Assembly (NCBI GenBank): GCA_900317935.1
Contig: ONIU01000003.1
Coordinates: 1 to 64,000, forward strand
Source of the DNA: an uncultured bacterium
Lineage (GTDB): Bacteria; Muiribacteriota; Ozemobacteria; Ozemobacterales; Ozemobacteraceae
Length of the DNA stretch: 64,000 nt
Reading direction: 5' to 3'
The notes below the pieces were generated by a model that was not told where the DNA came from, made no database searches, and worked only from the letters and a program-made list of their open reading frames with translations. Both the position numbers and the translations under genes were made by a program. The stretch's first letter is position 1. The number at the start of each line of letters is the position of its first letter. Below are positions 1 through 64,000 of this stretch, one piece after another.

Positions 1-267
1 AAAGAAGTTTCTGAAATATCTGATGAGTGTTATTTCAAAGGTGTTGATTTGCTTAAAAAAGGTAAATTAGAAGAAGCAGAAGCTGAATTTAACAGGCTCA
101 TAAAAGATTATCCGACTTGTGAATACGTTGATAATGCTTATTATCAATTGGGAGTAATCTGCAAGCGCCGCGGTGATAAAGAAGGTGCTAAGAAATATGC
201 TGAAATAATCTTGACTCAGTATGCAGATACTGATGCTGCATTGCAGTGTGGAGCTTTATTGAGCTAA
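1..267 (+). CDS. TPR protein, C-terminal fragment (YbgF/CpoB-like)
   Basis: The reading frame is open from the first base, so the gene begins before the window; only its last 88 codons are visible. They contain a tetratricopeptide-type helix pair (LLKKGKLEEAEAEFNRLIKDYP followed by YQLGVICKRRGDKEGAKKYAEIILTQY, here as consecutive motif pieces), the pattern of YbgF/CpoB or Bam-associated TPR proteins. A TTG at 49 could be mistaken for a start, but the upstream codons are in frame and protein-like. A strong bidirectional hairpin follows. The function cannot be named from the fragment; a periplasmic scaffold role is the usual one for this repeat type. Confidence 0.7.
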   Translation, partial: KEVSEISDECYFKGVDLLKKGKLEEAEAEFNRLIKDYPTCEYVDNAYYQLGVICKRRGDKEGAKKYAEIILTQYADTDAALQCGALLS

Positions 268-290
268 GTTTTTATTATTATAATCTCTTA

Positions 291-328
291 AAAAAAAAGA
301 CCTCGAATATTATTCGAGGTCTTTTTTA
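291..328. terminator. Bidirectional Rho-independent terminator
   Basis: GACCTCGAAT pairs with ATTCGAGGTC around a 3-nt loop, flanked by A8 on the left and T6 on the right. It serves the TPR gene on the left and the convergent lipoprotein gene ending at 339. Confidence 0.9.
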
Positions 329-338
329 AGATTATTTT

Positions 339-1706
339 TTAATTATTGGCATTGCCTTTACTACCTTCACCACCAGATACTAATTGAATTATAACCGGAT
401 GAATATCTGTGGATTCTGGTATTTTAACTCCTTCTATACCGCCACTATGATATTTTCTGTTTTGGTTTATTACATAAATATTTAAATTGTAGCCAGTTAT
501 TACACCAGAAATAGTAACTTCACCGCCAAAAGCGCTACTGATTACATCTGAGTAAGGAACTACATCTTTCCCTCCACTCTGAATATATACTCTTGCTACT
601 TCTCCAGTTCCAAAGGTTCCTAATGGATTATCTTCTGTTGGTTCTTCGCTTACTACCATAACTCTTAAGTCTGCTTTTATTGGTTCTATTGAGTTAAAAT
701 CTACATCAACGCCAGAAATAATACCTCCAGGATTTGAAGTAGGGATACTTACAGCAGAACTAATAGTTATGACATCATATCCTCTAAGTTTACATTTAAC
801 AGTAACACTACCTGATGTTACAGGAACATACAGCATATAGTTAACACTACCAAGTTTCTTTGCAGCATCTGTGTCTCCAGTGTCATTAAAATCAGTATAA
901 GTTGCTACTGTTTTTCCTGCAGATTCAGCCCAAATAGTAAGTTGGCCTAGATTGTCATCATTTAATATATAGCCTGGAATATTTCTTAAAGTACCACTTA
1001 CTGCTACTGTAAGAGGTTGCATTTTTATTGTTCCTAAATTATATGCAGATTTACCTATTGAAACATTACCTTCATTTAAATTTTCGATGTCAGTAGTTTT
1101 GAAAGTCTTATAATTAACAGCATTTATAGAATAAGTATGGTCTCCACCTTCAAGACCTGTCCAACCAGTATCTCTAAATGTTGCTGCGGAATCAAATGTT
1201 TTTGATTTTCTTTCATTATAAGGTGTTTCCTGTGTAACAGTAAAGTTAGTTAGTGCACGACCAGTAATTGCATCTATAGGATAACCTTTTAATATGCCTT
1301 TAGTTCCTGATGCAACTCTTGATAGTTTTATTGGAGATAGAACTATAGTTTCACCATTTGCTATAGTGCAATTAATATTACTTTCTTCGTTCCCTTCTAA
1401 AGCACGAATATAACCAAACTTTTCAACACTTATAGACCATTTCCCTTTATTAACATCTCCGAAAACAAAAGAACCATCACCGCCAGAATAGGTTGATTTA
1501 TTCTCAGCATCATCTAATCCGCCGGTTGCTTTAATGAATACTTCTGAAATAGGCTGATTGGTATCGCTATCTATAATATAACCCTGTATAGCTCCTGTTT
1601 TGATACCTAAGGAACCTTTATCACAACCAGTGAATATAATACTGGCTATAGCAAGAACGAAAAGCATTATTAACCTATGCTTTATAATGGTTTGTGATTT
1701 AACCAT
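339..1706 (-). CDS. Lipoprotein with carboxypeptidase-regulatory-like repeats (GSLG family, copy 1)
   Basis: A 455-residue exported lipoprotein of unknown role. The N-terminus has a hydrophobic stretch ending in a lipobox (IIFTGC), and the lipid-anchored Cys is followed by DKGSLGIKTG. After it comes a beta-sandwich of the carboxypeptidase-regulatory/CNA-B kind (GYIIDSDTNQPISEVFI... GSFVFGDVNKGKWSIS), then further beta-rich repeats. The start at 1706 is chosen over the ATG at 1718 because GGAGGC lies just upstream of it. It is divergent from two tandem paralogues at 1927 and 3243 that share the Cys-x-x-GSLG start. Probably an outer-membrane surface or periplasmic beta protein; the substrate or partner is unknown. 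Confidence 0.8.
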   Translation of the reverse strand: MVKSQTIIKHRLIMLFVLAIASIIFTGCDKGSLGIKTGAIQGYIIDSDTNQPISEVFIKATGGLDDAENKSTYSGGDGSFVFGDVNKGKWSISVEKFGYIRALEGNEESNINCTIANGETIVLSPIKLSRVASGTKGILKGYPIDAITGRALTNFTVTQETPYNERKSKTFDSAATFRDTGWTGLEGGDHTYSINAVNYKTFKTTDIENLNEGNVSIGKSAYNLGTIKMQPLTVAVSGTLRNIPGYILNDDNLGQLTIWAESAGKTVATYTDFNDTGDTDAAKKLGSVNYMLYVPVTSGSVTVKCKLRGYDVITISSAVSIPTSNPGGIISGVDVDFNSIEPIKADLRVMVVSEEPTEDNPLGTFGTGEVARVYIQSGGKDVVPYSDVISSAFGGEVTISGVITGYNLNIYVINQNRKYHSGGIEGVKIPESTDIHPVIIQLVSGGEGSKGNANN

Positions 1707-1739
1707 AGTTGCCTCCATACGAAAAATAATCTCATTTTC

Positions 1740-1767
1740 TTATCGGCTGGATTTTATTTTTATTGAA
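1740..1767 (-). promoter_or_regulatory. Sigma-28-like promoter motif (GCCGATAA)
   Basis: On the minus strand GCCGATAA ends 33 nt before the lipoprotein start at 1706. The -35 position carries only TTCA at 16 nt, so the -35 half is poor here. It is one of six similar sites in the window. Confidence 0.4.
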
Positions 1768-1854
1768 TACTTTATTTCGTTTTTTGACGGAAGAATGATA
1801 AATATCTATAATTATAGAGTGAAAGCAATAATTAAATTATTTTCTATTTTGTTG

Positions 1855-1882
1855 TTAATTTTTTCAATGCCTTAGCCGATTT
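1855..1882 (+). promoter_or_regulatory. Sigma-28-like promoter motif (TTAA-N16-GCCGATTT)
   Basis: TTAA, a 16-nt spacer and GCCGATTT lie 44 nt before the start of the lipoprotein at 1927, facing away from the matching site at 1740-1767. No convincing sigma-70 -10/-35 pair was seen in the same position. Confidence 0.45.
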
Positions 1883-1926
1883 ATAAGTGAAGCCGACTCT
1901 TTAGATTTCTTGCTGGAGGCGAAACT

Positions 1927-3180
1927 ATGATAAAAGAAAGGCGGGGCCCGAAATCCCTCGGGTTTCTTATGGCACTGATGCTAGTGCTAGTAGGCTGTCT
2001 TGTAGGTTGTAATCATGGCAGTCTGGGATTGAGGGGTGGAAGCATAGAGGGGTATGTTGTAGATAGCCGTACCCTTGTAGGCGTATCATCTGTTTATGTG
2101 GTAGCTACTTCCGAAGAAGACGGAGATGAAACTGCTGCTGCAACAAGATATACTACCACTGACTCAAATGGGAAATATAGTTTTGGTAATTTGCGCTCGG
2201 ACGTATGGACAATTGGTTTTTCAAAAACCGGTTATGCTCCTATTGATGTAACAGCTTCTGAAGCTGTTAAAGTAGCGGTAGTTAATGGTGAACATATTAA
2301 CTTACCAAGAGTAGAACTGGTTCAGAATTATACAAATCAGTATGTTCATGTTAAAGGTACTCTTGTTGATGGCATAAATGGCAATACCATTACTTATGGT
2401 AATACTAATTTTGCTTTTGGAAGCACTTCATTTTCAAATAGATTACCTACAGAATTTACAACTGGTTTTGACGTTCCTTCATCAGTTGGTGAAATAAAAG
2501 TTATTATCACTGTTGATGGTTATAAACCTTTAACTATTCCTTTAGATAATCTTATAAATGATTATGATTTTGGAAGAATTAGTCTGACACCAGAAACATA
2601 TAAGGTTGTTGGTCGATGGATAAATGCTCCTGGTTGGGTAACCAGTGCAGCTCCAACTGCAACTATTATTGCTAGATCTGGTAATAATGTCGTATCTAGA
2701 GCAACTTCTGTTGTTGGTAGTGGAGATCAGGCTTTCGAATTATCAGATATTCCTCGTGGAACATCTGTATCAATTGAAGTTGAACTTTTGGGTTATAGAA
2801 TGAATTCTCCTATAACTGTTTATCCTGCTTCTGATTTCCAGGGAACAATTTATCAGAATTTCGATTTAAAGAATAATTTCTCTGCAATTATGCGTGATGT
2901 AAGAATTTACTATATGTCATCAACCATTAGTAGCGGTGACAGAGTTGGAGCTTACTGTGAACAGACTGGCACAAGATGGCCAGAAGTTACTGTAACAAAT
3001 CCAGCAGGTTTAACTCTAGGAACTCCACAGGTTGTAGATTTAGGAACTCAGGCTTTACCGACTGGTTATGCTTTTGATTTTGTCGGATATATGCTTGAAG
3101 ATTCAAGCGGCACTCATACTGCAACAGGTGTAAAAATTAATGATGATGGCTCTGAAGCTCAAATTGTTACTATTAAATGA
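1927..3180 (+). CDS. Lipoprotein with carboxypeptidase-regulatory-like repeats (GSLG family, copy 2)
   Basis: A 417-residue exported lipoprotein. The signal peptide ends in a lipobox (LVGC; a second Cys sits five residues earlier), followed by NHGSLGLRGGSIEGYVVDSRT, so the mature start closely matches copies 1 and 3. One carboxypeptidase-regulatory-like fold is visible (about residues 40-110: YVVDSRTLVGVSSVYVV ... GKYSFGNLRSDVWTI), then beta-rich domains. GGAGG lies 8 nt before the ATG. Its stop overlaps an ATGA with the next reading frame, so copies 2 and 3 are probably co-transcribed. The function is not recognised; surface or periplasmic adhesion or structure is an inference from fold only. 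Confidence 0.8.
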   Translation: MIKERRGPKSLGFLMALMLVLVGCLVGCNHGSLGLRGGSIEGYVVDSRTLVGVSSVYVVATSEEDGDETAAATRYTTTDSNGKYSFGNLRSDVWTIGFSKTGYAPIDVTASEAVKVAVVNGEHINLPRVELVQNYTNQYVHVKGTLVDGINGNTITYGNTNFAFGSTSFSNRLPTEFTTGFDVPSSVGEIKVIITVDGYKPLTIPLDNLINDYDFGRISLTPETYKVVGRWINAPGWVTSAAPTATIIARSGNNVVSRATSVVGSGDQAFELSDIPRGTSVSIEVELLGYRMNSPITVYPASDFQGTIYQNFDLKNNFSAIMRDVRIYYMSSTISSGDRVGAYCEQTGTRWPEVTVTNPAGLTLGTPQVVDLGTQALPTGYAFDFVGYMLEDSSGTHTATGVKINDDGSEAQIVTIK

Positions 3181-3242
3181 GGACATTTAACATGAATAAT
3201 AATTCTAATAATTCTTCCAATATAACCAGGAGGTTAAAGTTT

Positions 3243-4718
3243 ATGAATCTTAAGTTCTGGGGCGGATGGTTTCTTGCTATTGCCTGCGTATGCATTTTCT
3301 TGACTATGGGCTGTGAAAATGGCTCTTTAGGTGTAAAATATGCAACTGTTTACGGTAGATTAGTTAATAAAGACAATATTGCAATGGGTGTTCCTAATGC
3401 TACAGTCAGAATGCTTTCAAAAGAAACTGTAAGTGGTGGTGGTGAATTGGAACAGGGTTATAACTTCTTGGCTACTGTTACTGATGCAGAAGGTTATTTT
3501 GTTTTCGAAAAAGTTCATCCAGATAATGTAATTTTTGAATTCACAGCCCCAGGCTATAGAAAGATGGTTTATCCTGCTACTAATACAGATACAGAAGAAG
3601 CAGATGGTTCTTCTGGAGAATCTGCTGATATTGAATCTGTAACAATTGCTAATGGTGCATCAGTTAATCTTGCAAATATTTTGATGACTAAAGTTTCAGT
3701 AGCTCTTCCTACTAATATAAATGTTACAATAGATTTTATTGATGCTTCCACAAAGAAAAGTATAGCTAAGGATAATCCTAATCTTAATTTTAAAGTTTAC
3801 TTTGACGGAAAAGCCAAAACTTTAAAAGCTATTGATTGGAAATCCATTGGTTATTCTATAACTGGAGCTAATGAAATCACTGTAAATGTTATAAATGATG
3901 ATGGAATAGTTCTTTATAATCCTGTTACCACAACAATTTCTGGAACAAGTGATCAATGCATAAATTTAGAAGTTGTACCTGTTACTTACAGCCTTGAATT
4001 TCAATTCTTAAATGTTCCAAGTTATATTATTTCTTCTGAAAAGAATAAACCAATTATAACACTCTTGGTTGAAGATTCTTCGACTACTCCTGCTCAAAGT
4101 ATATCTATAACTGATGTAGAATCTTTGAGTCAGTTAGCTCATTTGGATATTCAAGCAGTTAGAAATCCTCAGCATGTTCGTATAAGAATGAATGGTTATA
4201 GAGATGAAGTAATTAGTTTGACCAATGATTTGTTATCTGGTGAAAAAGGTGCTTATAGATTAGACATTGATTTCCAGATGGATGATGGTCATAGTGGAGA
4301 TGACCCTGTAACTGCTGCTGAACTTAGCGGTAGAGTTGGTATGCTTGATAACGTTATCAGAAGTGATATCAGAGTTAATATGATTGGCTTGGCACCAAAC
4401 GATAAAGCAAGCATCGTTACCAATTTTGTTCCTGAAACTATAACCTGGTCTCAGAGTTTTGTTACTGCCAATAATGAAACAATCGGTTTAGCTGATTCAC
4501 AGGGTGCTATTACTGCAATATTAAAGAACAGTCCGTCTTATTTTGATATGACTTATTCAATAAGCGTATTCCCGGACAATCCTGCTTCTAGTTCTTATAT
4601 AATTAACTCTGGCAGCAATGTTGTTCCGATTGGTGTTCCTGAAAATGGTTCTACAGGAACAGCAGTTAGTATAGATGTTTCTAAAATTGGTGCTAGTTCA
4701 ACATCAACTACAGAATAA
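3243..4718 (+). CDS. Lipoprotein with carboxypeptidase-regulatory-like repeats (GSLG family, copy 3)
   Basis: A 491-residue exported lipoprotein. The frame is open back to 3177, but the start at 3243 is preferred: AGGAGG sits 9 nt before it and it gives a normal signal peptide (MNLKFWGGWFLAIA...) ending in the lipobox LTMGC. Mature residues ENGSLGVKYATVYGRLVN repeat the GSLG family start. A regulatory-like beta domain follows (VPNATVRM ... GYFVFEKVHPDNVIFEF), then long beta-rich sequence of unknown fold. The upstream alternative (3177 or 3192) would add a Asn-rich leader without a good ribosome site. Last gene of a two-gene unit, ended by two hairpins. Confidence 0.78.
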   Translation: MNLKFWGGWFLAIACVCIFLTMGCENGSLGVKYATVYGRLVNKDNIAMGVPNATVRMLSKETVSGGGELEQGYNFLATVTDAEGYFVFEKVHPDNVIFEFTAPGYRKMVYPATNTDTEEADGSSGESADIESVTIANGASVNLANILMTKVSVALPTNINVTIDFIDASTKKSIAKDNPNLNFKVYFDGKAKTLKAIDWKSIGYSITGANEITVNVINDDGIVLYNPVTTTISGTSDQCINLEVVPVTYSLEFQFLNVPSYIISSEKNKPIITLLVEDSSTTPAQSISITDVESLSQLAHLDIQAVRNPQHVRIRMNGYRDEVISLTNDLLSGEKGAYRLDIDFQMDDGHSGDDPVTAAELSGRVGMLDNVIRSDIRVNMIGLAPNDKASIVTNFVPETITWSQSFVTANNETIGLADSQGAITAILKNSPSYFDMTYSISVFPDNPASSSYIINSGSNVVPIGVPENGSTGTAVSIDVSKIGASSTSTTE

Positions 4719-4744
4719 TAATTAAGAGTTAATTCCAGCAAGAT

Positions 4745-4778
4745 AAAAATCACGCCTCGAAAGGGGCGTGATTTTTTA
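4745..4778 (+). terminator. Rho-independent terminator
   Basis: AATCACGCC / GGGCGTGATT stem with a 7-nt loop followed by a T run, 27 nt after the copy 3 stop codon. Confidence 0.9.
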
Positions 4779-4802
4779 TGTTTTAATAAGTTTGGCTTAA
4801 GT

Positions 4803-4840
4803 AAAAAGAGTAATTACTAATCTTAGTAATTACTCTTTTT
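4803..4840. terminator. Bidirectional terminator hairpin
   Basis: A nearly perfect 18-bp palindrome (AAAAAGAGTAATTACTAA, loop TC, complement) with A and T tails. It can stop transcription of the lipoprotein unit and of the deoB/pduL genes coming from the other side. Confidence 0.85.
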
Positions 4841-4890
4841 ATAATAACTTATATCAAGGTTAGAATAATATTCCTAACTCATAATTCTAA

Positions 4891-6011
4891 TTAAATAAAA
4901 GGCACACCTTTGTCGTATTTAACGCCAAGATGTTTGGCTACAGATGCTGCAATATCCCAGAAGCCGATACGAATGCCCAAATCTCTGCCTGGTTTGCCTT
5001 TCTGATAAACTAACAGCGGAACTGCTTCTCTTGTGTGGTCAGTTCCTTTATAAGTTGGGTCACAACCATGGTCTGCGGTGATGATTAATACGTCGTCTTC
5101 GTTAAGTTTGGTCATGAAACCGCCAAGCCATTTATCAAAATCTTCCAATGCTTTTTTGTAGCCTGGAACATCTCTTCTGTGACCATACTTCATGTCAGTA
5201 TCAACAAGATTAGTAAAGATGAATCCGTCTTTTACTTTATCTAAGGCTTCAAGAGTCTTCTGCATACCGTCATCGTTGCCTTTTGTAGTAACGTGAGGTT
5301 CAACGCCTTTACCTGCAAAGATATCGTATATTTTGCCTACACCATAGGTTGGAATTCCCTTGCTCTTGAGAAGGTCAAGAACGTTATCCTGCGGAGTAAG
5401 ACTGAAATCATGGCGGTTTGGTGTTCTTGTATATTCACCGCACGGGCAGCACCAAGAGTTGGCGGTTGCAATAAATCGCGGGCAATCTGGCAGATTCTAT
5501 AGAGTTCCTGTAAAGGAATAACTTCTTCGTGAGCAGCAATTTGGAAAACTGAGTCTGCTGATGTATAAACTATTGGCTTCCCGGTCTTTACATGTTCGTC
5601 ACCTAATTCTTTAATGATTTCGGTGCCTGAAGCAGCGTAATTGCCTATGCATTTGCGGCCTATAGCAGCTTCAAATTTATCCATGAATTCTTTTGGAAAA
5701 CCATCTGGAAATACTGGAAGAGGATTTTCAAGCTTATAGCCCATCATTTCCCAGTGACCAGTTGTTGTGTCTTTGCCTGGAGAAAGCTCAATCATTACAC
5801 CGTAAGAACCTATAGTATTCTTTTCTTTTGGACAACCAACTATGTCGTTTAAGTTGCCAAGACCCATCTTCTGCATATTTGGCAGATTAATGCCATTAGA
5901 AGCTTTTGCTATATTGGGGATTGTACATGCTCCAACATCGCCGTATTTTGCCTGATCAGGCATAGGTGCAACACCAGCACTGTCTAATACAATACAAATT
6001 GCTCTACTCAT
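4891..6011 (-). pseudogene. deoB: Phosphopentomutase, broken by a short internal deletion
   Basis: DeoB interconverts (deoxy)ribose 1-phosphate and 5-phosphate. The N-terminal part (6011 to about 5445, from MSRAICIVLDSAGVAPMPD through SADSVFQIAAHEEVIPL) and the C-terminal part (about 5440 to 4891, with GEYTRTPNRHDFSL, LVDTDMKYGHRRD and ITADHGCDP...GTDHTRE) are both well conserved but lie in different frames. At the junction the family's GRVIARPF segment, which should join LGAAR to GEYTRTP, is missing. GCCCG occurs at the junction and could have been a slippage or recombination site. The net loss is 1 mod 3 bases. Metal ligands (D, DHG, H) on both sides look intact. The result is either a recent inactivation or an assembly error. 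Confidence 0.85.
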
Positions 6012-6119
6012 TCTTTTCTTTCCTTTTTTAGTTTTTTGTTGTTGGTAATTATTGTATTTGTTGTCTATATTTTACAGTTATTATGAAATGTTAATTTGTT
6101 TTTAGACAATCTCATAACA

Positions 6120-6150
6120 ACTATAACTACAACAACTACTATAACTACAA
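6120..6150. repeat. Short direct repeat between pduL and deoB
   Basis: ACTATAACTACAA occurs at 6120-6132 and 6138-6150, inside a stretch rich in AAC/ACT triplets. No function is apparent. Confidence 0.6.
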
Positions 6151-6190
6151 AATAGTCAATAATTGTAATATAATACAATTATTGACTATT
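6151..6190 (-). terminator. Terminator-like hairpin after pduL
   Basis: A perfect 17-bp stem (AATAGTCAATAATTGTA and its complement) with a 6-nt loop, 10 nt after the pduL stop. On the minus strand a short TTTT follows. It probably separates pduL from deoB. Confidence 0.75.
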
Positions 6191-6199
6191 ATATACTAC

Positions 6200-6781
6200 T
6201 TACTTGATAATTTCAACCATATCGCCGTTGTTGAGACCAGCGCAGTTAGCATCATCCATATCAATGTGGAAATCCATAGCGTGTTTTTCACCAGCTCTGA
6301 CAAGAACATTGCTGAATGTTACGCCTTTTGGACCACCAGCTTTGATAGAAATAACGTCTTTGTCTTTAAGACCGAAATTCTTTGCTTCTTCAGCAGTTAA
6401 GTGGAGGTGACGTGCAGCAATAATGCAGCCTTCTTTTGGTTCAATGCTGTTGCCGTTAGGAGCAACAATCTTAATGCCTGGAGTACCAGCCAGATCACCA
6501 GAATTTCTTAAAGGTATATCTTTGAAACCAAGTGTAAACATATCAGTTCTAGAAATTTCAATCTGAGTCTGTGGGCGTAGAGGACCAAGAATTCTAACTT
6601 TTTCAATGCTTCTCTTAGGACCAACAAGTGTAACACATTCATCAGCAGCAAACTGACCAGGCTGAGAAAGTTTCTTCTTTTCTGTAAGTTTGTAGCCGGC
6701 ACCAAAAAGTTTTTCTAAATCTTCCTGGGTGAGATGTACGTGACGATTGCTTATTCCAACTGGAACTTTCATTTCTGACAT
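6200..6781 (-). CDS. pduL: Phosphate propanoyltransferase / phosphotransacetylase (PduL type)
   Basis: PduL swaps CoA and phosphate on short acyl groups (acetyl or propanoyl), linking acyl-CoA to acyl-phosphate and hence to substrate-level ATP. At 193 residues it is full length. The duplicated family motifs with metal-binding histidines are visible: SNRHVHLT near residue 12 and ARHLHLT near residue 122, with the family's GDLAGTPG and HIDMDDANCAG segments. There is no obvious microcompartment-encapsulation extension at the N-terminus and no shell genes nearby, so a free housekeeping enzyme is likely. AAGGAAG lies about 9 nt before the start. Acetate kinase is not in the window. Confidence 0.92.
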   Translation of the reverse strand: MSEMKVPVGISNRHVHLTQEDLEKLFGAGYKLTEKKKLSQPGQFAADECVTLVGPKRSIEKVRILGPLRPQTQIEISRTDMFTLGFKDIPLRNSGDLAGTPGIKIVAPNGNSIEPKEGCIIAARHLHLTAEEAKNFGLKDKDVISIKAGGPKGVTFSNVLVRAGEKHAMDFHIDMDDANCAGLNNGDMVEIIK

Positions 6782-6897
6782 AATTAAAAACTTCCTTTAT
6801 AAAATATAGTGTTTGAAAAAGCTTTTAAGCAATTATAGCACAGCAGAATGAATAAACAAGTTTTTTCTAGTAATAAAAATATTTATGTTATAGACAC

Positions 6898-6926
6898 TTA
6901 TATAAAATAAGATTTTTGTATATAAT
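6898..6926 (+). promoter_or_regulatory. Sigma-70-type promoter of the aldo/keto reductase
   Basis: TTATAT, a 17-nt spacer and TATAAT, 33 nt before the ATG at 6960. The -10 box is perfect and the -35 box is weak. Confidence 0.55.
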
Positions 6927-6959
6927 AAAAAAATAGACTACTAATAAAGGGATAACATA

Positions 6960-8204
6960 ATGAAAAGACGTGATTTCTTAAAAGCAACTCTAACATTAGC
7001 TGCTCTTAGCCCTTTAGCTAAGCTTTCAGCAAAAGAAACCCCTGATGGAAACAAAACTTCAGATATAGTAAAAGGCGAACCCGTAACCAGACGACCCTAT
7101 AAAAATACTGGCTTGACAGTTCCTTTACTTGGCTTTGGGTTGATGAGACTTCCCAGAACTGAAGATGGTAATGGGATAGACTATGCTACTGCTGAAAAAA
7201 TGGTTGCCCGTGCTATGGAAGCAGGCTTGAATTATTTTGACACTGCTTATATGTATCATGGCGGAAAGAGCCAGGTTTTTGTCGGTGATGTTCTTTCTAA
7301 GTATCCACGCGATTCTTTCTATTTGGCAAATAAAATGCCACCTAATTCTGCAACTACTATAGAAAACGTTGAAAAAATCTTTAATGAACAACTTGAAGTT
7401 TGCAAAACCCCATATTTTGATTTCTATTTGATCCATGCTTTAAACAATGATCTTTGGGAAAAGCATAAAAAAATTGGAACTTATGAATTTTTGAAGAAGA
7501 AACAGGCTGAAGGGAAAATACGTAAGTTAGGTTTTTCTTTCCACGATACACCAGATGTTTTGCAGAAGATTGTAAATGATAAAGAATGGGAATTTGCTCA
7601 GATTCAGTTGAATTACCTTGATTGGGAACTATATAAGTCTAAGGAACAGTATGAAATCCTAGAAAAAGCTGGTATTCCAGCTATAATTATGGAACCTCTT
7701 CGCGGTGGAGCTTTGTCTACACTTAACCCGGTTGCTTGTGAAATATTGAAGAATGCCAACCCAAATGTCAGTGTTTCTTCCTGGGCTTTAAGATATGTAG
7801 GTTCTTTGCCGAATGTTCTTGTTATTCTTTCTGGAATGACTTTACCAGAACATCTTGAAGATAACATAAAGACTTTTACACCTTTTGCTCCATTGAATGA
7901 TAAGGAAAGAGAAACTCTGAATCTCGCTCTTGCTGCTTATAGGAAAAGTTTAGCTATACCATGTACTGCATGTAGATATTGTATGCCATGTCCATTTGGC
8001 GTAGATATTCCTACTATGTTTGGTAACTATAATCAGTATAAAATCGATGAAAAGAAAAAACATCAGTTTAAAAGAAATTATACTCAATTAGGAAAAGCTA
8101 ACGCTGATTCATGTATGGCTTGTGGGCTTTGTAAAACCAAGTGTCCTCAAAAGTTAGATATCCCTGAACTTTTGAAAAAGGTTGCTGCAGAAGCTAAGAG
8201 TTAA
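6960..8204 (+). CDS. Exported aldo/keto reductase with two C-terminal 4Fe-4S motifs
   Basis: A 414-residue protein in three parts. Residues 1-25 (MKRRDFLKATLTLAALSPLA) look like a Tat signal, fitting export of a folded cofactor protein. Residues about 40-310 are the aldo/keto reductase barrel with the catalytic set visible: Asp and Tyr in FDTAYMYH, Lys in LANKMPP, His in LIHAL. Residues about 340-410 carry two cluster motifs, CTACRYCMPCP and CMACGLCKTKCP, each followed by an ID/LDIP element. Such fusions are common in anaerobes; substrate and electron partner are unknown. It is transcribed alone, with AAAGGG before the start. Confidence 0.88.
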   Translation: MKRRDFLKATLTLAALSPLAKLSAKETPDGNKTSDIVKGEPVTRRPYKNTGLTVPLLGFGLMRLPRTEDGNGIDYATAEKMVARAMEAGLNYFDTAYMYHGGKSQVFVGDVLSKYPRDSFYLANKMPPNSATTIENVEKIFNEQLEVCKTPYFDFYLIHALNNDLWEKHKKIGTYEFLKKKQAEGKIRKLGFSFHDTPDVLQKIVNDKEWEFAQIQLNYLDWELYKSKEQYEILEKAGIPAIIMEPLRGGALSTLNPVACEILKNANPNVSVSSWALRYVGSLPNVLVILSGMTLPEHLEDNIKTFTPFAPLNDKERETLNLALAAYRKSLAIPCTACRYCMPCPFGVDIPTMFGNYNQYKIDEKKKHQFKRNYTQLGKANADSCMACGLCKTKCPQKLDIPELLKKVAAEAKS

Positions 8205-8221
8205 AATAAATTAAAAAAAAT

Positions 8222-8249
8222 TAAATTTCTCTTGCCACAAGGCCGATAA
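8222..8249 (+). promoter_or_regulatory. Sigma-28-like promoter motif (TAAA-N16-GCCGATAA) before the structured RNA
   Basis: TAAA, 16 nt and a perfect GCCGATAA, the best match in the window to the FliA-type consensus (usual spacing 15). Transcription would begin near 8256 and run into the structured RNA and its terminator. No gene starts in between. Confidence 0.45.
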
Positions 8250-8296
8250 ATTTGTTAGAGTTTAAGTAGAGATAGTTCTTTGAAATAAACAAAAAC

Positions 8297-8510
8297 AAAT
8301 TTGACCATTTTCCCTGCGTTGTGCGTGATGGTGCAGGTCAAATTGAGCCGACACCTGTTCCTTAAAGGGAATCAGTTTCTAGGCATTTTCTAGGGGAGCT
8401 TACGGGTAGGAAAACCTGCCACGAAGTCCTAGTTAACTGTCAGACTGACAACCGTACTGTAAAGTGGGTTCAATTTCTTCCTTTACACGGCAATCGCGGG
8501 GTCTAAATTT
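8297..8510 (+). ncRNA. Structured non-coding RNA, possibly 6S-like
   Basis: No reading frame is supported between 8205 and 8603. The segment folds into a long closing stem: AAATTTGAC (8297-8305) with GTC-T-AAATTT (8501-8510), CCTGCG (8313-8318) with CGCGGG (8495-8500), CGTG (8324-8327) with CACG (8486-8489). Inside are smaller hairpins, for example CTAGG...GGTAGG-AAAA-CCTGCC...CCTAG and TGTAAAG...CTTTACA. About 210 nt with one closing stem fits 6S RNA, the RNA mimic of an open promoter, and GAGCCGACA at 8345 resembles the GAGCCGATA of enterobacterial 6S. The identity is tentative. A strong terminator follows directly. An unknown trans-acting RNA or an mnmA leader are alternatives. Confidence 0.45.
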
Positions 8511-8512
8511 AA

Positions 8513-8550
8513 AAAAAGCCTGAACTTTGATTTTAAAGTTCAGGCTTTTT
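8513..8550 (+). terminator. Rho-independent terminator of the structured RNA
   Basis: AAAAAGCCTGAACTTT pairs with AAAGTTCAGGCTTTTT around a 6-nt loop, ending in T5. It lies 54 nt before mnmA and isolates the RNA from it. Confidence 0.92.
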
Positions 8551-8603
8551 CCATTTATGATTATGTGTTATCATATGGGGTTGAAATTCAGGGAGTTATA
8601 AAA

Positions 8604-9677
8604 ATGAAAAAAGTAGTTGTCGGAATGTCTGGTGGAGTAGATTCTTCTGTTTGTGCCTATCTTTTAAAAGAACAGGGATATGAGGTTATTGGTGCAACAA
8701 TGCAGTTATGGCGCACAGAAGAACAACAAAAACAAAGCCCGGATGAAAGCGGCGGAGTAGAAGACATATTAGAAGCCAGAAAAGTAGCAGAATGTTTGGG
8801 TATTCCACATTACGTTATGAATTTTTATAATTCTTTTCAAGAAAAAGTTGTTGATAAATTTACTAATGAATATCTTCGCGGAATGACACCAAACCCCTGT
8901 GTTATCTGTAACCGCCAGATAAAATGGGGTGAATTTCATAAAAAAGCTATCGAATTAGGGGCTGACTACATTGCTACTGGCCATTACGGTAGAATTTTGA
9001 AACTAGAAAACGGTAGATATACTGTTAAAAACTCGGTAACCTGTGAAAAAGACCAGACCTACGTTCTTTATGCTCTTACTCAAGACCAATTGGCTCATAC
9101 TTTAATGCCGGTTGGCGACTATGAAAAGAGTGAAATCAGAAAGATAGCCGAAAAAATAGGTTTACCGGTAGCAAATAAAAAAGACAGTCAGGATATCTGC
9201 TTTATTGATGACGGCGATTATGCTGGTTTTATAAAGTCTAAGACCGGTTCCTTAGGAAAGCCAGGAAAATTTGTTAATGCAGATAAAGAAGTTCTTGGAC
9301 AGCATAGTGGAACTATTCAATACACTATTGGTCAGAGAAAAGGCTTAGGAATAGCAGTTGGCTATCCGCTATATGTTTGCAGCATCAATGCTGAAACAGG
9401 TGAAATAAAGCTTGGGAAAAAAGATGAATTATATAGCACACAACTAATTGCCAACGAATTGAATTATATGGGTGAAGACCATTTTGAACCAGGTAAGATT
9501 TATCATGCAAAAGTAAGATATTCCCAAGATTCTATACCATGCAAAGTAACTTATTTAAATGAAAAAGAAATCAGGGTTGATTTTTTGGAAAAAGTTAGAG
9601 CCATAACTCCAGGTCAGGCGCTGGTTTTATACACTGATGACTGGGTTGCTGGCGGCGGAACGATAGCTAGAGTATAA
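8604..9677 (+). CDS. mnmA: tRNA-specific 2-thiouridylase MnmA
   Basis: MnmA makes 2-thiouridine at the wobble position of Lys, Glu and Gln tRNAs, using ATP and a sulfur relay. It has 357 residues from the chosen start, the usual family length. The PP-loop SGGVDSS lies at about residues 9-15. The two catalytic cysteines sit in NPCVICNRQIKWG (near 105) and QDICFIDDGDY (near 205), and GTIQYTIGQRKGLG and TPGQALVLY are family landmarks. The frame is open back to 8565, but the ATG at 8604 has GGGAG 8 nt upstream and matches family N-termini. It is preceded by the structured RNA terminator and followed by a DUF1848 gene 28 nt away. Confidence 0.95.
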   Translation: MKKVVVGMSGGVDSSVCAYLLKEQGYEVIGATMQLWRTEEQQKQSPDESGGVEDILEARKVAECLGIPHYVMNFYNSFQEKVVDKFTNEYLRGMTPNPCVICNRQIKWGEFHKKAIELGADYIATGHYGRILKLENGRYTVKNSVTCEKDQTYVLYALTQDQLAHTLMPVGDYEKSEIRKIAEKIGLPVANKKDSQDICFIDDGDYAGFIKSKTGSLGKPGKFVNADKEVLGQHSGTIQYTIGQRKGLGIAVGYPLYVCSINAETGEIKLGKKDELYSTQLIANELNYMGEDHFEPGKIYHAKVRYSQDSIPCKVTYLNEKEIRVDFLEKVRAITPGQALVLYTDDWVAGGGTIARV

Positions 9678-9705
9678 ATAGTATATCTATTTTTTGAAAT
9701 AAATA

Positions 9706-10641
9706 ATGATATTAAACACCGGCGGAAGAACAGACACGGTTCAGTATTATTCCGAATGGCTTTTAAACAGATTTAAAGAAGGTTTTGTTTATTCAAGAAA
9801 TCCTTTTTATCCCTCAAAAGTCAGCAAATATGAACTTTCTCCGGATAAAATAGACTGTGTTGTTTTCTGTTCGAAAAATTATGAGCCAATTTTAGAAAGA
9901 CTGCACGAAATAACAGATAAATATAATACATATTTTCATTACACTATTACCGCTTATGAAGAAGATATAGAGCCAAGAGTTCCATCTATCGAAAAAAGCA
10001 TTGAAACCTTGCTAAAACTGGAAAAAATCGTAGGTTCAAAGAGAATTGCCTGGCGGTATGACCCTGTTTTGCTTACCCAAAAATATACGATTGATTATCA
10101 TTTAAAGACGTTTGAAAGTATGGCTGGCAAGTTGTCAGGGCATATCGACCGATGTATTTTCAGCTTTATACAAATTTATAAAAAGCTAAAGACAAATATG
10201 CCCGAAGCCAGGGAATTAACCTATGAAGAAAAAGATTTGATTGCCAAGGAGTTAGGCTGTATTGCAAAAAAATACAATATTCATTTACAAACCTGTGCTA
10301 CAAATGGCGATTTCCAAAAATATGGCATTTTTCCCTCAGGCTGCATGACCTTAGAAATACTTGGCAAAGCTAACAATATTTCTTTCAAAAAACTTAAACA
10401 CAACGGAATGAGAAAATATTGTAATTGTATTGAGTCGCGAGATATAGGTGCTTACAATACCTGCCCCAACGGCTGCCGTTACTGCTACGCGAATACAAAC
10501 CATGGAAAAGCTGTTGAAAACTATAAATGTCACGACAAAAATTCGCCTATACTGCTTGGCAAAATCAGTGATTCGGACGTTATTTTGCCAGCCAACCAGA
10601 CTTCCTTTATAGATAAGTCTCTGAATCTAGGTTTGTTTTGA
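9706..10641 (+). CDS. DUF1848 family protein, radical-SAM-like cysteine cluster
   Basis: A 311-residue member of the DUF1848 family. Diagnostic segments are the N-terminal GGRTDTVQYYSEWLLNRFKEG and VYSRNPFYPSKVSKYELSP, and CVVFCSKN near residue 50. The C-terminus holds a dense cysteine set, YCNC...IGAYNTCPNGCRYCYAN, like an iron-sulfur-binding site of spore-photolyase-type radical SAM relatives. The reaction is unknown. Most homologues start MI(I/L)(S/N)xxxRTD, so the ATG at 9706 is right although no clear ribosome site precedes it. It follows mnmA closely and may be read from the same transcript. The usual Thr/Ala in the first motif is replaced by Gly-Gly here. Confidence 0.82.
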   Translation: MILNTGGRTDTVQYYSEWLLNRFKEGFVYSRNPFYPSKVSKYELSPDKIDCVVFCSKNYEPILERLHEITDKYNTYFHYTITAYEEDIEPRVPSIEKSIETLLKLEKIVGSKRIAWRYDPVLLTQKYTIDYHLKTFESMAGKLSGHIDRCIFSFIQIYKKLKTNMPEARELTYEEKDLIAKELGCIAKKYNIHLQTCATNGDFQKYGIFPSGCMTLEILGKANNISFKKLKHNGMRKYCNCIESRDIGAYNTCPNGCRYCYANTNHGKAVENYKCHDKNSPILLGKISDSDVILPANQTSFIDKSLNLGLF

Positions 10642-10818
10642 AGCTCTCGGTTGAAGCATAGTTTTCTTGTCTCTGTTCTCAAAATAATAAAATCAACACA
10701 CCAAATAGCAATTATAGCTTATTTATTAGCTGACTTTAAAAAGGAAACCAATTTAATTAATTATCCTTTATATATGATTAATTCATTGAAGAAATATTTA
10801 TCTGAGCAATAGCGACAT

Positions 10819-12111
10819 TTAAATTATAGTCTCATCTAAGAGAAATTGCTCTATACCTATATATTGAATACCTTTTTCGTCTTTCCAGGGTTTGAGGTAA
10901 TCTTTTACAATAACAATTTTTCTGAAAGAATCTGGAATTCTTACCATCGAGGCTGTCTCTTGCTCTTTCTTTTCTGGTTTTGCAATACTCATGGCCGATT
11001 GAATATAATATCTTTCGTTTCCTTTATTAACAACAAAATCTACTTCTAGTTGTTTTCTGATATTATTGCCCTCAGAATTTTTTGTATTATACTCAACGAC
11101 TCCAACGTCTACATCCATTCCACGACGAATGAGGTCGTTATAAATAACGTTTTCCATAATATGGGTTTCTTCTAATTGTCTAAAACCGAGTCTGGCATTA
11201 CGTAGACCAGTATCGGAATAATAATATTTGGCAGGTGTCTTGATATATTTTTTCCCTTTAATGTCATAACGAACTGCTTTCTGAATTAGAAAAGCATCTT
11301 CAAAATACTTGATATATTTATCTATAGTGTTGGACCCAATGTCGATTTTTCGCTCACTTTTAAATGTATTTGCAAGCTTATTGGGGTTTGTTAGGGATCC
11401 GATGCTGGAAGCAAGAATATCTAGAAGAATCGTAAGAATTTCATCATTATTTTTAATATCATATCTTTCCAAAATATCTTTTAAATAGGTTCTAGCAAAT
11501 AAATCTCGCAGGTATTTGCTTTTTTCTTGGTGAGTCTCAAGAGTAGTGATTACAGGCATACCGCCATAAGTATAGTAATCTTGCCAAGCTCCACGTTTAT
11601 CACCCTGATATGATTCATAAAACTCAGAAAAAGAAAGAGGAAAAACTCTGATTTCGTCTCCTCTATCCCTAAATTGAGTTAGTATATCGGAAGAAAGCAT
11701 TTTTGAATTGCTGCCTGTTATGTATAAATCTATATTTTCAATTTGCATAAGCCCTAAAACAACATCTATAAAAGTTATTTTGGCTTGTTTGTTTTCAATA
11801 TATGGATTTTGTATTTCAGCAACAAATTGTATTTCATCAATAAAAACATAATATTGTTTTTTGGTATTAGTTGTTTTTTCACGAATATACTTATCTAGTT
11901 CTAAAGGGTTCCGGTATTTGGCATTGGAAAGCACATCTAGAGCAAGAGCGATAATTTGGTTTTCTTTTATTCCTTCACTTAACAAGTATTTTCTATAAAG
12001 TTGGAATAATAAAACGGACTTTCCACTTCTTCTTAAGCCTGTAATTATCTTAACTCTTCCATTGTTACGTTTTTTTATTAGTTTTGCCAAATACTCTTTT
12101 CTCGGTAACAT
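10819..12111 (-). CDS. AAA ATPase of the AAA_14 / DUF4143 family
   Basis: A 430-residue ATPase with Walker A GLRRSGKS near residue 25, a Walker B-like YYVFIDEIQ near residue 105, the sensor TGSNSKM, and a C-terminal DUF4143 nuclease-like region ending in QLEVDFVVNKGNERYYIQ. This family is abundant in gut and oral anaerobes, often in many copies, and has no settled function. The frame extends to 12147, but the start at 12111 is chosen because AGGA precedes it and the upstream part lies in a repeated element that also occurs outside the gene. The promoter and two repeat copies upstream suggest autoregulation or mobility. Confidence 0.85.
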   Translation of the reverse strand: MLPRKEYLAKLIKKRNNGRVKIITGLRRSGKSVLLFQLYRKYLLSEGIKENQIIALALDVLSNAKYRNPLELDKYIREKTTNTKKQYYVFIDEIQFVAEIQNPYIENKQAKITFIDVVLGLMQIENIDLYITGSNSKMLSSDILTQFRDRGDEIRVFPLSFSEFYESYQGDKRGAWQDYYTYGGMPVITTLETHQEKSKYLRDLFARTYLKDILERYDIKNNDEILTILLDILASSIGSLTNPNKLANTFKSERKIDIGSNTIDKYIKYFEDAFLIQKAVRYDIKGKKYIKTPAKYYYSDTGLRNARLGFRQLEETHIMENVIYNDLIRRGMDVDVGVVEYNTKNSEGNNIRKQLEVDFVVNKGNERYYIQSAMSIAKPEKKEQETASMVRIPDSFRKIVIVKDYLKPWKDEKGIQYIGIEQFLLDETII

Positions 12112-12119
12112 ATATATCC

Positions 12120-12234
12120 TTTGTAAAATTTTTGCGGATAAACGCACTTTTTTTATTTATATTAACACTTTTATTCTCAAACTTCAAATTATAGTTTGTA
12201 AAATTTTTGCGGATAACCGCAAAAATTTTACAAA
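12120..12234. repeat. Long palindrome and its direct-repeat copy bracketing the ATPase promoter
   Basis: At 12195-12234 lies an 18-bp perfect inverted repeat (TTTGTAAAATTTTTGCGG, loop ATAA, complement). The left arm plus loop (22 nt) recurs at 12120-12141, next to the ATPase start, where the right arm is degenerate. The two copies flank the promoter at 12159-12187. This arrangement fits a pair of operators or the target of a mobile element. Confidence 0.85.
12159..12187 (-). promoter_or_regulatory. Sigma-70 promoter of the ATPase gene
   Basis: On the minus strand TTGAAG, a 17-nt spacer and TAATAT, placed exactly between the two repeat copies. The start codon is 48 nt beyond the -10 box. Confidence 0.65.
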
Positions 12235-12283
12235 AATCTATTGATCCCTCATTGATTACTTTTATTTATACTAAGCAATATGA

Positions 12284-12430
12284 GGATCGATTACGTTACC
12301 TAATCCGACAAATTACGGTGAGGTTTCTGAAACTATTATATTGAACAACCCAATTAAGGATGGAGAGGTATTCAAAGGATGAAGTGATACCGAATTAATA
12401 GGAAATGAAAATCTAACTTTTCAAACGTAA
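12284..12430 (+). pseudogene. Relic of a Listeria-Bacteroides repeat (InlB-type) surface protein
   Basis: Frame 12284-12430 reads GSITLPNPTNYGEVSETIIL, then NNPIKDGEVFKG-stop-SDTELIGNENLTFQT-stop. It matches the repeat seen in surface proteins, roughly NPTxYxVExxxITLxNPTKxGYxFxGWxGTxLxG. The in-frame TGA at 12380-12382 falls exactly where the conserved Trp belongs. No start codon, signal sequence or second repeat is present in the surrounding 12235-12690, which otherwise shows only a CAAACGTAAA palindrome (12422-12443) and two copies of AAAATGTGATTGA. It appears to be an eroded fragment left by deletion or transfer. Confidence 0.6.
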
Positions 12431-12663
12431 ATTTTTACGTTTGATTTAGCGTTTATTTATGAATTTATAAAAGTTTTTTACAATTTTTAGGTATCCTCAA
12501 GAAAATGTGATTGAATAACTATATTTTCGTCACAAAAATGTGATTGAGGTGGTCTAGAAACATGTATAGACTAGCTATTCATCTTATCTTTGCCTCAATA
12601 TTTGGTTCCGAATAAAGTTCATTTCTTTTTTGAATTATTATATTTTGTAGTTATTTTCTAGAT

Positions 12664-12691
12664 GCAAAAACTACGGCTTGCATAGCAAGCC
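12664..12691 (-). terminator. Terminator of the uvrB unit
   Basis: GGCTTGC-TAT-GCAAGCC on the minus strand, starting within the uvrB stop codon, followed by GTAGTTTTTG. Confidence 0.75.
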
Positions 12692-14751
12692 TATTTTTTT
12701 GGTATAAATTTTTTGCGGGAGCGAGTAGCACCACGAGTTTTTGCTGTTTTCAAGGCTTTGCCGAGTTGTTCTAATACACCTAATTCAAGATTTTCTTCCT
12801 GCAAAGCGATGATTTCATCACGAATCATGGCAGCTTTTTCAAATTCCATTCTTGCAGCACAGGCTTCCATTTCTTTCTTAAGGTTATTGATGGTTTCAAT
12901 AAGATTCTGAGCATCGATATTCTTGTTTTTCTTCTTCTTGCCGTCATCTTCGCCTGGCAGAAACTGTTTGCTAGGCAAAGCTTTTATAATAGTCTGTGGA
13001 ACAATATTATGTTCTTTGTTGAATTTTTCTTGTATTTCTCTTCGTCGAGCTGTTTCTTTAATACAGTAATCCATAGCTTCAGAAATATGATCGGCAAACA
13101 TAATTACTTCACCGCTAGCATTACGGGCTGCACGTCCGCAAATCTGCATCAATGCCCAAGCAGAACGCAAAAAGCCTTCTTTATCTGCGTCTAAAATGCA
13201 GACCAAAGAAACTTCAGGCAAGTCTAAACCTTCTCTTAAAAGGTTGATGCCTACTAGAACCTTTATTTCACCAGTCCTAAGCTTTCTAAGAATTTCTATT
13301 CTTTCAAGAGTATCAATTTCATCGTGCAAATAGCTAGATGGAATAGCCATTTCAGCCAAATAAGCTGCTAATTCTTGTGCCATTCTCTTGGTCAGAGTTG
13401 TTACTAAGACTCTTTCATCTTTTTCTAAGCGCTGATTTATCTGGTTAATAAGGTAGTCAATCTGACCTTCGGTTTTTACAACAGATATTTTGGGGTCTAG
13501 CAAGCCTGTCGGTCTAATTAACTGTTCTGCAACTCTGTCTTGAGAAGTTTCTAATTCATAAGGACCAGGAGTTGCTGAAACAAACAATAAGGGTGCATTT
13601 TTAGACAAAAATTCGTCAAAAGTCAGACAGCGGTTGTCTAAGGCAGATGGGAGCCTGAAACCGTAATCAACTAAGGTTTGTTTTCTGCTTCTATCGCCTC
13701 TGCACATTCCTTTTAGCTGCGGAACAGTCATGTGAGATTCGTCTAATATGATCAAACAATCTTTAGGTATATAGTCAACAAGTGTATCAGGTGGTTCACC
13801 AGGCTTTCTGCCAGAAAAATGTCTTGAATAGTTTTCTATGCCTTTACAGAAACCTGTTTCACGCATCATTTCGCAATCGTAGCGAGTGCGTTCGTTAATG
13901 CGTTGGGCTTCGATAAGTTTGTTGTTTGCTTCAAAGTATTTAACTCTTTCAACCATTTCTTCCTGAATGTTAACCAAAGCTCTTTCCATTTTTTCTTCGG
14001 TGGTTACAAAGTGCTGAGCTGGGTAAATATCAACATTCTGAAGTTTTTGAGTTATTTCACCTGTTGTGGGGTCAAATTGTTCTAATTTGTCTATTTCATC
14101 GCCAAAAAACTTAACTCTTATGGCTAATTCGCTTGAAGCAGGAAATATATCCACTGTTTCGCCTCTGGCACGAAATCTTGAACGATAAAAGTCCATATCG
14201 TTGCGGGAATACTGAATATCTATTAAATCTCTAACAAGCTTCTGGCGAGGAATTTCCTGTCCAACCTGAAGAGATATTTTTAATTCAGAATAGTCTGATG
14301 GAGAACCTAAACCGAATATGCAGCTTACTGAGGCAACAACAAGAACATCTCGCCTTGAAAATAAGGCTGTTGTAGCAGAGTGCCTGAAACGGTCTATTTG
14401 ATCATTAATAGCAGAGTCTTTTTCAATATAGCTATCGGTTGAAGGAATATAAGCTTCCGGCTGGTAGTAGTCATAGTAACTGACAAAGTATTCAACGGCA
14501 TTTTCAGGGAAAAACTCTTTGAATTCACTATAAAGCTGAGCTGCAAGGGTTTTGTTGTGAGTAATGACAAGAACAGGCCTTTGGCAGCGTTCGATTATAT
14601 TTGCCATAGTGAAGGTTTTGCCAGACCCGGTAACGCCGAGAAGCGTCATTCTGTCTTTCCCCTCATTCACCCATTTGGCAAGCTTATCAACTGCTTCTGG
14701 CTGATCGCCCCTAAGACTGAACGGGCTGTGAAGCTTAAATTTCTGTTCCAT
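12691..14751 (-). CDS. uvrB: UvrABC system protein B
   Basis: UvrB is the damage-verifying helicase-like subunit of nucleotide excision repair; it receives DNA from UvrA and recruits UvrC. The protein has 686 residues, full length. Visible landmarks are Walker A GVTGSGKT near residue 40, the beta-hairpin YYDYYQPEAY near residue 92, DESHMT (Walker B) in the middle, the helicase motifs GINLLREGLDLPE and QICGRAARN, and a C-terminal UVR motif (MEACAARMEFEKAAMIRDEI) that binds UvrC. It begins 2 nt after the stop of a GNAT-like gene, so the two are co-transcribed from the promoter near 15650. Confidence 0.97.
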   Translation of the reverse strand: MEQKFKLHSPFSLRGDQPEAVDKLAKWVNEGKDRMTLLGVTGSGKTFTMANIIERCQRPVLVITHNKTLAAQLYSEFKEFFPENAVEYFVSYYDYYQPEAYIPSTDSYIEKDSAINDQIDRFRHSATTALFSRRDVLVVASVSCIFGLGSPSDYSELKISLQVGQEIPRQKLVRDLIDIQYSRNDMDFYRSRFRARGETVDIFPASSELAIRVKFFGDEIDKLEQFDPTTGEITQKLQNVDIYPAQHFVTTEEKMERALVNIQEEMVERVKYFEANNKLIEAQRINERTRYDCEMMRETGFCKGIENYSRHFSGRKPGEPPDTLVDYIPKDCLIILDESHMTVPQLKGMCRGDRSRKQTLVDYGFRLPSALDNRCLTFDEFLSKNAPLLFVSATPGPYELETSQDRVAEQLIRPTGLLDPKISVVKTEGQIDYLINQINQRLEKDERVLVTTLTKRMAQELAAYLAEMAIPSSYLHDEIDTLERIEILRKLRTGEIKVLVGINLLREGLDLPEVSLVCILDADKEGFLRSAWALMQICGRAARNASGEVIMFADHISEAMDYCIKETARRREIQEKFNKEHNIVPQTIIKALPSKQFLPGEDDGKKKKNKNIDAQNLIETINNLKKEMEACAARMEFEKAAMIRDEIIALQEENLELGVLEQLGKALKTAKTRGATRSRKKFIPKK

Positions 14752-14753
14752 TT

Positions 14754-15602
14754 TTATAACAGCGGAATGCAGTAATCATCATAGTAGGCATGATTTGTTG
14801 GAACTATTTCGGCTAATTCCATTGCTTTTTCGCTAAGCATTATTAAACCTGGCTGTAAGCTGGCGAGAGTTTTTAATACTGATGCGACTGCTTCTGGTTC
14901 AACTTTAAAATCGCCTTTTTTGAAAACAAACCATTCTCGGCCATCATGACAAGCTAGAAATGTCTGCTTTTTTCGATATATTTCAAATGTATTGGGTTTT
15001 GTGTGTCTGAAAACTGCATAATCAGCACCTAAATAAGCTCTTTGCATCAGATAATCTGGTGGAAGCGGAATACCGATAAAAGGTCTTAAATCTAGAGATT
15101 GAACGTCATTTTCATGAATGACTACGCGTTCGCTTCTTAAAACTTTTCCTTTGGTAACATCTTCAGGATTTATATATGCATATTTACGATCAGGTTGTAA
15201 TCCAAGCATTTCCATGTTGTCATCAACCTGTGGGTTATCAGCAAAAATAATTAAATTAGAGCATTCCCTTTTGGTAGCTTCTCTTTTTAAGCCATCAAGA
15301 AGTATTTTTGCAACTTCTGGATAAGTATAGCTTTCGTGGATTCGCCAATAAATAACCTGTGCTTCACCATTAGGCATTTTTACAAGGTCGGCATGAGCAA
15401 AAATAACTGTGTTATAAGCAACACACCAGCTTGAGCCTGGAACACGGGCAACTATTTTTGCGTGCATTTTGCAGGTTTCTGTTTTGTCGAACCATAAACC
15501 TTCTAGAGTTTCAGCACAACAGTGCATATCTGTAACAGATTCCGAGTCTTCCTCATATTCAAACGCTCTGAATTGAAGTTGATTAAATATGTCCTGCATC
15601 AT
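14754..15602 (-). CDS. GNAT-like acetyltransferase-domain protein of unknown target
   Basis: A 282-residue soluble protein with no signal peptide. The first half looks like a GNAT fold (RVPGSSWCVAYNTVIFAHADLV, YWRIHESYTYPEVAKILLDGL, CSNLIIFADNPQVDDNMEMLGLQPD) in which the position and spacing of the late helix and strand fit the CoA-binding part, though the usual Q/R-x-x-G-x-G/A loop is not clear. The second half resembles nothing I recognise. It is the first gene of a unit with uvrB, 2 nt apart. AGGGGT lies before the paired ATGs at the start. The acceptor is unknown and a non-catalytic role is possible. Confidence 0.6.
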   Translation of the reverse strand: MMQDIFNQLQFRAFEYEEDSESVTDMHCCAETLEGLWFDKTETCKMHAKIVARVPGSSWCVAYNTVIFAHADLVKMPNGEAQVIYWRIHESYTYPEVAKILLDGLKREATKRECSNLIIFADNPQVDDNMEMLGLQPDRKYAYINPEDVTKGKVLRSERVVIHENDVQSLDLRPFIGIPLPPDYLMQRAYLGADYAVFRHTKPNTFEIYRKKQTFLACHDGREWFVFKKGDFKVEPEAVASVLKTLASLQPGLIMLSEKAMELAEIVPTNHAYYDDYCIPLL

Positions 15603-15649
15603 AACGCTGACCCCTTTAGTAATGTTTTATACGAGAATTTTAGGATTCT

Positions 15650-15679
15650 AGTATAGCATATTTCTAAAAATAATGACAA
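15650..15679 (-). promoter_or_regulatory. Sigma-70 promoter of the GNAT-uvrB unit
   Basis: TTGTCA, an 18-nt spacer and TATACT on the minus strand, 47 nt before the start at 15602. No SOS box was recognised beside it. Confidence 0.6.
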
Positions 15680-15772
15680 TTATGCTTATATGATTCTTAG
15701 GAGTATATACAACCTTGTAATAGAATGAAATCTATATTAGAATTATTGCTGAAAATAAAAGAGGTAAAGATT

Positions 15773-16642
15773 GTGCAAAACAGCAGAGATTTTTCTAGAC
15801 CATCGGTTAATAACTCTTTTTCTAATGATAACAGCTTAAATAATTCACAGAATATAGTTCTGAATGATAACAATGCAAAAAAACTTTTTGCCGAAAGTGC
15901 TTCTACAGGATTAATTAAATTTTCTGATGGTAAAGTATTGATTAGAAGTTTAGGGCTTTTAGATAGAATAGGTTATGCTTTTATAACAATTGGCATGATT
16001 ACTTCTGTATGTATATTGAAGAATAATCAAATAGATATTGAATATTCACTTCCACCACTAATAATTGTGATTGTAATATTTGTTTTAGGATTACTAATAG
16101 TTTCAGTAGTTAAGACTTATTCTGTAATAGATTATAAAAGTAAGACAATATACACAGAAACGCAATTAAAAGAATATAGTATATGGAAATCAGGAAAAAC
16201 TCCTATATACTCTATTATAGAAATCTCTATAGATAATCGGCCTACTGAAGCATCTGCTCAAAATATAGGAAAGGGCTATTTAATTAAAAGTAAAGCAAAT
16301 GTTCAAGGGCAAATTTCAAAATGTGAATCTGCTGTTGCTGCTTTATTGAAAAGTGGGAAAATATTTTATATAACAGAATTTTCAAATGATGCTTGTATGA
16401 GAGAAGCTTACAAGTCTTTTTCTGCTGAAATAGCAAAATCATTTAATATAAATTATAAATCTAACTTTGATGACTATAGACTAGTTGTTAAAAAAAGAGG
16501 CCCAAAATATTATTTTGATTTGGAAAACTATACGAAAGTAACTAGTGATTCTGTTTTAATGTCTATAGCAAGAATAGTGTTTGGTGTGATATTTATTTTA
16601 GGCGCAGTTTATTTATTGTTTTATTTGATACATAATGCTTAA
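15773..16642 (+). CDS. Hypothetical membrane protein with three predicted helices
   Basis: A 289-residue protein not recognised. It has an Asn/Ser-rich N-terminus, two close transmembrane helices (about residues 60-80 and 85-107: IGYAFITIGMITSVCIL and LIIVIVIFVLGLLIVSVV), a soluble domain of about 140 residues and a final helix at the C-terminus (VFGVIFILGAVYLLFYLI). The GTG at 15773 is preferred because AGAGGT precedes it by 7 nt; an ATG at 15725 would add 16 residues. The gene stands alone between a divergent uvrB unit and a convergent lipoprotein gene. The layout (paired helices, then a folded domain) resembles small PH-like membrane proteins, a weak inference. Confidence 0.65.
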   Translation: MQNSRDFSRPSVNNSFSNDNSLNNSQNIVLNDNNAKKLFAESASTGLIKFSDGKVLIRSLGLLDRIGYAFITIGMITSVCILKNNQIDIEYSLPPLIIVIVIFVLGLLIVSVVKTYSVIDYKSKTIYTETQLKEYSIWKSGKTPIYSIIEISIDNRPTEASAQNIGKGYLIKSKANVQGQISKCESAVAALLKSGKIFYITEFSNDACMREAYKSFSAEIAKSFNINYKSNFDDYRLVVKKRGPKYYFDLENYTKVTSDSVLMSIARIVFGVIFILGAVYLLFYLIHNA

Positions 16643-16645
16643 TTG

Positions 16646-16687
16646 CAAAAAATATTCCCTCAGCCTAAGCTGAGGGAATATTTTTTT
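16646..16687. terminator. Bidirectional terminator
   Basis: A perfect 14-bp stem AATATTCCCTCAGC, loop CTAA, with A6 on the left and T7 on the right. It serves both the membrane-protein gene and the convergent lipoprotein gene. Confidence 0.93.
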
Positions 16688-16701
16688 ATATGAATTATGC
16701 C

Positions 16702-18663
16702 TTATTGAACTCTAACGAATACCAAAGCGTCTAAGAATAATGTTGCATTACCGCCGCTGCCTGCTGCAATTGCTGTAAGGTCAATATCAACGCCAGATGT
16801 GCTAGAATCAATCTGAATACTGCCTACGCTCATAACGGTTCTGCCCTTATTTGTTGCGCTATAACCGCTGATATCTTTTTGCAAAAGTGCATTGCTTAAA
16901 ATACCATTTTCTCTTATTTCACATTTCCAAGTGCCGCTTGTTGTGTGAGGGAAATAGTAGGCATATACGTTATATCTGTAATAAGAACCAGATGTAGTTG
17001 GTCTTGGAAGAGCATAGTAAGAAGAGGAAAGAAGACTACCAGCTCCGAATCTATATTTGTCACTATTGGTAGCACCGGCTGTAGAAGGAACAAGAAGAGC
17101 ACAGCCAGAACCTGAATAGTTGTCAATATTTGGATAACTAGTGGAGTTGTAGGCTAAGTAGACATGATTCTGATTATCGTTTGTTGCTAATGAGAATTCC
17201 CAGTTCGGGTCTTCGCCTTCAAGTATGTAAACACCCATTCCACCAGGATAAGCCTTAGCACAGGAACTTAATTCGCTTTCTTTGCCTGAAGAACTAACAG
17301 CAGAAACCTTGAAATAATATGGAATACCGAATTCTAGTTTCTGACCCTTTTTGGTTGGGTCCTGGTTAAATGAACTTGGGTATGTATTAATTACAAGATT
17401 AGTTGTTTCTGTCCACTGAGTTGTTCCTGTTACTGCTTTTGTGTAAGCTCCTTCTGCACTGGTTGAGAAATAGATGTTATAAGAAGTAGCGTTAGTGCTT
17501 GCATCCCAGGCAAGTCTGATGCCGGATTCAGTAACAGTTGAAGACCATGCTCTAAGGTTCTTTGGAGTAGAAGGAATATTTACATCAGAAGAAAGAGTTG
17601 TAACAGAACTAAGCTTGCTGACGTTTCCGTTAACATCTAGTGCTCTCACAGCAAAGAGGTTGTAGCAACTGCCGTTTACATCTTTGAAACTCTGAGTAAA
17701 GTTTGCTGAACCGTTATCGTCAACTATACCAATCAGAGAGAATAGAGCATCATTAGAACTAGCTCTGAAGATCAAGTATGCAGAGAGGTCCTGTGTTGGG
17801 TTATCACCTTTGAATATTGGAGAACCATCTTCATTATTGGTTGGTTTGCTCCAGGTAATAACCGGGTCGGAATCTGAGCTTACAGATAAGTCATATGGCG
17901 GATTAGGAATGGTATCATCGCCAGACTTAAGTGTTACCTGAACTGGGTCAGAGTTTTCACTTTCAGAATAAGCTTCGTTAAAGCTTCTAACGATGTAAGT
18001 ATACTGTTCTGCAGAAGCTTTGCTTATAGATGTATCTACAAAGCCAGGAGTTTCTAACGGAACTGAAGTAACCCATGTTACACCACCGGCACTGCTGCTT
18101 AAACCTCTGTAAACGTTATAGCCTTTGATGCTACTGGATGTAACTTTATCCCAAGAAACATATACGGCATCTGTAGAAGCTCTAGCTTTAAGGTTTACAA
18201 CTCTTGGAGGTCTTTCTTCGTTAGGAAGACCAGCACGAACCTGAATTGAATTGGTTAAAGACAAATCAGATTCTTTTGCCTGAGTATCAAAAGCAGAAAC
18301 TTTGTAATAGTAATACTGATCATTTACAAGTTTGTTGCCCTGATCATCATCATAGTAGTTTGGTGCGGCCATTGTTCCAACTGTAGCAATGTGGGTGAAT
18401 GGACCGCCGGAATTGGTAGAGCGGTATACACGATAACCAACAAGGTCTGCTTCTGTATTGGATGACCATGTTATATAGCAGGCTCTTTCCCTGCCAATAC
18501 CGTTAACGTTTTGTGGAACGCTTGGAGCTTCGTTGTCTACTACACCAGCATCTCTTTTGGTACCTGTAGTACAACCGAACAGTCCTAATACCATTACGAC
18601 CAATAGAAGGACTGCTATAAAGTTCCGCCCGAATTTCTTACTGGGCACAACTTTGTTCAACAT
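16702..18663 (-). CDS. Lipoprotein with tandem fibronectin type III domains
   Basis: A 653-residue exported lipoprotein. The signal peptide ends in the lipobox LFGC near residue 30. Four fibronectin III domains follow; each starts with a P-x-N/V-x-x-(L/V) strand and contains a W-x-x and a Y-x-(V/I)-Y-R pattern (APSVPQNVNG...GYRVYRS; PPRVVNLKARA...GYNVYRG; NPPYDLSVSS...AYLIFRA; TPKNLRAWSS...SYNIYFS). The C-terminal 170 residues form a beta-rich domain ending LFLDALVFVRV, like golvesin-type carbohydrate-associated modules. The start at 18663 has AAGGAG upstream; the frame extends to 18693. Probably a surface or periplasmic protein. A sigma-28-like motif lies upstream. Confidence 0.85.
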   Translation of the reverse strand: MLNKVVPSKKFGRNFIAVLLLVVMVLGLFGCTTGTKRDAGVVDNEAPSVPQNVNGIGRERACYITWSSNTEADLVGYRVYRSTNSGGPFTHIATVGTMAAPNYYDDDQGNKLVNDQYYYYKVSAFDTQAKESDLSLTNSIQVRAGLPNEERPPRVVNLKARASTDAVYVSWDKVTSSSIKGYNVYRGLSSSAGGVTWVTSVPLETPGFVDTSISKASAEQYTYIVRSFNEAYSESENSDPVQVTLKSGDDTIPNPPYDLSVSSDSDPVITWSKPTNNEDGSPIFKGDNPTQDLSAYLIFRASSNDALFSLIGIVDDNGSANFTQSFKDVNGSCYNLFAVRALDVNGNVSKLSSVTTLSSDVNIPSTPKNLRAWSSTVTESGIRLAWDASTNATSYNIYFSTSAEGAYTKAVTGTTQWTETTNLVINTYPSSFNQDPTKKGQKLEFGIPYYFKVSAVSSSGKESELSSCAKAYPGGMGVYILEGEDPNWEFSLATNDNQNHVYLAYNSTSYPNIDNYSGSGCALLVPSTAGATNSDKYRFGAGSLLSSSYYALPRPTTSGSYYRYNVYAYYFPHTTSGTWKCEIRENGILSNALLQKDISGYSATNKGRTVMSVGSIQIDSSTSGVDIDLTAIAAGSGGNATLFLDALVFVRVQ

Positions 18664-18706
18664 AAGGCATTCTCCTTTTTCGGGTTTTGACATAATTTCT
18701 CATTAG

Positions 18707-18734
18707 GTATCGTCAGTTATTTGAAAATTTATGA
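18707..18734 (-). promoter_or_regulatory. Weak sigma-28-like motif (GACGATAC)
   Basis: GACGATAC on the minus strand, 43 nt before the fibronectin lipoprotein start, with TCAT at the -35 position. It is the poorest of the six sites. Confidence 0.25.
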
Positions 18735-18755
18735 GTAATTTTATTTAAGATGTCA

Positions 18756-18825
18756 GATGTAAGTTATAAGTTATAAGTTACAAGTTACAAGACGCAAGTT
18801 ACAAGACGCAAGTTACAAGATAGAA
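18756..18825. repeat. Heptanucleotide array, ten units
   Basis: Ten 7-nt units in one phase: GATGTAA, GTTATAA x2, GTTACAA x2, GACGCAA, GTTACAA, GACGCAA, GTTACAA, GATAGAA. The same unit family occurs in other intergenic regions of the window. Confidence 0.9.
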
Positions 18826-18892
18826 GAACATAGGTTGTGAGTGGTTGGTGGTGGGTGATTTGTGGTGAGTTATGAGCTGGTTACAATAAAAA

Positions 18893-19600
18893 CTATTTTA
18901 GAAAAATAAAAGAAAACATGCTGCCATTATGCTTTTTCATTCGTCTGTAAGAAAAATACTTGTCTTGCAAGCAGTAGGTGCATTCATCTAAATCTATAAT
19001 TTGATTATTAGGAATACCAGCTTCTTCTAACTGAAATCTGTTTAATCCTCTCAAATCCAGATGCCATTTCCCTTTTTTGGAAAAAAATTTACTCCATTCT
19101 TTATTTTCACCAATAAATTTTTCGTAAACTTCATCGCCTAGTTCAAAACAGCATTTCCCTATACAAGGACCAATAAAAGCTGTCATTTCAGATGGTTTTG
19201 TTCCAAAAATTTCCTGATGTTTCTTAACTGTTTTTGAGCAGATGCTTTGGCAGGTGCTTTTCCAACCTGCATGAGTTGCAGATACGGATTTTTTACTTGA
19301 TATTAAAACGGGGCAGCAGTCAGCTGTAAAAACACCTATAGCTTTTTGAGAAATATTAGTGATTAAGCCGTCGGCATTGACAGACGAATTAGGAAAGGTG
19401 TCATCCTTTGTGACCTGAACAATATCTGATTTATGGACCTGATTGACATACTTGGCTAGACTTACTTTTATAGGTAGTTTGGAAGTAAGACTTTCCCATT
19501 TTGTATTTATTTGTTCAGAATTAAAATTATAAAAATTTAAATCCCCGTCGTTTCTGTCTGAGAAAACTGCTATTGATTCTTTGGTTTCAAATATTTTCAT
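18893..19600 (-). CDS. pgeF: Peptidoglycan editing factor / multicopper-like nucleoside phosphorylase family (PgeF, YfiH, LACC1)
   Basis: A 235-residue single-domain member of the YfiH/LACC1 family. The metal-site residues are visible: NQVHKSD (His near residue 55), ADCCPVL (Cys near 94), THAGWKST (His near 109) and GPCIGKCCFE. Bacterial members remove peptidoglycan precursors with wrong L-Ser or act as purine nucleoside phosphorylase/adenosine deaminase; which applies here cannot be told. The start ATG at 19600 gives the normal N-terminus. Heptamer repeats flank the gene on both sides, and no operon partner is close. Confidence 0.92.
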   Translation of the reverse strand: MKIFETKESIAVFSDRNDGDLNFYNFNSEQINTKWESLTSKLPIKVSLAKYVNQVHKSDIVQVTKDDTFPNSSVNADGLITNISQKAIGVFTADCCPVLISSKKSVSATHAGWKSTCQSICSKTVKKHQEIFGTKPSEMTAFIGPCIGKCCFELGDEVYEKFIGENKEWSKFFSKKGKWHLDLRGLNRFQLEEAGIPNNQIIDLDECTYCLQDKYFSYRRMKKHNGSMFSFIFLK

Positions 19601-19607
19601 GTTTTGA

Positions 19608-19711
19608 GATATGAGATATAAGATATAAGATTGTATGAGGTGAATTAGAGAGTTGTTTTATTGTATTTGCTTTTTTAATTAAAGATATAAGACTCAAGAT
19701 TTAAGTTATAA
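19608..19711. repeat. Two short heptanucleotide arrays
   Basis: GATATGA-GATATAA-GATATAA at 19608-19628 and GATATAA-GACTCAA-GATTTAA-GTTATAA at 19684-19711, the same unit family as at 18756. The rest of 19601-19822 shows no gene. Confidence 0.8.
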
Positions 19712-19822
19712 GAATTCTTATGTTTTCATCTATGGTCTTATATCTCAATTTTGGGTCTAATATTTACAAAAAAACAGAAGAAGGCTAAGCTTCAAAAAAT
19801 TGAAACAATAACGACTAATTCT

Positions 19823-21568
19823 CTAATAACTTTGGAGTTGTGCCATCATACGTTCTGCAAGTTCATCTACTGCGTCTGTTCTAGTAGATACTTCTTTAAC
19901 CATTTTCAACGTTCTGATAGCATCTTCTTGACGGCCCTTCTGTGCATACAATGAAGCTAACACTACATAGGCTTCTTTCATTGTTCTGTCTAGAGCAATA
20001 GCTTTTTTGCTCTGTTCATACGCAACTTCGTATTTTCCCTGATTATAATTCAGAAGAGCCAGATCTTTATAAACTTCAGCATTGTCCGGAGCTAATCTGA
20101 GCGCTTTATTGAATTCTTCTTCTGCTAATTGATATTGGCCTGAACGGAAGAAATCTTTGCCCATGTCTCTGTGAGTATCGGCTTTTTTGTCATTGTTTTC
20201 ATCCAGTTGTTTTTTGACTCTTAAAAGCATGTTTCTAGACTGGCGAGAAACCATGGAAGTTTCTGGAGCAGAACTGATTATGTAGTTTAATTCATTTGCT
20301 GCTTCAGCAGTAAGCCCTCTGTCCATATAAGATTTAGCAAGAGAATATTTTCTTTCCAATTCTCTTTCTTGAGCAACTGTTATTTGTCTTGGAGCTGAGC
20401 TTTCAACTTTTGCTGAAGATGCATAGTAGGATGATGAAATCGTATTGGTTTCACGTGCATTTCTTGCTGCTATTGCTTCACGAGAATTGTCTATTAATGG
20501 AGTTGAAAGCATCGTAGTTTGAGGAACGTAATTTGAGAAAGTATTATAATTAGATGCAGTCTGGTAAGTGTTCGGAGAATAAGAAGAACTGTAGTTACTA
20601 GCAAATCCAGTTGCACTTACAGGAGTAAAATTGGAGTTTGTATCATAAGCAATTGAATTTGCAACATTATTTTTATTATTTGAATTCTTAGCAGTATTAC
20701 TGCCACGACTATGTTTGTTCAGAAAATCCTGAAGTAGTGAACTGCCTTGGCCTTTACTGTTTGTAGAAGACATTTTCTGAGTAGAAGCAAAAAGCTGTTT
20801 TTTAGATTCAGATGTCAGCTGCTTAATTTTTTTGTTGAGATGTTTCTTTATAGGGTCGTTATCAGATATTTTGTTTAAGGCTTGACGATATGCATTCAAA
20901 GCTTTGTTTTCATCATTAAGTTTTTCGTAGCAGTCTCCCAAAGATACATAAGCCTTAGCATAATTAGAATTGCATCTTATTGTATTCTGAAAATTTTTGG
21001 CTGCAGCAGAATAATTGCCAGATGTATATTCAACAAGACCTAAATTAAAATATGACTTATAGAAAGTAGGATCTAGTCTTAGCGCTGTTTGAAACTGTTC
21101 AGCAGCTTCCTGATTGCGGTTTGATTTATATAACGCCCAGCCTAGTGAATCTCTGAAACTAGGAGTATTTGGCGATAATTGAACTGCTCTTTGACAGAGG
21201 CCGATAGCTTGAAGCAAATCCTGTTCAGTTGAAGCCAATAAATAACCAAGATTATTTAAAGCAGAAGGGTAGGCTGGTTTAAGTGTTAGAGCTCTTTCAT
21301 ACGCTCTAATGGCATTTTTAACGTCTCCACAGCGTTCAAAGGCATAGCCAAGGTTATGAAATGCTTCAGGAATATCAGGTCTGAGTTTAACAGCCTTAGT
21401 TAAATCTGAAGCTGCCTCTGTAAAATTATTTTCCTGAAGTTTGCTAGTTCCTCTTATGTAGAGTTTCATGCCTTCATCCTGGTAGGCAGGAAGAGCATCT
21501 AAACTTAGAGAAAAAGCAGGTAAATTAAGAAAAAGCACTAATAAACCAGCGTATGCCAGCTTTTTCAT
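19823..21568 (-). CDS. Exported TPR repeat protein
   Basis: A 581-residue protein with a signal peptide (MKKLAYAGLLVLFLNLPAFS) and two TPR blocks. Residues about 35-250 hold six consecutive 34-residue repeats (NLGYAFERCGDVKNAIRAYERALTLKP and similar). A Ser/Asn/Tyr-rich linker follows (about 260-400), then a second block at about 400-575 with AEEEFNKALRLAPDNAEVY. The start at 21568 has AGGAGG 6 nt upstream; the frame extends to 21625 without support. It is divergent from a PpiC foldase, and both face a shared region with a sigma-28-like motif on this side. Likely a periplasmic assembly scaffold; partner unknown. Confidence 0.85.
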   Translation of the reverse strand: MKKLAYAGLLVLFLNLPAFSLSLDALPAYQDEGMKLYIRGTSKLQENNFTEAASDLTKAVKLRPDIPEAFHNLGYAFERCGDVKNAIRAYERALTLKPAYPSALNNLGYLLASTEQDLLQAIGLCQRAVQLSPNTPSFRDSLGWALYKSNRNQEAAEQFQTALRLDPTFYKSYFNLGLVEYTSGNYSAAAKNFQNTIRCNSNYAKAYVSLGDCYEKLNDENKALNAYRQALNKISDNDPIKKHLNKKIKQLTSESKKQLFASTQKMSSTNSKGQGSSLLQDFLNKHSRGSNTAKNSNNKNNVANSIAYDTNSNFTPVSATGFASNYSSSYSPNTYQTASNYNTFSNYVPQTTMLSTPLIDNSREAIAARNARETNTISSSYYASSAKVESSAPRQITVAQERELERKYSLAKSYMDRGLTAEAANELNYIISSAPETSMVSRQSRNMLLRVKKQLDENNDKKADTHRDMGKDFFRSGQYQLAEEEFNKALRLAPDNAEVYKDLALLNYNQGKYEVAYEQSKKAIALDRTMKEAYVVLASLYAQKGRQEDAIRTLKMVKEVSTRTDAVDELAERMMAQLQSY

Positions 21569-21615
21569 AAATTGCCTCCTATGGCTTTGTCTTTTTAGAT
21601 TATTATTCCTCACTC

Positions 21616-21643
21616 TAATCGGCATATTTTTATTTATTACTTA
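21616..21643 (-). promoter_or_regulatory. Sigma-28-like promoter motif (TAAG-N16-GCCGATTA)
   Basis: TAAG, 16 nt and GCCGATTA on the minus strand, 47 nt before the TPR protein start at 21568. Confidence 0.42.
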
Positions 21644-21692
21644 GCTTTTATTAAGAGATTAGACTTTGATTCTATAAAAGAGTATTAAAGAT

Positions 21693-21721
21693 TTGAATAA
21701 TAAACTTATCAATGATATAAT
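21693..21721 (+). promoter_or_regulatory. Sigma-70 promoter of the PpiC gene
   Basis: TTGAAT, a 17-nt spacer and a perfect TATAAT, 28 nt before the start at 21750. One of the best sigma-70 matches in the window. Confidence 0.75.
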
Positions 21722-21749
21722 AAAATGATACAAAATGTTTGGAGGCTCT

Positions 21750-23447
21750 ATGAAATTAGACCATCAGCGCTTTAGCGCTTTATTTGTTTTATTAATTTGC
21801 GCATTAGTTAGCGTAAATAATTCTTATGCTCAACAAATGGTGCAACAGCCAGAATTAGTTAAGGTGATGCCTTCAGGTGTAAAAGGCAGTCCTACTGATG
21901 TTCTTGCTGAATTATCAGATATAAAGATTACCCGTGATATGTATGACAAGGAAGTTGAAGCTTTTAAACAGGTAGCTCAACCTCAGGCTACTGCTCAACT
22001 TATTACTCCTGAAGGACGACAGGATTTCCTTCGTCAGCTAGTAGAAGTTACAATGTTCCAAAAGAAAGCACAGCTTGAAAATCTTGATAAAACAGATGCT
22101 TTTAAGACAGAAGTTCATAACGCAGCTACTGTTGTTTTATCTATGGAACATATGAGAAGACTTCTTGATAAGATTACCGTTGATGAAGCTGCTACAAAAA
22201 AGTTTTATGAAGAAAACAAAAAATCTTTTACTGAACCTGATCAATATCATCTTTTCCAGATTACAACAGATTCAAAAGATAAAGCAGATGCAATTGTTAA
22301 AGATATCAACGTTGGAAAATCTTTTATAGAAATAGCAAAAGCTTCTTCTTTGGATGAATCTAAATCTAATGGCGGTGACAAAGGCTTCATTAATATTGAC
22401 GAAATCGCTCCTGAAATCGGAGCTGCAGTTTCCTCTCTTGAAAAAGATAAAATTTCTGCTCCAATAAAGATAGATGAAGATCTTTTTGTTATAGTCAAAT
22501 ATACAGAAAAGAAAACTGGAGAAATAAAACCTTACGATACTGTTTCTTCTCAGATTAGACGTGATATTGCTGGCGAAAAGCAGATTGAAGTTTTTAAAGG
22601 TGAAATAGAAAGACTTAAGAAACTTTATAATTTCTCATTAGACATGAAGGTTGCTGAAACTCTCAGAAAAGATAAACTTACTGAAGCAGAATTAAATACT
22701 GTTGTTGCAAAATATGACGGAAAAGAAATAAAGGTTTCTGAAATCTATAAAGATTTAGAACAGATTCCTACTTTTATTAGACCTCAGATATTAGGTGGCG
22801 AAGGTTTGAATGATTTCCTTGATCAGCATTTTGCTAGAGTTCTCTCATTGTTAGACGCTGAAAAGAATTTTGATGCTTATTCAAAAGAAAATCCTGGCGT
22901 TATTTCTGATGTTACTCGCAGAACTCTTGTTAAATCTCTATTCGATAAAATATTGAATCCTGTGACCGTTAGCGATGCTGAAGTAAAAGAATTCTACAAT
23001 AAGAATCTTTCTAACTTTGCTTCTCCTGCTAGTATGCATGCTCATCATATTCTTGTAAAAGAAGAAGCGGAAGCAAAGAAGATAATGGAAACATTGGCTA
23101 AAGAACCAGCCAAGTTTGAAGAAATAGCTAAAACTTCTTCTACATGTCCTTCTGGAGCTCAGGGCGGTGATCTTGGCACTTTCAGCGAAGGACAAATGGT
23201 TCCAGAATTTGAAAATGCATGTAAAACAGCTGAACTTAACAAAGTTATAGGACCTGTAAAAACTCAGTTTGGTTATCATATTATTAGAGTAGATAGTCGC
23301 ACTCCAGCAGGAACTATGAAATTTGAAGATGTTCAGGATAATATAAGGAAGCAATTGCTTCCTCAGAAGCAAAAAGAAGTTTTCGATGCATATGTTGAAA
23401 CACTTCGCAAAGAATTCAATGTAAAGGTATATCAGGATAACCTATAA
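21750..23447 (+). CDS. Periplasmic peptidyl-prolyl isomerase with two parvulin-like domains (SurA/PpiC type)
   Basis: A 565-residue exported foldase. After a signal peptide (LFVLLICALVSVNNSYA) comes a SurA-like N-terminal helical region that includes LLVEVTMFQKKA-type helices. A first, degenerate parvulin domain lies at about 165-270 (YHLFQITTDSKDKADAIVKDI, NGGDKGFINIDEIAPEI) and a canonical one at about 425-530 (HAHHILVKEEAEAKKIMETL, SGAQGGDLGTFSEGQMVPEFE, GYHIIRV). Such proteins fold outer-membrane and exported proteins. The start at 21750 has GGAGG 5 nt upstream; the frame extends to 21735. The next gene, rny, begins 78 nt downstream. Confidence 0.9.
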   Translation: MKLDHQRFSALFVLLICALVSVNNSYAQQMVQQPELVKVMPSGVKGSPTDVLAELSDIKITRDMYDKEVEAFKQVAQPQATAQLITPEGRQDFLRQLVEVTMFQKKAQLENLDKTDAFKTEVHNAATVVLSMEHMRRLLDKITVDEAATKKFYEENKKSFTEPDQYHLFQITTDSKDKADAIVKDINVGKSFIEIAKASSLDESKSNGGDKGFINIDEIAPEIGAAVSSLEKDKISAPIKIDEDLFVIVKYTEKKTGEIKPYDTVSSQIRRDIAGEKQIEVFKGEIERLKKLYNFSLDMKVAETLRKDKLTEAELNTVVAKYDGKEIKVSEIYKDLEQIPTFIRPQILGGEGLNDFLDQHFARVLSLLDAEKNFDAYSKENPGVISDVTRRTLVKSLFDKILNPVTVSDAEVKEFYNKNLSNFASPASMHAHHILVKEEAEAKKIMETLAKEPAKFEEIAKTSSTCPSGAQGGDLGTFSEGQMVPEFENACKTAELNKVIGPVKTQFGYHIIRVDSRTPAGTMKFEDVQDNIRKQLLPQKQKEVFDAYVETLRKEFNVKVYQDNL

Positions 23448-23525
23448 TCTATGATGAAGATTTCTAAACCCGAGAAAACAAAAGGGCTTGTGGAAAAAAT
23501 ATCAAATAAATATCTCGGAGGACTC

Positions 23526-25088
23526 ATGCTACCAACTTATGTTGTTTATATAGTTGCGGCTGTAGTTGCTGTTGTAGCAGGATTATTAGGCTTTTTATTC
23601 GCTAAAAATAGGGAAAAGAAAAATGCCGAAGGTATAATTGCAGCAGCAAGACAGCAGGAAAAAGATATTCTTGAAGAAGCTAAGAATAATGCTCAGCGCG
23701 AAGTTCAAAAAGCTCAGAAGAAAGCTAAAGAAATTCGCGATAAAGAGTTAGCTGACAGAAAAAATTCTGAACGTGAGCTTCAAAAGAAACGTCAGGAAAT
23801 TGAAAGACAGGAAACTGCTCTTAATGCAAGAATCGAAAAGGCAGATGCAAGATCTGAAAGCCTTGAAAAACGTGCAGATATGCTTAGAGATAAGGAATCA
23901 GAACTTGCTAAATTAAAACAGGACAGCGAAAATCTTTTAGAACAGCAAAAGAAGGAATTGGAACGAGTTGCCGGTCTTACTCCAGAGCAAGCAAAAGAAA
24001 TGCTCATGAAGAAGATTGAAGATGAGCTCCAATACGATATTGCTCTTAAGATTAACGAAGCTGACCAGAAGATTAAATCTGAAGTTGATAAAAAGACTCG
24101 TGAAATATTGGCAACTTCTATTCAAAGATGTGCTACAGACCACACCATAGATCCGATTGTTACTGTTGTTGAACTTCCAAGTGAAGAAATGAAGGGCAGA
24201 ATAATTGGGCGTGAAGGTCGTAATATTAGAGCTTTTGAAAGTCTTACAGGAGTTGATGTAATAATTGACGATACTCCTGAAGCTGTTGTTCTTTCTTCTT
24301 TCGACCCGATTAAACGTGAAGTTGCAAGAGTAACTCTTGAAAATCTGACCTTAGACGGCAGAATTCATCCTGCTAAGATAGAAGAAATGTATGAAAAAGC
24401 TCAGAAGGAAGTTCAGTTGAGAATTAAAGAAGCTGGCGAACAAACCATGCTTGCTTTGGGTATTCAGAGCATTCATCAGGAACTTATTGAAATCGTCGGT
24501 CGTTTGAACTACAGAACTTCTTATGGTCAGAATGTTTTGCAACATTCTATAGAAGTTGCAAATCTTGCTGGAAATCTAGCTGCTGAAATAGGTGGAGATA
24601 TTCAGTTAGCACGTAGAGCTGGTTTGCTTCACGATATCGGTAAGGTAATCGAAAGCGATGAAGGCAACCATGCTAAATTGGGAGCTGATTTTGCTCGCAA
24701 ATATCAGGAATCTCAAAAGGTTGTTAATTGTATTGCTGCCCACCATGAAGACGTACCCTTTGAAACCCCTGAAGCAGTTCTTATCTCTGCTGCTGATGCT
24801 ATTTCTGCATCTCGCCGTGGAGCAAGAAGTGAATCCTTAGAAGCATATATCAAGAGATTAGTAGATCTTGAAACAATTGCTAAGGGCTTTAACGGGGTTG
24901 CTTCTGCTTATGCTATCCAGGCAGGTAGAGAAATACGTGTAATGGTCAGCCCAGAAGATGTTGACGATATTACAGCACCTAAACTCTGCCGTGATATTGT
25001 TAAGAAGATTGAAAGCGATATGGAATATCCTGGCCAGGTTAAGGTTGTTCTTATTCGCGAAACTCGTAGCGTAGAAATAGCTCACTAA
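23526..25088 (+). CDS. rny: Ribonuclease Y
   Basis: RNase Y is a membrane-bound endoribonuclease that starts mRNA decay. It has 520 residues from the chosen start, the family length. An N-terminal transmembrane helix (VVYIVAAVVAVVAGLLGFLF), a long charged coiled coil (about 30-200), a KH domain with IIGREGRNIRAFE (near 215), and an HD domain with LLHDIGKV and AAHHEDVP are visible. The frame is open back to 23451, but the ATG at 23526 has GGAGG upstream and matches family N-termini. It is followed by a 20-bp terminator and ymdB, a conserved pairing (RNase Y next to YmdB). Confidence 0.96.
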   Translation: MLPTYVVYIVAAVVAVVAGLLGFLFAKNREKKNAEGIIAAARQQEKDILEEAKNNAQREVQKAQKKAKEIRDKELADRKNSERELQKKRQEIERQETALNARIEKADARSESLEKRADMLRDKESELAKLKQDSENLLEQQKKELERVAGLTPEQAKEMLMKKIEDELQYDIALKINEADQKIKSEVDKKTREILATSIQRCATDHTIDPIVTVVELPSEEMKGRIIGREGRNIRAFESLTGVDVIIDDTPEAVVLSSFDPIKREVARVTLENLTLDGRIHPAKIEEMYEKAQKEVQLRIKEAGEQTMLALGIQSIHQELIEIVGRLNYRTSYGQNVLQHSIEVANLAGNLAAEIGGDIQLARRAGLLHDIGKVIESDEGNHAKLGADFARKYQESQKVVNCIAAHHEDVPFETPEAVLISAADAISASRRGARSESLEAYIKRLVDLETIAKGFNGVASAYAIQAGREIRVMVSPEDVDDITAPKLCRDIVKKIESDMEYPGQVKVVLIRETRSVEIAH

Positions 25089-25095
25089 TAAAATT

Positions 25096-25137
25096 AAAAA
25101 GCTATTAATGTAAAAGGTTTTACATTAATAGCTTTTT
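25096..25137. terminator. Terminator after rny
   Basis: A perfect 20-bp stem AAAAAGCTATTAATGTAAAA with a 2-nt loop and a T5 end, 8 nt after the rny stop. Confidence 0.92.
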
Positions 25138-25160
25138 GTTTAGTTTTAAATGATTTTTAA

Positions 25161-25195
25161 GATATAAGATGGAAGACATAAAATATAAGATTTGA
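25161..25195. repeat. Degenerate heptanucleotide array
   Basis: GATATAA-GATGGAA-GACATAA-AATATAA-GATTTGA between the rny terminator and ymdB, related to the arrays at 18756 and 48609. Confidence 0.7.
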
Positions 25196-25260
25196 GAAAT
25201 TAATTTTTCTCTTTTATCTCAAGTTATGGTCTTTTAACTAATGTCTAGATAATTTAGATT

Positions 25261-26046
25261 ATGAAAATACTGATGCTTGGCGACATTTACGGTAAGACCG
25301 GCAGAGAAGCAATAAGTGCTCTTATTCCAGAATTAAAAAAAGAATACGAGCCAGATTGGATTATTGCAAACGGAGAAAATGCTACTGCAGGAAATGGTTT
25401 GTCTGCAAAACATGCAAAGTTTTTAAGAGAAGCTGGGATAGATATTATAACATCTGGCAATCATATTTTTTGCAGAGCAGACTGGCCGGAAGTTCTTACA
25501 AACCATGAATATATCCTAAGACCTCATAATATGCTTAAGGATGGAGATTGCGGAACTGGTTGCCGTATTTTTACCAAAAAGGATAAACCAAGTATAGCGG
25601 TTATTAATCTTGCTGGTCGTGTTTTTATGGAAACATGCAGTTGTCCGTTTCAAACTTTTGATAAGCTTTATCAGACTTTGCCACAGGATATCCCGTTAAT
25701 TGTTGATTTTCATGGAGAAGCGACTTCAGAAAAACTTGCTCTTTTTTGGTATATAAATGGTCGAGCATCAATAGCTTACGGAACACACACTCACGTGCAG
25801 ACTTCAGATAACAGAATTTTGCCAAACGGGGGCACAGGTGTAGTAACAGATTTAGGAATGTCTGGAGCTGTAGACGGAATAATTGGAGTAGATCGCCAAA
25901 CCGTTGTTGGACGTTTCTTAACCGGCTATTCAGAAAAGTTTTTGTGTGCCCAGGGGCAAGGTAAAATAGAAGGGTTATTTGCAGAATTGAAGGGTAAATT
26001 CCCTGTGAAATTAGAATTAGTAAGAAAAACTACTAGCTTACATTAA
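25261..26046 (+). CDS. ymdB: YmdB-family metallophosphoesterase
   Basis: A 261-residue phosphodiesterase of the YmdB (TIGR00282) type, which hydrolyses 2',3'-cAMP-like cyclic nucleotides and in Bacillus affects biofilm and motility decisions. Metal ligands are visible in GDIYGKTGRE (Asp near residue 8), ANGENATAGNGL (Glu, Asn near 39), SGNHIF (Asn, His near 67), DFHGEATSEK (near 152) and GTHTHVQT (near 178). The family length is about 260. It follows rny, as in many bacteria, but here a strong terminator lies between them. No obvious ribosome site precedes the ATG. Confidence 0.94.
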   Translation: MKILMLGDIYGKTGREAISALIPELKKEYEPDWIIANGENATAGNGLSAKHAKFLREAGIDIITSGNHIFCRADWPEVLTNHEYILRPHNMLKDGDCGTGCRIFTKKDKPSIAVINLAGRVFMETCSCPFQTFDKLYQTLPQDIPLIVDFHGEATSEKLALFWYINGRASIAYGTHTHVQTSDNRILPNGGTGVVTDLGMSGAVDGIIGVDRQTVVGRFLTGYSEKFLCAQGQGKIEGLFAELKGKFPVKLELVRKTTSLH

Positions 26047-26048
26047 AA

Positions 26049-26083
26049 ATAATAAACTTTGTTTATTATACTTGTGTTATAAT
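26049..26083 (+). promoter_or_regulatory. Small hairpin and a TATAAT box just before the thioredoxin-like gene
   Basis: ATAATAAAC/GTTTATTAT (26049-26069) may end ymdB. TATAAT at 26078-26083 lies only 6 nt before the ATG at 26090, so transcription would start at or next to the start codon. No -35 match is clear. Confidence 0.4.
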
Positions 26084-26089
26084 AATTAA

Positions 26090-26503
26090 ATGCTAACAGT
26101 CGAAGAATTTGAAAAAACAGTTATTCAGGAAAAAAAGCCGGCAGCTCTTTGTTTTACTGCAAATTGGTGCCAGCCGAGCCAAGCTCAAATTAAAGTAATA
26201 GAAGAACTTCGCCCAAAATATGAAGATAAATTTTTAATTGAAGTTCTTGATGTTGAACAATCTTCTGAGTTAGCCAAAACACTAAAGATAAACAACATTC
26301 CTACAACGCTCTTTTATACAGAAGGGGAACTTCAGGAACAGAACTGTCTTTATGGTTATCAGGATGAAAGTATGATGACAGATAGTTTTGAATGTTCTTT
26401 GTGGGAAATGGAAAACAAGAGTACTGCTAATAAATATATATGGTGGATAATAGGGGTTTTGGCGTTAGTCGCTGTTTTTTTACTTTTTTACGTAAGATTT
26501 TGA
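26090..26503 (+). CDS. Tail-anchored thioredoxin-fold protein with one active-site cysteine
   Basis: A 137-residue protein: a thioredoxin fold (about residues 1-105) and one C-terminal transmembrane helix (WWIIGVLALVAVFLLFYV) with the fold in the cytoplasm. The usual WCGPC is WCQPS, so only the first Cys remains; the cis-Pro loop is present (NNIPTT). A single-Cys thioredoxin could act as a mixed-disulfide or sensing protein or have no redox role. It has no signal peptide. The start sits 6 nt from a TATAAT box and lacks a ribosome site, suggesting a leaderless message. It precedes the LolA-like gene. Confidence 0.75.
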   Translation: MLTVEEFEKTVIQEKKPAALCFTANWCQPSQAQIKVIEELRPKYEDKFLIEVLDVEQSSELAKTLKINNIPTTLFYTEGELQEQNCLYGYQDESMMTDSFECSLWEMENKSTANKYIWWIIGVLALVAVFLLFYVRF

Positions 26504-26609
26504 TTAGTATATAATGTAGTTACCTGTTGGTAGATTAAAATAATTGTTTACAAAAGTGTTATTTTAATTATTTTTACATGCAAAATATATAATTTTAGGT
26601 ATGCAGTAT

Positions 26610-27509
26610 ATGAAAGCAAAAGAATTAATAATTCTTCTTGGTTTAATTATAGTTCCTATAGTAGGTTTTGCTTCAGAAGATGTTAAAAATACTTCTTCTA
26701 ATACTGTTTCTGTTCCTTTGACTATAAATTTATCTGCTAGTTCAACCTCTTCTGTTGGTTTTATTGAACCTTTAACTGCTTCTTTTACTGCAGATCAGTT
26801 GTTCGACAGAATGGAGAAGAAGTCTGAGAGTGTAAATGCCATAGAATCAAGTGTTGAATTATCTGATTCTGTAGGAACTTCTTCTGTAACCCTACGCGTA
26901 AAAAGTCCGGATAAATTCTCTATTACTTTTACTGACGGTAGTTCTAGTGTTTTCTTTAATGGTTCAACATTATGGATTTATATAAATACAACAAATGAAT
27001 GCTTTTATCATACTACTGAAAAGTCTTCTATCTGGGAAAGATTAGGTTCTTTTTCCTCCTGGTTTAATCCCAAAATGATATTTGTAAATATGACTAGAAG
27101 TACTTTGAATGCTTTATTTAAAATAGAAGCACTTAAAAGGGAAAAGACGTCTGACGGGGATTATCGTTATCATTTAAAGTTAACTCCAAAGATGAAAGAG
27201 ATTTTTATTCAGGTATTTGAATTGGGATATTACGAAGTTATTTTTTCTGAAAAATTGTATTTGCCTGTAAAGGTAATTGAATACGGTCCAAACGGTAAAT
27301 ACAAGACCACGTTAAATGTAAAGTCTTATAAGCTTAATGAAGAAGTTTCTGATGATATGTTTGTATATAAGAATAAAACCAAGGCCAATTTGGTTCCTAT
27401 TTCTATTGTAATTCTGCAAAAATTTGAAGATTATAAAGATAAATTAATGAAAAAATTAGAAGATGCTAAGGAATCTGCTTTAAACAGTATAATGAACTGG
27501 AGTTTTTAA
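26610..27509 (+). CDS. Exported LolA/LolB-fold lipoprotein-sorting-like protein
   Basis: A 299-residue exported protein with a signal peptide (ELIILLGLIIVPIVGFA). From residue 70 it shows the LolA-type pattern: DQLFDRMEKKSESVNAIESSV, LRVKSPDKFSITFTDGSSSVFFNGSTLWIY, and VKVIEYGPNGKYKTTLNVKSYKLNE, meaning a half-barrel that binds acyl chains. True LolA is shorter (about 200), and the amphipathic C-terminal tail here is additional, so it may be a relative rather than LolA itself. The start at 26610 is preferred over 26601 because TAGGT lies 9 nt before it. The stop is directly followed by the next ATG, indicating coupling. Confidence 0.65.
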   Translation: MKAKELIILLGLIIVPIVGFASEDVKNTSSNTVSVPLTINLSASSTSSVGFIEPLTASFTADQLFDRMEKKSESVNAIESSVELSDSVGTSSVTLRVKSPDKFSITFTDGSSSVFFNGSTLWIYINTTNECFYHTTEKSSIWERLGSFSSWFNPKMIFVNMTRSTLNALFKIEALKREKTSDGDYRYHLKLTPKMKEIFIQVFELGYYEVIFSEKLYLPVKVIEYGPNGKYKTTLNVKSYKLNEEVSDDMFVYKNKTKANLVPISIVILQKFEDYKDKLMKKLEDAKESALNSIMNWSF

Positions 27510-29681
27510 ATGTCTGAAAAAGATAAAAGAGATAATTTCACGTGGGTAGAGGATTTTAGACGTGAACATTTAAAAAAATCTGCTAGAAATCCAGGGCTGG
27601 CTGCTTTAATGTCCTTTATACTTATGGGAACAGGGCAGATTTACGCTGGTCATATAGATCGTGGAATAATCTTACTTCTTATTCATATTTTTTCCTTGTT
27701 TGCTGGCTATAATCTTTATTCTGGCGGTTTTATATACGAATGGCTCATGTCTTCTATTGGGCCACATTTAATAATTATTATTTGTTATATACTCTCAGTG
27801 ATTTTCATCCTTACTTGGATATACAACATTAAGGATGCATATTATTTGTCTATTTTCAGTAGTTTCAGAGATTGGTTTGAAGTGGAAAGAGTTTTGCTGC
27901 CCTCTATGGGAGTGCCAGCAGGTATGCTTATTTCCAATAATAACAATGCAATGAATTTATTGGAAAACAATTCTTCGATAGAAAGTAGCGATAATATTGT
28001 TCCGAATAAGCCTGAAAATATAAAAGAATCTGAGAAAATTGATAAAATAGGGGAATCTGAAGAAGAAGTAATCAATATTACTGCAGAAAAAGAACCTGAA
28101 ACCAAAGCAGAAACAGATGATAATTCATTCGATGATTCTGCTGCGGACCTTGTTTTTATGAATTCCAACACATGGAAGTCATACGCCTCATTAGTGTTTA
28201 TTATAGTCTTGTTGGGTCTGGGTATTGGTTATTACTATAATATGGAATACAAAGATACTTCTTTCCAATTAAGCCAGAATTTTGATGCTAAAAACTATAA
28301 AAAATTTACAGAAATAAAGAAAACAGAAATATCTCCAAATAAAGAAGACTCCATATCAGCTTCTGGGCAATCTGTTGTTGCTTTTAATTCTTCATCTCAG
28401 AATAATCTTCAGACACAGCCTGTTTATGTTCAACCAAGTGTTCCAGCAATAACTCAGCAGCAAGTTGAAAACTACGTTGATAATCGTATACGTCAATTAT
28501 TGGAGTTGAAAAGCAGGGTAAGCGAATCATTCCATTTTGGCGCAAATAATAGATTTAATTCAGCAGAAGATGTGCCTTTAATTGTTTCTGCAGATGTTTC
28601 TGGCTCTAATAATAATGGTTTGCCGGAATCAGACAATGAAGATTTTAATGTCAGAAAAGATGTTTCTAATAAAGTTGTTTTTATTCAGGGACATAAGGAA
28701 GCTAAACTTCTTAATAAAGATTCAAACATATCAGAATCTGACAAAGTTAGAAGTGGAGTTGTTCTTTATGAAGCTCCGGAAAATGAAGACGACGTTGAAC
28801 TGGTTATGGCTGATGATACTAAGTTCGGTTTTGCAGATTCTTCAAATGAAATGAATTCTGATTATTATCAGGTAAATGAAGTAGCTCAGAATCATGAGGT
28901 TCCTAATGTTAATCAGAAGACCTTAGATCGTCTTAAGGAAGAAGAAAAAAAAGAAAAACAAATTGTTGAAAATAAAGGCAATAAAGATGAAGAGCCAAAA
29001 GGAAAAGTTTTGTTTGAACGCAGTGATGATGAAGAAATCAAATCGGTTCCAGCTTCAGCATCGAATGATAAACCAAATGTACTCGAACCGCAGATTATAA
29101 AGAATAAAACTGCTAAACATCATGAAACCCCTGTTAATTATGAATCATCTGAACTTAGAGCTAAGTTGGAAAAAATAAAGGAAAAAGGCGCTCAGGAATT
29201 TTATAATGGTAATTGGGAAGCTGCTTTACCTTTCTACTTTGAAGTGCTTAAACATCGTAGGAATGCTGAATCATTTGAAATGGTCGGGATTATTTTTGAA
29301 AAAATGAATAAGCTTAAAGATGCTTTTGAAGCTTATGAAAATGCATATTCTCTTGGTTTGGATTCAAATCACAATATTGCTCGTCTTGGAATTATAGCTG
29401 AAAAAATTGGTGAATACGATAAAGCTCAAAAATACTTAGAAAAGGCTATAGAAAATAATCCTAAGAGAGCAGACATTATTTTAAGCTATGCTCGATGTCT
29501 CAATAAACAGGGAGAAAGTCTTGCTGCAGCTCAGGTTTTGGCTGTTTTAAGAGATAGTTCTAATTCATATGCTATAAAAAAGGCTGCTGAGCAGGAATAC
29601 CAAAAAATCATAGAAGAAGAAAATAAGAGCAATCAGAATAAACCAGATGAAATGACCTCTTCAGAATCTTCTAAAAAATGA
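27510..29681 (+). CDS. Membrane protein with TM2-like N-terminus and C-terminal TPR domain
   Basis: A 723-residue protein not recognised as a whole. The N-terminus has three helices with the TM2/DUF5683-type phrase NPGLAALMSFILMGTGQIYAG near residue 27. An acidic linker follows, then a fourth helix near 225-245 (SYASLVFIIVLLGLGIGYYY), a long Ser/Asn/Glu-rich region, and TPRs at about 560-700 (AFEAYENAYSLGL, AQKYLEKAIENNPKRADI). TPRs after an even number of helices would be on the same side as the N-terminus, probably the cytoplasm. The stop overlaps the ATG of the sigma-54 activator (ATGA), so they are made together. Confidence 0.7.
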   Translation: MSEKDKRDNFTWVEDFRREHLKKSARNPGLAALMSFILMGTGQIYAGHIDRGIILLLIHIFSLFAGYNLYSGGFIYEWLMSSIGPHLIIIICYILSVIFILTWIYNIKDAYYLSIFSSFRDWFEVERVLLPSMGVPAGMLISNNNNAMNLLENNSSIESSDNIVPNKPENIKESEKIDKIGESEEEVINITAEKEPETKAETDDNSFDDSAADLVFMNSNTWKSYASLVFIIVLLGLGIGYYYNMEYKDTSFQLSQNFDAKNYKKFTEIKKTEISPNKEDSISASGQSVVAFNSSSQNNLQTQPVYVQPSVPAITQQQVENYVDNRIRQLLELKSRVSESFHFGANNRFNSAEDVPLIVSADVSGSNNNGLPESDNEDFNVRKDVSNKVVFIQGHKEAKLLNKDSNISESDKVRSGVVLYEAPENEDDVELVMADDTKFGFADSSNEMNSDYYQVNEVAQNHEVPNVNQKTLDRLKEEEKKEKQIVENKGNKDEEPKGKVLFERSDDEEIKSVPASASNDKPNVLEPQIIKNKTAKHHETPVNYESSELRAKLEKIKEKGAQEFYNGNWEAALPFYFEVLKHRRNAESFEMVGIIFEKMNKLKDAFEAYENAYSLGLDSNHNIARLGIIAEKIGEYDKAQKYLEKAIENNPKRADIILSYARCLNKQGESLAAAQVLAVLRDSSNSYAIKKAAEQEYQKIIEEENKSNQNKPDEMTSSESSKK

Positions 29682-30655
29682 GCTATTCTCAGACAAACAT
29701 TCGTATTTTAGGTTCGAGCCAGGCTATGCAGGAAGTTTTTGAACTCCTTGAAAGAATTGGCTCAAATGATGTTACTGTGCTTATTACTGGAGAATCAGGT
29801 ACAGGAAAAGAACTTGTTGCTCAAGCTCTTCATAGGCAAAGTTTCAGGAAAAGTAATCCTTTTGTTAAAATTAACTGTGCTGCATTGCCTGAAAACCTGA
29901 TAGAAAGCGAACTTTTTGGATACGAAAAGGGAGCCTTTACAGGGGCATTTCAGCGAAAACCTGGAAAATTTGAGATAGCAAATCATGGAACTATTTTTTT
30001 GGATGAAATAGGTGAAATGAATCTTGCAACTCAGGTGAAATTGTTAAGAGTTCTTCAGGAAAGAGAATTTGTCAGAGTTGGCGGAATTCAGACTCTGAAT
30101 GTTGATACAAGAGTTATTGCTGCGACTAATAAAGACCTTTTTCAATGTATAGCTTTGGGAACTTTTAGAGAAGATTTGTTTTATAGACTAAATGTTATAA
30201 ACATTCATCTGCCATCTTTGAAAGAAAGATTGGCAGATATCCCTGAATTAGTTGACTGTTTTTCTCGAAGATATCATGCAAAATTTAATAAAGAATACAA
30301 GCCTTTTTCAAAAAGATTTATGGGAAAGCTAATGCAGTATTCATGGCCTGGCAATGTCAGAGAACTTCAGAATCTGATAGAAAAAGTTGTTGTTCTTGAT
30401 GATGAAAGTGTTATTGATGCTGAAACTGCTTCTAATAAGTCTAAGATCAACTTGGAAAATAAAGAATATATTTCAGAAGGCATGTTGAGTATGGATTATA
30501 AATCTGCAAAAGAAATGATTATAGAAAGTTTCGAGAAAGAATATTTTACTGCTTTATTAAGTAGAGCAGACGGGAATATCTCTGAAGCAGCCAGATTATC
30601 TGGTATGCACCGAAAAAATCTTTTTGTGAAATTGCGTAACTTAGGACTCAAATAA
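29678..30655 (+). CDS. Sigma-54-dependent transcriptional activator lacking a sensor domain
   Basis: A 325-residue enhancer-binding protein made of an AAA+ domain and a Fis-type helix-turn-helix only. Walker A GESGTGKE (near residue 38), the sigma-54 contact loop GAFTGA (near 90), Walker B FLDEIGEM and the arginine-finger region REDLFYRLNV are all intact; the HTH is GNISEAARLSGMHRKNLFVKLRNLG at the C-terminus. There is no receiver, GAF or PAS domain, so activity must be set by another protein, and the membrane TPR protein whose stop overlaps this start is an obvious candidate. The target promoters are unknown. Confidence 0.9.
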   Translation: MSYSQTNIRILGSSQAMQEVFELLERIGSNDVTVLITGESGTGKELVAQALHRQSFRKSNPFVKINCAALPENLIESELFGYEKGAFTGAFQRKPGKFEIANHGTIFLDEIGEMNLATQVKLLRVLQEREFVRVGGIQTLNVDTRVIAATNKDLFQCIALGTFREDLFYRLNVINIHLPSLKERLADIPELVDCFSRRYHAKFNKEYKPFSKRFMGKLMQYSWPGNVRELQNLIEKVVVLDDESVIDAETASNKSKINLENKEYISEGMLSMDYKSAKEMIIESFEKEYFTALLSRADGNISEAARLSGMHRKNLFVKLRNLGLK

Positions 30656-30669
30656 TTATTATTGAAACT

Positions 30670-33168
30670 CTATTCTGCTTTACTAAAAGAATCGTAGAAT
30701 TCATTAAGGTCTTTAAGGCGTGATTCTTTTAATGCTTTCCACTCGTCTGGAGTTCCTTCGTAAGAATTCTTTAATAATTCCTCAGCTTGTATGAGTTTAT
30801 TTTGTTTTTGGTATAGTTTCCCAAGACTATTGCTGATCATTAAATATTCTGCCAGGTCTATCGGCTGACTTTCTTTTGATAATTCATAGGCTTTTTCCAA
30901 TATTACTTCTGCCCTATCAAGGTCTTTATTTGTAATCATTAATAGGTAACCCACAGCATTCAGTATTTTGGGAACTGTTGGATACTGTCTTAGTGCTTTT
31001 TCAAAAATTTCTAAGGCTTCATTGTATTTCTTTTCCTGATTTAGAATCATGCCTTTCATGTAAAGATATTCAAGATGTTCGTCAATTTCAGTTTTTATTG
31101 CTTCTAAGTATTTTTTGCACTCAACATAATTGCCTCGATTAGAGTTTAATGCAGCAAGATTTAATCTTATTCTGTCTGCGGCAATAATTTCTATTTTTTT
31201 ATTTGGAATATTTATCAAACCTTCTTTAAATACTTCTTCTGCTTCACTATATCTTCCTTCTTCAAGAAGAATTTTCCCAAGTAATTCATAAGCGAGAGGC
31301 GTTTCTATCCATTTAAGATTTTTAACTGCATATCTATGAGCTTCAAGAATTTTGTGGTTTTTGAATAGTATTCTTGCTATTTCATATTTTGCATTAAATA
31401 TATTGGGAACCATCGCATCTAATTGTGATAAAACTTCCTGGGCTTCTTCTGTTTTCCCCATTGCATCTAAGGCTAGTGCTCGTCCATGATAGGCTTTAAG
31501 ACACTGTGGATTAATGTTAGATGCATTGAGAAAATATTGTTCTGCTTCTTCCCATTTTTCGTTGTCAAAAGCTACTGTCCCATTGTTTAAATATTCTTGT
31601 TCTTGTTTATATGATAAAAGGAAATGATGAGATGAGAAACCATATATTACTGGTAATATTATGAAAGCGAGTGAAATCAATGTCATTTTAGGCTTATATA
31701 CAACTTCAGGCATGCAACTTGAAAAATGCAGACCTATAATTGAAACCATTAACCCTACTAGTGGGAAAATAGAAAAAGAATTATTGAATAAGCTATAGAA
31801 AACAAAGGCTAAAATAGCTGTGAGAGTTGATTTCGCTATATATAAATTGTCATTTTTATTGCAATCGTATGAATTATTCAAGATGCTTGTGCATAAGCCA
31901 AATAATAGTATTAAAAGAGCTATTGTTAATGGTAAATAATTCTCATTTATATATCCTGCTTGAAATGATAAATATACTATGACTATTGCAATAAGTGTTG
32001 TTTTCCATGGAAAACTAATTCTGTTGTACTTATCTTCTTCATTAAGAGAATCTACTGATTCATATCTTGAATTTTTTCTTAGATACATGCCAAAGATGGC
32101 TGCTAAAATTGAACATATACCCCATAATCCGAGAAAACCTGTTTCTGCTAAAGTTGTAACCACAAAGGAATGTGGATCAGTATTATTGATGGCTAATCCT
32201 AAAGAAGAAGCTGTTGGCGGTCGTTTTAACGGCATTATGTATGAAATGGAGCCTGCACCGATTCCTGTTTCTGGGTGCTCTTTAAAGATTTCAAAGCCCA
32301 TTTGCCATAGAATTATTCTTGTTACAAAAGGATGTGATTTTGCAGGAAGAAATGTAATTTTATCCCATTGGTAACTAGAAGTTTTGCTATAGATATACCA
32401 TTGGCCTAGAAATAGGATTATAGCTATGAGAAAACCTGCAATGAGCGGCGATTTACGTGATATTCTTCCAGAAATATAAAACCATTTTGACCAGAACCAT
32501 ATTAGAACCATAAATGCCAGACATATTAGACTGCCAATTTTGTTAAGCATAAAAATAACACTTAGCTGAACTATAAAGAATACAAGGAAAATCAGGCTAT
32601 CCTTCAAGCTCTTTTTATATAGTTCTGCAACCAGTCCGAATGTAATTGCTGAAGTTAGGCAGAGGAATAAACCTAAAAAATTTGGATTGCTCAAAGTTCC
32701 AACTACATTGAATTTGCTTTCCCAAAAAAGAAAATCATGCCCTGATTTTTGACAAATAGCGTAAATAGACATAAAGAGTCCACTTAATGATATCATACCT
32801 GCTACGCTTAAATTGTCTTCGCTCTTTCTTAACAGTCTTAAACTTCCTACACAGGCTAGTAACCCGATATATATCATAGAAATACGAAATGATACTGTAT
32901 AATGAGTGAAATATAAAGAAATGGCTATAGCGGCAAATGTTAATACTAGAATCCATGTAAGATTATTGTAGCCTTTTCTCGGACGAAAGAAAGCCAACAG
33001 CAAAGAGCAGGCAGAAAGTGAAATAAAACCAGCAAAAATAGTCATCCATTCACTATAATAGAATGGATTAAGATCACCTACTTTGATTAGCCAAGGTTGA
33101 ACAATTAGTATAACCGTTATGGCAAATCCTGCTATTCTTATTAATGAGTTGGTTAAAATTGATGTCAT
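30670..33168 (-). CDS. O-antigen-ligase-like membrane protein with C-terminal TPR domain
   Basis: An 832-residue protein with about a dozen transmembrane helices in its first 540 residues, then a TPR block (about 545-820; repeats such as AEQYFLNASNINPQCLKAYHGRALALDAMG). The periplasmic loop WQMGFEIFKEHPETGIGAGS...DPHSFVVTTLAETGFLGL is the Wzy_C/O-antigen ligase signature. The TPR fusion is typical of Gram-negative glycan ligases/polymerases that attach sugars to lipid A cores or to proteins such as pilins. The substrate is unknown. Its start lies 2 nt from the DUF192 stop, suggesting co-transcription downstream of ptsI. No glycosyltransferases are nearby. Confidence 0.85.
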   Translation of the reverse strand: MTSILTNSLIRIAGFAITVILIVQPWLIKVGDLNPFYYSEWMTIFAGFISLSACSLLLAFFRPRKGYNNLTWILVLTFAAIAISLYFTHYTVSFRISMIYIGLLACVGSLRLLRKSEDNLSVAGMISLSGLFMSIYAICQKSGHDFLFWESKFNVVGTLSNPNFLGLFLCLTSAITFGLVAELYKKSLKDSLIFLVFFIVQLSVIFMLNKIGSLICLAFMVLIWFWSKWFYISGRISRKSPLIAGFLIAIILFLGQWYIYSKTSSYQWDKITFLPAKSHPFVTRIILWQMGFEIFKEHPETGIGAGSISYIMPLKRPPTASSLGLAINNTDPHSFVVTTLAETGFLGLWGICSILAAIFGMYLRKNSRYESVDSLNEEDKYNRISFPWKTTLIAIVIVYLSFQAGYINENYLPLTIALLILLFGLCTSILNNSYDCNKNDNLYIAKSTLTAILAFVFYSLFNNSFSIFPLVGLMVSIIGLHFSSCMPEVVYKPKMTLISLAFIILPVIYGFSSHHFLLSYKQEQEYLNNGTVAFDNEKWEEAEQYFLNASNINPQCLKAYHGRALALDAMGKTEEAQEVLSQLDAMVPNIFNAKYEIARILFKNHKILEAHRYAVKNLKWIETPLAYELLGKILLEEGRYSEAEEVFKEGLINIPNKKIEIIAADRIRLNLAALNSNRGNYVECKKYLEAIKTEIDEHLEYLYMKGMILNQEKKYNEALEIFEKALRQYPTVPKILNAVGYLLMITNKDLDRAEVILEKAYELSKESQPIDLAEYLMISNSLGKLYQKQNKLIQAEELLKNSYEGTPDEWKALKESRLKDLNEFYDSFSKAE

Positions 33169-33170
33169 TA

Positions 33171-33686
33171 CTATTCACAATATAGCAAGATTAAAGGTAT
33201 TTCAAGTTTATCGCCAACTTTAATATTAAGTTCTTCTATCGAGCCTGCTTTTAACTCTAGAGCATATTTGGCTACACCTTTAGAAGCATAGTGAGGAAGC
33301 CTGTATGCTGGTTTCCCATAGCCTGGAACCATATTTTTTATCCATTCCGTAACAGTCAGGTCTTCTGATAAAAAGATTAAATCTAATGGAATACGTGTGT
33401 TCATCATCCAGAAAGACATTTTATGCGGTTCGTTAAATACAAATAACATGCCGGTACTGCTTGCTATTTCTTCATAGAACATCAAACCTTTTGCTCTTTC
33501 GTAATTGGTTCTTGCAAGCATTAAATTTAAAGGATTATTCCCTAAAGTAGCATTAACGGAGGTAAGTTTTTGAGGTTCGGGGGAAAATGAAGGATAGCGC
33601 TGAGCATTTAAAGGAGACGAAATAAAGCAGAATAGAAATAATACTGCTTCAAGAACAATTGTATATTTTTTTAAGGTCTTCTTCAC
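33171..33686 (-). CDS. Exported DUF192 protein
   Basis: A 171-residue protein with a signal peptide (VLEAVLFLFCFISSPLNA) and a complete DUF192 fold: LARTNYERAKGLMFYEE, GMLFVFNEPHKMSFWMMNT, RIPLDLIFLSEDLTV, and ALELKAGSIEELNIKVGDKLEI. The function of the family is unknown; structures show a small beta barrel and members often sit with secretion or glycan genes. Its start overlaps the ptsI stop by 4 nt (ATGA), so the two are translationally linked. The C-terminus is slightly longer than the common domain, ending in a Cys. Confidence 0.85.
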   Translation of the reverse strand: MKKTLKKYTIVLEAVLFLFCFISSPLNAQRYPSFSPEPQKLTSVNATLGNNPLNLMLARTNYERAKGLMFYEEIASSTGMLFVFNEPHKMSFWMMNTRIPLDLIFLSEDLTVTEWIKNMVPGYGKPAYRLPHYASKGVAKYALELKAGSIEELNIKVGDKLEIPLILLYCE

Positions 33687-35425
33687 AGTAAACCTAGTTT
33701 ATTGTTGAGTTTATTGAGTTCTGACTCAATTTCAGTTGAACTTTTCATCGACAGAAGAGGCTTTATCAGCTTTCTAAGTTCAGAGTATGATACATTGCGG
33801 ATTATGTTTTTTACCGCAGGAATTAAAACTGCATTCATGGATAATTCACGTAATCCAAGCCCTAAAAGCATTATTGTATATTTAATGTCACCTGCTATTT
33901 CACCGCATATGCAGACTTCTATATTGTTTTTTTCTGCTGATTTAACAATGTTGCTGATTAAGCAAAGAACGGCAGGATTAGTTGGCTTATAAAGATGGGT
34001 AACCTTTGGATTGGTTCTATCTACTGCTAATGTGTATTGAACAAGGTCATTGCTGCCTATTGCAAAGAAATCAACTTCTTTGGCATATATATTAGACATA
34101 ATAGCGACAGAAGGAACTTCTACCATCATTCCAATCTTCATTTTTTCAGGAACAGGAATTCCTTCTTTGATCATTTGCTCTTTAACTTCTGCCAATATAT
34201 TTTTTGCTTCTTTCAATTCTTCCATGCTTGAAATCATAGGGAATAGAATACTAACCTGATTTTTATCGGAAGAAGCAGCTGTTCGAAGAATAGCTCGAAG
34301 CTGTGTTACAAATAGTTCTTTGCATTCTAAAGAGATTCTAATAGCTCTCCAGCCAAGTTCGGGATTCTGTTCGATGTTGTTGCCTGTTAAATGAGAAATT
34401 TTATCTCCGCCCAAGTCAATTGTTCTAATAACCATAGGATTACCATTTAACTTGGCAACAGCTTCTGAATAGCTTTCGAAAAGTTCATCTTCTGTCGGGA
34501 AGGTTCTTCTTGTGAGGTAAGCAAATTCTGTTCTGTAAAGACCAACACCATAAGATTTGTTCTTTACAGCTTGTTCTATGTCGCTAAGCTGGCCTACATT
34601 GGCTTTTAATAGTATTTCAACGCCATCTTTGGTAACAGAAGGTTCGGAAAGAAGTTCATACATTTTTTTCTGACGACTAAGATAAGCTTTGTATTCAGCT
34701 TGATATTTACGTTTAACTTTTTCGTCAGGATTAAGTATTATTTGTTCTGAAGAACCGTCTATTATTGCAAATGCTCCATCTTCTGCTTTTTTCATCAGGT
34801 CTTTAACTTGAATTAAAGCTGGAATGCCAAGAGACCTAGCCATTATAGCAGCATGTGATGTTGATGTGCCTTCTTCAATTGCAATGCCCAAGATTCTGGA
34901 AGGGTCGAGAGTCATCATATCAGAAGGAGTTAAATCTTCTGCTAAGACTATCATGCCTTCTTCTAATTCTTCCATTTTGGTTGTTGGATTCTTAGATTTT
35001 TGGCAGTTCTTAAGAATACGCTTGCCAATATCTAAAATATCTATTGCTTTGCTTTGAAACTGCGGGTCTGGAAGATTTCTAAAGAATGTGCTGTAGTCTT
35101 TTATAACCTTGCTTACAGCAGACTGACAGTCTTGCTGTTGTTCTTTTATTCGTTTTGTTATTTCTTTGCGAAGGTCTGGATCATCTATAAGTGTTAGATG
35201 TGCCTGAAAAATATTGGTTATTTCAGCACTGCTTTTGATTTGAGGCATATCAAGCATTTGAGTGATTTCATTGCGAGAAATGTCTAATGCAACTTTAAAA
35301 CGCTCAATTTCTACGTCGATATCGCTAGCAGCAATACTTTCAGTTGGGAGATTTTCCAACTGGAAGTGTTTCAAACAATATATTTTACCCAAGGCATAGC
35401 CTGGTGATATAGATAAACCTTTCAC
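33683..35425 (-). CDS. ptsI: Phosphoenolpyruvate-protein phosphotransferase (PTS enzyme I)
   Basis: Enzyme I moves phosphate from PEP to HPr, starting the phosphotransferase relay. It has 580 residues. The phospho-His segment TSTSHAAIMARSLGIPAL is intact, as are the PEP-binding GVGLYRTEFAYL, RTIDLGGDK and FFAIGSNDLVQYTLAVDRTNP and the catalytic CGEIAGD near the C-terminus. The GTG at 35425 is chosen over the TTG at 35485: AAGGT precedes it, the mature start (KGLSISPGYALGK) matches the family, and the TTG lies inside the -35 box. No HPr or EII gene is in the window, so it may serve a regulatory or nitrogen-type PTS. Confidence 0.93.
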   Translation of the reverse strand: MKGLSISPGYALGKIYCLKHFQLENLPTESIAASDIDVEIERFKVALDISRNEITQMLDMPQIKSSAEITNIFQAHLTLIDDPDLRKEITKRIKEQQQDCQSAVSKVIKDYSTFFRNLPDPQFQSKAIDILDIGKRILKNCQKSKNPTTKMEELEEGMIVLAEDLTPSDMMTLDPSRILGIAIEEGTSTSHAAIMARSLGIPALIQVKDLMKKAEDGAFAIIDGSSEQIILNPDEKVKRKYQAEYKAYLSRQKKMYELLSEPSVTKDGVEILLKANVGQLSDIEQAVKNKSYGVGLYRTEFAYLTRRTFPTEDELFESYSEAVAKLNGNPMVIRTIDLGGDKISHLTGNNIEQNPELGWRAIRISLECKELFVTQLRAILRTAASSDKNQVSILFPMISSMEELKEAKNILAEVKEQMIKEGIPVPEKMKIGMMVEVPSVAIMSNIYAKEVDFFAIGSNDLVQYTLAVDRTNPKVTHLYKPTNPAVLCLISNIVKSAEKNNIEVCICGEIAGDIKYTIMLLGLGLRELSMNAVLIPAVKNIIRNVSYSELRKLIKPLLSMKSSTEIESELNKLNNKLGLL

Positions 35426-35456
35426 TTTTTTTAGACCTTGCAAACAAAGTTGCGGT

Positions 35457-35485
35457 ATTTTATCATAGGTCAAATAACCTATCAA
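35457..35485 (-). promoter_or_regulatory. Sigma-70 promoter of ptsI with an overlapping dyad
   Basis: TTGATA, a 17-nt spacer and TAAAAT on the minus strand. An inverted repeat, ATAGGT-CAAATA-ACCTAT (35465-35482), fills the spacer between ptsI and the divergent surE and could be a repressor site. Confidence 0.65.
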
Positions 35486-35518
35486 GTTTTATTTACATTA
35501 ATTATTTATGGAGAATTT

Positions 35519-36283
35519 ATGCGAATATTGATTTGTAATGATGATGGTATTCATTTCCCTGGAATTGTAGCATTGGCCAAGGCAATGACAGTTTTAGGAG
35601 AAGTTTATATTTTTGCCCCAGACGTAGAAAGAAGCGCAGCAAGTAATGCACTTACTCTTGGAATGCCGCTAAGAGTTAAGGAAGTTCCTTTTGAAATACC
35701 AGGTGTTAAAGCTTTTTCTACAAGCGGGACTCCGGCTGATTGTGCTAAGCTGGGAATTGATTATTTTGAACCAGAAAAACCGGATTTGGTTGTTTCCGGA
35801 ATTAATAAAGGGCCGAATATGTGCTGCGATATTATGTATTCTGGAACTGTGGCAGCAGCTTATGAAGGGGCATATGCTGAAATTCTCTCTTTGGCAGTTT
35901 CATTAAATAGTTACAGTTCTGATGTGGATTATACTGTTGCTGCAGAATGGGCTGTAAAATCTGCAAAACGATTGATTGCTACTAAGGCTGACAAAAGATA
36001 CGTTTATAATATAAATGTTCCAAATTTACCAGCAGATCAGATTAAAGGTTTAAAAATTACCAAAATGGGCTTTGTTGAATACAGAGGCGGATATGAAAAG
36101 CGTGTAGATCCTTATGGAAAGCCTTATTACTGGGTTAATGGCAAGCCTGTTGTTATAGACAAAAACAGTGAATGCGACAATAATTCTGTTGCAGATGGCT
36201 TTGTTTCTCTTACTCCGCTGACAAGAGACTATACTGCATATGAACTTGTAAATAAGTTAAAGGAAGATTTTGGCTCTTTGTAA
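35519..36283 (+). CDS. surE: 5'/3'-nucleotidase SurE
   Basis: SurE dephosphorylates nucleoside 5'- and 3'-monophosphates and helps survival under stress. At 254 residues it is full length. The metal ligands are visible: ICNDDG at the N-terminus (Asp pair), APDVERSAASNALTL (Ser/Asn near 40) and SGINKGPNMCCDIMYSGTVAAAYEG (Asn near 95). The ATG at 35519 has GGAG 6 nt upstream; the frame extends back to 35438 through the intergenic dyad. The birA-like gene starts 2 nt after its stop. Confidence 0.95.
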   Translation: MRILICNDDGIHFPGIVALAKAMTVLGEVYIFAPDVERSAASNALTLGMPLRVKEVPFEIPGVKAFSTSGTPADCAKLGIDYFEPEKPDLVVSGINKGPNMCCDIMYSGTVAAAYEGAYAEILSLAVSLNSYSSDVDYTVAAEWAVKSAKRLIATKADKRYVYNINVPNLPADQIKGLKITKMGFVEYRGGYEKRVDPYGKPYYWVNGKPVVIDKNSECDNNSVADGFVSLTPLTRDYTAYELVNKLKEDFGSL

Positions 36284-36285
36284 AT

Positions 36286-37047
36286 ATGAATAACGATTTC
36301 CTTCTTTTATTGAAAAAACTTAATTTCTGGAAAAAATATAATTTGTGTTGGATTCCTTCAACTGCTTCAACAAATGACGATTTGAAAGATATTTGGCGGT
36401 CTGAAGGTTTTGAACATACTATAGAAGTTGCAGATGTTCAAACCAGAGGCAAGGGGCAATATGATAGAAAATGGGCTTCTGATGAGGTTGGTCAGTGCCT
36501 GATGTTTTCTTTTACTGTAGATGTAAAGGAATATTTTTTCCCGATTTCTATGATTGCAGGAATATCTTTAGCTGCTGCTTTGGAAAATATGGGTGTAAAT
36601 GCAAAAGATTTTTGGCTTAAATGGCCAAACGACATCTGGTTTAATAACAGGAAGCTTGCAGGTATTCTTACTGAGTCTACGACTTTTAATGGTGGTTTTA
36701 GAACCGTTGTTGGTATAGGAATAAATATTTTGCCGCTTCAGGACAAATCGATTAATGCTGCTTCTTTAAGTGAGGCTGGCCTTTCTACAAATAGAGAAGA
36801 AGTGCTTTTTGAATTTTGCAAAGCCTGGGATAAAATATTTATTCTTTCTGCTTCAGAACAGACTGAGCTTTGGAAGAAGTATGGCGGACAGTTTTGGAAA
36901 AGGGAGATGACTATTGCTCTTCCAAAAGGAGAAACGCTTGTAGCCGTTCCTGAATCTGTAGAAAAAGACGGAGCTTTGATTGTTCGTAAAAAAGATGGAA
37001 GTTTACAAAAAATTATATCCGCTACCTTGCTTCCTAAAATATTATAG
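36286..37047 (+). CDS. birA: Biotin--[acetyl-CoA-carboxylase] ligase
   Basis: A 253-residue ligase that activates biotin with ATP and joins it to the carrier lysine of carboxylases. Visible are the substrate-entry STASTNDDL near residue 26, the variant biotinoyl-AMP loop TRGKGQYDRKW near 53 (the family has GRGRxGRxW), the KWPNDIW motif near 110 and KLAGILTE. There is no N-terminal helix-turn-helix, so it is a class I enzyme without repressor function. A C-terminal SH3-like domain is present. It starts 2 nt after surE and is co-transcribed with it. Confidence 0.9.
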   Translation: MNNDFLLLLKKLNFWKKYNLCWIPSTASTNDDLKDIWRSEGFEHTIEVADVQTRGKGQYDRKWASDEVGQCLMFSFTVDVKEYFFPISMIAGISLAAALENMGVNAKDFWLKWPNDIWFNNRKLAGILTESTTFNGGFRTVVGIGINILPLQDKSINAASLSEAGLSTNREEVLFEFCKAWDKIFILSASEQTELWKKYGGQFWKREMTIALPKGETLVAVPESVEKDGALIVRKKDGSLQKIISATLLPKIL

Positions 37048-37089
37048 ATAAACCTAAAAATAAAATAGCTTTCACCCACTAGCAATAAC

Positions 37090-37118
37090 TTGATAAAGAG
37101 TCTAGGATATTATAAAAT
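37090..37118 (+). promoter_or_regulatory. Sigma-70 promoter of the secreted-protein / zinc-ribbon pair
   Basis: TTGATA, a 17-nt spacer and TAAAAT, 35 nt before the ATG at 37153; AGGAGGG follows at the ribosome site. Confidence 0.65.
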
Positions 37119-37152
37119 ATATAGATAAGCTTCATCATCAGGAGGGTAATTT

Positions 37153-38268
37153 ATGAAAAACGGCAGTGTTTGCAAATTTGTGCTATTTGCCTTGTTTTCA
37201 AGCTTTTTATCAATGACTTATGCTGATGATATTATCTTCGATTCTTTTGAAGAAGCTCAAAAGGCTGCAGAAATACGTGAAAAAGAATATGAAAAACGTA
37301 TGGCCGAACACCAGGCTCAGATCAACGGAGCTTGGGAAAAGCAAAAAGCAGATTTAGGCGAAGATGCCACGTATGATATTAGCAAGATTACAGAAACTAG
37401 AACAACCGAACAGACTTCCGAAAATGCAGAAAATACTAAACTTCAGAATTCTGTAACGGACAGTATAAATGGGTTAAAACAGCAGATGATAAATACAGCT
37501 TCCGCAAATACTGTTGGTTTTGCTGGGGCTTCCGCAGCATATAGCTGGCGCGTAGAGTATAAAAATGGCAAATATATATTGTCAGACACCTATGATGAAG
37601 CAATGTTTGTTTCTGGTGCTTCTGGAAATAAGACCACAAAGACTACTTCCGGTGGTAATTCTTCGAATGCTGCTGATACTGATTCAACTAACAGTGGAAA
37701 TCCAAACGGTAATACTTCAGATAATACCCCTGTTCCAGAGACATCAGCTGGGTCTAATACTGAACCAGACAATGGAAATAGTGGAGAATCACCAGCAGAA
37801 GATTTGCCAGATGACAACAAGTTAGCTATGGCTTCTCCAAATGATAAATCTCCTAGTGAAAAGACTACGGAAATTTCTAAGCCTGATAGAGAAGTAGAAA
37901 TTAGAGTTCAGCATCCTACTACTTTTGAAGAAGAAGTATTTACTGTAACAGAAGGGGATGAACCAAAGATATTAAAACTTAATAAATTTGCTATCCCTGA
38001 AGATACAAGAGTTAAGATTTCTGCAAAAGCAAATATGGAAATTGATAATACTACTTTGACTATGACTATTATAGACGATGAAGGCGAAAGCGAACCAATA
38101 GATTCTGCTTCTATGAAGAATTATCGTCACTTATTTAGAATTCCTTCTCAAGACGAGTATTCTGTAAATATTTATGTTAATGAACCAGGGAAGCAGCCTA
38201 AAAAAATAATGCAGTTAGCGTTGCCCGTCACTTCAGTTGATTTTGGGTCAAGAACTATAAGTCACTAG
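37153..38268 (+). CDS. Exported hypothetical protein with Ser/Asn/Gly-rich linker
   Basis: A 371-residue secreted protein not recognised. A signal peptide (FVLFALFSSFLSMTYA) is followed by a charged helical segment of about 40 residues rich in Glu, Lys and Gln, a low-complexity region (about 155-235: Thr, Ser, Asn, Gly, Pro) and a folded C-terminal beta domain (EVEIRVQHPTTFEEEVFTVTEGDEPKIL... KIMQLALPVTSVDFG). No lipobox Cys. AGGAGGG lies before the ATG. The next gene, a cytoplasmic zinc-ribbon protein, begins 12 nt after the stop and is probably in the same message. Cell-surface or periplasmic role inferred only from the layout. Confidence 0.75.
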   Translation: MKNGSVCKFVLFALFSSFLSMTYADDIIFDSFEEAQKAAEIREKEYEKRMAEHQAQINGAWEKQKADLGEDATYDISKITETRTTEQTSENAENTKLQNSVTDSINGLKQQMINTASANTVGFAGASAAYSWRVEYKNGKYILSDTYDEAMFVSGASGNKTTKTTSGGNSSNAADTDSTNSGNPNGNTSDNTPVPETSAGSNTEPDNGNSGESPAEDLPDDNKLAMASPNDKSPSEKTTEISKPDREVEIRVQHPTTFEEEVFTVTEGDEPKILKLNKFAIPEDTRVKISAKANMEIDNTTLTMTIIDDEGESEPIDSASMKNYRHLFRIPSQDEYSVNIYVNEPGKQPKKIMQLALPVTSVDFGSRTISH

Positions 38269-38280
38269 AAAGGATAAAAA

Positions 38281-38658
38281 ATGGCAGAACAGCAGTCTGA
38301 TACCAATAATCTTATTTCATGTCGCGTTTGCGGCGTAATTATGGTTAAAATCGCTAAAGATATATGTCCTAAGTGTTTTAAGGCAGAAGAAGAATTATTT
38401 GCAAAAATTAAAAATTTCTTACGTGCAAATCCTGGAGCATCTATAAGTCAGGTCGCTGAATACTGTGATTGCACGGAAGATGCTGTCCATGCTTTCATTA
38501 AGTCAGGCAGACTTGAAAGAGTTGGATTGCGAAGAATTGCACATCAATGTGAACTTTGTAATACTACAATTTACGAAGGTGTAATGTGCGCTGATTGTAA
38601 AAAGAAATTGAAAGATCAGGTTAAACAGTTGAGGAGTATAAATCCTCAGCAAAATTAA
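38281..38658 (+). CDS. YvyF-like flagellar-operon zinc-ribbon protein
   Basis: A 125-residue cytoplasmic protein that matches the YvyF / TIGR03826 flagellar-operon family in layout: an N-terminal ribbon (CRVCGVIMVKIAKDICPKCF), a helix-turn-helix-like core (FLRANPGASISQVAEYCDCTEDAVHAFIKSGRLE) and a second ribbon (CELCNTTIYEGVMCADCKKKL). Eight cysteines could hold two zinc ions. In Bacillus, YvyF sits beside flagellar regulator FlgM. No flagellar gene is visible here, so either flagella are encoded elsewhere or the protein has another job. AAAGGA precedes the ATG. Confidence 0.7.
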   Translation: MAEQQSDTNNLISCRVCGVIMVKIAKDICPKCFKAEEELFAKIKNFLRANPGASISQVAEYCDCTEDAVHAFIKSGRLERVGLRRIAHQCELCNTTIYEGVMCADCKKKLKDQVKQLRSINPQQN

Positions 38659-38832
38659 ATCCTTTTAAGATAGAAAGTTGCATTGATTTGAAGTCTATGC
38701 TAGACTATCTAACTTTAAGGGATATTGTCTAACATTGATATTTTGTGATGTTAATAAGGGTATCTTGGCTATCACATTATATCTGTGTTAGTTTATATAT
38801 TGTTGTTAAATGTATGTGTTAGGAGATCTATA

Positions 38833-40923
38833 ATGCCAGAAGCCAACGGCGAGATTAGTAATGAATTTTTCAAAAAATTGAATCAGCAGATTGTTCAGAA
38901 AGATAATCTGATTAAGTTGCTTCAATTGCAGATTAGGAACTTAAAAAACCAAATTGAAGCAGGAGAGGCTGATGCAGAAAAATCAGATGATTTGCAACGA
39001 GTTTTAGATCAGAAAAATTCTGAACTAGAAGGCTTACGTGGCGAATTAGAAGAACAGAAAAAACTTTGTGCAAGTATTGGTGCTGAAAAGGATGAACAGA
39101 TTCGTTCTTTGAATGAAATGCTTGAACAAAGTAAAAATATGACTGTTGCTGAATATGCTGAAGATCCTAAGGTTACCGAATTAGAGGAAAATATACGAAA
39201 AATTCAAACTGATTACCAGAACGCTAAGGCTGAATTAGATACCCTTAAAATAGAAAATATCAGTCTTTCTGATTCTAATTCTCAACTGAAGAATGAATTA
39301 GAAAGCTTTAAATCAGAATACGAACAGTCTGCTCAGAAGATTACCGAATTAAATGGAATGCTAGAGGCTAAGCAGGCTGAACTTCAGATGACTTCAGATG
39401 AACTTAAAGCAAAGACTGCTGAGTTGGAATCAGTTCCCGATCAGCTTAATGCGAACGCAGAACAGGTTCAAAAAGCCTTGAAAGAAGCTAATGAACAGAA
39501 TCAGGCTCAGCTTTCACAAGTATCTTTGGAAGCTGAAGCTTATAAGAGTCAAGTTTCTGAGTTAACTCGTAAGGTTGAAGAATTACAGATTGAATTAGCT
39601 AGCAAAGAACGAGGTCAGATTTCTTCTGATGATGAACTTAAAAAAGCCAATGAAGCTTTAGTAGAAGCTAAGAATGAAATTGCCAGACTTGCAAGTGAAA
39701 ATGATAAGGTTGGTGATTTGGAACAGCAGATTGAAGTTCTTAAGAATGAAAATCAGGAATATACAGAAATTGCTATGAAGCTAACTGCTGCTGAAGGCGA
39801 TGTTGAAAGGCTCAATGAAGAACTTGAAAAAGTTCGTTCTGAATTAATTACTCAGACGAAAAAAGAAGAATATGTTCTTCAGATTTCACAACTCCAGCAG
39901 ACTGTAGTTGATAAGGAAGATGAAATAGCTGTTCTTCGCAAAGCTCTTGAAGCTAGATTATCTGAAGGTTCATCGATTCCTCATGAATCCGATGAGTATG
40001 AAGCTCTTACTCAGCAGGTTGCAGACCAACTTCTGACTATTCAGAATTTTGATAAACAGTTGAAGATGGTCAGACATCAGCTGAATGAAAAAGAAACTGA
40101 ACTTAATATTTTAAAGAATAAGATGGCTGAAGAAAAGGCTGTTGAAAAGACCGATGCTCCTATTAATTTTGATAATGGAGACATCATTGGAAGCTTTATT
40201 GATTTCTTTGATGGTTTGGATACAGCTCTTTCCAAAAAGCAGGATCCAGAACTTCAGGCTTTGCATAAGAAGTTGATGGATAGATTGATTATTCCTAATC
40301 AGATCAGCTATATGCCTGTAATTTCAGAAGAATATGATAGTAGTAAGCATATTGCTACTGATTATTTCAGAAGCGACAGATTCCCTGAACGCTGTATTGT
40401 ATTCGAAGTTGAAAAAGGGTATAAAAAAGGCGACAATGTCATTAAGAAATCCAAGGTTTGGGTTGTTCAGAATCTCTTTAAGTGCAGTTCTTGCGGTGCA
40501 GAACAAACTAATCCTGAAAGCCGTTTCTGCCACCTTTGTGGTGCTAAGATTCTTGCTCCAAACGGTTTACCAATAGATAGCCTCCCAATCTTTGAACCAA
40601 CAGCAATTACTTTCAATCGTTTCTCTGAAAGAATGCTTGAAAAAGGTAATCTTTCTAAGGCTAAAGAATATATTGAAGCTGGTTTGCAGCTTGATTCCAA
40701 TTATGTTCCATTGATATTGAGCATGGCTGATGTTTTAATCTCTGAATCCAAATTCCAGGAAGCTGTTGATTATTTGAAACAGGCTTATGACTTGAAACCG
40801 GATGAAAGAACTAAACTCAAGATTCAGAATCTTGAAACCAAACTTAATATATTCTCTCAGGCTAAGAATCTTAAACTTAGTTCTGATGAATTTGATAAGT
40901 TACTGCATATTATACAGAAATAA
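38833..40923 (+). CDS. Long coiled-coil protein with zinc ribbon and TPR
   Basis: A 696-residue cytoplasmic protein of unknown role. Residues 15-455 are almost continuous coiled coil with a Glu/Lys/Gln/Leu heptad texture. A globular segment (about 465-560) is followed by a zinc ribbon, CSSCGAEQTNPESRFCHLCGAKI, and then about two TPRs (NLSKAKEYIEAGLQLDSNY, KFQEAVDYLKQAYDLKPDER). No signal or membrane segment. The start at 38833 is chosen because AGGAG precedes it; the frame extends to 38785. It lies 30 nt upstream of valS. A scaffold or cytoskeletal role is only a suggestion. Confidence 0.75.
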   Translation: MPEANGEISNEFFKKLNQQIVQKDNLIKLLQLQIRNLKNQIEAGEADAEKSDDLQRVLDQKNSELEGLRGELEEQKKLCASIGAEKDEQIRSLNEMLEQSKNMTVAEYAEDPKVTELEENIRKIQTDYQNAKAELDTLKIENISLSDSNSQLKNELESFKSEYEQSAQKITELNGMLEAKQAELQMTSDELKAKTAELESVPDQLNANAEQVQKALKEANEQNQAQLSQVSLEAEAYKSQVSELTRKVEELQIELASKERGQISSDDELKKANEALVEAKNEIARLASENDKVGDLEQQIEVLKNENQEYTEIAMKLTAAEGDVERLNEELEKVRSELITQTKKEEYVLQISQLQQTVVDKEDEIAVLRKALEARLSEGSSIPHESDEYEALTQQVADQLLTIQNFDKQLKMVRHQLNEKETELNILKNKMAEEKAVEKTDAPINFDNGDIIGSFIDFFDGLDTALSKKQDPELQALHKKLMDRLIIPNQISYMPVISEEYDSSKHIATDYFRSDRFPERCIVFEVEKGYKKGDNVIKKSKVWVVQNLFKCSSCGAEQTNPESRFCHLCGAKILAPNGLPIDSLPIFEPTAITFNRFSERMLEKGNLSKAKEYIEAGLQLDSNYVPLILSMADVLISESKFQEAVDYLKQAYDLKPDERTKLKIQNLETKLNIFSQAKNLKLSSDEFDKLLHIIQK

Positions 40924-40953
40924 TTTACAACAAATATCGAAGGTTTTTTATTT

Positions 40954-43620
40954 ATGTCTGACAACGAACAGAAATTATTATCCAAAGCTTATGAACCAGT
41001 AGATGTTGAAAATGCCATCTATAGTAAATGGGAAGAAAACGGTTGTTTCCATGCCCATGAAGATTCTAAAAAAGAAAAATATTCTATTGTTATTCCTCCG
41101 CCAAATGTTACAGGAATGCTTACAATGGGACATATTCTCAATAACACTTTGCAGGATATTTTAATTAGATATCATCGTATGCTTGGTTTTGAAGCTATGT
41201 GGCTTCCAGGCACAGATCATGCCGGTATCGCAACTCAGAATGTTGTTGAAAAGGCTCTTGCAAAAGAAAAATTAACAAGACATGACTTAGGCCGTGAAAA
41301 ATTTGTTAATAGAGTTTGGGAATGGAAAGAAAAATATGGCGGTATTATTTTAAAACAGCTTCGAAAGTTGGGTTGTTCTTGCGATTGGCAGAGAGAACGC
41401 TTTACAATGGACGAAGGTTTGAGTAAAGCTGTTCAGAATACTTTTATTAAACTTTATAACGACGGCTTAATCTACAAGGGCAAATACATCATTAATTGGT
41501 GTCCACGTTGTAGAACAGCTCTTTCTGATGAAGAAAAAATACCAGAAGATACCAATGGTCATCTTTGGTATATGCATTATCCATGCAAAGACGGTAATGG
41601 CTCTATTCAAATTGCTACTACTCGTCCAGAAACATTGCTTGGCGATACTGCTGTAGCTGTTAACCCATCTGATGAACGCTTTAAAGATATGGTTGGCAAA
41701 ACTGTTGTAGTTCCTTTTGTAAACCGTGAAATACCAGTTATTGCTGATGATTATGTAGATAAAGCTTTTGGTACTGGTGCAGTTAAGATTACTCCAGCTC
41801 ATGACCCCAACGATTTTGAAGTTGGTCGTCGCCATAACCTTGCTCAGATTATAGTTATGGATGAAACAGGTGTCATGAATGAAAATGCTGCAGAATTCAA
41901 AGGCATGGATAGATTTGAATGCAGAGAAGCTATTGTTAAACGTCTTGAAGAAATGGGGCTTCTTGACAAAATAGAAGACCATCAGTTGGCTGTTGGTCAC
42001 TGCGAACGTTGTAAAACAATTATTGAACCCTATCTTTCTGATCAGTGGTTTGTTAAAATGAAACCTCTTGCTGTTAAAGCAATCGAAGCTTATAAAAACG
42101 GCACTTTACGTTTTACACCTGCTAGATGGGGTTCTGTCTATTTGCACTGGATGGAAAACATTCGTGACTGGTGTATCAGCCGCCAGCTTTGGTGGGGGCA
42201 TAGAATTCCTGCTTATACTTGCAGTCACTGCGGTGAAGTAATGGTTGCAGGTGAACAGCCATCAAAGTGCTCAAAGTGTGGAGCTACTGATGGAATAAGC
42301 CAGGATTCAGATGTTCTTGATACCTGGTTCTCTTCTTGGTTATGGCCTTTCTCAACTATGGGTTGGCCAAATGAAACAGAAACTTTAAAGAAGTTCTATC
42401 CAACAGATACTCTTGTTACTGGACCGGATATCATTTTCTTCTGGGTAGCAAGAATGGTTATGTCAGGTTATTATTTCCTGGATAAGTGTCCTTTCCATGA
42501 TGTTTATTTTACTAGTATCGTCAGAGACATGAAGGGCCGCAAGATGAGTAAATCTCTTGGTAATAGCCCGGATCCACTGGATATAATTGCTAAATACGGT
42601 GCTGATGCTCTTAGATATACTATAGTTTCATTAGCTCCAGTGGGCCAAGACATACGCTTTGCAGAAAACAAAGTTGAAATAGGTAGAAATTTTGCCAACA
42701 AACTTTGGAATGCTTCTCGTTTCGTTTTGATGAATTTGGAAGGAGCCAACGTAAGCATTAATAACAAACTTCCTTCTAAGGATAAACTTAGTGAAGTTGA
42801 CAGATGGATCATTTCTAGAATGAACTATACTGTAGATCAGGTTAGAAGCTTACTTGTCGAAGGTAATTTCAGATTTAACGATGCTTTGAAAGCTGTTTAC
42901 GAATTTATTTGGAACGACTTTTGCGATTGGTATATAGAAATGAGCAAGTCAGTATTATTTGGGCAAGATGCTGAAAAGAAAGCTACAGTTCAGCAAGTAT
43001 TGCTAAGTTGTTTAGATACTGCTTTAAAGATATTGCATCCATTTATGCCTTTCGTCACAGAAGAAATATGGCAGAAATTGCCTGGTAGCGAAGGTTTCCT
43101 AATGCAGGCCTCTTTCCCAGAAGCCGATAAAAACCTCATTGATTCATCATTAGAAGCAGAAATCAGTGAATTAATGGAAGCCGTCAGAGTTATCAGAAAC
43201 ATGAGAGCTTCTGCAAACATATCACCAGCTAAGAAATTGACTGTCAGAGTTGTTGATAATGGTAGTCTGGGTAGTGCTTATACTAAGCAGGTTCAGATGA
43301 TTTGTGCTCTTGCAGGTGTTGAAAAATTTGAGATAGTTGATAAAAAGCCGGTTGGACATCTGGTCGGCCTTGCAGGTTCTACTGAAATCTGTATTGATCT
43401 TTCTGGCGTTATAGATATAGCTGTTGAACTTGCTCGTGTAACTAAAGAAATTGAAAACACTGAAAAGAACAGAGCTAAAATTGCTTTCAAGCTTGATAAT
43501 GAAAACTTTGTAAATAAAGCTCCTGCTGAAGTTGTTGAACGAATCAGAACAGATGTAGCTGGTTATGACCAACAGCTTGCAAAGCTTAATGAATACAAAA
43601 AAGAACTTGAAAGTATCTGA
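40954..43620 (+). CDS. valS: Valine--tRNA ligase
   Basis: Valyl-tRNA synthetase, 888 residues, full length. It has the class I signature PPNVTGMLTMGHILNNTL near residue 48, the editing domain with TTRPETLLGDTAVAV, the KMSKS loop as GRKMSKSLGNSPDPLD near 530, the zinc-like CSHCGEVMV...KCSKCGA insert, an anticodon-binding helical domain and a C-terminal coiled coil (ARVTKEIENTEKNRAKIAF). AAGG precedes the ATG. It starts 30 nt after the coiled-coil gene and ends before a hairpin. Confidence 0.97.
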   Translation: MSDNEQKLLSKAYEPVDVENAIYSKWEENGCFHAHEDSKKEKYSIVIPPPNVTGMLTMGHILNNTLQDILIRYHRMLGFEAMWLPGTDHAGIATQNVVEKALAKEKLTRHDLGREKFVNRVWEWKEKYGGIILKQLRKLGCSCDWQRERFTMDEGLSKAVQNTFIKLYNDGLIYKGKYIINWCPRCRTALSDEEKIPEDTNGHLWYMHYPCKDGNGSIQIATTRPETLLGDTAVAVNPSDERFKDMVGKTVVVPFVNREIPVIADDYVDKAFGTGAVKITPAHDPNDFEVGRRHNLAQIIVMDETGVMNENAAEFKGMDRFECREAIVKRLEEMGLLDKIEDHQLAVGHCERCKTIIEPYLSDQWFVKMKPLAVKAIEAYKNGTLRFTPARWGSVYLHWMENIRDWCISRQLWWGHRIPAYTCSHCGEVMVAGEQPSKCSKCGATDGISQDSDVLDTWFSSWLWPFSTMGWPNETETLKKFYPTDTLVTGPDIIFFWVARMVMSGYYFLDKCPFHDVYFTSIVRDMKGRKMSKSLGNSPDPLDIIAKYGADALRYTIVSLAPVGQDIRFAENKVEIGRNFANKLWNASRFVLMNLEGANVSINNKLPSKDKLSEVDRWIISRMNYTVDQVRSLLVEGNFRFNDALKAVYEFIWNDFCDWYIEMSKSVLFGQDAEKKATVQQVLLSCLDTALKILHPFMPFVTEEIWQKLPGSEGFLMQASFPEADKNLIDSSLEAEISELMEAVRVIRNMRASANISPAKKLTVRVVDNGSLGSAYTKQVQMICALAGVEKFEIVDKKPVGHLVGLAGSTEICIDLSGVIDIAVELARVTKEIENTEKNRAKIAFKLDNENFVNKAPAEVVERIRTDVAGYDQQLAKLNEYKKELESI

Positions 43621-43627
43621 AAACTTT

Positions 43628-43663
43628 AATTTTGCTAAGAAAGTATTTTTTCTTAGCAAAATT
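43628..43663 (+). other. Inverted repeat between valS and the next gene
   Basis: AATTTTGCTAAGAA and its complement, 14 bp, with an 8-nt loop (GTATTTTT-like), 7 nt after the valS stop. No T run follows, so termination would be weak; it may partly separate valS from the small genes downstream. Confidence 0.6.
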
Positions 43664-43679
43664 AATTAGGGATTTGCTA

Positions 43680-44033
43680 ATGGATAAAGACTTTTATCTA
43701 AGCTTGCAAGATGTTGGAGATCTGATTTTCAGAGCCTCACAACGCTATCTTTTCCGTAATCAGGATGATTATGGAATGGATGTTTTCATTCAGGCAAGTC
43801 CCTTACAAGAAACACTTATATTGCGTCTGCAGGATTATTCTCATTTGCTTGTTAAAGTGTTTCCTCATAAAAATTTTTCTCAGGAGTTTGTTTACCGTAT
43901 AGAAGTATACAAAACCAGAGAAGGGGAAATGCGTGGAGTAAAGATTGCTTTCCTTGAAGCTACCAGGCAGGATTCTTCTGTGATGGAAATCCAAAAGTTT
44001 GTTGAACATTTCCTTTCACAATTAGGTTTCTAA
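43680..44033 (+). CDS. Hypothetical 117-residue protein
   Basis: A small soluble protein (MDKDFYLSLQDVGDLIFRAS...) not recognised. It alternates short strands and helices (ETLILRLQDYSHLLVKVF, FVYRIEVYKTREGEMRGVKIAFLE) and ends with an amphipathic helix (VMEIQKFVEHFLSQLGF), consistent with a compact alpha/beta fold. AGGGA precedes the ATG at 43680; the frame continues back to 43632 only through the valS hairpin. A 53-residue gene follows 19 nt later. No signal or membrane segment. Confidence 0.6.
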   Translation: MDKDFYLSLQDVGDLIFRASQRYLFRNQDDYGMDVFIQASPLQETLILRLQDYSHLLVKVFPHKNFSQEFVYRIEVYKTREGEMRGVKIAFLEATRQDSSVMEIQKFVEHFLSQLGF

Positions 44034-44052
44034 TTATTATTTGGAGGTTATT

Positions 44053-44214
44053 ATGAAGGGTGTAATAGAATCAAAGAAAGGTGATTATTTCCGTTGTTTA
44101 TTGGAAAATGGAGATATTTTGAATTTGCATTCTTCTGAAATTTCTTCAGATACAAAAGTTGGAGATTTTATTATTGTTAGTTTATCTAAAGAAGTTACTT
44201 CTGAAAGTAAATAG
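44053..44214 (+). CDS. Small DUF3006-like protein, 53 residues
   Basis: A short gene easily missed. It has GGAGG 8 nt before the ATG and encodes MKGVIESKKGDYFRCLLENG, then a second strand ILNLHSSEISSDTKVGDFIIV. The pattern (MKxVIxxxxGDxxxxxLExGxxIxxxxxExxxxxxxGDxIxV) is that of DUF3006 small beta-barrel proteins of unknown function. It lies between the hypothetical gene at 43680 and a TPR membrane protein 25 nt downstream, in the same direction. Confidence 0.6.
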   Translation: MKGVIESKKGDYFRCLLENGDILNLHSSEISSDTKVGDFIIVSLSKEVTSESK

Positions 44215-44239
44215 TTATAATTATTGAGAGAAGAAATTG

Positions 44240-46309
44240 ATGAAGAAATTTTGGCTATTAGTAATATTTTTAATAATTTTGGTTGATTGTTCTTTTGGTG
44301 AGACTTCTAAAACAAATCTAGAAGCCGATAATGTCTATCAACTTCTTCTTCAAAAGGGTTTAAAAGCTGAAAAAAATGGTAATCTTGATGATGCTGTAGC
44401 AAGTTATGAAGAAGCATATGAACACTCAAATAATGTTCTGCCTCTTTTGAATATTGCTATTTTGTATTCTAATAATAATAATCCTGACTTAGCAGAAAAA
44501 AGTTTGAATAGAATTCCTATTGATAAATTGCCTGACATGGGTAAAGCAGAAGTTCTTTATATTAAGGGCAAAGTTCATATTGCTAAAAAGGAATTTGAAT
44601 TAGCTGCAAATGATTTTTTACAAGCATTAGGTTTAAATAAGAATAAAAATTCTGCTAGAGTTAAATTGGCCATGATTAATTTGTTGATGGGAATTAGCTC
44701 TAGAGCAGAGGAATTGTTAGGGAATAAAGAGGATACTTTTTCGGAAGAAAACGGTTATTCTTTTGAAGACCTGAGAATGTGTCTGGCTATTGATATGCAT
44801 AATGCCAATTTTGGTAGAGCATACAGCACATGTGAGATAATAGGCAAGAAAAACATTGATTCTAATCCGCATGCTAGTTTTTTTGAACTAGTGACTAACC
44901 AGCCGTTCTTTATGTTCGTAAGCTTTTTCCCGCTTTTCCTGGGCAGAACACTTTCGGTTTTCTATTTTATTTTGCTGTTTATTGCACTAGGTTTTGTTGC
45001 TTCTGCATTAGGGAAGAAAACATCGTTCTGGCACATACTTTTATTTGTAATTGCCGGAGTAGGGTTACTGATATTCTCTCAGATATATTGTATAAGCGAT
45101 GTTTATAAAGCATTATTATCTGGTGATGGCTATATATATGATGGAATATGGATTACTCCAAAAATGATTATTGCCAGCCATTTGATTGCCTTGGCTCTTT
45201 TCTTGATTTTCCCATGTTTTAGATTCCTTAAGGAAAATATGCGTCCAGCTAGTTATGAATTACTAGGATTGTGGCTATTCTGTTTCTTCTTTGGAATATT
45301 TGTTCTCACTTTCCAAAGTAATATGGAAGTAATGCCAAGATTTGTTTTTATAATGATAGGTTTGTTCTGTAGTTTGATTTCAGCATTAATAATGCCTTTT
45401 GGAAAATTGATGCTTTATAAGTTTGCTCAAACAGTTGGTATTTCTTTTGGTGGAAAAATAGAAAAAACTGATTTGAATGATGGAAATCTAAGTTTCACAG
45501 ATATAAAGATTTTAGAAACTAAAATGCGTAAATTCATAAATGACGGTGAAATATCTTCCGCTATATCATTGGGAAAGAAAGTATTGAATAGTGAAACCCA
45601 GAAAAATTTCCCTTCTTTCTGGCAGGCAATGATATTTGCTCAGATTTGTAGTGAAGAATACGATTTGGCTGCTAGAAACATAAATGAATATTATCAGGTA
45701 TTCCAAGGAACAAACTCTTATGAAGTTGGCCAGGTTTGGGAAGCCTTACTTAAAACAGAAAAAGGCGATTTTGCAACTGCTTACAAAATAATAAATTCAA
45801 TTTCTGCTGACCGCGCAAAATCTATGAGTGCTGATGAAGTGGCAGTTTCTCTTCTTGTGCTTGCAAGATGCTGCCTGAATGTTAAAGATAATGTTCAGGC
45901 TCATATTAATTTTAACAAAGCTTTAAACTGCACCAAATCTTTACTGATTAAACTAATCGTTTTGACAGATATAGCAGAGCTGGATTGTAAAATGAATGCT
46001 AAGCAGGCAATGCAGAAATGGAAAACGATGGTGGATAGTCTTAAAGGAAGTGGGAAATGCACTTCTTATATAAATACAGTTAATTCAATGGTTGCTTTTT
46101 GCGAAGGGAAGAAAGAAGAAGCATTTAAGATTGCTTCAGAGTGTTTAAAGGATAAGTATCGTAACGGTAAGGCTGTTGGATGGTATGGACACTTGCTTTG
46201 TTTGGAAGGTAAGCCAAATGAAGCTGAAGAACTTCTATCAAGAATGACTGCCGGCAGTTTTACGGCAGAATGCTTAATGACAGAAGTTACTTCTGGAAAT
46301 ATCAACTAA
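44240..46309 (+). CDS. Membrane protein with TPR domains on both sides of a six-helix block
   Basis: A 689-residue protein with a signal peptide-like N-terminus (FWLLVIFLIILVDCSFG; the -1 Asp makes a lipobox unlikely), a TPR block at about 25-160 (LKAEKNGNLDDAVASYEEAYEHS, AANDFLQALGLNKNKNSARV), about five or six transmembrane helices at about 220-400, and a second TPR-like helical region at about 430-680. The first TPR block would be periplasmic and the last in whichever compartment the helix count dictates. Start ATG 44240 with GAGAG upstream. It is followed 8 nt later by the adenylate cyclase, so both are probably co-expressed; the partner function is unknown. Confidence 0.65.
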   Translation: MKKFWLLVIFLIILVDCSFGETSKTNLEADNVYQLLLQKGLKAEKNGNLDDAVASYEEAYEHSNNVLPLLNIAILYSNNNNPDLAEKSLNRIPIDKLPDMGKAEVLYIKGKVHIAKKEFELAANDFLQALGLNKNKNSARVKLAMINLLMGISSRAEELLGNKEDTFSEENGYSFEDLRMCLAIDMHNANFGRAYSTCEIIGKKNIDSNPHASFFELVTNQPFFMFVSFFPLFLGRTLSVFYFILLFIALGFVASALGKKTSFWHILLFVIAGVGLLIFSQIYCISDVYKALLSGDGYIYDGIWITPKMIIASHLIALALFLIFPCFRFLKENMRPASYELLGLWLFCFFFGIFVLTFQSNMEVMPRFVFIMIGLFCSLISALIMPFGKLMLYKFAQTVGISFGGKIEKTDLNDGNLSFTDIKILETKMRKFINDGEISSAISLGKKVLNSETQKNFPSFWQAMIFAQICSEEYDLAARNINEYYQVFQGTNSYEVGQVWEALLKTEKGDFATAYKIINSISADRAKSMSADEVAVSLLVLARCCLNVKDNVQAHINFNKALNCTKSLLIKLIVLTDIAELDCKMNAKQAMQKWKTMVDSLKGSGKCTSYINTVNSMVAFCEGKKEEAFKIASECLKDKYRNGKAVGWYGHLLCLEGKPNEAEELLSRMTAGSFTAECLMTEVTSGNIN

Positions 46310-46317
46310 TTCTATAA

Positions 46318-48609
46318 ATGGCTGAAGTTAAGAAAAACGAAAAAGTAGAAGCAGGTAAACCAACTGAAGCTAAAAAGGATGCAAAATCTGCAACAGCGCA
46401 AGCACCAGAAAAAGCTGATCATATAAAAGCTGAAGCTCCGGTAAAAACTGTTTCTAAGGCTGATTCCCAAAAGAAATTAGTAGATTTATTTTGTGGAATA
46501 GGAAGTCTACTAGCTGTAGGCGCAGCAATAGCTATTTTCCTTAATAAACTGCCTAAAAATTTAACAAAGATACAGAGCTTTTTTTCTTATTTTTATATAT
46601 TAGCAATTGCTGGATTTTTAGGCGTGCTAGGAGAGCAGTATTCAATAATGCTGCTAGGTTTTTCTTTGCCGGTTTTAATGGCAGGGGCGACTATATTGAT
46701 AAAATTGAAGCCGACTCAGTTCCCCATTGAAGATTGGTGGGATCAATATTCTATAATGGTTTTATTTTCGGCTGGTTTTCTATTATATCTTTATGTAAGA
46801 TTTGATAACTTGAGGAAAAATGGTCCGGCAATAGCAGATACAACCGGAAAGGTAACCGGTTCTGATGGTAACCTTAAAGCTAGAGTTGATCCTGCCTTAG
46901 CAGCAAAATATCGCGCTGAAATGGATGCAAAGAATAAAAAAGAATCTGCAAGTTTTGATAAAGCTTTAGGAGTTAATAAAGAGGCAGATAATAAAACTAT
47001 AGGTGTTCCTGGAGTGGCTAAGGCTGGACCTGCTGATAAAGCTAAGGATGGCAAAGCCGATAAACAAAGTAATGAAACAAACGAAGAACGTATGGAACGC
47101 GAAGTAAGAGAAATGCGTGAAGAGTTCAATAAAAGGTCTATGCGTCTTACAACAACTCTTATGCGAATTAAAAATCTTACCAAAAGTCTTGATAGAGACC
47201 AGATATTTGCCAATACTGTTGAAATTATTACCAAAGGTCTTGATGCCAAGAAAGTTCAATTACTTCTTAATGACGAAAAAGAAGGCAAGCTTCGTATTGT
47301 TAAAGCTACTGGCATGAAACCTTCTGAATATAAAAATTTTGAAGTTCCTTATGAAGAAGTCAGCATGATAACTCATCTTTTGGACCAGAAAATTAATGAA
47401 GTTACTGGTGGAGCTGGGGCTTTTGGGGTTAAGGAATGCGAAATGGATCCTCAGATGAAGGGGTTAATAGGAAAAGGGGTTCTCAGTACCATTTTGGCTG
47501 CTCCTATTTATGCAGAAGGAAAGCTGTTTGCTATTCTTAACGTTGAAGAAATGAATAATCCTGATTATACCAGAGATGATCAGAATCTTCTAACTACCTG
47601 CGCAGATGTTGCAGGTTTGGTTATGAAAAACGCAAAACTATATTCTGCAACAATGGATGATTTGGTTTCAGCTCAAAAGCTCAGTGAAGACCAGTTAAAG
47701 CAGAATGAACAGTTGAGAGGTAGTTTGAACCGTATCGTTTCACCAGCGGTTGCTGAAATGATCATGTCTGACCCGTCAGCTTTGAAATTAGGCGGTAAAA
47801 AATGTGAAGTATCATGTTTTTTTTCTGATATTCGTGGTTTTACAAAAATGTCAGAAAATATGGACCCAACAGATATAGTTGAACAATTGAACGTTTATTT
47901 TACCAGAATGACAGATATTTTAATGGAACTAGACGGAACGCTGGATAAATACGTAGGCGACGAATTGATGGCACTTTTTGGAGCTCCAGTAGCACGAAGT
48001 GATGACCCGATTAGAGCTGTTCTATGCGGTGTTAGAATGCTTGATGCTCTAAGAGAATTACAGGAAGTTTGGAAAAAAGAAGGAAAACCTGTTATTCAAA
48101 TAGGGGTTGGTGTTAACACTGGAATAGTTACTGCTGGATATATGGGTTCTGAAAAGGCTCTTTCTTATACGGTTATTGGTGATAATGTTAACCTTGCTGC
48201 TCGTATTATGGCTCAGGCCAAAGGGATGGAAATGTATATAACGAGGGCAACCTACGAAAGAGTTAAAGATTATTTTGATATCGAACAACGTGAATCAATC
48301 ATGGTTAAAGGTAAATCAATGCCTATCGAGATTTTCTGTGTCCTGAAAGTAAAAGATGGTGTAGATATGAGTCAGGTTATTGGTAAAGATGTTGGTCATG
48401 TCGCAAAATCTCTGGTTGAAGATAAGCCAAAGAAATCCGAATCAAATGTCAATAAACCTCTTAATAACTTACCTCCAAATATGAAAGAAGAGGATATGAA
48501 ACAGAATATTCAGATTGAAGAAGTTAAAATGATAGCATGTTCTAATTGTGGTCAGGAAAATCCACCACAAGAAAAGTTCTGTACAAAGTGTGGTATGCCA
48601 ATATTTTAG
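46318..48609 (+). CDS. Membrane adenylate cyclase (class III) with GAF domain and C-terminal zinc ribbon
   Basis: A 763-residue signalling enzyme that should make cAMP. Order: an Ala/Lys-rich cytoplasmic leader (1-50), four helices (about 55-160), a linker, a GAF domain (about 285-440), the class III cyclase domain (about 490-685) and a terminal zinc ribbon (CSNCGQENPPQEKFCTKCGMPIF). The cyclase has both metal aspartates (FFSDIRGFT and the D of LDKYVGDELMALFG), the purine-contacting Lys of that motif and the transition-state Asn/Arg of VNLAARI, so it looks active and adenylate-specific. It follows the TPR membrane protein 8 nt away without a ribosome site. A heptamer array touches its stop codon. 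Confidence 0.88.
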   Translation: MAEVKKNEKVEAGKPTEAKKDAKSATAQAPEKADHIKAEAPVKTVSKADSQKKLVDLFCGIGSLLAVGAAIAIFLNKLPKNLTKIQSFFSYFYILAIAGFLGVLGEQYSIMLLGFSLPVLMAGATILIKLKPTQFPIEDWWDQYSIMVLFSAGFLLYLYVRFDNLRKNGPAIADTTGKVTGSDGNLKARVDPALAAKYRAEMDAKNKKESASFDKALGVNKEADNKTIGVPGVAKAGPADKAKDGKADKQSNETNEERMEREVREMREEFNKRSMRLTTTLMRIKNLTKSLDRDQIFANTVEIITKGLDAKKVQLLLNDEKEGKLRIVKATGMKPSEYKNFEVPYEEVSMITHLLDQKINEVTGGAGAFGVKECEMDPQMKGLIGKGVLSTILAAPIYAEGKLFAILNVEEMNNPDYTRDDQNLLTTCADVAGLVMKNAKLYSATMDDLVSAQKLSEDQLKQNEQLRGSLNRIVSPAVAEMIMSDPSALKLGGKKCEVSCFFSDIRGFTKMSENMDPTDIVEQLNVYFTRMTDILMELDGTLDKYVGDELMALFGAPVARSDDPIRAVLCGVRMLDALRELQEVWKKEGKPVIQIGVGVNTGIVTAGYMGSEKALSYTVIGDNVNLAARIMAQAKGMEMYITRATYERVKDYFDIEQRESIMVKGKSMPIEIFCVLKVKDGVDMSQVIGKDVGHVAKSLVEDKPKKSESNVNKPLNNLPPNMKEEDMKQNIQIEEVKMIACSNCGQENPPQEKFCTKCGMPIF

Positions 48610-48678
48610 ATATAAGATATAAGATATAAGATATAAGATATAAGATACAAGATACAAGATACAAGATACAAGTTACAA
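48609..48678. repeat. Heptanucleotide array, ten units
   Basis: (GATATAA)5-(GATACAA)4-GTTACAA, starting in the stop codon of the cyclase gene. Ten units, as at 18756. Confidence 0.95.
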
Positions 48679-48680
48679 GA

Positions 48681-48806
48681 GACCCCCTTTACGAAAGGGG
48701 GCGAGGACATTACTCCATACACTGATTTATTAGTAAATTCTTAGTTTTTAGACAGCCTTTGTGAAAGGGGGATGTCAGACACAAAGTGCATGACTGGGGG
48801 TTTTTT
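48681..48806. repeat. G-run hairpin element, two halves
   Basis: CCCCCTTT-ACG-AAAGGGGG at 48683-48701 and AGCCTTTGTGAAAGGGGG at 48754-48771, with a further GGGGG-TTTTTT at 48796. Two related copies 50 nt apart look like a decayed interspersed element. The 324-nt stretch 48610-48933 holds only these, the heptamer arrays and a terminator; no gene is seen. Confidence 0.6.
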
Positions 48807-48817
48807 ATTTACTACAA

Positions 48818-48838
48818 GTTTCAAGTTACAAGATATAA
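48818..48838. repeat. Short heptanucleotide array
   Basis: GTTTCAA-GTTACAA-GATATAA, the same unit family as at 48609. Confidence 0.7.
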
Positions 48839-48892
48839 GATTGATATATAAGCTAGAGGATAGAGGAACGGAAATACATGTTTTAAAAGCAT

Positions 48893-48927
48893 AAAAAAAG
48901 CCTGCGATATAATCGCAGGCTTTTTTG
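48893..48927. terminator. Bidirectional terminator
   Basis: GCCTGCGAT, loop ATA, ATCGCAGGC with A7 and T6 flanks, 6 nt after the stop of the convergent secreted-protein gene. Confidence 0.92.
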
Positions 48928-48933
48928 CTTACT

Positions 48934-49920
48934 TTATTCTACTATAATTCTGTAGTTCTCAGGCATCTTAAAATCATATTTGCTGATATAATCATTGAAT
49001 TTATCATCATCAATTCTGTTGTCTTCATTATCAGAAGTTTCGTTTTCTTCGTTGTATTCACTTTCAGCAAAAGTTGAAGATTTTTCAGAATTTCTGAAAA
49101 GTTCTTCTATTTCATCATTTGCATTAGCAATAACTTCTTGGGAATTTCTAGCTTTTTTATCAGCTATTCTTTTTTCATAATCTTCTAATGCTGCATCTAA
49201 TTCACTACTTGCGGGAGTACTGCGTCTCTGACTATGTCTAATTCTTCTGATTGAGCGTTCTAGCAGCTGACCCGTAACGTATTCATTGCTTTTTTCAGCC
49301 TTCTGAGCAGGAACTACTCTTTCTTCCTGACTAGATTCATTAGTTTTGTTTTTGATTGGAACAGACCAGGCTTCAGAATCGTCAGCTTCCATAGCTTCTA
49401 TTATGATAATTTCGTCTTGAGAAGCGGTATTGGCTACTTCAGATTCTGTTGGAGTCTGTGCCGGTTTTTCTTCGGGTGTATCAGAAGTAACCGCTGGAAC
49501 AGCAACAACTTGTTTTTCTTCTTTTGATACTTCAGGTTCTGAAGAATTCTGATCGTTTGCTACGATAATATTTTCTTCTGTAACTTCAGTAACAGGTTTT
49601 GCTTCAACAGTAGTTACTTCGTTTTCATTTGTGTTAGCAGGTTTAATATGATTTTGTTTGAATCTCTTTTCAGATTCAAATCTTTCACGTCTTATTTTTG
49701 CCAAAACAGCAGAAAGTTCACGACCAGGAATATATTCATCGCTTGATGAATTAGAAGAAACTATTTCTGAAGGCTGTTCATTATTAGTTTCTAAAAGGCG
49801 GAGACGAGCACGCATAGCTTCAATAGCTTCTGTTGCTTCTTGAGATAATGCAAAGAGATTTGCTACCGGAAGTATACAGAAAAATACTGTAATCAAAAGT
49901 ATTTTTTCAAAATTCTTCAT
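48934..49920 (-). CDS. Exported acidic hypothetical protein
   Basis: A 328-residue secreted protein not recognised. A signal peptide (ILLITVFFCILPVANLFA) precedes a helix rich in Glu/Arg (EAIEAMRARLRLLETN), then a low-complexity Glu/Val/Ser/Thr-rich middle and an acidic C-terminus ending KYDFKMPENYRIIVE. One related motif appears twice, ELSAVLAKIRRERFESEKRF (near 68) and QLLERSIRRIRHSQRRS (near 220). No lipobox Cys. GGTGGAG lies 4 nt before the ATG. The gene is transcribed alone, with both sigma-70-like and sigma-28-like boxes upstream. Unstructured surface-exposed protein is likely; nothing more can be said. Confidence 0.72.
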   Translation of the reverse strand: MKNFEKILLITVFFCILPVANLFALSQEATEAIEAMRARLRLLETNNEQPSEIVSSNSSSDEYIPGRELSAVLAKIRRERFESEKRFKQNHIKPANTNENEVTTVEAKPVTEVTEENIIVANDQNSSEPEVSKEEKQVVAVPAVTSDTPEEKPAQTPTESEVANTASQDEIIIIEAMEADDSEAWSVPIKNKTNESSQEERVVPAQKAEKSNEYVTGQLLERSIRRIRHSQRRSTPASSELDAALEDYEKRIADKKARNSQEVIANANDEIEELFRNSEKSSTFAESEYNEENETSDNEDNRIDDDKFNDYISKYDFKMPENYRIIVE

Positions 49921-49946
49921 TCAACTCCACCTTGAATAATATATAT

Positions 49947-49980
49947 ATTATAACATCGGCAAATGTTTATCAAGATTAAA
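49947..49980 (-). promoter_or_regulatory. Overlapping sigma-70-like and sigma-28-like promoter boxes
   Basis: On the minus strand TTTA-N16-GCCGATGT lies 32 nt before the start at 49920 (sigma-28-like), and TTGATA-N15-TATAAT overlaps it (sigma-70-like with a short spacer). Either could be used. Confidence 0.45.
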
Positions 49981-50106
49981 CTATTTGAAATATTATTTTT
50001 TTTTTATTTTTTTGCAAGGACTAAAATATTATTTTTAAACTATAAATATAATAAATCTAAAGGTTGCTAATATTGAATGTATAGGGTTAAAATATGATAA
50101 GTACTA

Positions 50107-51153
50107 ATGAAAGAGAATAGTAAAAATATAAAAAAGCTTATATGGTTATTGGTTTTTATACTAATAGCTGTTTCAACTTTAGCGATAATTAGTCTCAATG
50201 AAGAGGAAGAAGAAATTTCAGAAGTTCCAATTCCTCCTAATTTATATTCTTCTTCTCATCATGTTATCGGAACTGGAAATACTTTGGGGACTTACTTTTC
50301 AGCAGGAAAGCTGTTAGAAAAATGGTTTAACGATAATATTGATAAAAATGGTGGTTCTTTCAAAGCTTTTCAAACGAACGGTTCCATAGATAATATTGTA
50401 TTGTTGCAGACAAAACGAATTGAATTTGGTATGTCTGAAGCAAGAATAGCAAAAGAGGCTTATTCTTCGAATCCTAAAATAAGAGTTGTATGGCCACTTT
50501 GGTATGATGTTGTTCAAATGATTAAGCCTCCGGAAGATTTAATGCCGAATTATGTATTCCCTGGTGAATTAAAGGGTTTTATCGGCCAAAAAAACTCTTC
50601 TACAGCTAGAACTTCAAAAGAAATATTCGAAGCTTTAAATATTTCAGGAAAACACAGTATTGATATTCCTATAGGAGAAGTTGTAAGAAAAATAGGTGAT
50701 GCTCACATTGGTTTTGCCATGATACAGGCAGGTATGCCGAATCGTACAGTGGCAGATTCCATTATATTTTATCATTGTGGTCTTATAAGTTTTGATGATA
50801 AACAGATTGACCTTATTTGTAATAAAGTTTCAACTTCTGTAAAATACACTATTCCTGCTGGTTATTACGAAGAAAATCAGCCTGAAATCAAGACTATTGC
50901 GCTTCCAAATGTTTTAGTAACAACCTCTGACATCTCTCCTGATTTGGTTGAATATGTTACAGAAATGCTTATTAAAGGATGTCCTAAGTTAAAGTATCGA
51001 TTTAAAGCCTTTGAAACAGTTCCAACAGATTCTGAATCAATTTTGAAGATTTTAAGAGAAACAGGAGTTCCTTTACATGAAGGGACAAGACGCTGGTTGG
51101 ATAAAAATTTGAACCAATTACAAAATTCAGAAAATGGAGGGTTACAGAATTGA
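50107..51153 (+). CDS. Membrane-anchored TAXI-family binding protein
   Basis: A 348-residue member of the TAXI (TRAP-associated extracytoplasmic immunogenic) family, normally the binding protein of TRAP transporters. The N-terminus is one helix (LIWLLVFILIAVSTLAIISL) without a clear cleavage site or lipobox; then a Glu run and the family opening HHVIGTGNTLGTYFSAGKLLEKWF. Ser/Thr-rich FIGQKNSSTARTSKEIFEAL matches the ligand-pocket strand. No TRAP permease (DctQM) gene is beside it. Its stop (TGA at 51151) overlaps the TTG start of the pseudopilin-like gene, and the cluster of three pilin-type genes follows, so a role in that apparatus is possible. A ribosome site is weak. Confidence 0.78.
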   Translation: MKENSKNIKKLIWLLVFILIAVSTLAIISLNEEEEEISEVPIPPNLYSSSHHVIGTGNTLGTYFSAGKLLEKWFNDNIDKNGGSFKAFQTNGSIDNIVLLQTKRIEFGMSEARIAKEAYSSNPKIRVVWPLWYDVVQMIKPPEDLMPNYVFPGELKGFIGQKNSSTARTSKEIFEALNISGKHSIDIPIGEVVRKIGDAHIGFAMIQAGMPNRTVADSIIFYHCGLISFDDKQIDLICNKVSTSVKYTIPAGYYEENQPEIKTIALPNVLVTTSDISPDLVEYVTEMLIKGCPKLKYRFKAFETVPTDSESILKILRETGVPLHEGTRRWLDKNLNQLQNSENGGLQN

Positions 51154-53393
51154 TTTTTTCTCCATTTCAAATAAAAAGAAAAAGTAGTAATCGTAAAGGG
51201 ATTATCTTTTTTGTTGTTATTGGGGCAATCGTTGTATTAGCTGTTCTGGTAGCTTCTTATAATTATCTGGTTATGGGAAAATCCAACGAAAGTCGCGAAA
51301 TACTCAGGCATTTAAGAGCAGAAAAATGTGCTCAATCTATTTGTCGATTTGTTTTTTCTCATTTTATCAGTGATTTAAACGATGAAACCAGCGGAGGAGG
51401 AGTTAGGATAAGGGAAGTTCTAATAAGTTCCAATAGTCCTGATAAACTTAGTGAAGAATTAAGCAAGAAATGGTTGGCTTATATTGGCTTCGATAATTTG
51501 ATAGATAATATTCTTAAAGGGACAATTGGTAGTGAAAAGCCAGATGTTCCATTAATAGAACTAGGTTTTTCTGATATTGCATCATTAAATAGTTTAAAAT
51601 CCTCTAAAGGCATAGGTGATGAAGTAACCTTTTTTGATTGGGAAAAGGTTGGACGACTAACTGTAAGAGTAACAATAAAAATTGGTAAAAGCCGTGCTGT
51701 TTGGCAGGAAACAAGACCTTTTAAAGTAGTTTTCCCATTTCCAATACCAATTACTAAGTTCAATTTTTATTGGACGGATGGAGCGGATGATCCTCTTGCT
51801 TTCAATACAGTTTCAATCAAAAGTGATACTGGTGAATCTTCAAATGGAAAACATCCGTTTTTACTTGATAATAAAAAATCTACAGAAGATAAGGATAACA
51901 AAACGGGGGATATGTGGATGAAACGAGGCTGGATTTATATTGGTGGAGATCATCTAATATTAAATCGTGCTAGCGGAAGTAAAAAATATGGTCAGAATTT
52001 TTATTCTTATAGAGATCCTGGACCACCAGTGACTTTAATGCTTGATTTCCCTTCCGGAGACAGATGGGATACGAATCTCTATAATAATGAGTTACTTGGC
52101 TTCAGAGTTGCTTACTGGGGTTTTTCTGATTCATTGACTAGTTCTTCAAATCAGACTTGGAAAATGATTTTAAAATCAGAATATGAAAATAATCCGCCAG
52201 GGTCGTCACAAACTGATAAATATTGGAATACTTCATGTCTTCATTTATTTAGTGACATAGGAATACGTGGCAGTAGTTCTGAATTAAACAATATTGTTCC
52301 ATCCATAACCAGAGTTATTGGAAAAGTTGATGACCGATACCTTGAAATGGGCTATTTATTGCCAGTAAATTCCAGCGAAGCTTTGTTTGCAGCAATAATA
52401 GGAATTGGTAATGCTGATGATAAAACAGAATATGAATCTCTCAAAACTAATTATTCTTCACAAAACGGAAAAAATTATTCTTTTGAGAATTTCTTATTCT
52501 TCTCTGAAGGCTATGATTTTGAAAATGATTCAGATAATAAGGGTGCAGATGCTTTGCAGAAATATTTTGATAAGTTGGAATATTCTGTAAATGACGTTAG
52601 TGCAGTTGATTATTATAAGGTAATGAGCAAATCTAACATACGAAGTATTGATGTAACCTATAATATTATATCTGAATATTCCAAAAATAATGAAGAAATT
52701 AGTCTTCCACCAGACCCCTCTGTTCCAGATGTTAATAATACTGTTTTTAAACCAAAGGATTATGTCGGTAGTGAATTTAAACTAGGCTATTTGCCTAAAA
52801 GTCTTGAAAATTTAGATGTTTCTAAAATTGGTAAATCAGAAGACAGCACCCTAGGTCTATCATTAAGAACCTGTTATGAAATAACAGGTTCTTCTGACGG
52901 TATACAAAGTTTATTGAGTTCTTATTTCGGTTCAAATTCAAATGGCTCTGATTTGAATCTGAATAATCTTGTTTATAAAGTTACTTCTGACAGCGGAAAT
53001 GTCCGTTTCAGCAATATGAATATCAATACTCCGGGAACTATTTACAGTGATGGTTCAATTACTGTTGGTGCATTTTTGCCTCCTCAAGGAGATTCTGCCA
53101 AAACTCCAGTTATGTTGCTTGCAGGAAAAGGACCTATTACTGTTAACAATTCTGGAAATAATGAAGTAAGAGCATACCTGGTTGCTTTGGGAGAAGGAGG
53201 AACGGTCAAGGCAGATAGAAAAGATGTTCCTCTTCTTATTAATGGTGGTATGGCTGTAAAAGAGTTTAAACCAGAGAATATTCCAGACAAAGGTGGATAT
53301 TTATTATATAATTCTGAATTAGATCCAACAGAAGAAGACTTTATACCTAAGTATCTTGGGGTGGCTGTTGGTCCAAAAGGAAGTAATCCATGA
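51150..53393 (+). CDS. Large GspK/PilX-like pseudopilin
   Basis: A 747-residue protein that starts with a TTG overlapping the previous stop, GGAGGG 8 nt upstream. The N-terminus (IKRKSSNRKGIIFFVVIGAIVVLAVLVAS) has the pilin-type basic leader, a Gly before the hydrophobic helix as prepilin peptidase site, and no Glu at position +5. That is the hallmark of GspK/PilX minor pseudopilins that cap the tip. The rest is a long exported domain, much larger than the 300-400 residues usual, with Ser/Asn/Asp-rich segments and GYLPKSLENLDVSKIGKS near 550. Followed by PilV- and PilW-like genes. Confidence 0.68.
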   Translation: MIFSPFQIKRKSSNRKGIIFFVVIGAIVVLAVLVASYNYLVMGKSNESREILRHLRAEKCAQSICRFVFSHFISDLNDETSGGGVRIREVLISSNSPDKLSEELSKKWLAYIGFDNLIDNILKGTIGSEKPDVPLIELGFSDIASLNSLKSSKGIGDEVTFFDWEKVGRLTVRVTIKIGKSRAVWQETRPFKVVFPFPIPITKFNFYWTDGADDPLAFNTVSIKSDTGESSNGKHPFLLDNKKSTEDKDNKTGDMWMKRGWIYIGGDHLILNRASGSKKYGQNFYSYRDPGPPVTLMLDFPSGDRWDTNLYNNELLGFRVAYWGFSDSLTSSSNQTWKMILKSEYENNPPGSSQTDKYWNTSCLHLFSDIGIRGSSSELNNIVPSITRVIGKVDDRYLEMGYLLPVNSSEALFAAIIGIGNADDKTEYESLKTNYSSQNGKNYSFENFLFFSEGYDFENDSDNKGADALQKYFDKLEYSVNDVSAVDYYKVMSKSNIRSIDVTYNIISEYSKNNEEISLPPDPSVPDVNNTVFKPKDYVGSEFKLGYLPKSLENLDVSKIGKSEDSTLGLSLRTCYEITGSSDGIQSLLSSYFGSNSNGSDLNLNNLVYKVTSDSGNVRFSNMNINTPGTIYSDGSITVGAFLPPQGDSAKTPVMLLAGKGPITVNNSGNNEVRAYLVALGEGGTVKADRKDVPLLINGGMAVKEFKPENIPDKGGYLLYNSELDPTEEDFIPKYLGVAVGPKGSNP

Positions 53394-53848
53394 GCAAAAG
53401 AGGCATGAGTCTTGTTGAAATATTAATCGCTTCGGCTGTGTTTCTTGCTGCAGTTATTCCTCTTTGGGGATTAATGGGGTCTTCACATCAGCAGGTAGTG
53501 CGTTCTGCTGATGAAATTAAGGCAAGCCAGTTAACGGTTGAGATTTTGGAACAAATAGAAAATTCTCATAATATCAATTGTTTCCCAGAAGATGATGTTG
53601 AAAAGGAATATGTCTTAAAGTCTGGCGAAGAACTATCTTTAGGCAGTGAACCTCCGGTAGTTTTAAAAGTTGGAACTTTTGAGGAATATTTGCAACCTCA
53701 TCTTTTTGTATCAGCTTACTCTGTTAAAGATGGATTTGTTGATGAAATAGTGATTGGCCGTGTAGTTACATTGGTAATGAATTACAGAAGCAAAGAAGGG
53801 CGTGATTCAAGTTATACTCTGAGAGGTTTTATAAGTGCAAATGATTAA
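53390..53848 (+). CDS. PilV-like minor pilin
   Basis: A 152-residue pseudopilin. The N-terminus MSKRGMSLVEILIASAVFLAA is a type IV prepilin signal: short basic leader, cleavage after Gly5, Met as the N-methylated first residue, and Glu at +5 of the mature helix (SLVE). Sequence after it is a small globular domain. Its ATGA overlaps the previous stop, and it overlaps the following gene by 14 nt. Together the three pilin-type proteins resemble the minor pilins V/W/X or the secretion pseudopilins that form the tip; no major pilin, ATPase or platform protein is in the window. Confidence 0.78.
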   Translation: MSKRGMSLVEILIASAVFLAAVIPLWGLMGSSHQQVVRSADEIKASQLTVEILEQIENSHNINCFPEDDVEKEYVLKSGEELSLGSEPPVVLKVGTFEEYLQPHLFVSAYSVKDGFVDEIVIGRVVTLVMNYRSKEGRDSSYTLRGFISAND

Positions 53849-54413
53849 GAAAAAAGCTATGACCCTCGTGGAAATACTTATTTGTTTTGCTATTCTTTCA
53901 GTAGTATTAGGTATAATTATTATTATGATGTCTCGAGGTGCTACCAATGTTAAAAGGGGCAGTTTTAATGCATTGGCTGCAAATCAGGCTTTTTGGATAG
54001 TATCTGTGATTAGAAGTGATATTTCTCGTTCTATTGGAGATATAGAGGCTGAATTAGATGGAGAAAACACTTGGAATGGAGATACTGAATTCAAAGTAAA
54101 TATAGAAGGTGGTACTGCTTACTATTCATTAGAAAAAAATGGTAATAAAATGACTTTTGTTAGAAAGTTTGTTCCTTCCAGCAGTGGAACCGCTTTTGTT
54201 GTATCTGATAGTAAAAGACAGACTTTTGGAGATGAGTATCTTAGTGATATGACTATTAAATTAAATGATGACAATAGTTATCTGATAAGTATAACCATGG
54301 ATGATACAAGTAAATCATCAAGTGGTATACATAATTTTACTTGGACATCTTCTATTTATCCTCCTGTAAATAACGGCTTGAATGAGTATTGGGTTTCGAC
54401 TTTAAGCAATTAA
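53835..54413 (+). CDS. PilW-like minor pilin
   Basis: A 192-residue pseudopilin. The leader MQMIKKKAMTLVEILICFAILSVV gives cleavage after Ala (KKA|MTLVE) and Glu at +5. A GTG start at 53835 is preferred since GAGAGG lies 8 nt before it; the ATG at 53841 is 14 nt away. The globular domain has the RSDISRSIGDIEAELDGENTW region and beta strands like PilW/GspJ. It overlaps the PilV-like gene by 14 nt, a sign of coupled synthesis. Likely a partner of the large GspK/PilX-like protein in one pseudopilus tip. Confidence 0.75.
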   Translation: MQMIKKKAMTLVEILICFAILSVVLGIIIIMMSRGATNVKRGSFNALAANQAFWIVSVIRSDISRSIGDIEAELDGENTWNGDTEFKVNIEGGTAYYSLEKNGNKMTFVRKFVPSSSGTAFVVSDSKRQTFGDEYLSDMTIKLNDDNSYLISITMDDTSKSSSGIHNFTWTSSIYPPVNNGLNEYWVSTLSN

Positions 54414-54442
54414 AATAATTAAACTGTGAAGAAAGGTTAAAA

Positions 54443-55048
54443 ATGAGATTTATTAAAGATATTAAAGAATTATCAATAATAGTCTTTGCTTTGCTTTTCT
54501 TGTTAACAGGCTGCTGCGGCGGAAGATATAATTATAATAGCTATAGAAAAAAAGGTGAGGAAGCTTTACTTGCCAAAAACTATAAAAAAGCTCAAAACTA
54601 TTACTCTACAATTTATACAAATGAAAGCAAAAAGCCAAATGCTGATATAGAAAAAACCAGATGGGCATTTTATCGGCTAGGTGTAATTGCGGAAGTTACT
54701 GGAAATCTGAAAATGGCGAAGGGCTATTACTGGGGAGACGCTATTGATGAAGGTTTTTATGATGAAAGTAAACTTACGAACTGGTTGGCACAGGCCGGTT
54801 GGGATCAAGTAGAAGAGTGCAATGAACCTAGAACATTAGAAGAAATTTTAGAGTTAGAATCTGCAGAACCTCCTGAAGAAGGTGATTTTACAGAACGAAA
54901 AAAAGATATTATTATTCCAAATAAAAATAAAGATGTTTCAAAATTAAACAAACTTCCTAATAAGAAGGGAATTATAACGAGAACAGTTAATAAATCTAGA
55001 ATAAGGCCTCGCCGTAATGCTCCAGAGCCTATGAAAGTATTGTATTAA
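54443..55048 (+). CDS. TPR lipoprotein
   Basis: A 201-residue lipoprotein. The signal peptide ends LLFLLTGCC, with lipobox LTGC and a second Cys at +2. One TPR pair follows (KKGEEALLAKNYKKAQNYYSTIYTNES and RLGVIAEVTGNLKMAKGYYWGDAIDEGF). The C-terminal 60 residues are Lys/Arg-rich and probably unstructured. It resembles small pilotin or assembly lipoproteins of type IV pili in having TPRs, but no family match is claimed. It lies 29 nt after the PilW-like gene, with GAAAGG before the ATG. Confidence 0.68.
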   Translation: MRFIKDIKELSIIVFALLFLLTGCCGGRYNYNSYRKKGEEALLAKNYKKAQNYYSTIYTNESKKPNADIEKTRWAFYRLGVIAEVTGNLKMAKGYYWGDAIDEGFYDESKLTNWLAQAGWDQVEECNEPRTLEEILELESAEPPEEGDFTERKKDIIIPNKNKDVSKLNKLPNKKGIITRTVNKSRIRPRRNAPEPMKVLY

Positions 55049-55081
55049 TCTGTTAAAATTAATAATAAAGAAGGTAAAAAG

Positions 55082-55618
55082 ATGGCAAGAAGAGAAAATC
55101 GTTACAAAAAACTCTGTGAAGCTTTTGATATTGGTATAAAAGAATGTCGTGACTATCAGCAGGAATGTCGAGATTTTGTCCATGAACTTAAGAATTCAAT
55201 TATCGAAAGTTTGGGATGCCCAGAAACAAAGGTTTATATGTTCCCTCCAAGCACTGGATTTATTCCAGAAGGTGGTCATTTACATGGGGATGAATTTGAT
55301 ACTGAATTCGGTGAAAACGGTACTGCTGCAATAGGTTTTGCAATCAATGTTAATGGCAAGTCTTTAGAAGAAAAGTTTTTTACATTTTTGATAGTTTTTA
55401 AGAAAAGTGGGTCTAAAATCACATTTAATGTAGATGACAACAAAGACTTTAAGAATACTCCAGAGGGAGTAAAAGAGTTTTGTGATTATCTATTTAAAGA
55501 AGCAGAAAAGAATTTATTAGGAAGATTAAAGAATTTCCTATTATCGCCTGAAGATGCTTCAAAACCAATAGGATTCCGTATGGCTTCTGAAGTTTCAAAT
55601 ACTAAAATAAAAAAATAA
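55082..55618 (+). CDS. Hypothetical 178-residue cytoplasmic protein
   Basis: A soluble protein not recognised. Its N-terminal helix has Cys and Glu/Asp in a repeating pattern (KKLCEAFDIGIKECRDYQQECRDFVHELK), then a folded domain (MFPPSTGFIPEGGHLHGDEFDTEFGENGTAAIGFAINVNG...FTFLIVFKKSGSKITFNVDDN) and a C-terminal helix. No signal or membrane segment. GGHLHGDEFD is notable but not a known motif. AAGAAGG precedes the ATG. It sits between the pseudopilin group and the coiled-coil membrane protein. Confidence 0.55.
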   Translation: MARRENRYKKLCEAFDIGIKECRDYQQECRDFVHELKNSIIESLGCPETKVYMFPPSTGFIPEGGHLHGDEFDTEFGENGTAAIGFAINVNGKSLEEKFFTFLIVFKKSGSKITFNVDDNKDFKNTPEGVKEFCDYLFKEAEKNLLGRLKNFLLSPEDASKPIGFRMASEVSNTKIKK

Positions 55619-55644
55619 ACCAATTATAAATAAGGTGTAATTCT

Positions 55645-57384
55645 GTGGATTATAGTTCAGACAGATTATTATCAGCTAAGGACGCAATAGAAAGCGTTAA
55701 AAGAAATAACTTTACTCAAATATTGATTTTGGCTTTTATGCGCTTTTTTATTGGTTGGTGTCTTCTGTCTGGTGTTGTAATTCTATTATTTAGAATTCTT
55801 CATCTTAGAGCACCATTTATATTTTTATTTATATATGGAATCCCTTTGGCTGTGATTTATGGTGCTGATTATGCCAATAAACATAAAGCTTCTGATGATG
55901 TTTGCATTGCTAGTGTTGATGCTTATAATAAAGCTGGTGGACTTCTTATATCTGAATATGAAACAGGAGATTTAAGTTGGAGTAATTTTAGAAAATCTCG
56001 TTATATTGTTCCAGAAAGTAAAATGCCAGATGATTTTAAGCAGCTTCTAGGTATTCTTCTTATTTCTATGCTTTTTGTCTGCGGTAGTTTTTATGTTCCT
56101 TTGTTGAATCTAAATAAATCTGGCAGTAGAAATATTAACATTTCTAGAAAGGTAAATGAAATAAAATCCCAAATAGAATTGCTTCAACAAGAAGAAGTAA
56201 TTACTTCGGAAGAAAGAACCAAACTAGAAACATCATTAGATGAAATTGAAAAAAACTCAAATAACGAATCTCCGGGGATTACTTTTGAAGCTCTAGACCA
56301 AATGAGTGATAAATTGCGTTATGAAGCTTCCGACGAAATGAAGAAAAGAATAAAAGATATGGAAGTTTTAAAAAAGCTGGAAAAATTTGCGAAAGAAGCT
56401 AAAAAAGCGAATGGAGAAAGAAAAAAGTTTCAAGAAGAATTAGAAAAATTAAAAAAGCAATTAAGACAATTAGGTTTGAATGAAGCTGAGATTAATGATT
56501 TATTGAATAGCTATCTTGGTGATTCTGATGCATCAAATGGTATAAACAATACTAATGCAGGTAATCTTTCTAAATCTTTAAATAACAGTATTCAGAAGAA
56601 GATGATGGATACTTCTGAATTAGCTGAAAAAATGATTGAAAAGAATTTAATAGATAGTGCAACTGGCGAAAAATTCAAGCAGAGTATGGAATCAAAAAAG
56701 ACCGATGAATCTGGCGATTCTAGTAAGGATAACAGCTTTTTTGCTGTTAATAATGATTCGGTAAAGCCAGAAGGTGATAAACTGGACGATTCAGGAAAAG
56801 GAAATAATTCAAAAGAAAATAGTGGAAAAAATGGAGCTGAAATTTCACAGAATGGACAAAATGGCAACCAGGAAGGCAAAGATGGAACTCAGAGTGAAAT
56901 GAACGGCACTCAAGAAAATCAGTTGAAACAAGAAAATGGTCAACCAGGACAAGAAGGAGGACAGTCTGGCCAGAATGGTTCTCTGTCCGGAGATAAAAGT
57001 GGTCAGTCTGGACAGACTGGTAAAGAAAGTTCATCTGGTAATCAAGGTGAAGGAGACTCTAAACAGGGACTGATGACTATTGGTGGTGGAGATGGAGCTG
57101 GTGGAATCAGTAGAGGTGGGGGTTATACACCTATGTCTTTTGGAGACAAAACTTCTGACCATAATGCTAAATACCACGATGAAACTCTTCCCTCTGTTAA
57201 TCCAGAATCTGCACCAGGTGCTTCTAGTTTGGGAATAGGTATTGCTGATCCTGAAGTTAATCGCGATAAAGAAGACTATAGTGCCGGAAGCATTAAACAA
57301 GCAGACAATAATGATAATGTATTAAATAAAAAGAATATATTGCCAAAACATAGAAATGCTGTTAAAAACTATTTTAACCAGTAA
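55645..57384 (+). CDS. Membrane protein with coiled coil and Gln/Gly/Asn-rich tail
   Basis: A 579-residue protein with a GTG start (AAGGTG upstream). Residues about 22-80 form two helices (ILILAFMRFFIGWCLLSGVVILLF; APFIFLFIYGIPLAVIYGAD), a third lies near 133-155, a long coiled coil at about 165-290, then a low-complexity tail (about 380-490; repeated QNGNQEG/GQSGQ-like units) and a short end. It resembles the DUF4175-like proteins found with MoxR and DUF58 genes, but identity is inferred from neighbourhood. The MoxR gene begins 29 nt downstream. Confidence 0.6.
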   Translation: MDYSSDRLLSAKDAIESVKRNNFTQILILAFMRFFIGWCLLSGVVILLFRILHLRAPFIFLFIYGIPLAVIYGADYANKHKASDDVCIASVDAYNKAGGLLISEYETGDLSWSNFRKSRYIVPESKMPDDFKQLLGILLISMLFVCGSFYVPLLNLNKSGSRNINISRKVNEIKSQIELLQQEEVITSEERTKLETSLDEIEKNSNNESPGITFEALDQMSDKLRYEASDEMKKRIKDMEVLKKLEKFAKEAKKANGERKKFQEELEKLKKQLRQLGLNEAEINDLLNSYLGDSDASNGINNTNAGNLSKSLNNSIQKKMMDTSELAEKMIEKNLIDSATGEKFKQSMESKKTDESGDSSKDNSFFAVNNDSVKPEGDKLDDSGKGNNSKENSGKNGAEISQNGQNGNQEGKDGTQSEMNGTQENQLKQENGQPGQEGGQSGQNGSLSGDKSGQSGQTGKESSSGNQGEGDSKQGLMTIGGGDGAGGISRGGGYTPMSFGDKTSDHNAKYHDETLPSVNPESAPGASSLGIGIADPEVNRDKEDYSAGSIKQADNNDNVLNKKNILPKHRNAVKNYFNQ

Positions 57385-57413
57385 GAAAAATAGAAATAAT
57401 ATGGGAGTCGAAT

Positions 57414-58427
57414 ATGGCTTTAAATAACGTGAAATTACCTGATAAAACGGTTGTTGAAAGAGCTTCAAGAAATGTTGCAAGAGTTATGAGCGAATTGAAT
57501 CGCATTCTTGTAGGTAGACCAGAACTTCATAAGTTAGTCGTAACAGGTATTTTAAGTCAAGGCCATATTTTGTTGGAAGGTCTTCCTGGGGTTGGTAAAA
57601 CAGCTTTGATAAAGACTCTTGGCGAACTGTTCGGATTAAAATTCAGTAGAGTTCAATTTACACCAGATTTAATGCCTGGAGATATCTTAGGTTCTCACAT
57701 TCTTCAGCAGAGTGAAGATGGAAGCCGACAGATGACATTTCAGCCCGGACCTATTTTTACTAATATTTTACTTGCTGACGAAATAAACAGAGCTTCTCCG
57801 AAAACTCAGTCAGCTCTTTTGGAAGCAATGCAGGAAAGGTCTGTAACCCTTATGGGAACAACAAGAAAACTTCCCGATCCCTTTTTTGTTCTTGCTTCGC
57901 AAAATCCAATTGAATTAGAAGGTACTTATGCTCTTCCTGAAGCGCAGTTAGACCGTTTCCTCTTTAAACTAGAAGTTAAGGGGGCAGATGTTGATACTCT
58001 AAAAACTATTATTTCATCGAGACGTCGAGGCGAACCTCCTAAAACAGAATTCTGTTTCTCTGAAGCAGAATTAAAAGAACTATTTGATATTATGGAAGAA
58101 ATATATCTGCCAAACGCTGTTGCTGATTATATTGCGAGATTAGTTTGTGCTACATCTCCGACAAATAGTTCTTCCATCAAAGAAGTAAAAGACTTTGTCC
58201 AGTATGGTGCATCGCCTAGAGCGGCAATAGCTGTTTCAGAAGCGGCAAGAGCAATAGCTTTGATAGAAGGCAGACCCAGTGTGGGTTTTGAAGATGTCCA
58301 AAAAGTTTTTGTTCCTGCTCTTAATCACAGAATACTGTTAAATTACAAAGCTAGATTTGAGTCTTTAACTTCAGAGCTTCTTCTTAGGAAAATAATGGAT
58401 AGTGTTAAAGAAACAACTTTGGATTAA
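57414..58427 (+). CDS. MoxR-family AAA+ ATPase
   Basis: A 337-residue MoxR ATPase, usually a chaperone for vWA-domain proteins. Walker A GLPGVGKT near residue 50, Walker B LLADEINRASPKTQSALLEAMQE near 118, sensor 1 ASQNPIELEGTYALPEAQLDRF and arginine-finger region are intact. GGGAG precedes the ATG. It stands before a transmembrane protein, an ABC transporter, DUF58 and BatA genes, the usual MoxR/DUF58/Bat module for assembly of a membrane complex. Confidence 0.95.
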   Translation: MALNNVKLPDKTVVERASRNVARVMSELNRILVGRPELHKLVVTGILSQGHILLEGLPGVGKTALIKTLGELFGLKFSRVQFTPDLMPGDILGSHILQQSEDGSRQMTFQPGPIFTNILLADEINRASPKTQSALLEAMQERSVTLMGTTRKLPDPFFVLASQNPIELEGTYALPEAQLDRFLFKLEVKGADVDTLKTIISSRRRGEPPKTEFCFSEAELKELFDIMEEIYLPNAVADYIARLVCATSPTNSSSIKEVKDFVQYGASPRAAIAVSEAARAIALIEGRPSVGFEDVQKVFVPALNHRILLNYKARFESLTSELLLRKIMDSVKETTLD

Positions 58428-58446
58428 TTTTAAATTGGATAAAACG

Positions 58447-60282
58447 ATGATAATAAGAAATAAAAAGATAGTATTATTTGTATGGATTTTTGTGTTTTGT
58501 TTTTCTGTTGTTTCGCTTTTTGGTGCTGAAAAAGAAGAAGTATTTGTTGAAGAATTACCTTCTTTTTCGACAGGAAATGAAAATGGGTATGATGTTTTCA
58601 ATTTCAGATTAGAAAATTTAACCAGTAATAAACAGATAATAGATATTAGAGTTTATGTAGACAACGGTTCTAGTTCTGATTTGGAAGTAACAAAACAGGT
58701 TGAGTTAGTCGGTAGAGAAAGCCGAATTGAGAAAGTCTTTTTCCCTGTGAGAAATTCTAGTTATAAAGGTGAAGCTCGTTTTTATCTAAATGGAAGAGAA
58801 ATAGAACACTATAATCTTAAGTATAAACGAAATGGTTATTATAACAATAAAAGTATTCTTTTGGATAAGAGCATAACAGTTAATGATTCTGATAAGCTTT
58901 TTAAAGACCATGGTTTAGATTGGAGCGATAGAGGTAACTACAATTTGTGTTATTTTGAAAGCAATCTGGATATGATGGACAAAGACTGGATTGCATATTA
59001 TCAATATATAGCTTTAATATTTAATGAGGATACTTACAAAGAAATGCCACAAGCTGTTCGTGAAGCTATAATGGAATATGTGAAAGCTGGTGGCTGTCTG
59101 ATTGTTTTGGGTGAGATAGAGATTCCGGCTGATTTTTGGAATATCAAAAAAGAAATTATACAAAACACTTCATCAGGGGTAAATTGCACTTATAATATTG
59201 GTTTGGGCAAAATAGTGCTTTGTGCTAAGGATTTATTCAGCCAAATCAAAAAAACTCCTGAAACTACTTCAAGTAGTTATAGCTCATACGGTAGAAGAGA
59301 AACAAAGAAGACTGAAGTTGCAGCAGTAACTACCGGCAAATACGTTCCCAAAGATATTTTGCGTGAGTTTGGGTTCCAGAAGCAGACAAAACAGAATGAC
59401 TTAAGAGTAGAAAGTTGTTTTAGTGATGAATACAAGGCAATGACTTCGGTTGGTCTGTTAATTGTTCTTGTATTTGTGTTTGCCCTTCTCTTAGGACCAG
59501 TTAATTTTTATTTCTTAAATCTATATAAAAAGAGAATACTGATATTTGTTTCTGTTCCTATAATAGCCTTAGTTTGCTGTTCAATTATCTTTATTTATTT
59601 TTTGATTTTTGAATATGGAAGATTGGATATTTTCAGACAATCATTTGTTTTATTGGATGAAAACTCAAATACTTCTGTTGTTTTAGGTGGGGAATTAATT
59701 ATATCTGGTAAATCACTTAATGAACCTTTAAGTTTTCCTATAAATTCTATAGTTGGATTTAATAACGGTTATTATAGGCGTGAATCAGGTTCACTTGTTA
59801 AAGGAATAAAATTAGATAAAACTCAGAACTTTGTTTATAATTGGATAAAAGCTAAGGAACCTTTCTTTTACTCTGTAGTATCTATAAAGCAAGATCGTTC
59901 AAGAGTTGAATTTAATAAGTCTGGCAGTGATTATGAAATCTTGAATGGTTTGGGTGCTGATATTTCGCTTATCTATTATAGAGAGGATTATAATAAAGTA
60001 TACCAGGGTTCGAATATAAGAGCTGGCAGTAAAGCAACCATAACTAAAACTTCAAATAATTATCGCATGAATCCAAATACGATAGATTTGTATTCAATGT
60101 TTAAGAATTATAACAAGCCTGCAGATTCCGCAGAATCATTTGTTAAAAACTTAAAACCAGGTGAATATTTCGCAGTATTGAAGAGTGATCCTTTCTTAAA
60201 GCAGGATTTAGATAGAAAAGGCAATGTCCGCGAAATGGGCTGTTTCGTTTATGGTGTGTCCAAGAAAGGGGTATCAAGATGA
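58447..60282 (+). CDS. Membrane protein of the MoxR/DUF58 module, glutamine-amidotransferase-like
   Basis: A 611-residue protein. A signal or anchor helix (IVLFVWIFVFCFSVVSLFGA), an extracytoplasmic beta region, a segment like class I glutamine amidotransferase relatives (YYQYIALIFNEDTYKEMPQAVREAIMEYVKAGGCLIVLGE, near residue 190-230) and two helices near 345-400 (LLIVLVFVFALLLGPVNFYFL; IFVSVPIIALVCCSIIFIYFL). Such proteins are standard in MoxR/DUF58 clusters; no catalytic Cys was seen. The ATG at 58447 is preferred since the frame extends back only into moxR. Its stop overlaps the ABC ATPase start (ATGA). Confidence 0.75.
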   Translation: MIIRNKKIVLFVWIFVFCFSVVSLFGAEKEEVFVEELPSFSTGNENGYDVFNFRLENLTSNKQIIDIRVYVDNGSSSDLEVTKQVELVGRESRIEKVFFPVRNSSYKGEARFYLNGREIEHYNLKYKRNGYYNNKSILLDKSITVNDSDKLFKDHGLDWSDRGNYNLCYFESNLDMMDKDWIAYYQYIALIFNEDTYKEMPQAVREAIMEYVKAGGCLIVLGEIEIPADFWNIKKEIIQNTSSGVNCTYNIGLGKIVLCAKDLFSQIKKTPETTSSSYSSYGRRETKKTEVAAVTTGKYVPKDILREFGFQKQTKQNDLRVESCFSDEYKAMTSVGLLIVLVFVFALLLGPVNFYFLNLYKKRILIFVSVPIIALVCCSIIFIYFLIFEYGRLDIFRQSFVLLDENSNTSVVLGGELIISGKSLNEPLSFPINSIVGFNNGYYRRESGSLVKGIKLDKTQNFVYNWIKAKEPFFYSVVSIKQDRSRVEFNKSGSDYEILNGLGADISLIYYREDYNKVYQGSNIRAGSKATITKTSNNYRMNPNTIDLYSMFKNYNKPADSAESFVKNLKPGEYFAVLKSDPFLKQDLDRKGNVREMGCFVYGVSKKGVSR

Positions 60283-61211
60283 AACTGACAGTAAAACATC
60301 TTAGAAAAGAATTTGCGACTTGTTTAGCTGTTGATGACCTTTCATTTAGCATAGAGACAGGAGAAATAACTGGTTTTGTCGGTCCAAATGGAGCTGGTAA
60401 GACCACGACAATGAGAATTCTATCTACAATTGAAACATGCACAGATGGCAAAGTTGAATTAGATGGAAGATCTATTCTTGAATACCCTGAATTAGCTCGA
60501 AAGCATATAGGATATGTGCCTGATTCCTTACCTTCAAACAGTGATATGACTGTTCACGAATACTTGGATTTTTTTGCAAGAGCCTATGGGTTGAAAACAC
60601 CTCAAAGACAAGAGACAGTAAGTCAACTTGAAGAATTTACTAATCTTGTTGGAATTAAGGAAAAATATATAGATTCTTTGTCTAAGGGTATGAAACAAAG
60701 AGTATCTATAGCCAGGGCTCTTATCAGTGATCCAGACTTCATTCTGATGGATGAACCTGCTGCTGGGCTTGACCCGAGGGCTAGAATAGAACTCAGAGAA
60801 CTATTGAAAGTTCTTTGTGAACAAGGCAAAGGAATACTTATAAGTTCTCACATTTTGAGTGAATTGTCTGAAATCTGTACTGCAACTGTAATAATAGAAA
60901 AAGGTGAATTGCTTACTTCCGGCAAAATTGAAGAAGTTGTTAAGAAGTCCTCTTCAAGTAAGCGTGTTCTTCAGATAAAGACTTTGGAACCTAATGAAAT
61001 GCTTGGTAAGAAGCTAGTGTTAGAACCATTAGTCGATAAAATTTCGGTTATAGGAAATTCTTTTGAATTTGAATATGATGGCACGGATCAACAGGCCGCT
61101 GAGCTTTTAGCAACGTTGATCAAAGAAAATTATCAGATTATTTCATTTGGATTTAAACAGCAGAATCTTGAATCTGTATTTATGAACATTACGAAGGGTG
61201 ATGTACAATAA
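60279..61211 (+). CDS. ABC transporter ATP-binding protein
   Basis: A 310-residue ABC ATPase of the ABC-2/NatA type: Walker A GPNGAGKT near residue 39, signature LSKGMKQR, Walker B FILMDEPAAGLDPR, H-loop SSHILSE. The C-terminal 85 residues are the extra domain typical of export ATPases such as NatA/GldA. It pairs with the permease beginning 2 nt later. Substrate unknown; in such modules it may work with gliding- or secretion-type machinery rather than transport a solute. Confidence 0.92.
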   Translation: MKLTVKHLRKEFATCLAVDDLSFSIETGEITGFVGPNGAGKTTTMRILSTIETCTDGKVELDGRSILEYPELARKHIGYVPDSLPSNSDMTVHEYLDFFARAYGLKTPQRQETVSQLEEFTNLVGIKEKYIDSLSKGMKQRVSIARALISDPDFILMDEPAAGLDPRARIELRELLKVLCEQGKGILISSHILSELSEICTATVIIEKGELLTSGKIEEVVKKSSSSKRVLQIKTLEPNEMLGKKLVLEPLVDKISVIGNSFEFEYDGTDQQAAELLATLIKENYQIISFGFKQQNLESVFMNITKGDVQ

Positions 61212-61213
61212 TT

Positions 61214-62665
61214 ATGAATCCCACACTAGAACTTTATATACAAAAATTTGATGATAGCTTGAATGCTATTTTGGTAAAAGAATTAAGACAGACTGTCAGA
61301 GGAAAATTCTTCTGGAGCATTTTTCTTATATATTTGGTTATTATTTGTCTGATATTGTTCTTTTCGTTAAATGAAGTAAGCAGATATAATCTATTTAATG
61401 GTGATTCTGTTGCTACATTTTTGCTTATAGCCTTATATTTTATAGCTGGATTATTGGTTCCAATAAAAATAGGCAAAAAGACAAGTTCTGAAATAGGCGA
61501 TGCAACAAATGAACTCTTATATACTACGACTATGAGTTCTAAATCCATTGTTACGGGTAAATTTCTTTGCGGCTTCGTTATTATTTTAATGCTTTATTCT
61601 GCATTGGTTCCGTTTTTATCATTGACTCTGTTTATGGGTGGGGTCGATTTAAGAATATTGTTCTTTATGCTGGTTTTTTCTTTTATGCTTGCCAATCTTG
61701 GGGTAATATGGCAGATTTATCTCGCTTTGTGGATTGGAAATTCAGCAGGAGAAACAAGTAGCACCGTAAATACTGTTATGGGAAGTGTGTTCCATCTTGG
61801 TTGCTGGATTGGTTCTGTAACTTTTGCTAACAGTTTTATTTCAGATTATTCTTATCGTTCTGGATCAACTAGCATATGGGTTGTTCTTACTGTTTTTCTT
61901 CTTGGTTATATTTTTACTGGCGGAATGCTGTATGGCTCAACAGTATCAAGGCTTGAACCAGAAACTTCCAATAGAATGTACAATATTAGATTTATAGCAT
62001 CTATTGTTTGGATGATTGGAACTGTTGTTGCTACCTGTATTGATTTTGACGCATTAGCTGGATGGACTGTATGCGTTTTCATAGTATTAATGATTCTTTC
62101 TCTGAATATTTATTCTGAACCTGATTATTATAGTCAAAGAATTATTTCAGAAATACCAGATTCTGTTTACAACCGATTTTGCAAATTCCCCTTCTTTACA
62201 GGCGTGGTTAATGGTTTATGTTGGGTTTTTTTAATTTCTTTTTTAACAACTATTGTAGCTTTTTTGGGCACGATGATTTATTTAAAACATACAAGCGATT
62301 TTATGTCTTTTGTTTCTGTATTAATAGTATTTACTTTGCATATTAACGCTCATGGATTGTTCGCAAATTTCTTACGTAATATATTTTCTGCCGATGGAAA
62401 GAAATCGGGAGTTGGTCAGATTGCATTCCTTTCTTTTGTTATAACGAATATAGCTACTGCATTTATATTTAATATGTTTTTTAGTTATCGCGGTATATCT
62501 GAAGGTTTCATGATAATAGTGAATCCATTCTTCTGTTTATCTTATCATCGTTCTGTAATTGTTGGAATTATAGGTGGGTTTTTATGGCTTGGATTAGGCA
62601 TATTATGCAATATAAAGACCATTATTAACCAGTTTAGAGTATATTTCAATAAAGGTTACGATTAA
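61214..62665 (+). CDS. ABC-2 type permease
   Basis: A 483-residue integral membrane protein with about twelve helices and the ABC-2 opening (DSLNAILVKELRQTVRGKFFWSIFLIYLVI). It is the partner of the ATPase immediately upstream. The conserved ELRQ coupling segment near residue 22 is typical of this permease family. It starts 2 nt after the ATPase stop. Substrate unknown. Confidence 0.88.
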   Translation: MNPTLELYIQKFDDSLNAILVKELRQTVRGKFFWSIFLIYLVIICLILFFSLNEVSRYNLFNGDSVATFLLIALYFIAGLLVPIKIGKKTSSEIGDATNELLYTTTMSSKSIVTGKFLCGFVIILMLYSALVPFLSLTLFMGGVDLRILFFMLVFSFMLANLGVIWQIYLALWIGNSAGETSSTVNTVMGSVFHLGCWIGSVTFANSFISDYSYRSGSTSIWVVLTVFLLGYIFTGGMLYGSTVSRLEPETSNRMYNIRFIASIVWMIGTVVATCIDFDALAGWTVCVFIVLMILSLNIYSEPDYYSQRIISEIPDSVYNRFCKFPFFTGVVNGLCWVFLISFLTTIVAFLGTMIYLKHTSDFMSFVSVLIVFTLHINAHGLFANFLRNIFSADGKKSGVGQIAFLSFVITNIATAFIFNMFFSYRGISEGFMIIVNPFFCLSYHRSVIVGIIGGFLWLGLGILCNIKTIINQFRVYFNKGYD

Positions 62666-62680
62666 GGATAGATTTTTATT

Positions 62681-63553
62681 TTGAATAAGGTAAAACCAAA
62701 AGTTCTAAAATCAGCCGAAATATCCGGGCAAAGGTTTTGTCTTAACCTTTCATCCAGGTTTCTAGGTGTTCAGGGAGGAGGCAAGTTTGGCTCTAAAACC
62801 GGACAATCTCTTGAATTTGTTGAACATAGAGAATACCAACCTGGCGATGATATTCGCCATATAGATTGGAGTGCTGTTGCTAGATCTGATAAACTGGCAA
62901 TAAAACTATTTAGGGAAGAAATAACTCCTCATTTGGATTTACTTATTGATCTATCTGCTTCTATGGCAATAAATGAAGAAAAGTTTAATGCTTTAACTGC
63001 TCTTACTGCTATTTTTGTTAAAGCTTCATATAATTCAGGCTTTACAAATGATTCTTGGTTGATTAAGGAATTGTGCAACAAAGTTGAACCATCTAATCTA
63101 CCGTTGGAGAAATGGCCTGATTTTCAGGCTGACTATAAGAATAATACTGGAAAAACAATTTTTAATTATCCCCCAAAATTGCGAAGCGGTACGGTAAGAG
63201 TTGTTATTAGTGATTTGTTTTGGAATCAGGAGCCGATGGGAATCCTTCAAAGATTATCCGACGGAGCTGCTGCAGTAATTATTATTCAATTAGTTTCCAA
63301 AGCTGATATTGATCCAAATATTTATGGTAATATGCGTGTAATTGATTCAGAATCTGGTGAAGCTTTAGAATTAATTTGTGATGAAACATTAATTGCTGAA
63401 TATAAGACTAATTTCAATCGTCATAGACAGTATTGGAAGGAATGTTGCACAAAATCTGGAGCGGTCTTTTCTTTTATTGAGGCTGAGGAACTATTAAAAG
63501 ATTTTGTTCCAAATGATTTAATAAAAAATGAAGTTTTGATTTTGGGTTATTGA
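62681..63553 (+). CDS. DUF58 (vWA-like) protein
   Basis: A 290-residue member of DUF58, with the diagnostic EHREYQPGDDIRHIDWSAVARSDKLAIKLFREE near residue 48 and a vWA-like fold whose MIDAS-type site begins LLIDLSASM (D-x-S-x-S). The start is a TTG with AAGGA upstream. It lies between the permease and a BatA-like gene, as expected in MoxR/DUF58/Bat modules, where it is thought to be an adaptor or client of the MoxR chaperone. Confidence 0.9.
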   Translation: MNKVKPKVLKSAEISGQRFCLNLSSRFLGVQGGGKFGSKTGQSLEFVEHREYQPGDDIRHIDWSAVARSDKLAIKLFREEITPHLDLLIDLSASMAINEEKFNALTALTAIFVKASYNSGFTNDSWLIKELCNKVEPSNLPLEKWPDFQADYKNNTGKTIFNYPPKLRSGTVRVVISDLFWNQEPMGILQRLSDGAAAVIIIQLVSKADIDPNIYGNMRVIDSESGEALELICDETLIAEYKTNFNRHRQYWKECCTKSGAVFSFIEAEELLKDFVPNDLIKNEVLILGY

Positions 63554-63554
63554 T

Positions 63555-64000
63555 ATGCCAATATTTACTAATTCTGCTGCTTTATGGGGAACCTTAATAT
63601 TTCTTGGATTAATAGCCATATATATTTATAAAAGACGTTCAAGAAATATTGTTGTTTCTTCTATAATGTTTTTTGCAAAATCTAAGAGTACTGCGGAAGG
63701 CGGGCAAAAGTTACACAAACTGCAAACTCCTTTACTCTTCTTTATTGAGTTAATGATTTTTTTGTTTTTAATCCTGGCTATTGCTGATCCTATGAGTTTG
63801 CAGAATGGACAACTTGTGCCTGTATCTGTGGTTTTGGATGACTCTTTATCTATGACGGCTGGTGGAGATAATTCTCCTCAAAAATTAGCTATCAAGTATT
63901 TGGAAGAAAATATTTTCTCACAGTCTCTTTATCGTATAACTCTTATTAAATCAGGTGTTAAATCTCGAATAATGGGAAGAAGAGATATGACCCCTGTAGA
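63555..64000 (+). CDS. BatA-like membrane protein, N-terminal part
   Basis: The frame runs off the window end after 148 codons. The start MPIFTNSAALWGTLIFLGLI with two early helices (about 8-26 and 56-76) and a BatA N-terminal region precedes a vWA domain that opens with SVVLDDSLSM (D-x-S-x-S). It is the usual last partner of MoxR/DUF58 modules, anchored in the membrane with the vWA domain exposed. The ATG lies 1 nt after the DUF58 stop. The C-terminus is missing from the window. Confidence 0.8.
   Translation, partial: MPIFTNSAALWGTLIFLGLIAIYIYKRRSRNIVVSSIMFFAKSKSTAEGGQKLHKLQTPLLFFIELMIFLFLILAIADPMSLQNGQLVPVSVVLDDSLSMTAGGDNSPQKLAIKYLEENIFSQSLYRITLIKSGVKSRIMGRRDMTPV

Follow-up and report, generated by a model that had tools for sequence, protein, structure and literature searches.

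What does a solute-binding protein do in an operon of pseudopilins? TAXI proteins are usually treated as transporter parts. In the 64,000-nucleotide stretch of DNA analysed here, referred to as the window, the gene for a TAXI protein is joined to genes for proteins expected at the tip of a type IV filament. The window is contig C297 from an uncultured Candidatus Riflebacteria bacterium of the class Ozemobacteria, the genome of which (4.55 Mb in 371 contigs) is 96.8% complete and 5.4% contaminated. Close relatives of the TAXI protein were found in Candidatus Riflebacteria sampled from the goat abomasum, from reindeer and from the rumen, followed by those of further Riflebacteria, Rifleibacterium and Ozemobacter. 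The genes of the locus are as follows.

46318..48609, plus strand: membrane protein with GAF, nucleotidyl-cyclase and zinc-ribbon domains, a neighbour gene (domain search)
48934..49920, minus strand: acidic secreted protein, 328 aa, function unassigned (open reading frame; no Pfam match)
50107..51153, plus strand: TAXI-family solute-binding protein, 348 aa (PF16868, TIGR02122, fold)
51136..51141, plus strand: Shine-Dalgarno sequence GGAGGG within the TAXI 3' end, 8 nt ahead of the TTG start of K
51150..53393, plus strand: K, giant GspK-like pseudopilin, 747 aa (leader and long N-terminal helix; no PDB match)
53390..53848, plus strand: V, PilV/GspI-like minor pseudopilin, 152 aa, leader MSKRG/MSLVE (prepilin motif)
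53835..54413, plus strand: W, PilW/GspJ-like minor pseudopilin, 192 aa, leader KKKA/MTLVE (prepilin motif, PF07963)
54443..55048, plus strand: lipoprotein with lipobox LLTGC, weakly TPR/BamD-like, the last conserved cassette member (profile, synteny)

The genes from TAXI to the lipoprotein are all on the plus strand and tightly packed. The initial annotation had described a TAXI stop codon overlapping the start of an outsized GspK/PilX-like gene, and this was confirmed: the TGA at 51151-51153 overlaps the TTG at 51150. The overlapping PilV/PilW-like genes it placed next were also found, with the prepilin motifs GMSLVE and AMTLVE. The overlaps are 4 bp for TAXI/K, 4 bp for K/V and 14 bp for V/W, and a gap of 29 bp separates W from the lipoprotein gene. 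Across ten cassettes measured, the spacing between TAXI and K ranged from -59 to +1. The genes within the originally assigned extent (50107-54413) are real, but the unit runs on to the lipoprotein at 54443-55048. The cassette is without core machine genes of type II secretion (T2SS) or type IV pili (T4P). These were found elsewhere in the genome, with 30 matches to PF00437 (assembly ATPase) and 6 to PF00263 (secretin), all outside the cassette, and the numerous ATPase matches are of the T2SS/T4P kind.

The identity of the TAXI protein is clear from profile and fold. PF16868 matched at 130.8 bits (cut-off 27) and TIGR02122 at 121 bits (cut-off 84). The AF2 model (pLDDT 77) has the two-domain Venus-flytrap fold of the TAXI type, with the predicted periplasmic domain at residues 52-335, and the seven top PDB matches in Foldseek were all TAXI structures (E 1e-20 to 5.6e-18; 9ibo at 3.5e-19, 1us4 at 4.5e-19). 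A hydrophobic N-terminal helix covers residues 3-30 of the model, with the anchor at about 12-30 and a cytoplasmic end of only about 10 residues. It is followed by an acidic, proline-containing linker and then by the motif PPxLYSSS, conserved in all orthologues with one Phe and one Met variant. No lipobox was present in 12 TAXI orthologues, nor was a signal-peptidase site obvious there by eye. Judged from these sequences, the N-terminal anchor appears to be uncleaved and is common to all orthologues, as originally proposed for the TAXI protein. The idea that TAXI is itself a pilin was rejected, as most orthologues lack a class III leader. No G/A cleavage motif was seen before the helix in the window or in loci L031, L033 and L036, and an RxG- or SG-like motif occurs there in some distant orthologues only.

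K, V and W carry the features of minor pseudopilins. In T2SS and T4P, filament formation is initiated by the K-I-J or the PilX-V-W complex, respectively, which finally occupies the filament tip. V and W have a class III leader with Glu5 (G/MSLVE and A/MTLVE), and PF07963 matched W at 24.1 bits, above the cut-off of 21.2, and V at 17.8 bits, below it. The leader of GspK has no Glu5, and GspK is about half the size of K. K has the two features by which a GspK is recognised, a leader without Glu5 and a long N-terminal helix: in its leader NRKG17/IIFFVV, G17 is invariant and position +5 is a valine, and the model has a 62-residue helix at 15-76. The model continues with a pilin-like head at about 130-195, a low-confidence middle and a beta-rich C-terminal region at 570-747, with an overall pLDDT of 55. 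Searches of K against Pfam, NCBIfam and the PDB, by profile and by fold, gave no match, the poor model making the fold search a weak test. K is therefore named GspK-like and not GspK. A beta-helix at the C-terminal end was considered and not confirmed, as no PDB match was obtained by profile or fold.

A survey of gene neighbourhoods, suggested by the initial annotation, showed the pairing of TAXI and K to be strictly kept. TAXI orthologues were found in 11 further Ozemobacteria genomes; the assembly of the window itself contains a second copy, and G002 a fragment at a contig end. They scored 303-567 bits with the family profile, compared to at most 121 bits for any other TAXI. K was the next gene in 12/12 TAXI loci with downstream sequence, representing 5 genera; two further TAXIs at contig ends fall outside these assessable loci. 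V, W and the lipoprotein follow K in 11/12 loci, and the twelfth contig ends within K. Conversely, all K orthologues (at least 575 bits) have TAXI upstream, the next K scoring 158 bits. Chance adjacency was rejected on the 12/12 loci. The combination of a solute-binding protein with a pseudopilin operon, regarded as new when the locus was first annotated, is thus real and conserved, and no report linking minor pseudopilins to a solute-binding protein was found in the open-access literature. Identities of TAXI and K orthologues correlated with r=0.90, much of which shared species history alone would yield.

The second copy of the whole cassette, L033 on contig C227, has different flanks and groups with that of genome G017 in the TAXI (96/95), K (89/90) and W (74/85) trees. 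Since the three trees share this split, the cassette has moved or been duplicated as a unit. Contig C227 could stem from a contaminating strain; its GC content is similar (34.2 vs 34.8%). A scan for the subfamily motifs in one genome per GTDB species gave 12 loci, all in genomes of Ozemobacteria, and a phylum search placed the subfamily in no genome outside the class (best score outside 101 bits vs 303-567 inside). The pilin-linked TAXI subfamily was thus confined to one class in the searches made.

The ligand pocket was compared to that of VcGluP. Binding residues of VcGluP were taken from PMC11574862 and placed by hand onto a phmmer alignment with TAXI. The pocket of TAXI contains N58, T62, Y63, S93, E111, W132, D134, S165, T166, R168, I206, Q207 and G209. 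Of 13 positions compared, 12 were invariant in 12 orthologues, compared to 50/289 positions overall (hypergeometric p=2.5e-9). It is very likely, judging by this conservation, that the pilin-linked TAXI binds something and that one ligand is common to the clade. A degenerate, non-binding TAXI was rejected, the pocket being among the best-conserved regions. Any binding protein is expected to conserve its pocket; what such conservation excludes is a dead receptor.

The chemistry of the pocket has changed. Gln93, the strongest determinant in VcGluP (PMC11574862), is replaced by the invariant Glu111, E125 by Asp134, H123 by Trp132 and M201 by Gln207. G156 and D157 are replaced by Ser and Thr, with the invariant Arg168 close by, and the equivalents of Tyr45 (Y63) and Ser75 are retained. 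Ten other Riflebacteria TAXIs compared have kept Gln, Glu and Gly at the changed places. The pair Tyr45 and Gln93 (VcGluP numbering), taken as the mark of glutamate binding, is not present in the pilin-linked TAXI. As the pocket is invariant and its chemistry altered, the ligand is probably not glutamate.

No transporter partner was found. DctM was absent from the genome of the window, and no match above cut-off was obtained in any of 22 class members (0/22), with one weak match below it. GltS was also absent from the genome, and no relative has a permease gene in its cassette. Membership of a TAXI-TRAP transporter was consequently rejected, no DctM/DctQM partner being present in the genome or the 22 class members. 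According to the initial annotation, a TRAP permease encoded elsewhere and a lack of conserved pairing would have spoken against its proposal; the opposite was found on both counts.

TAXI genes are nevertheless present in 19/22 class genomes, with up to five per genome. The 31 loci of other TAXIs come from related genomes, so the following counts are not independent events. In 19/31 the gene is directly behind, and mostly overlaps, a gene related to dCache-HAMP-GAF-GGDEF cyclases, assigned by BLAST to Pfam-verified proteins; 9/31 are directly before a D-Ala-D-Ala ligase and 3/31 in another setting or at the end of a contig. To the eye, the signals of the TAXIs linked to diguanylate cyclases look ordinary and cleavable, e.g. 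SPVFAQ. No report of TAXI with GGDEF was found in the open-access literature. The three fixed partnerships without a permease argue that this lineage has repurposed TAXI for sensing or control.

The surroundings of the cassette are variable. The acidic secreted gene is divergent from TAXI in the window, L031, L032 and L034, and on the same strand directly upstream of it in L036 and L037; its product is a probable cassette associate. The cyclase and a TPR gene flank the cassette in some genomes and other genes in L033, L038, L040 and L041, and in genome G016 it adjoins a probable Tad-type pilus cluster (by eye). As its linkage is seen in many relatives but is missing in others, the GAF cyclase is regarded as a neighbour and not a proven part. 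At L096 in genome G004 (96% complete, zero TAXI genes), K, V, W and the lipoprotein are retained in synteny, next to the cyclase, and the position of TAXI is taken by a K-like open reading frame of 218 aa. TAXI is therefore an accessory. TAXI is also missing from many further K-V-W cassettes of these genomes, the partners of which are flagellin-like, STAS, ECF sigma/anti-sigma or SH3 domain proteins. It is thus most readily understood as one control module among several that are attached to K-V-W.

Control of a pilus-like fibre by a small molecule is the likeliest reading of these results. TAXI would be a tethered ligand receptor that gates the K-V-W pseudopilin priming or tip complex, a proposal to which an even chance is given. 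Held in the inner membrane by its uncleaved helix, TAXI would not be a transporter subunit; as in its family, the Venus-flytrap receptor would be presented to the periplasm. It would be made together with the K-V-W trio and the lipoprotein, in a fixed ratio with K, and by family knowledge the trio would prime and cap a type IV filament. On binding a small ligand, probably not glutamate, TAXI may touch K, and its closed or open state may determine whether K-V-W is kept in the inner membrane or released, priming the filament. The output would be filament assembly rather than signalling. The retention of K-V-W without TAXI at L096 fits a role as accessory controller. The initial annotation had suggested a ligand sensed to control the apparatus; sensing is supported indirectly by the invariant pocket and by the link of most other TAXIs of the class to diguanylate cyclases, and control of the apparatus by ligand binding would be a further, hypothetical step. 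A fuller version, in which the anchored receptor of a ligand-gated type IV filament directly controls priming by the giant GspK-like tip protein, as one of several class-wide conversions of a transporter binding protein to a control element, is offered only tentatively.

The pseudopilins could instead bring nutrient, or nutrient-bearing material, to TAXI for delivery to a permease of another family, as in the bindosome. TAXI is able to work with a non-TRAP permease, as in TAXI-GltS (PMC12344293), the Bas filament system of Sulfolobus handles sugar-binding proteins (PMC4471445), and the pocket of TAXI is intact. Such nutrient capture is nonetheless unlikely, since the cassette is permease-less in every relative, the genome has neither DctM nor GltS, and the anchor of most orthologues, unlike the bindosome proteins, has no class III pilin leader. 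The tight coupling and parallel divergence of TAXI and K, and a pocket chemistry different from that of other TAXIs, would also fit a TAXI that serves K as a chaperone or platform component in the inner membrane, with a segment of K or a structural ligand held in the pocket. This assembly role is improbable, as G004 has K-V-W and the lipoprotein without TAXI, and further K-V-W cassettes of these genomes likewise do without it.

Output by signalling has to be weighed as well, with K-V-W and TAXI forming an envelope sensor that acts in the cytoplasm through a cyclic nucleotide and the GAF cyclase (46318-48609), and no filament being assembled. In its favour are the cyclase gene close by in many relatives, the cyclase, ECF sigma/anti-sigma or STAS genes next to other K-V-W cassettes, and the fixed link of other TAXIs to diguanylate cyclases. 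The cyclase does not adjoin the cassette in L033, L038, L040 and L041, however, and the short cytoplasmic end of TAXI offers little for such an output, making this explanation quite unlikely. Operon partners need not interact, and TAXI could work alone as a bystander among the pseudopilin genes. With the pairing kept in 5 genera while the flanks change, kept also in a moved second copy, and no other TAXI partner found, this is very improbable.

Uptake does not follow from a TAXI annotation by itself. In this class, TAXIs are kept without detectable DctM and are fixed to a cell-wall enzyme and to diguanylate cyclases as well as to pseudopilins. Discussions of type IV filament assembly usually centre on ATPases and on second messengers in the cytoplasm; if TAXI gates K-V-W, a small-molecule switch would act on that assembly.

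Several known systems resemble the cassette in part. K-like, V/I-like and W/J-like proteins encoded side by side correspond to GspK-GspI-GspJ and PilX-PilV-PilW, and K shares the absent E5 with GspK. The cassette differs from the T2SS/T4P trio in the lack of a Pfam match for K, in the presence of TAXI and the lipoprotein and in having the core machine genes elsewhere. Verru_Chthon systems consist of repeated cassettes of pilin-like proteins, and we know of none with a solute-binding protein; TIGR02599 (Verru_Chthon) gave 13.9 bits against the cassette (cut-off 256.5; best match E=0.024). VcGluP (VC0430) and TtGluBP have the family (TIGR02122/PF16868) and the fold in common with the pilin-linked TAXI, which differs from them in its uncleaved anchor, its DctM-less genome and class, its changed pocket and its pseudopilin operon. 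A role in signalling has been proposed for orphan solute-binding proteins, in the case of TctC (PMC5812351). In Bordetella pertussis, the TAXI protein BP0403 uses GltS, a non-TRAP permease (PMC12344293). It too is a TAXI without a TRAP permease whose gene overlaps that of its partner, but it is a lipoprotein, has an additional domain and is partnered by a transporter, whereas the partner here is a pseudopilin and GltS is absent. The bindosome/Bas system likewise ties solute-binding proteins to a type IV filament system; its binding proteins have class III pilin leaders of their own and function in the uptake of sugars, whereas here a plain anchor is combined with separate pilins. The bindosome and TAXI-GltS are the nearest precedents for the cassette.

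TAXI-family solute-binding proteins outside the pseudopilin-linked subfamily were examined at 31 loci in class Ozemobacteria. In 19 of these (L044, L045 and 17 more) a gene for a dCache-HAMP-GAF-GGDEF protein directly precedes the TAXI gene, mostly with overlap, and the TAXI proteins encoded behind it carry cleavable-looking signals. This arrangement looks like a widespread pair of binding protein and diguanylate cyclase, without a permease. Two examples, and three of the loci of giant GspK-like pseudopilins (K) discussed below, lie in the genome of the window:

L044:10344-13537 (contig C226), TAXI gene behind a dCache-HAMP-GAF-GGDEF gene
L045:8569-11669 (C314), the same arrangement
L097:1-6600 (C263), flagellin-like/STAS/K locus
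L098:936-10315 (C142), tandem SH3-domain/K/V/W cassettes
L099:40-5533 (C150), ECF sigma/anti-sigma, K and V-W locus

A D-Ala-D-Ala ligase gene was found directly downstream of the TAXI gene in nine loci (L050, L126, L127, L130-L133, L136 and L145), possibly tying cell-wall synthesis to a periplasmic binding protein.

In L096 (genome G004), the position that TAXI has in the pseudopilin cassette of relatives is occupied by a short K-like ORF of 218 aa (8636-9292), either a gene remnant or a different partner. The TAXI gene at L039:2078-3133 (G019) is broken by an in-frame TAG, due to either an assembly error or pseudogene formation. Downstream of the cassette lies the following run, of which the synteny is kept in several relatives and which is not part of the cassette in L036 or in L033, the second whole copy in the same assembly:

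Window 55645-63553, membrane protein, MoxR ATPase, large membrane protein, ABC ATPase, ABC permease and DUF58 protein

Giant K proteins were also observed with other partners. With V (PilV/GspI-like) and/or W (PilW/GspJ-like), K adjoins a STAS protein and a 262-aa flagellin-like protein (PF00669, PF00700) in L097, L100, L101, L102 and L107, followed in L097 and L100 by a GAF-nucleotidyl cyclase. Two SH3-domain protein, K, V and W cassettes stand in tandem at L098:936-10315 (C142). An ECF sigma factor and a zinc-finger anti-sigma gene, together with a LysM protein, are located between or beside K and V-W in L099 and L106; L103 and L104 probably share the sigma/anti-sigma arrangement. Their position suggests a connection of the pseudopilins to transcription control. 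With six secretins and about 30 matches to T2SS/T4P/Tad-type ATPases in the genome of the window, the filament-machine set is unusually large for one genome.
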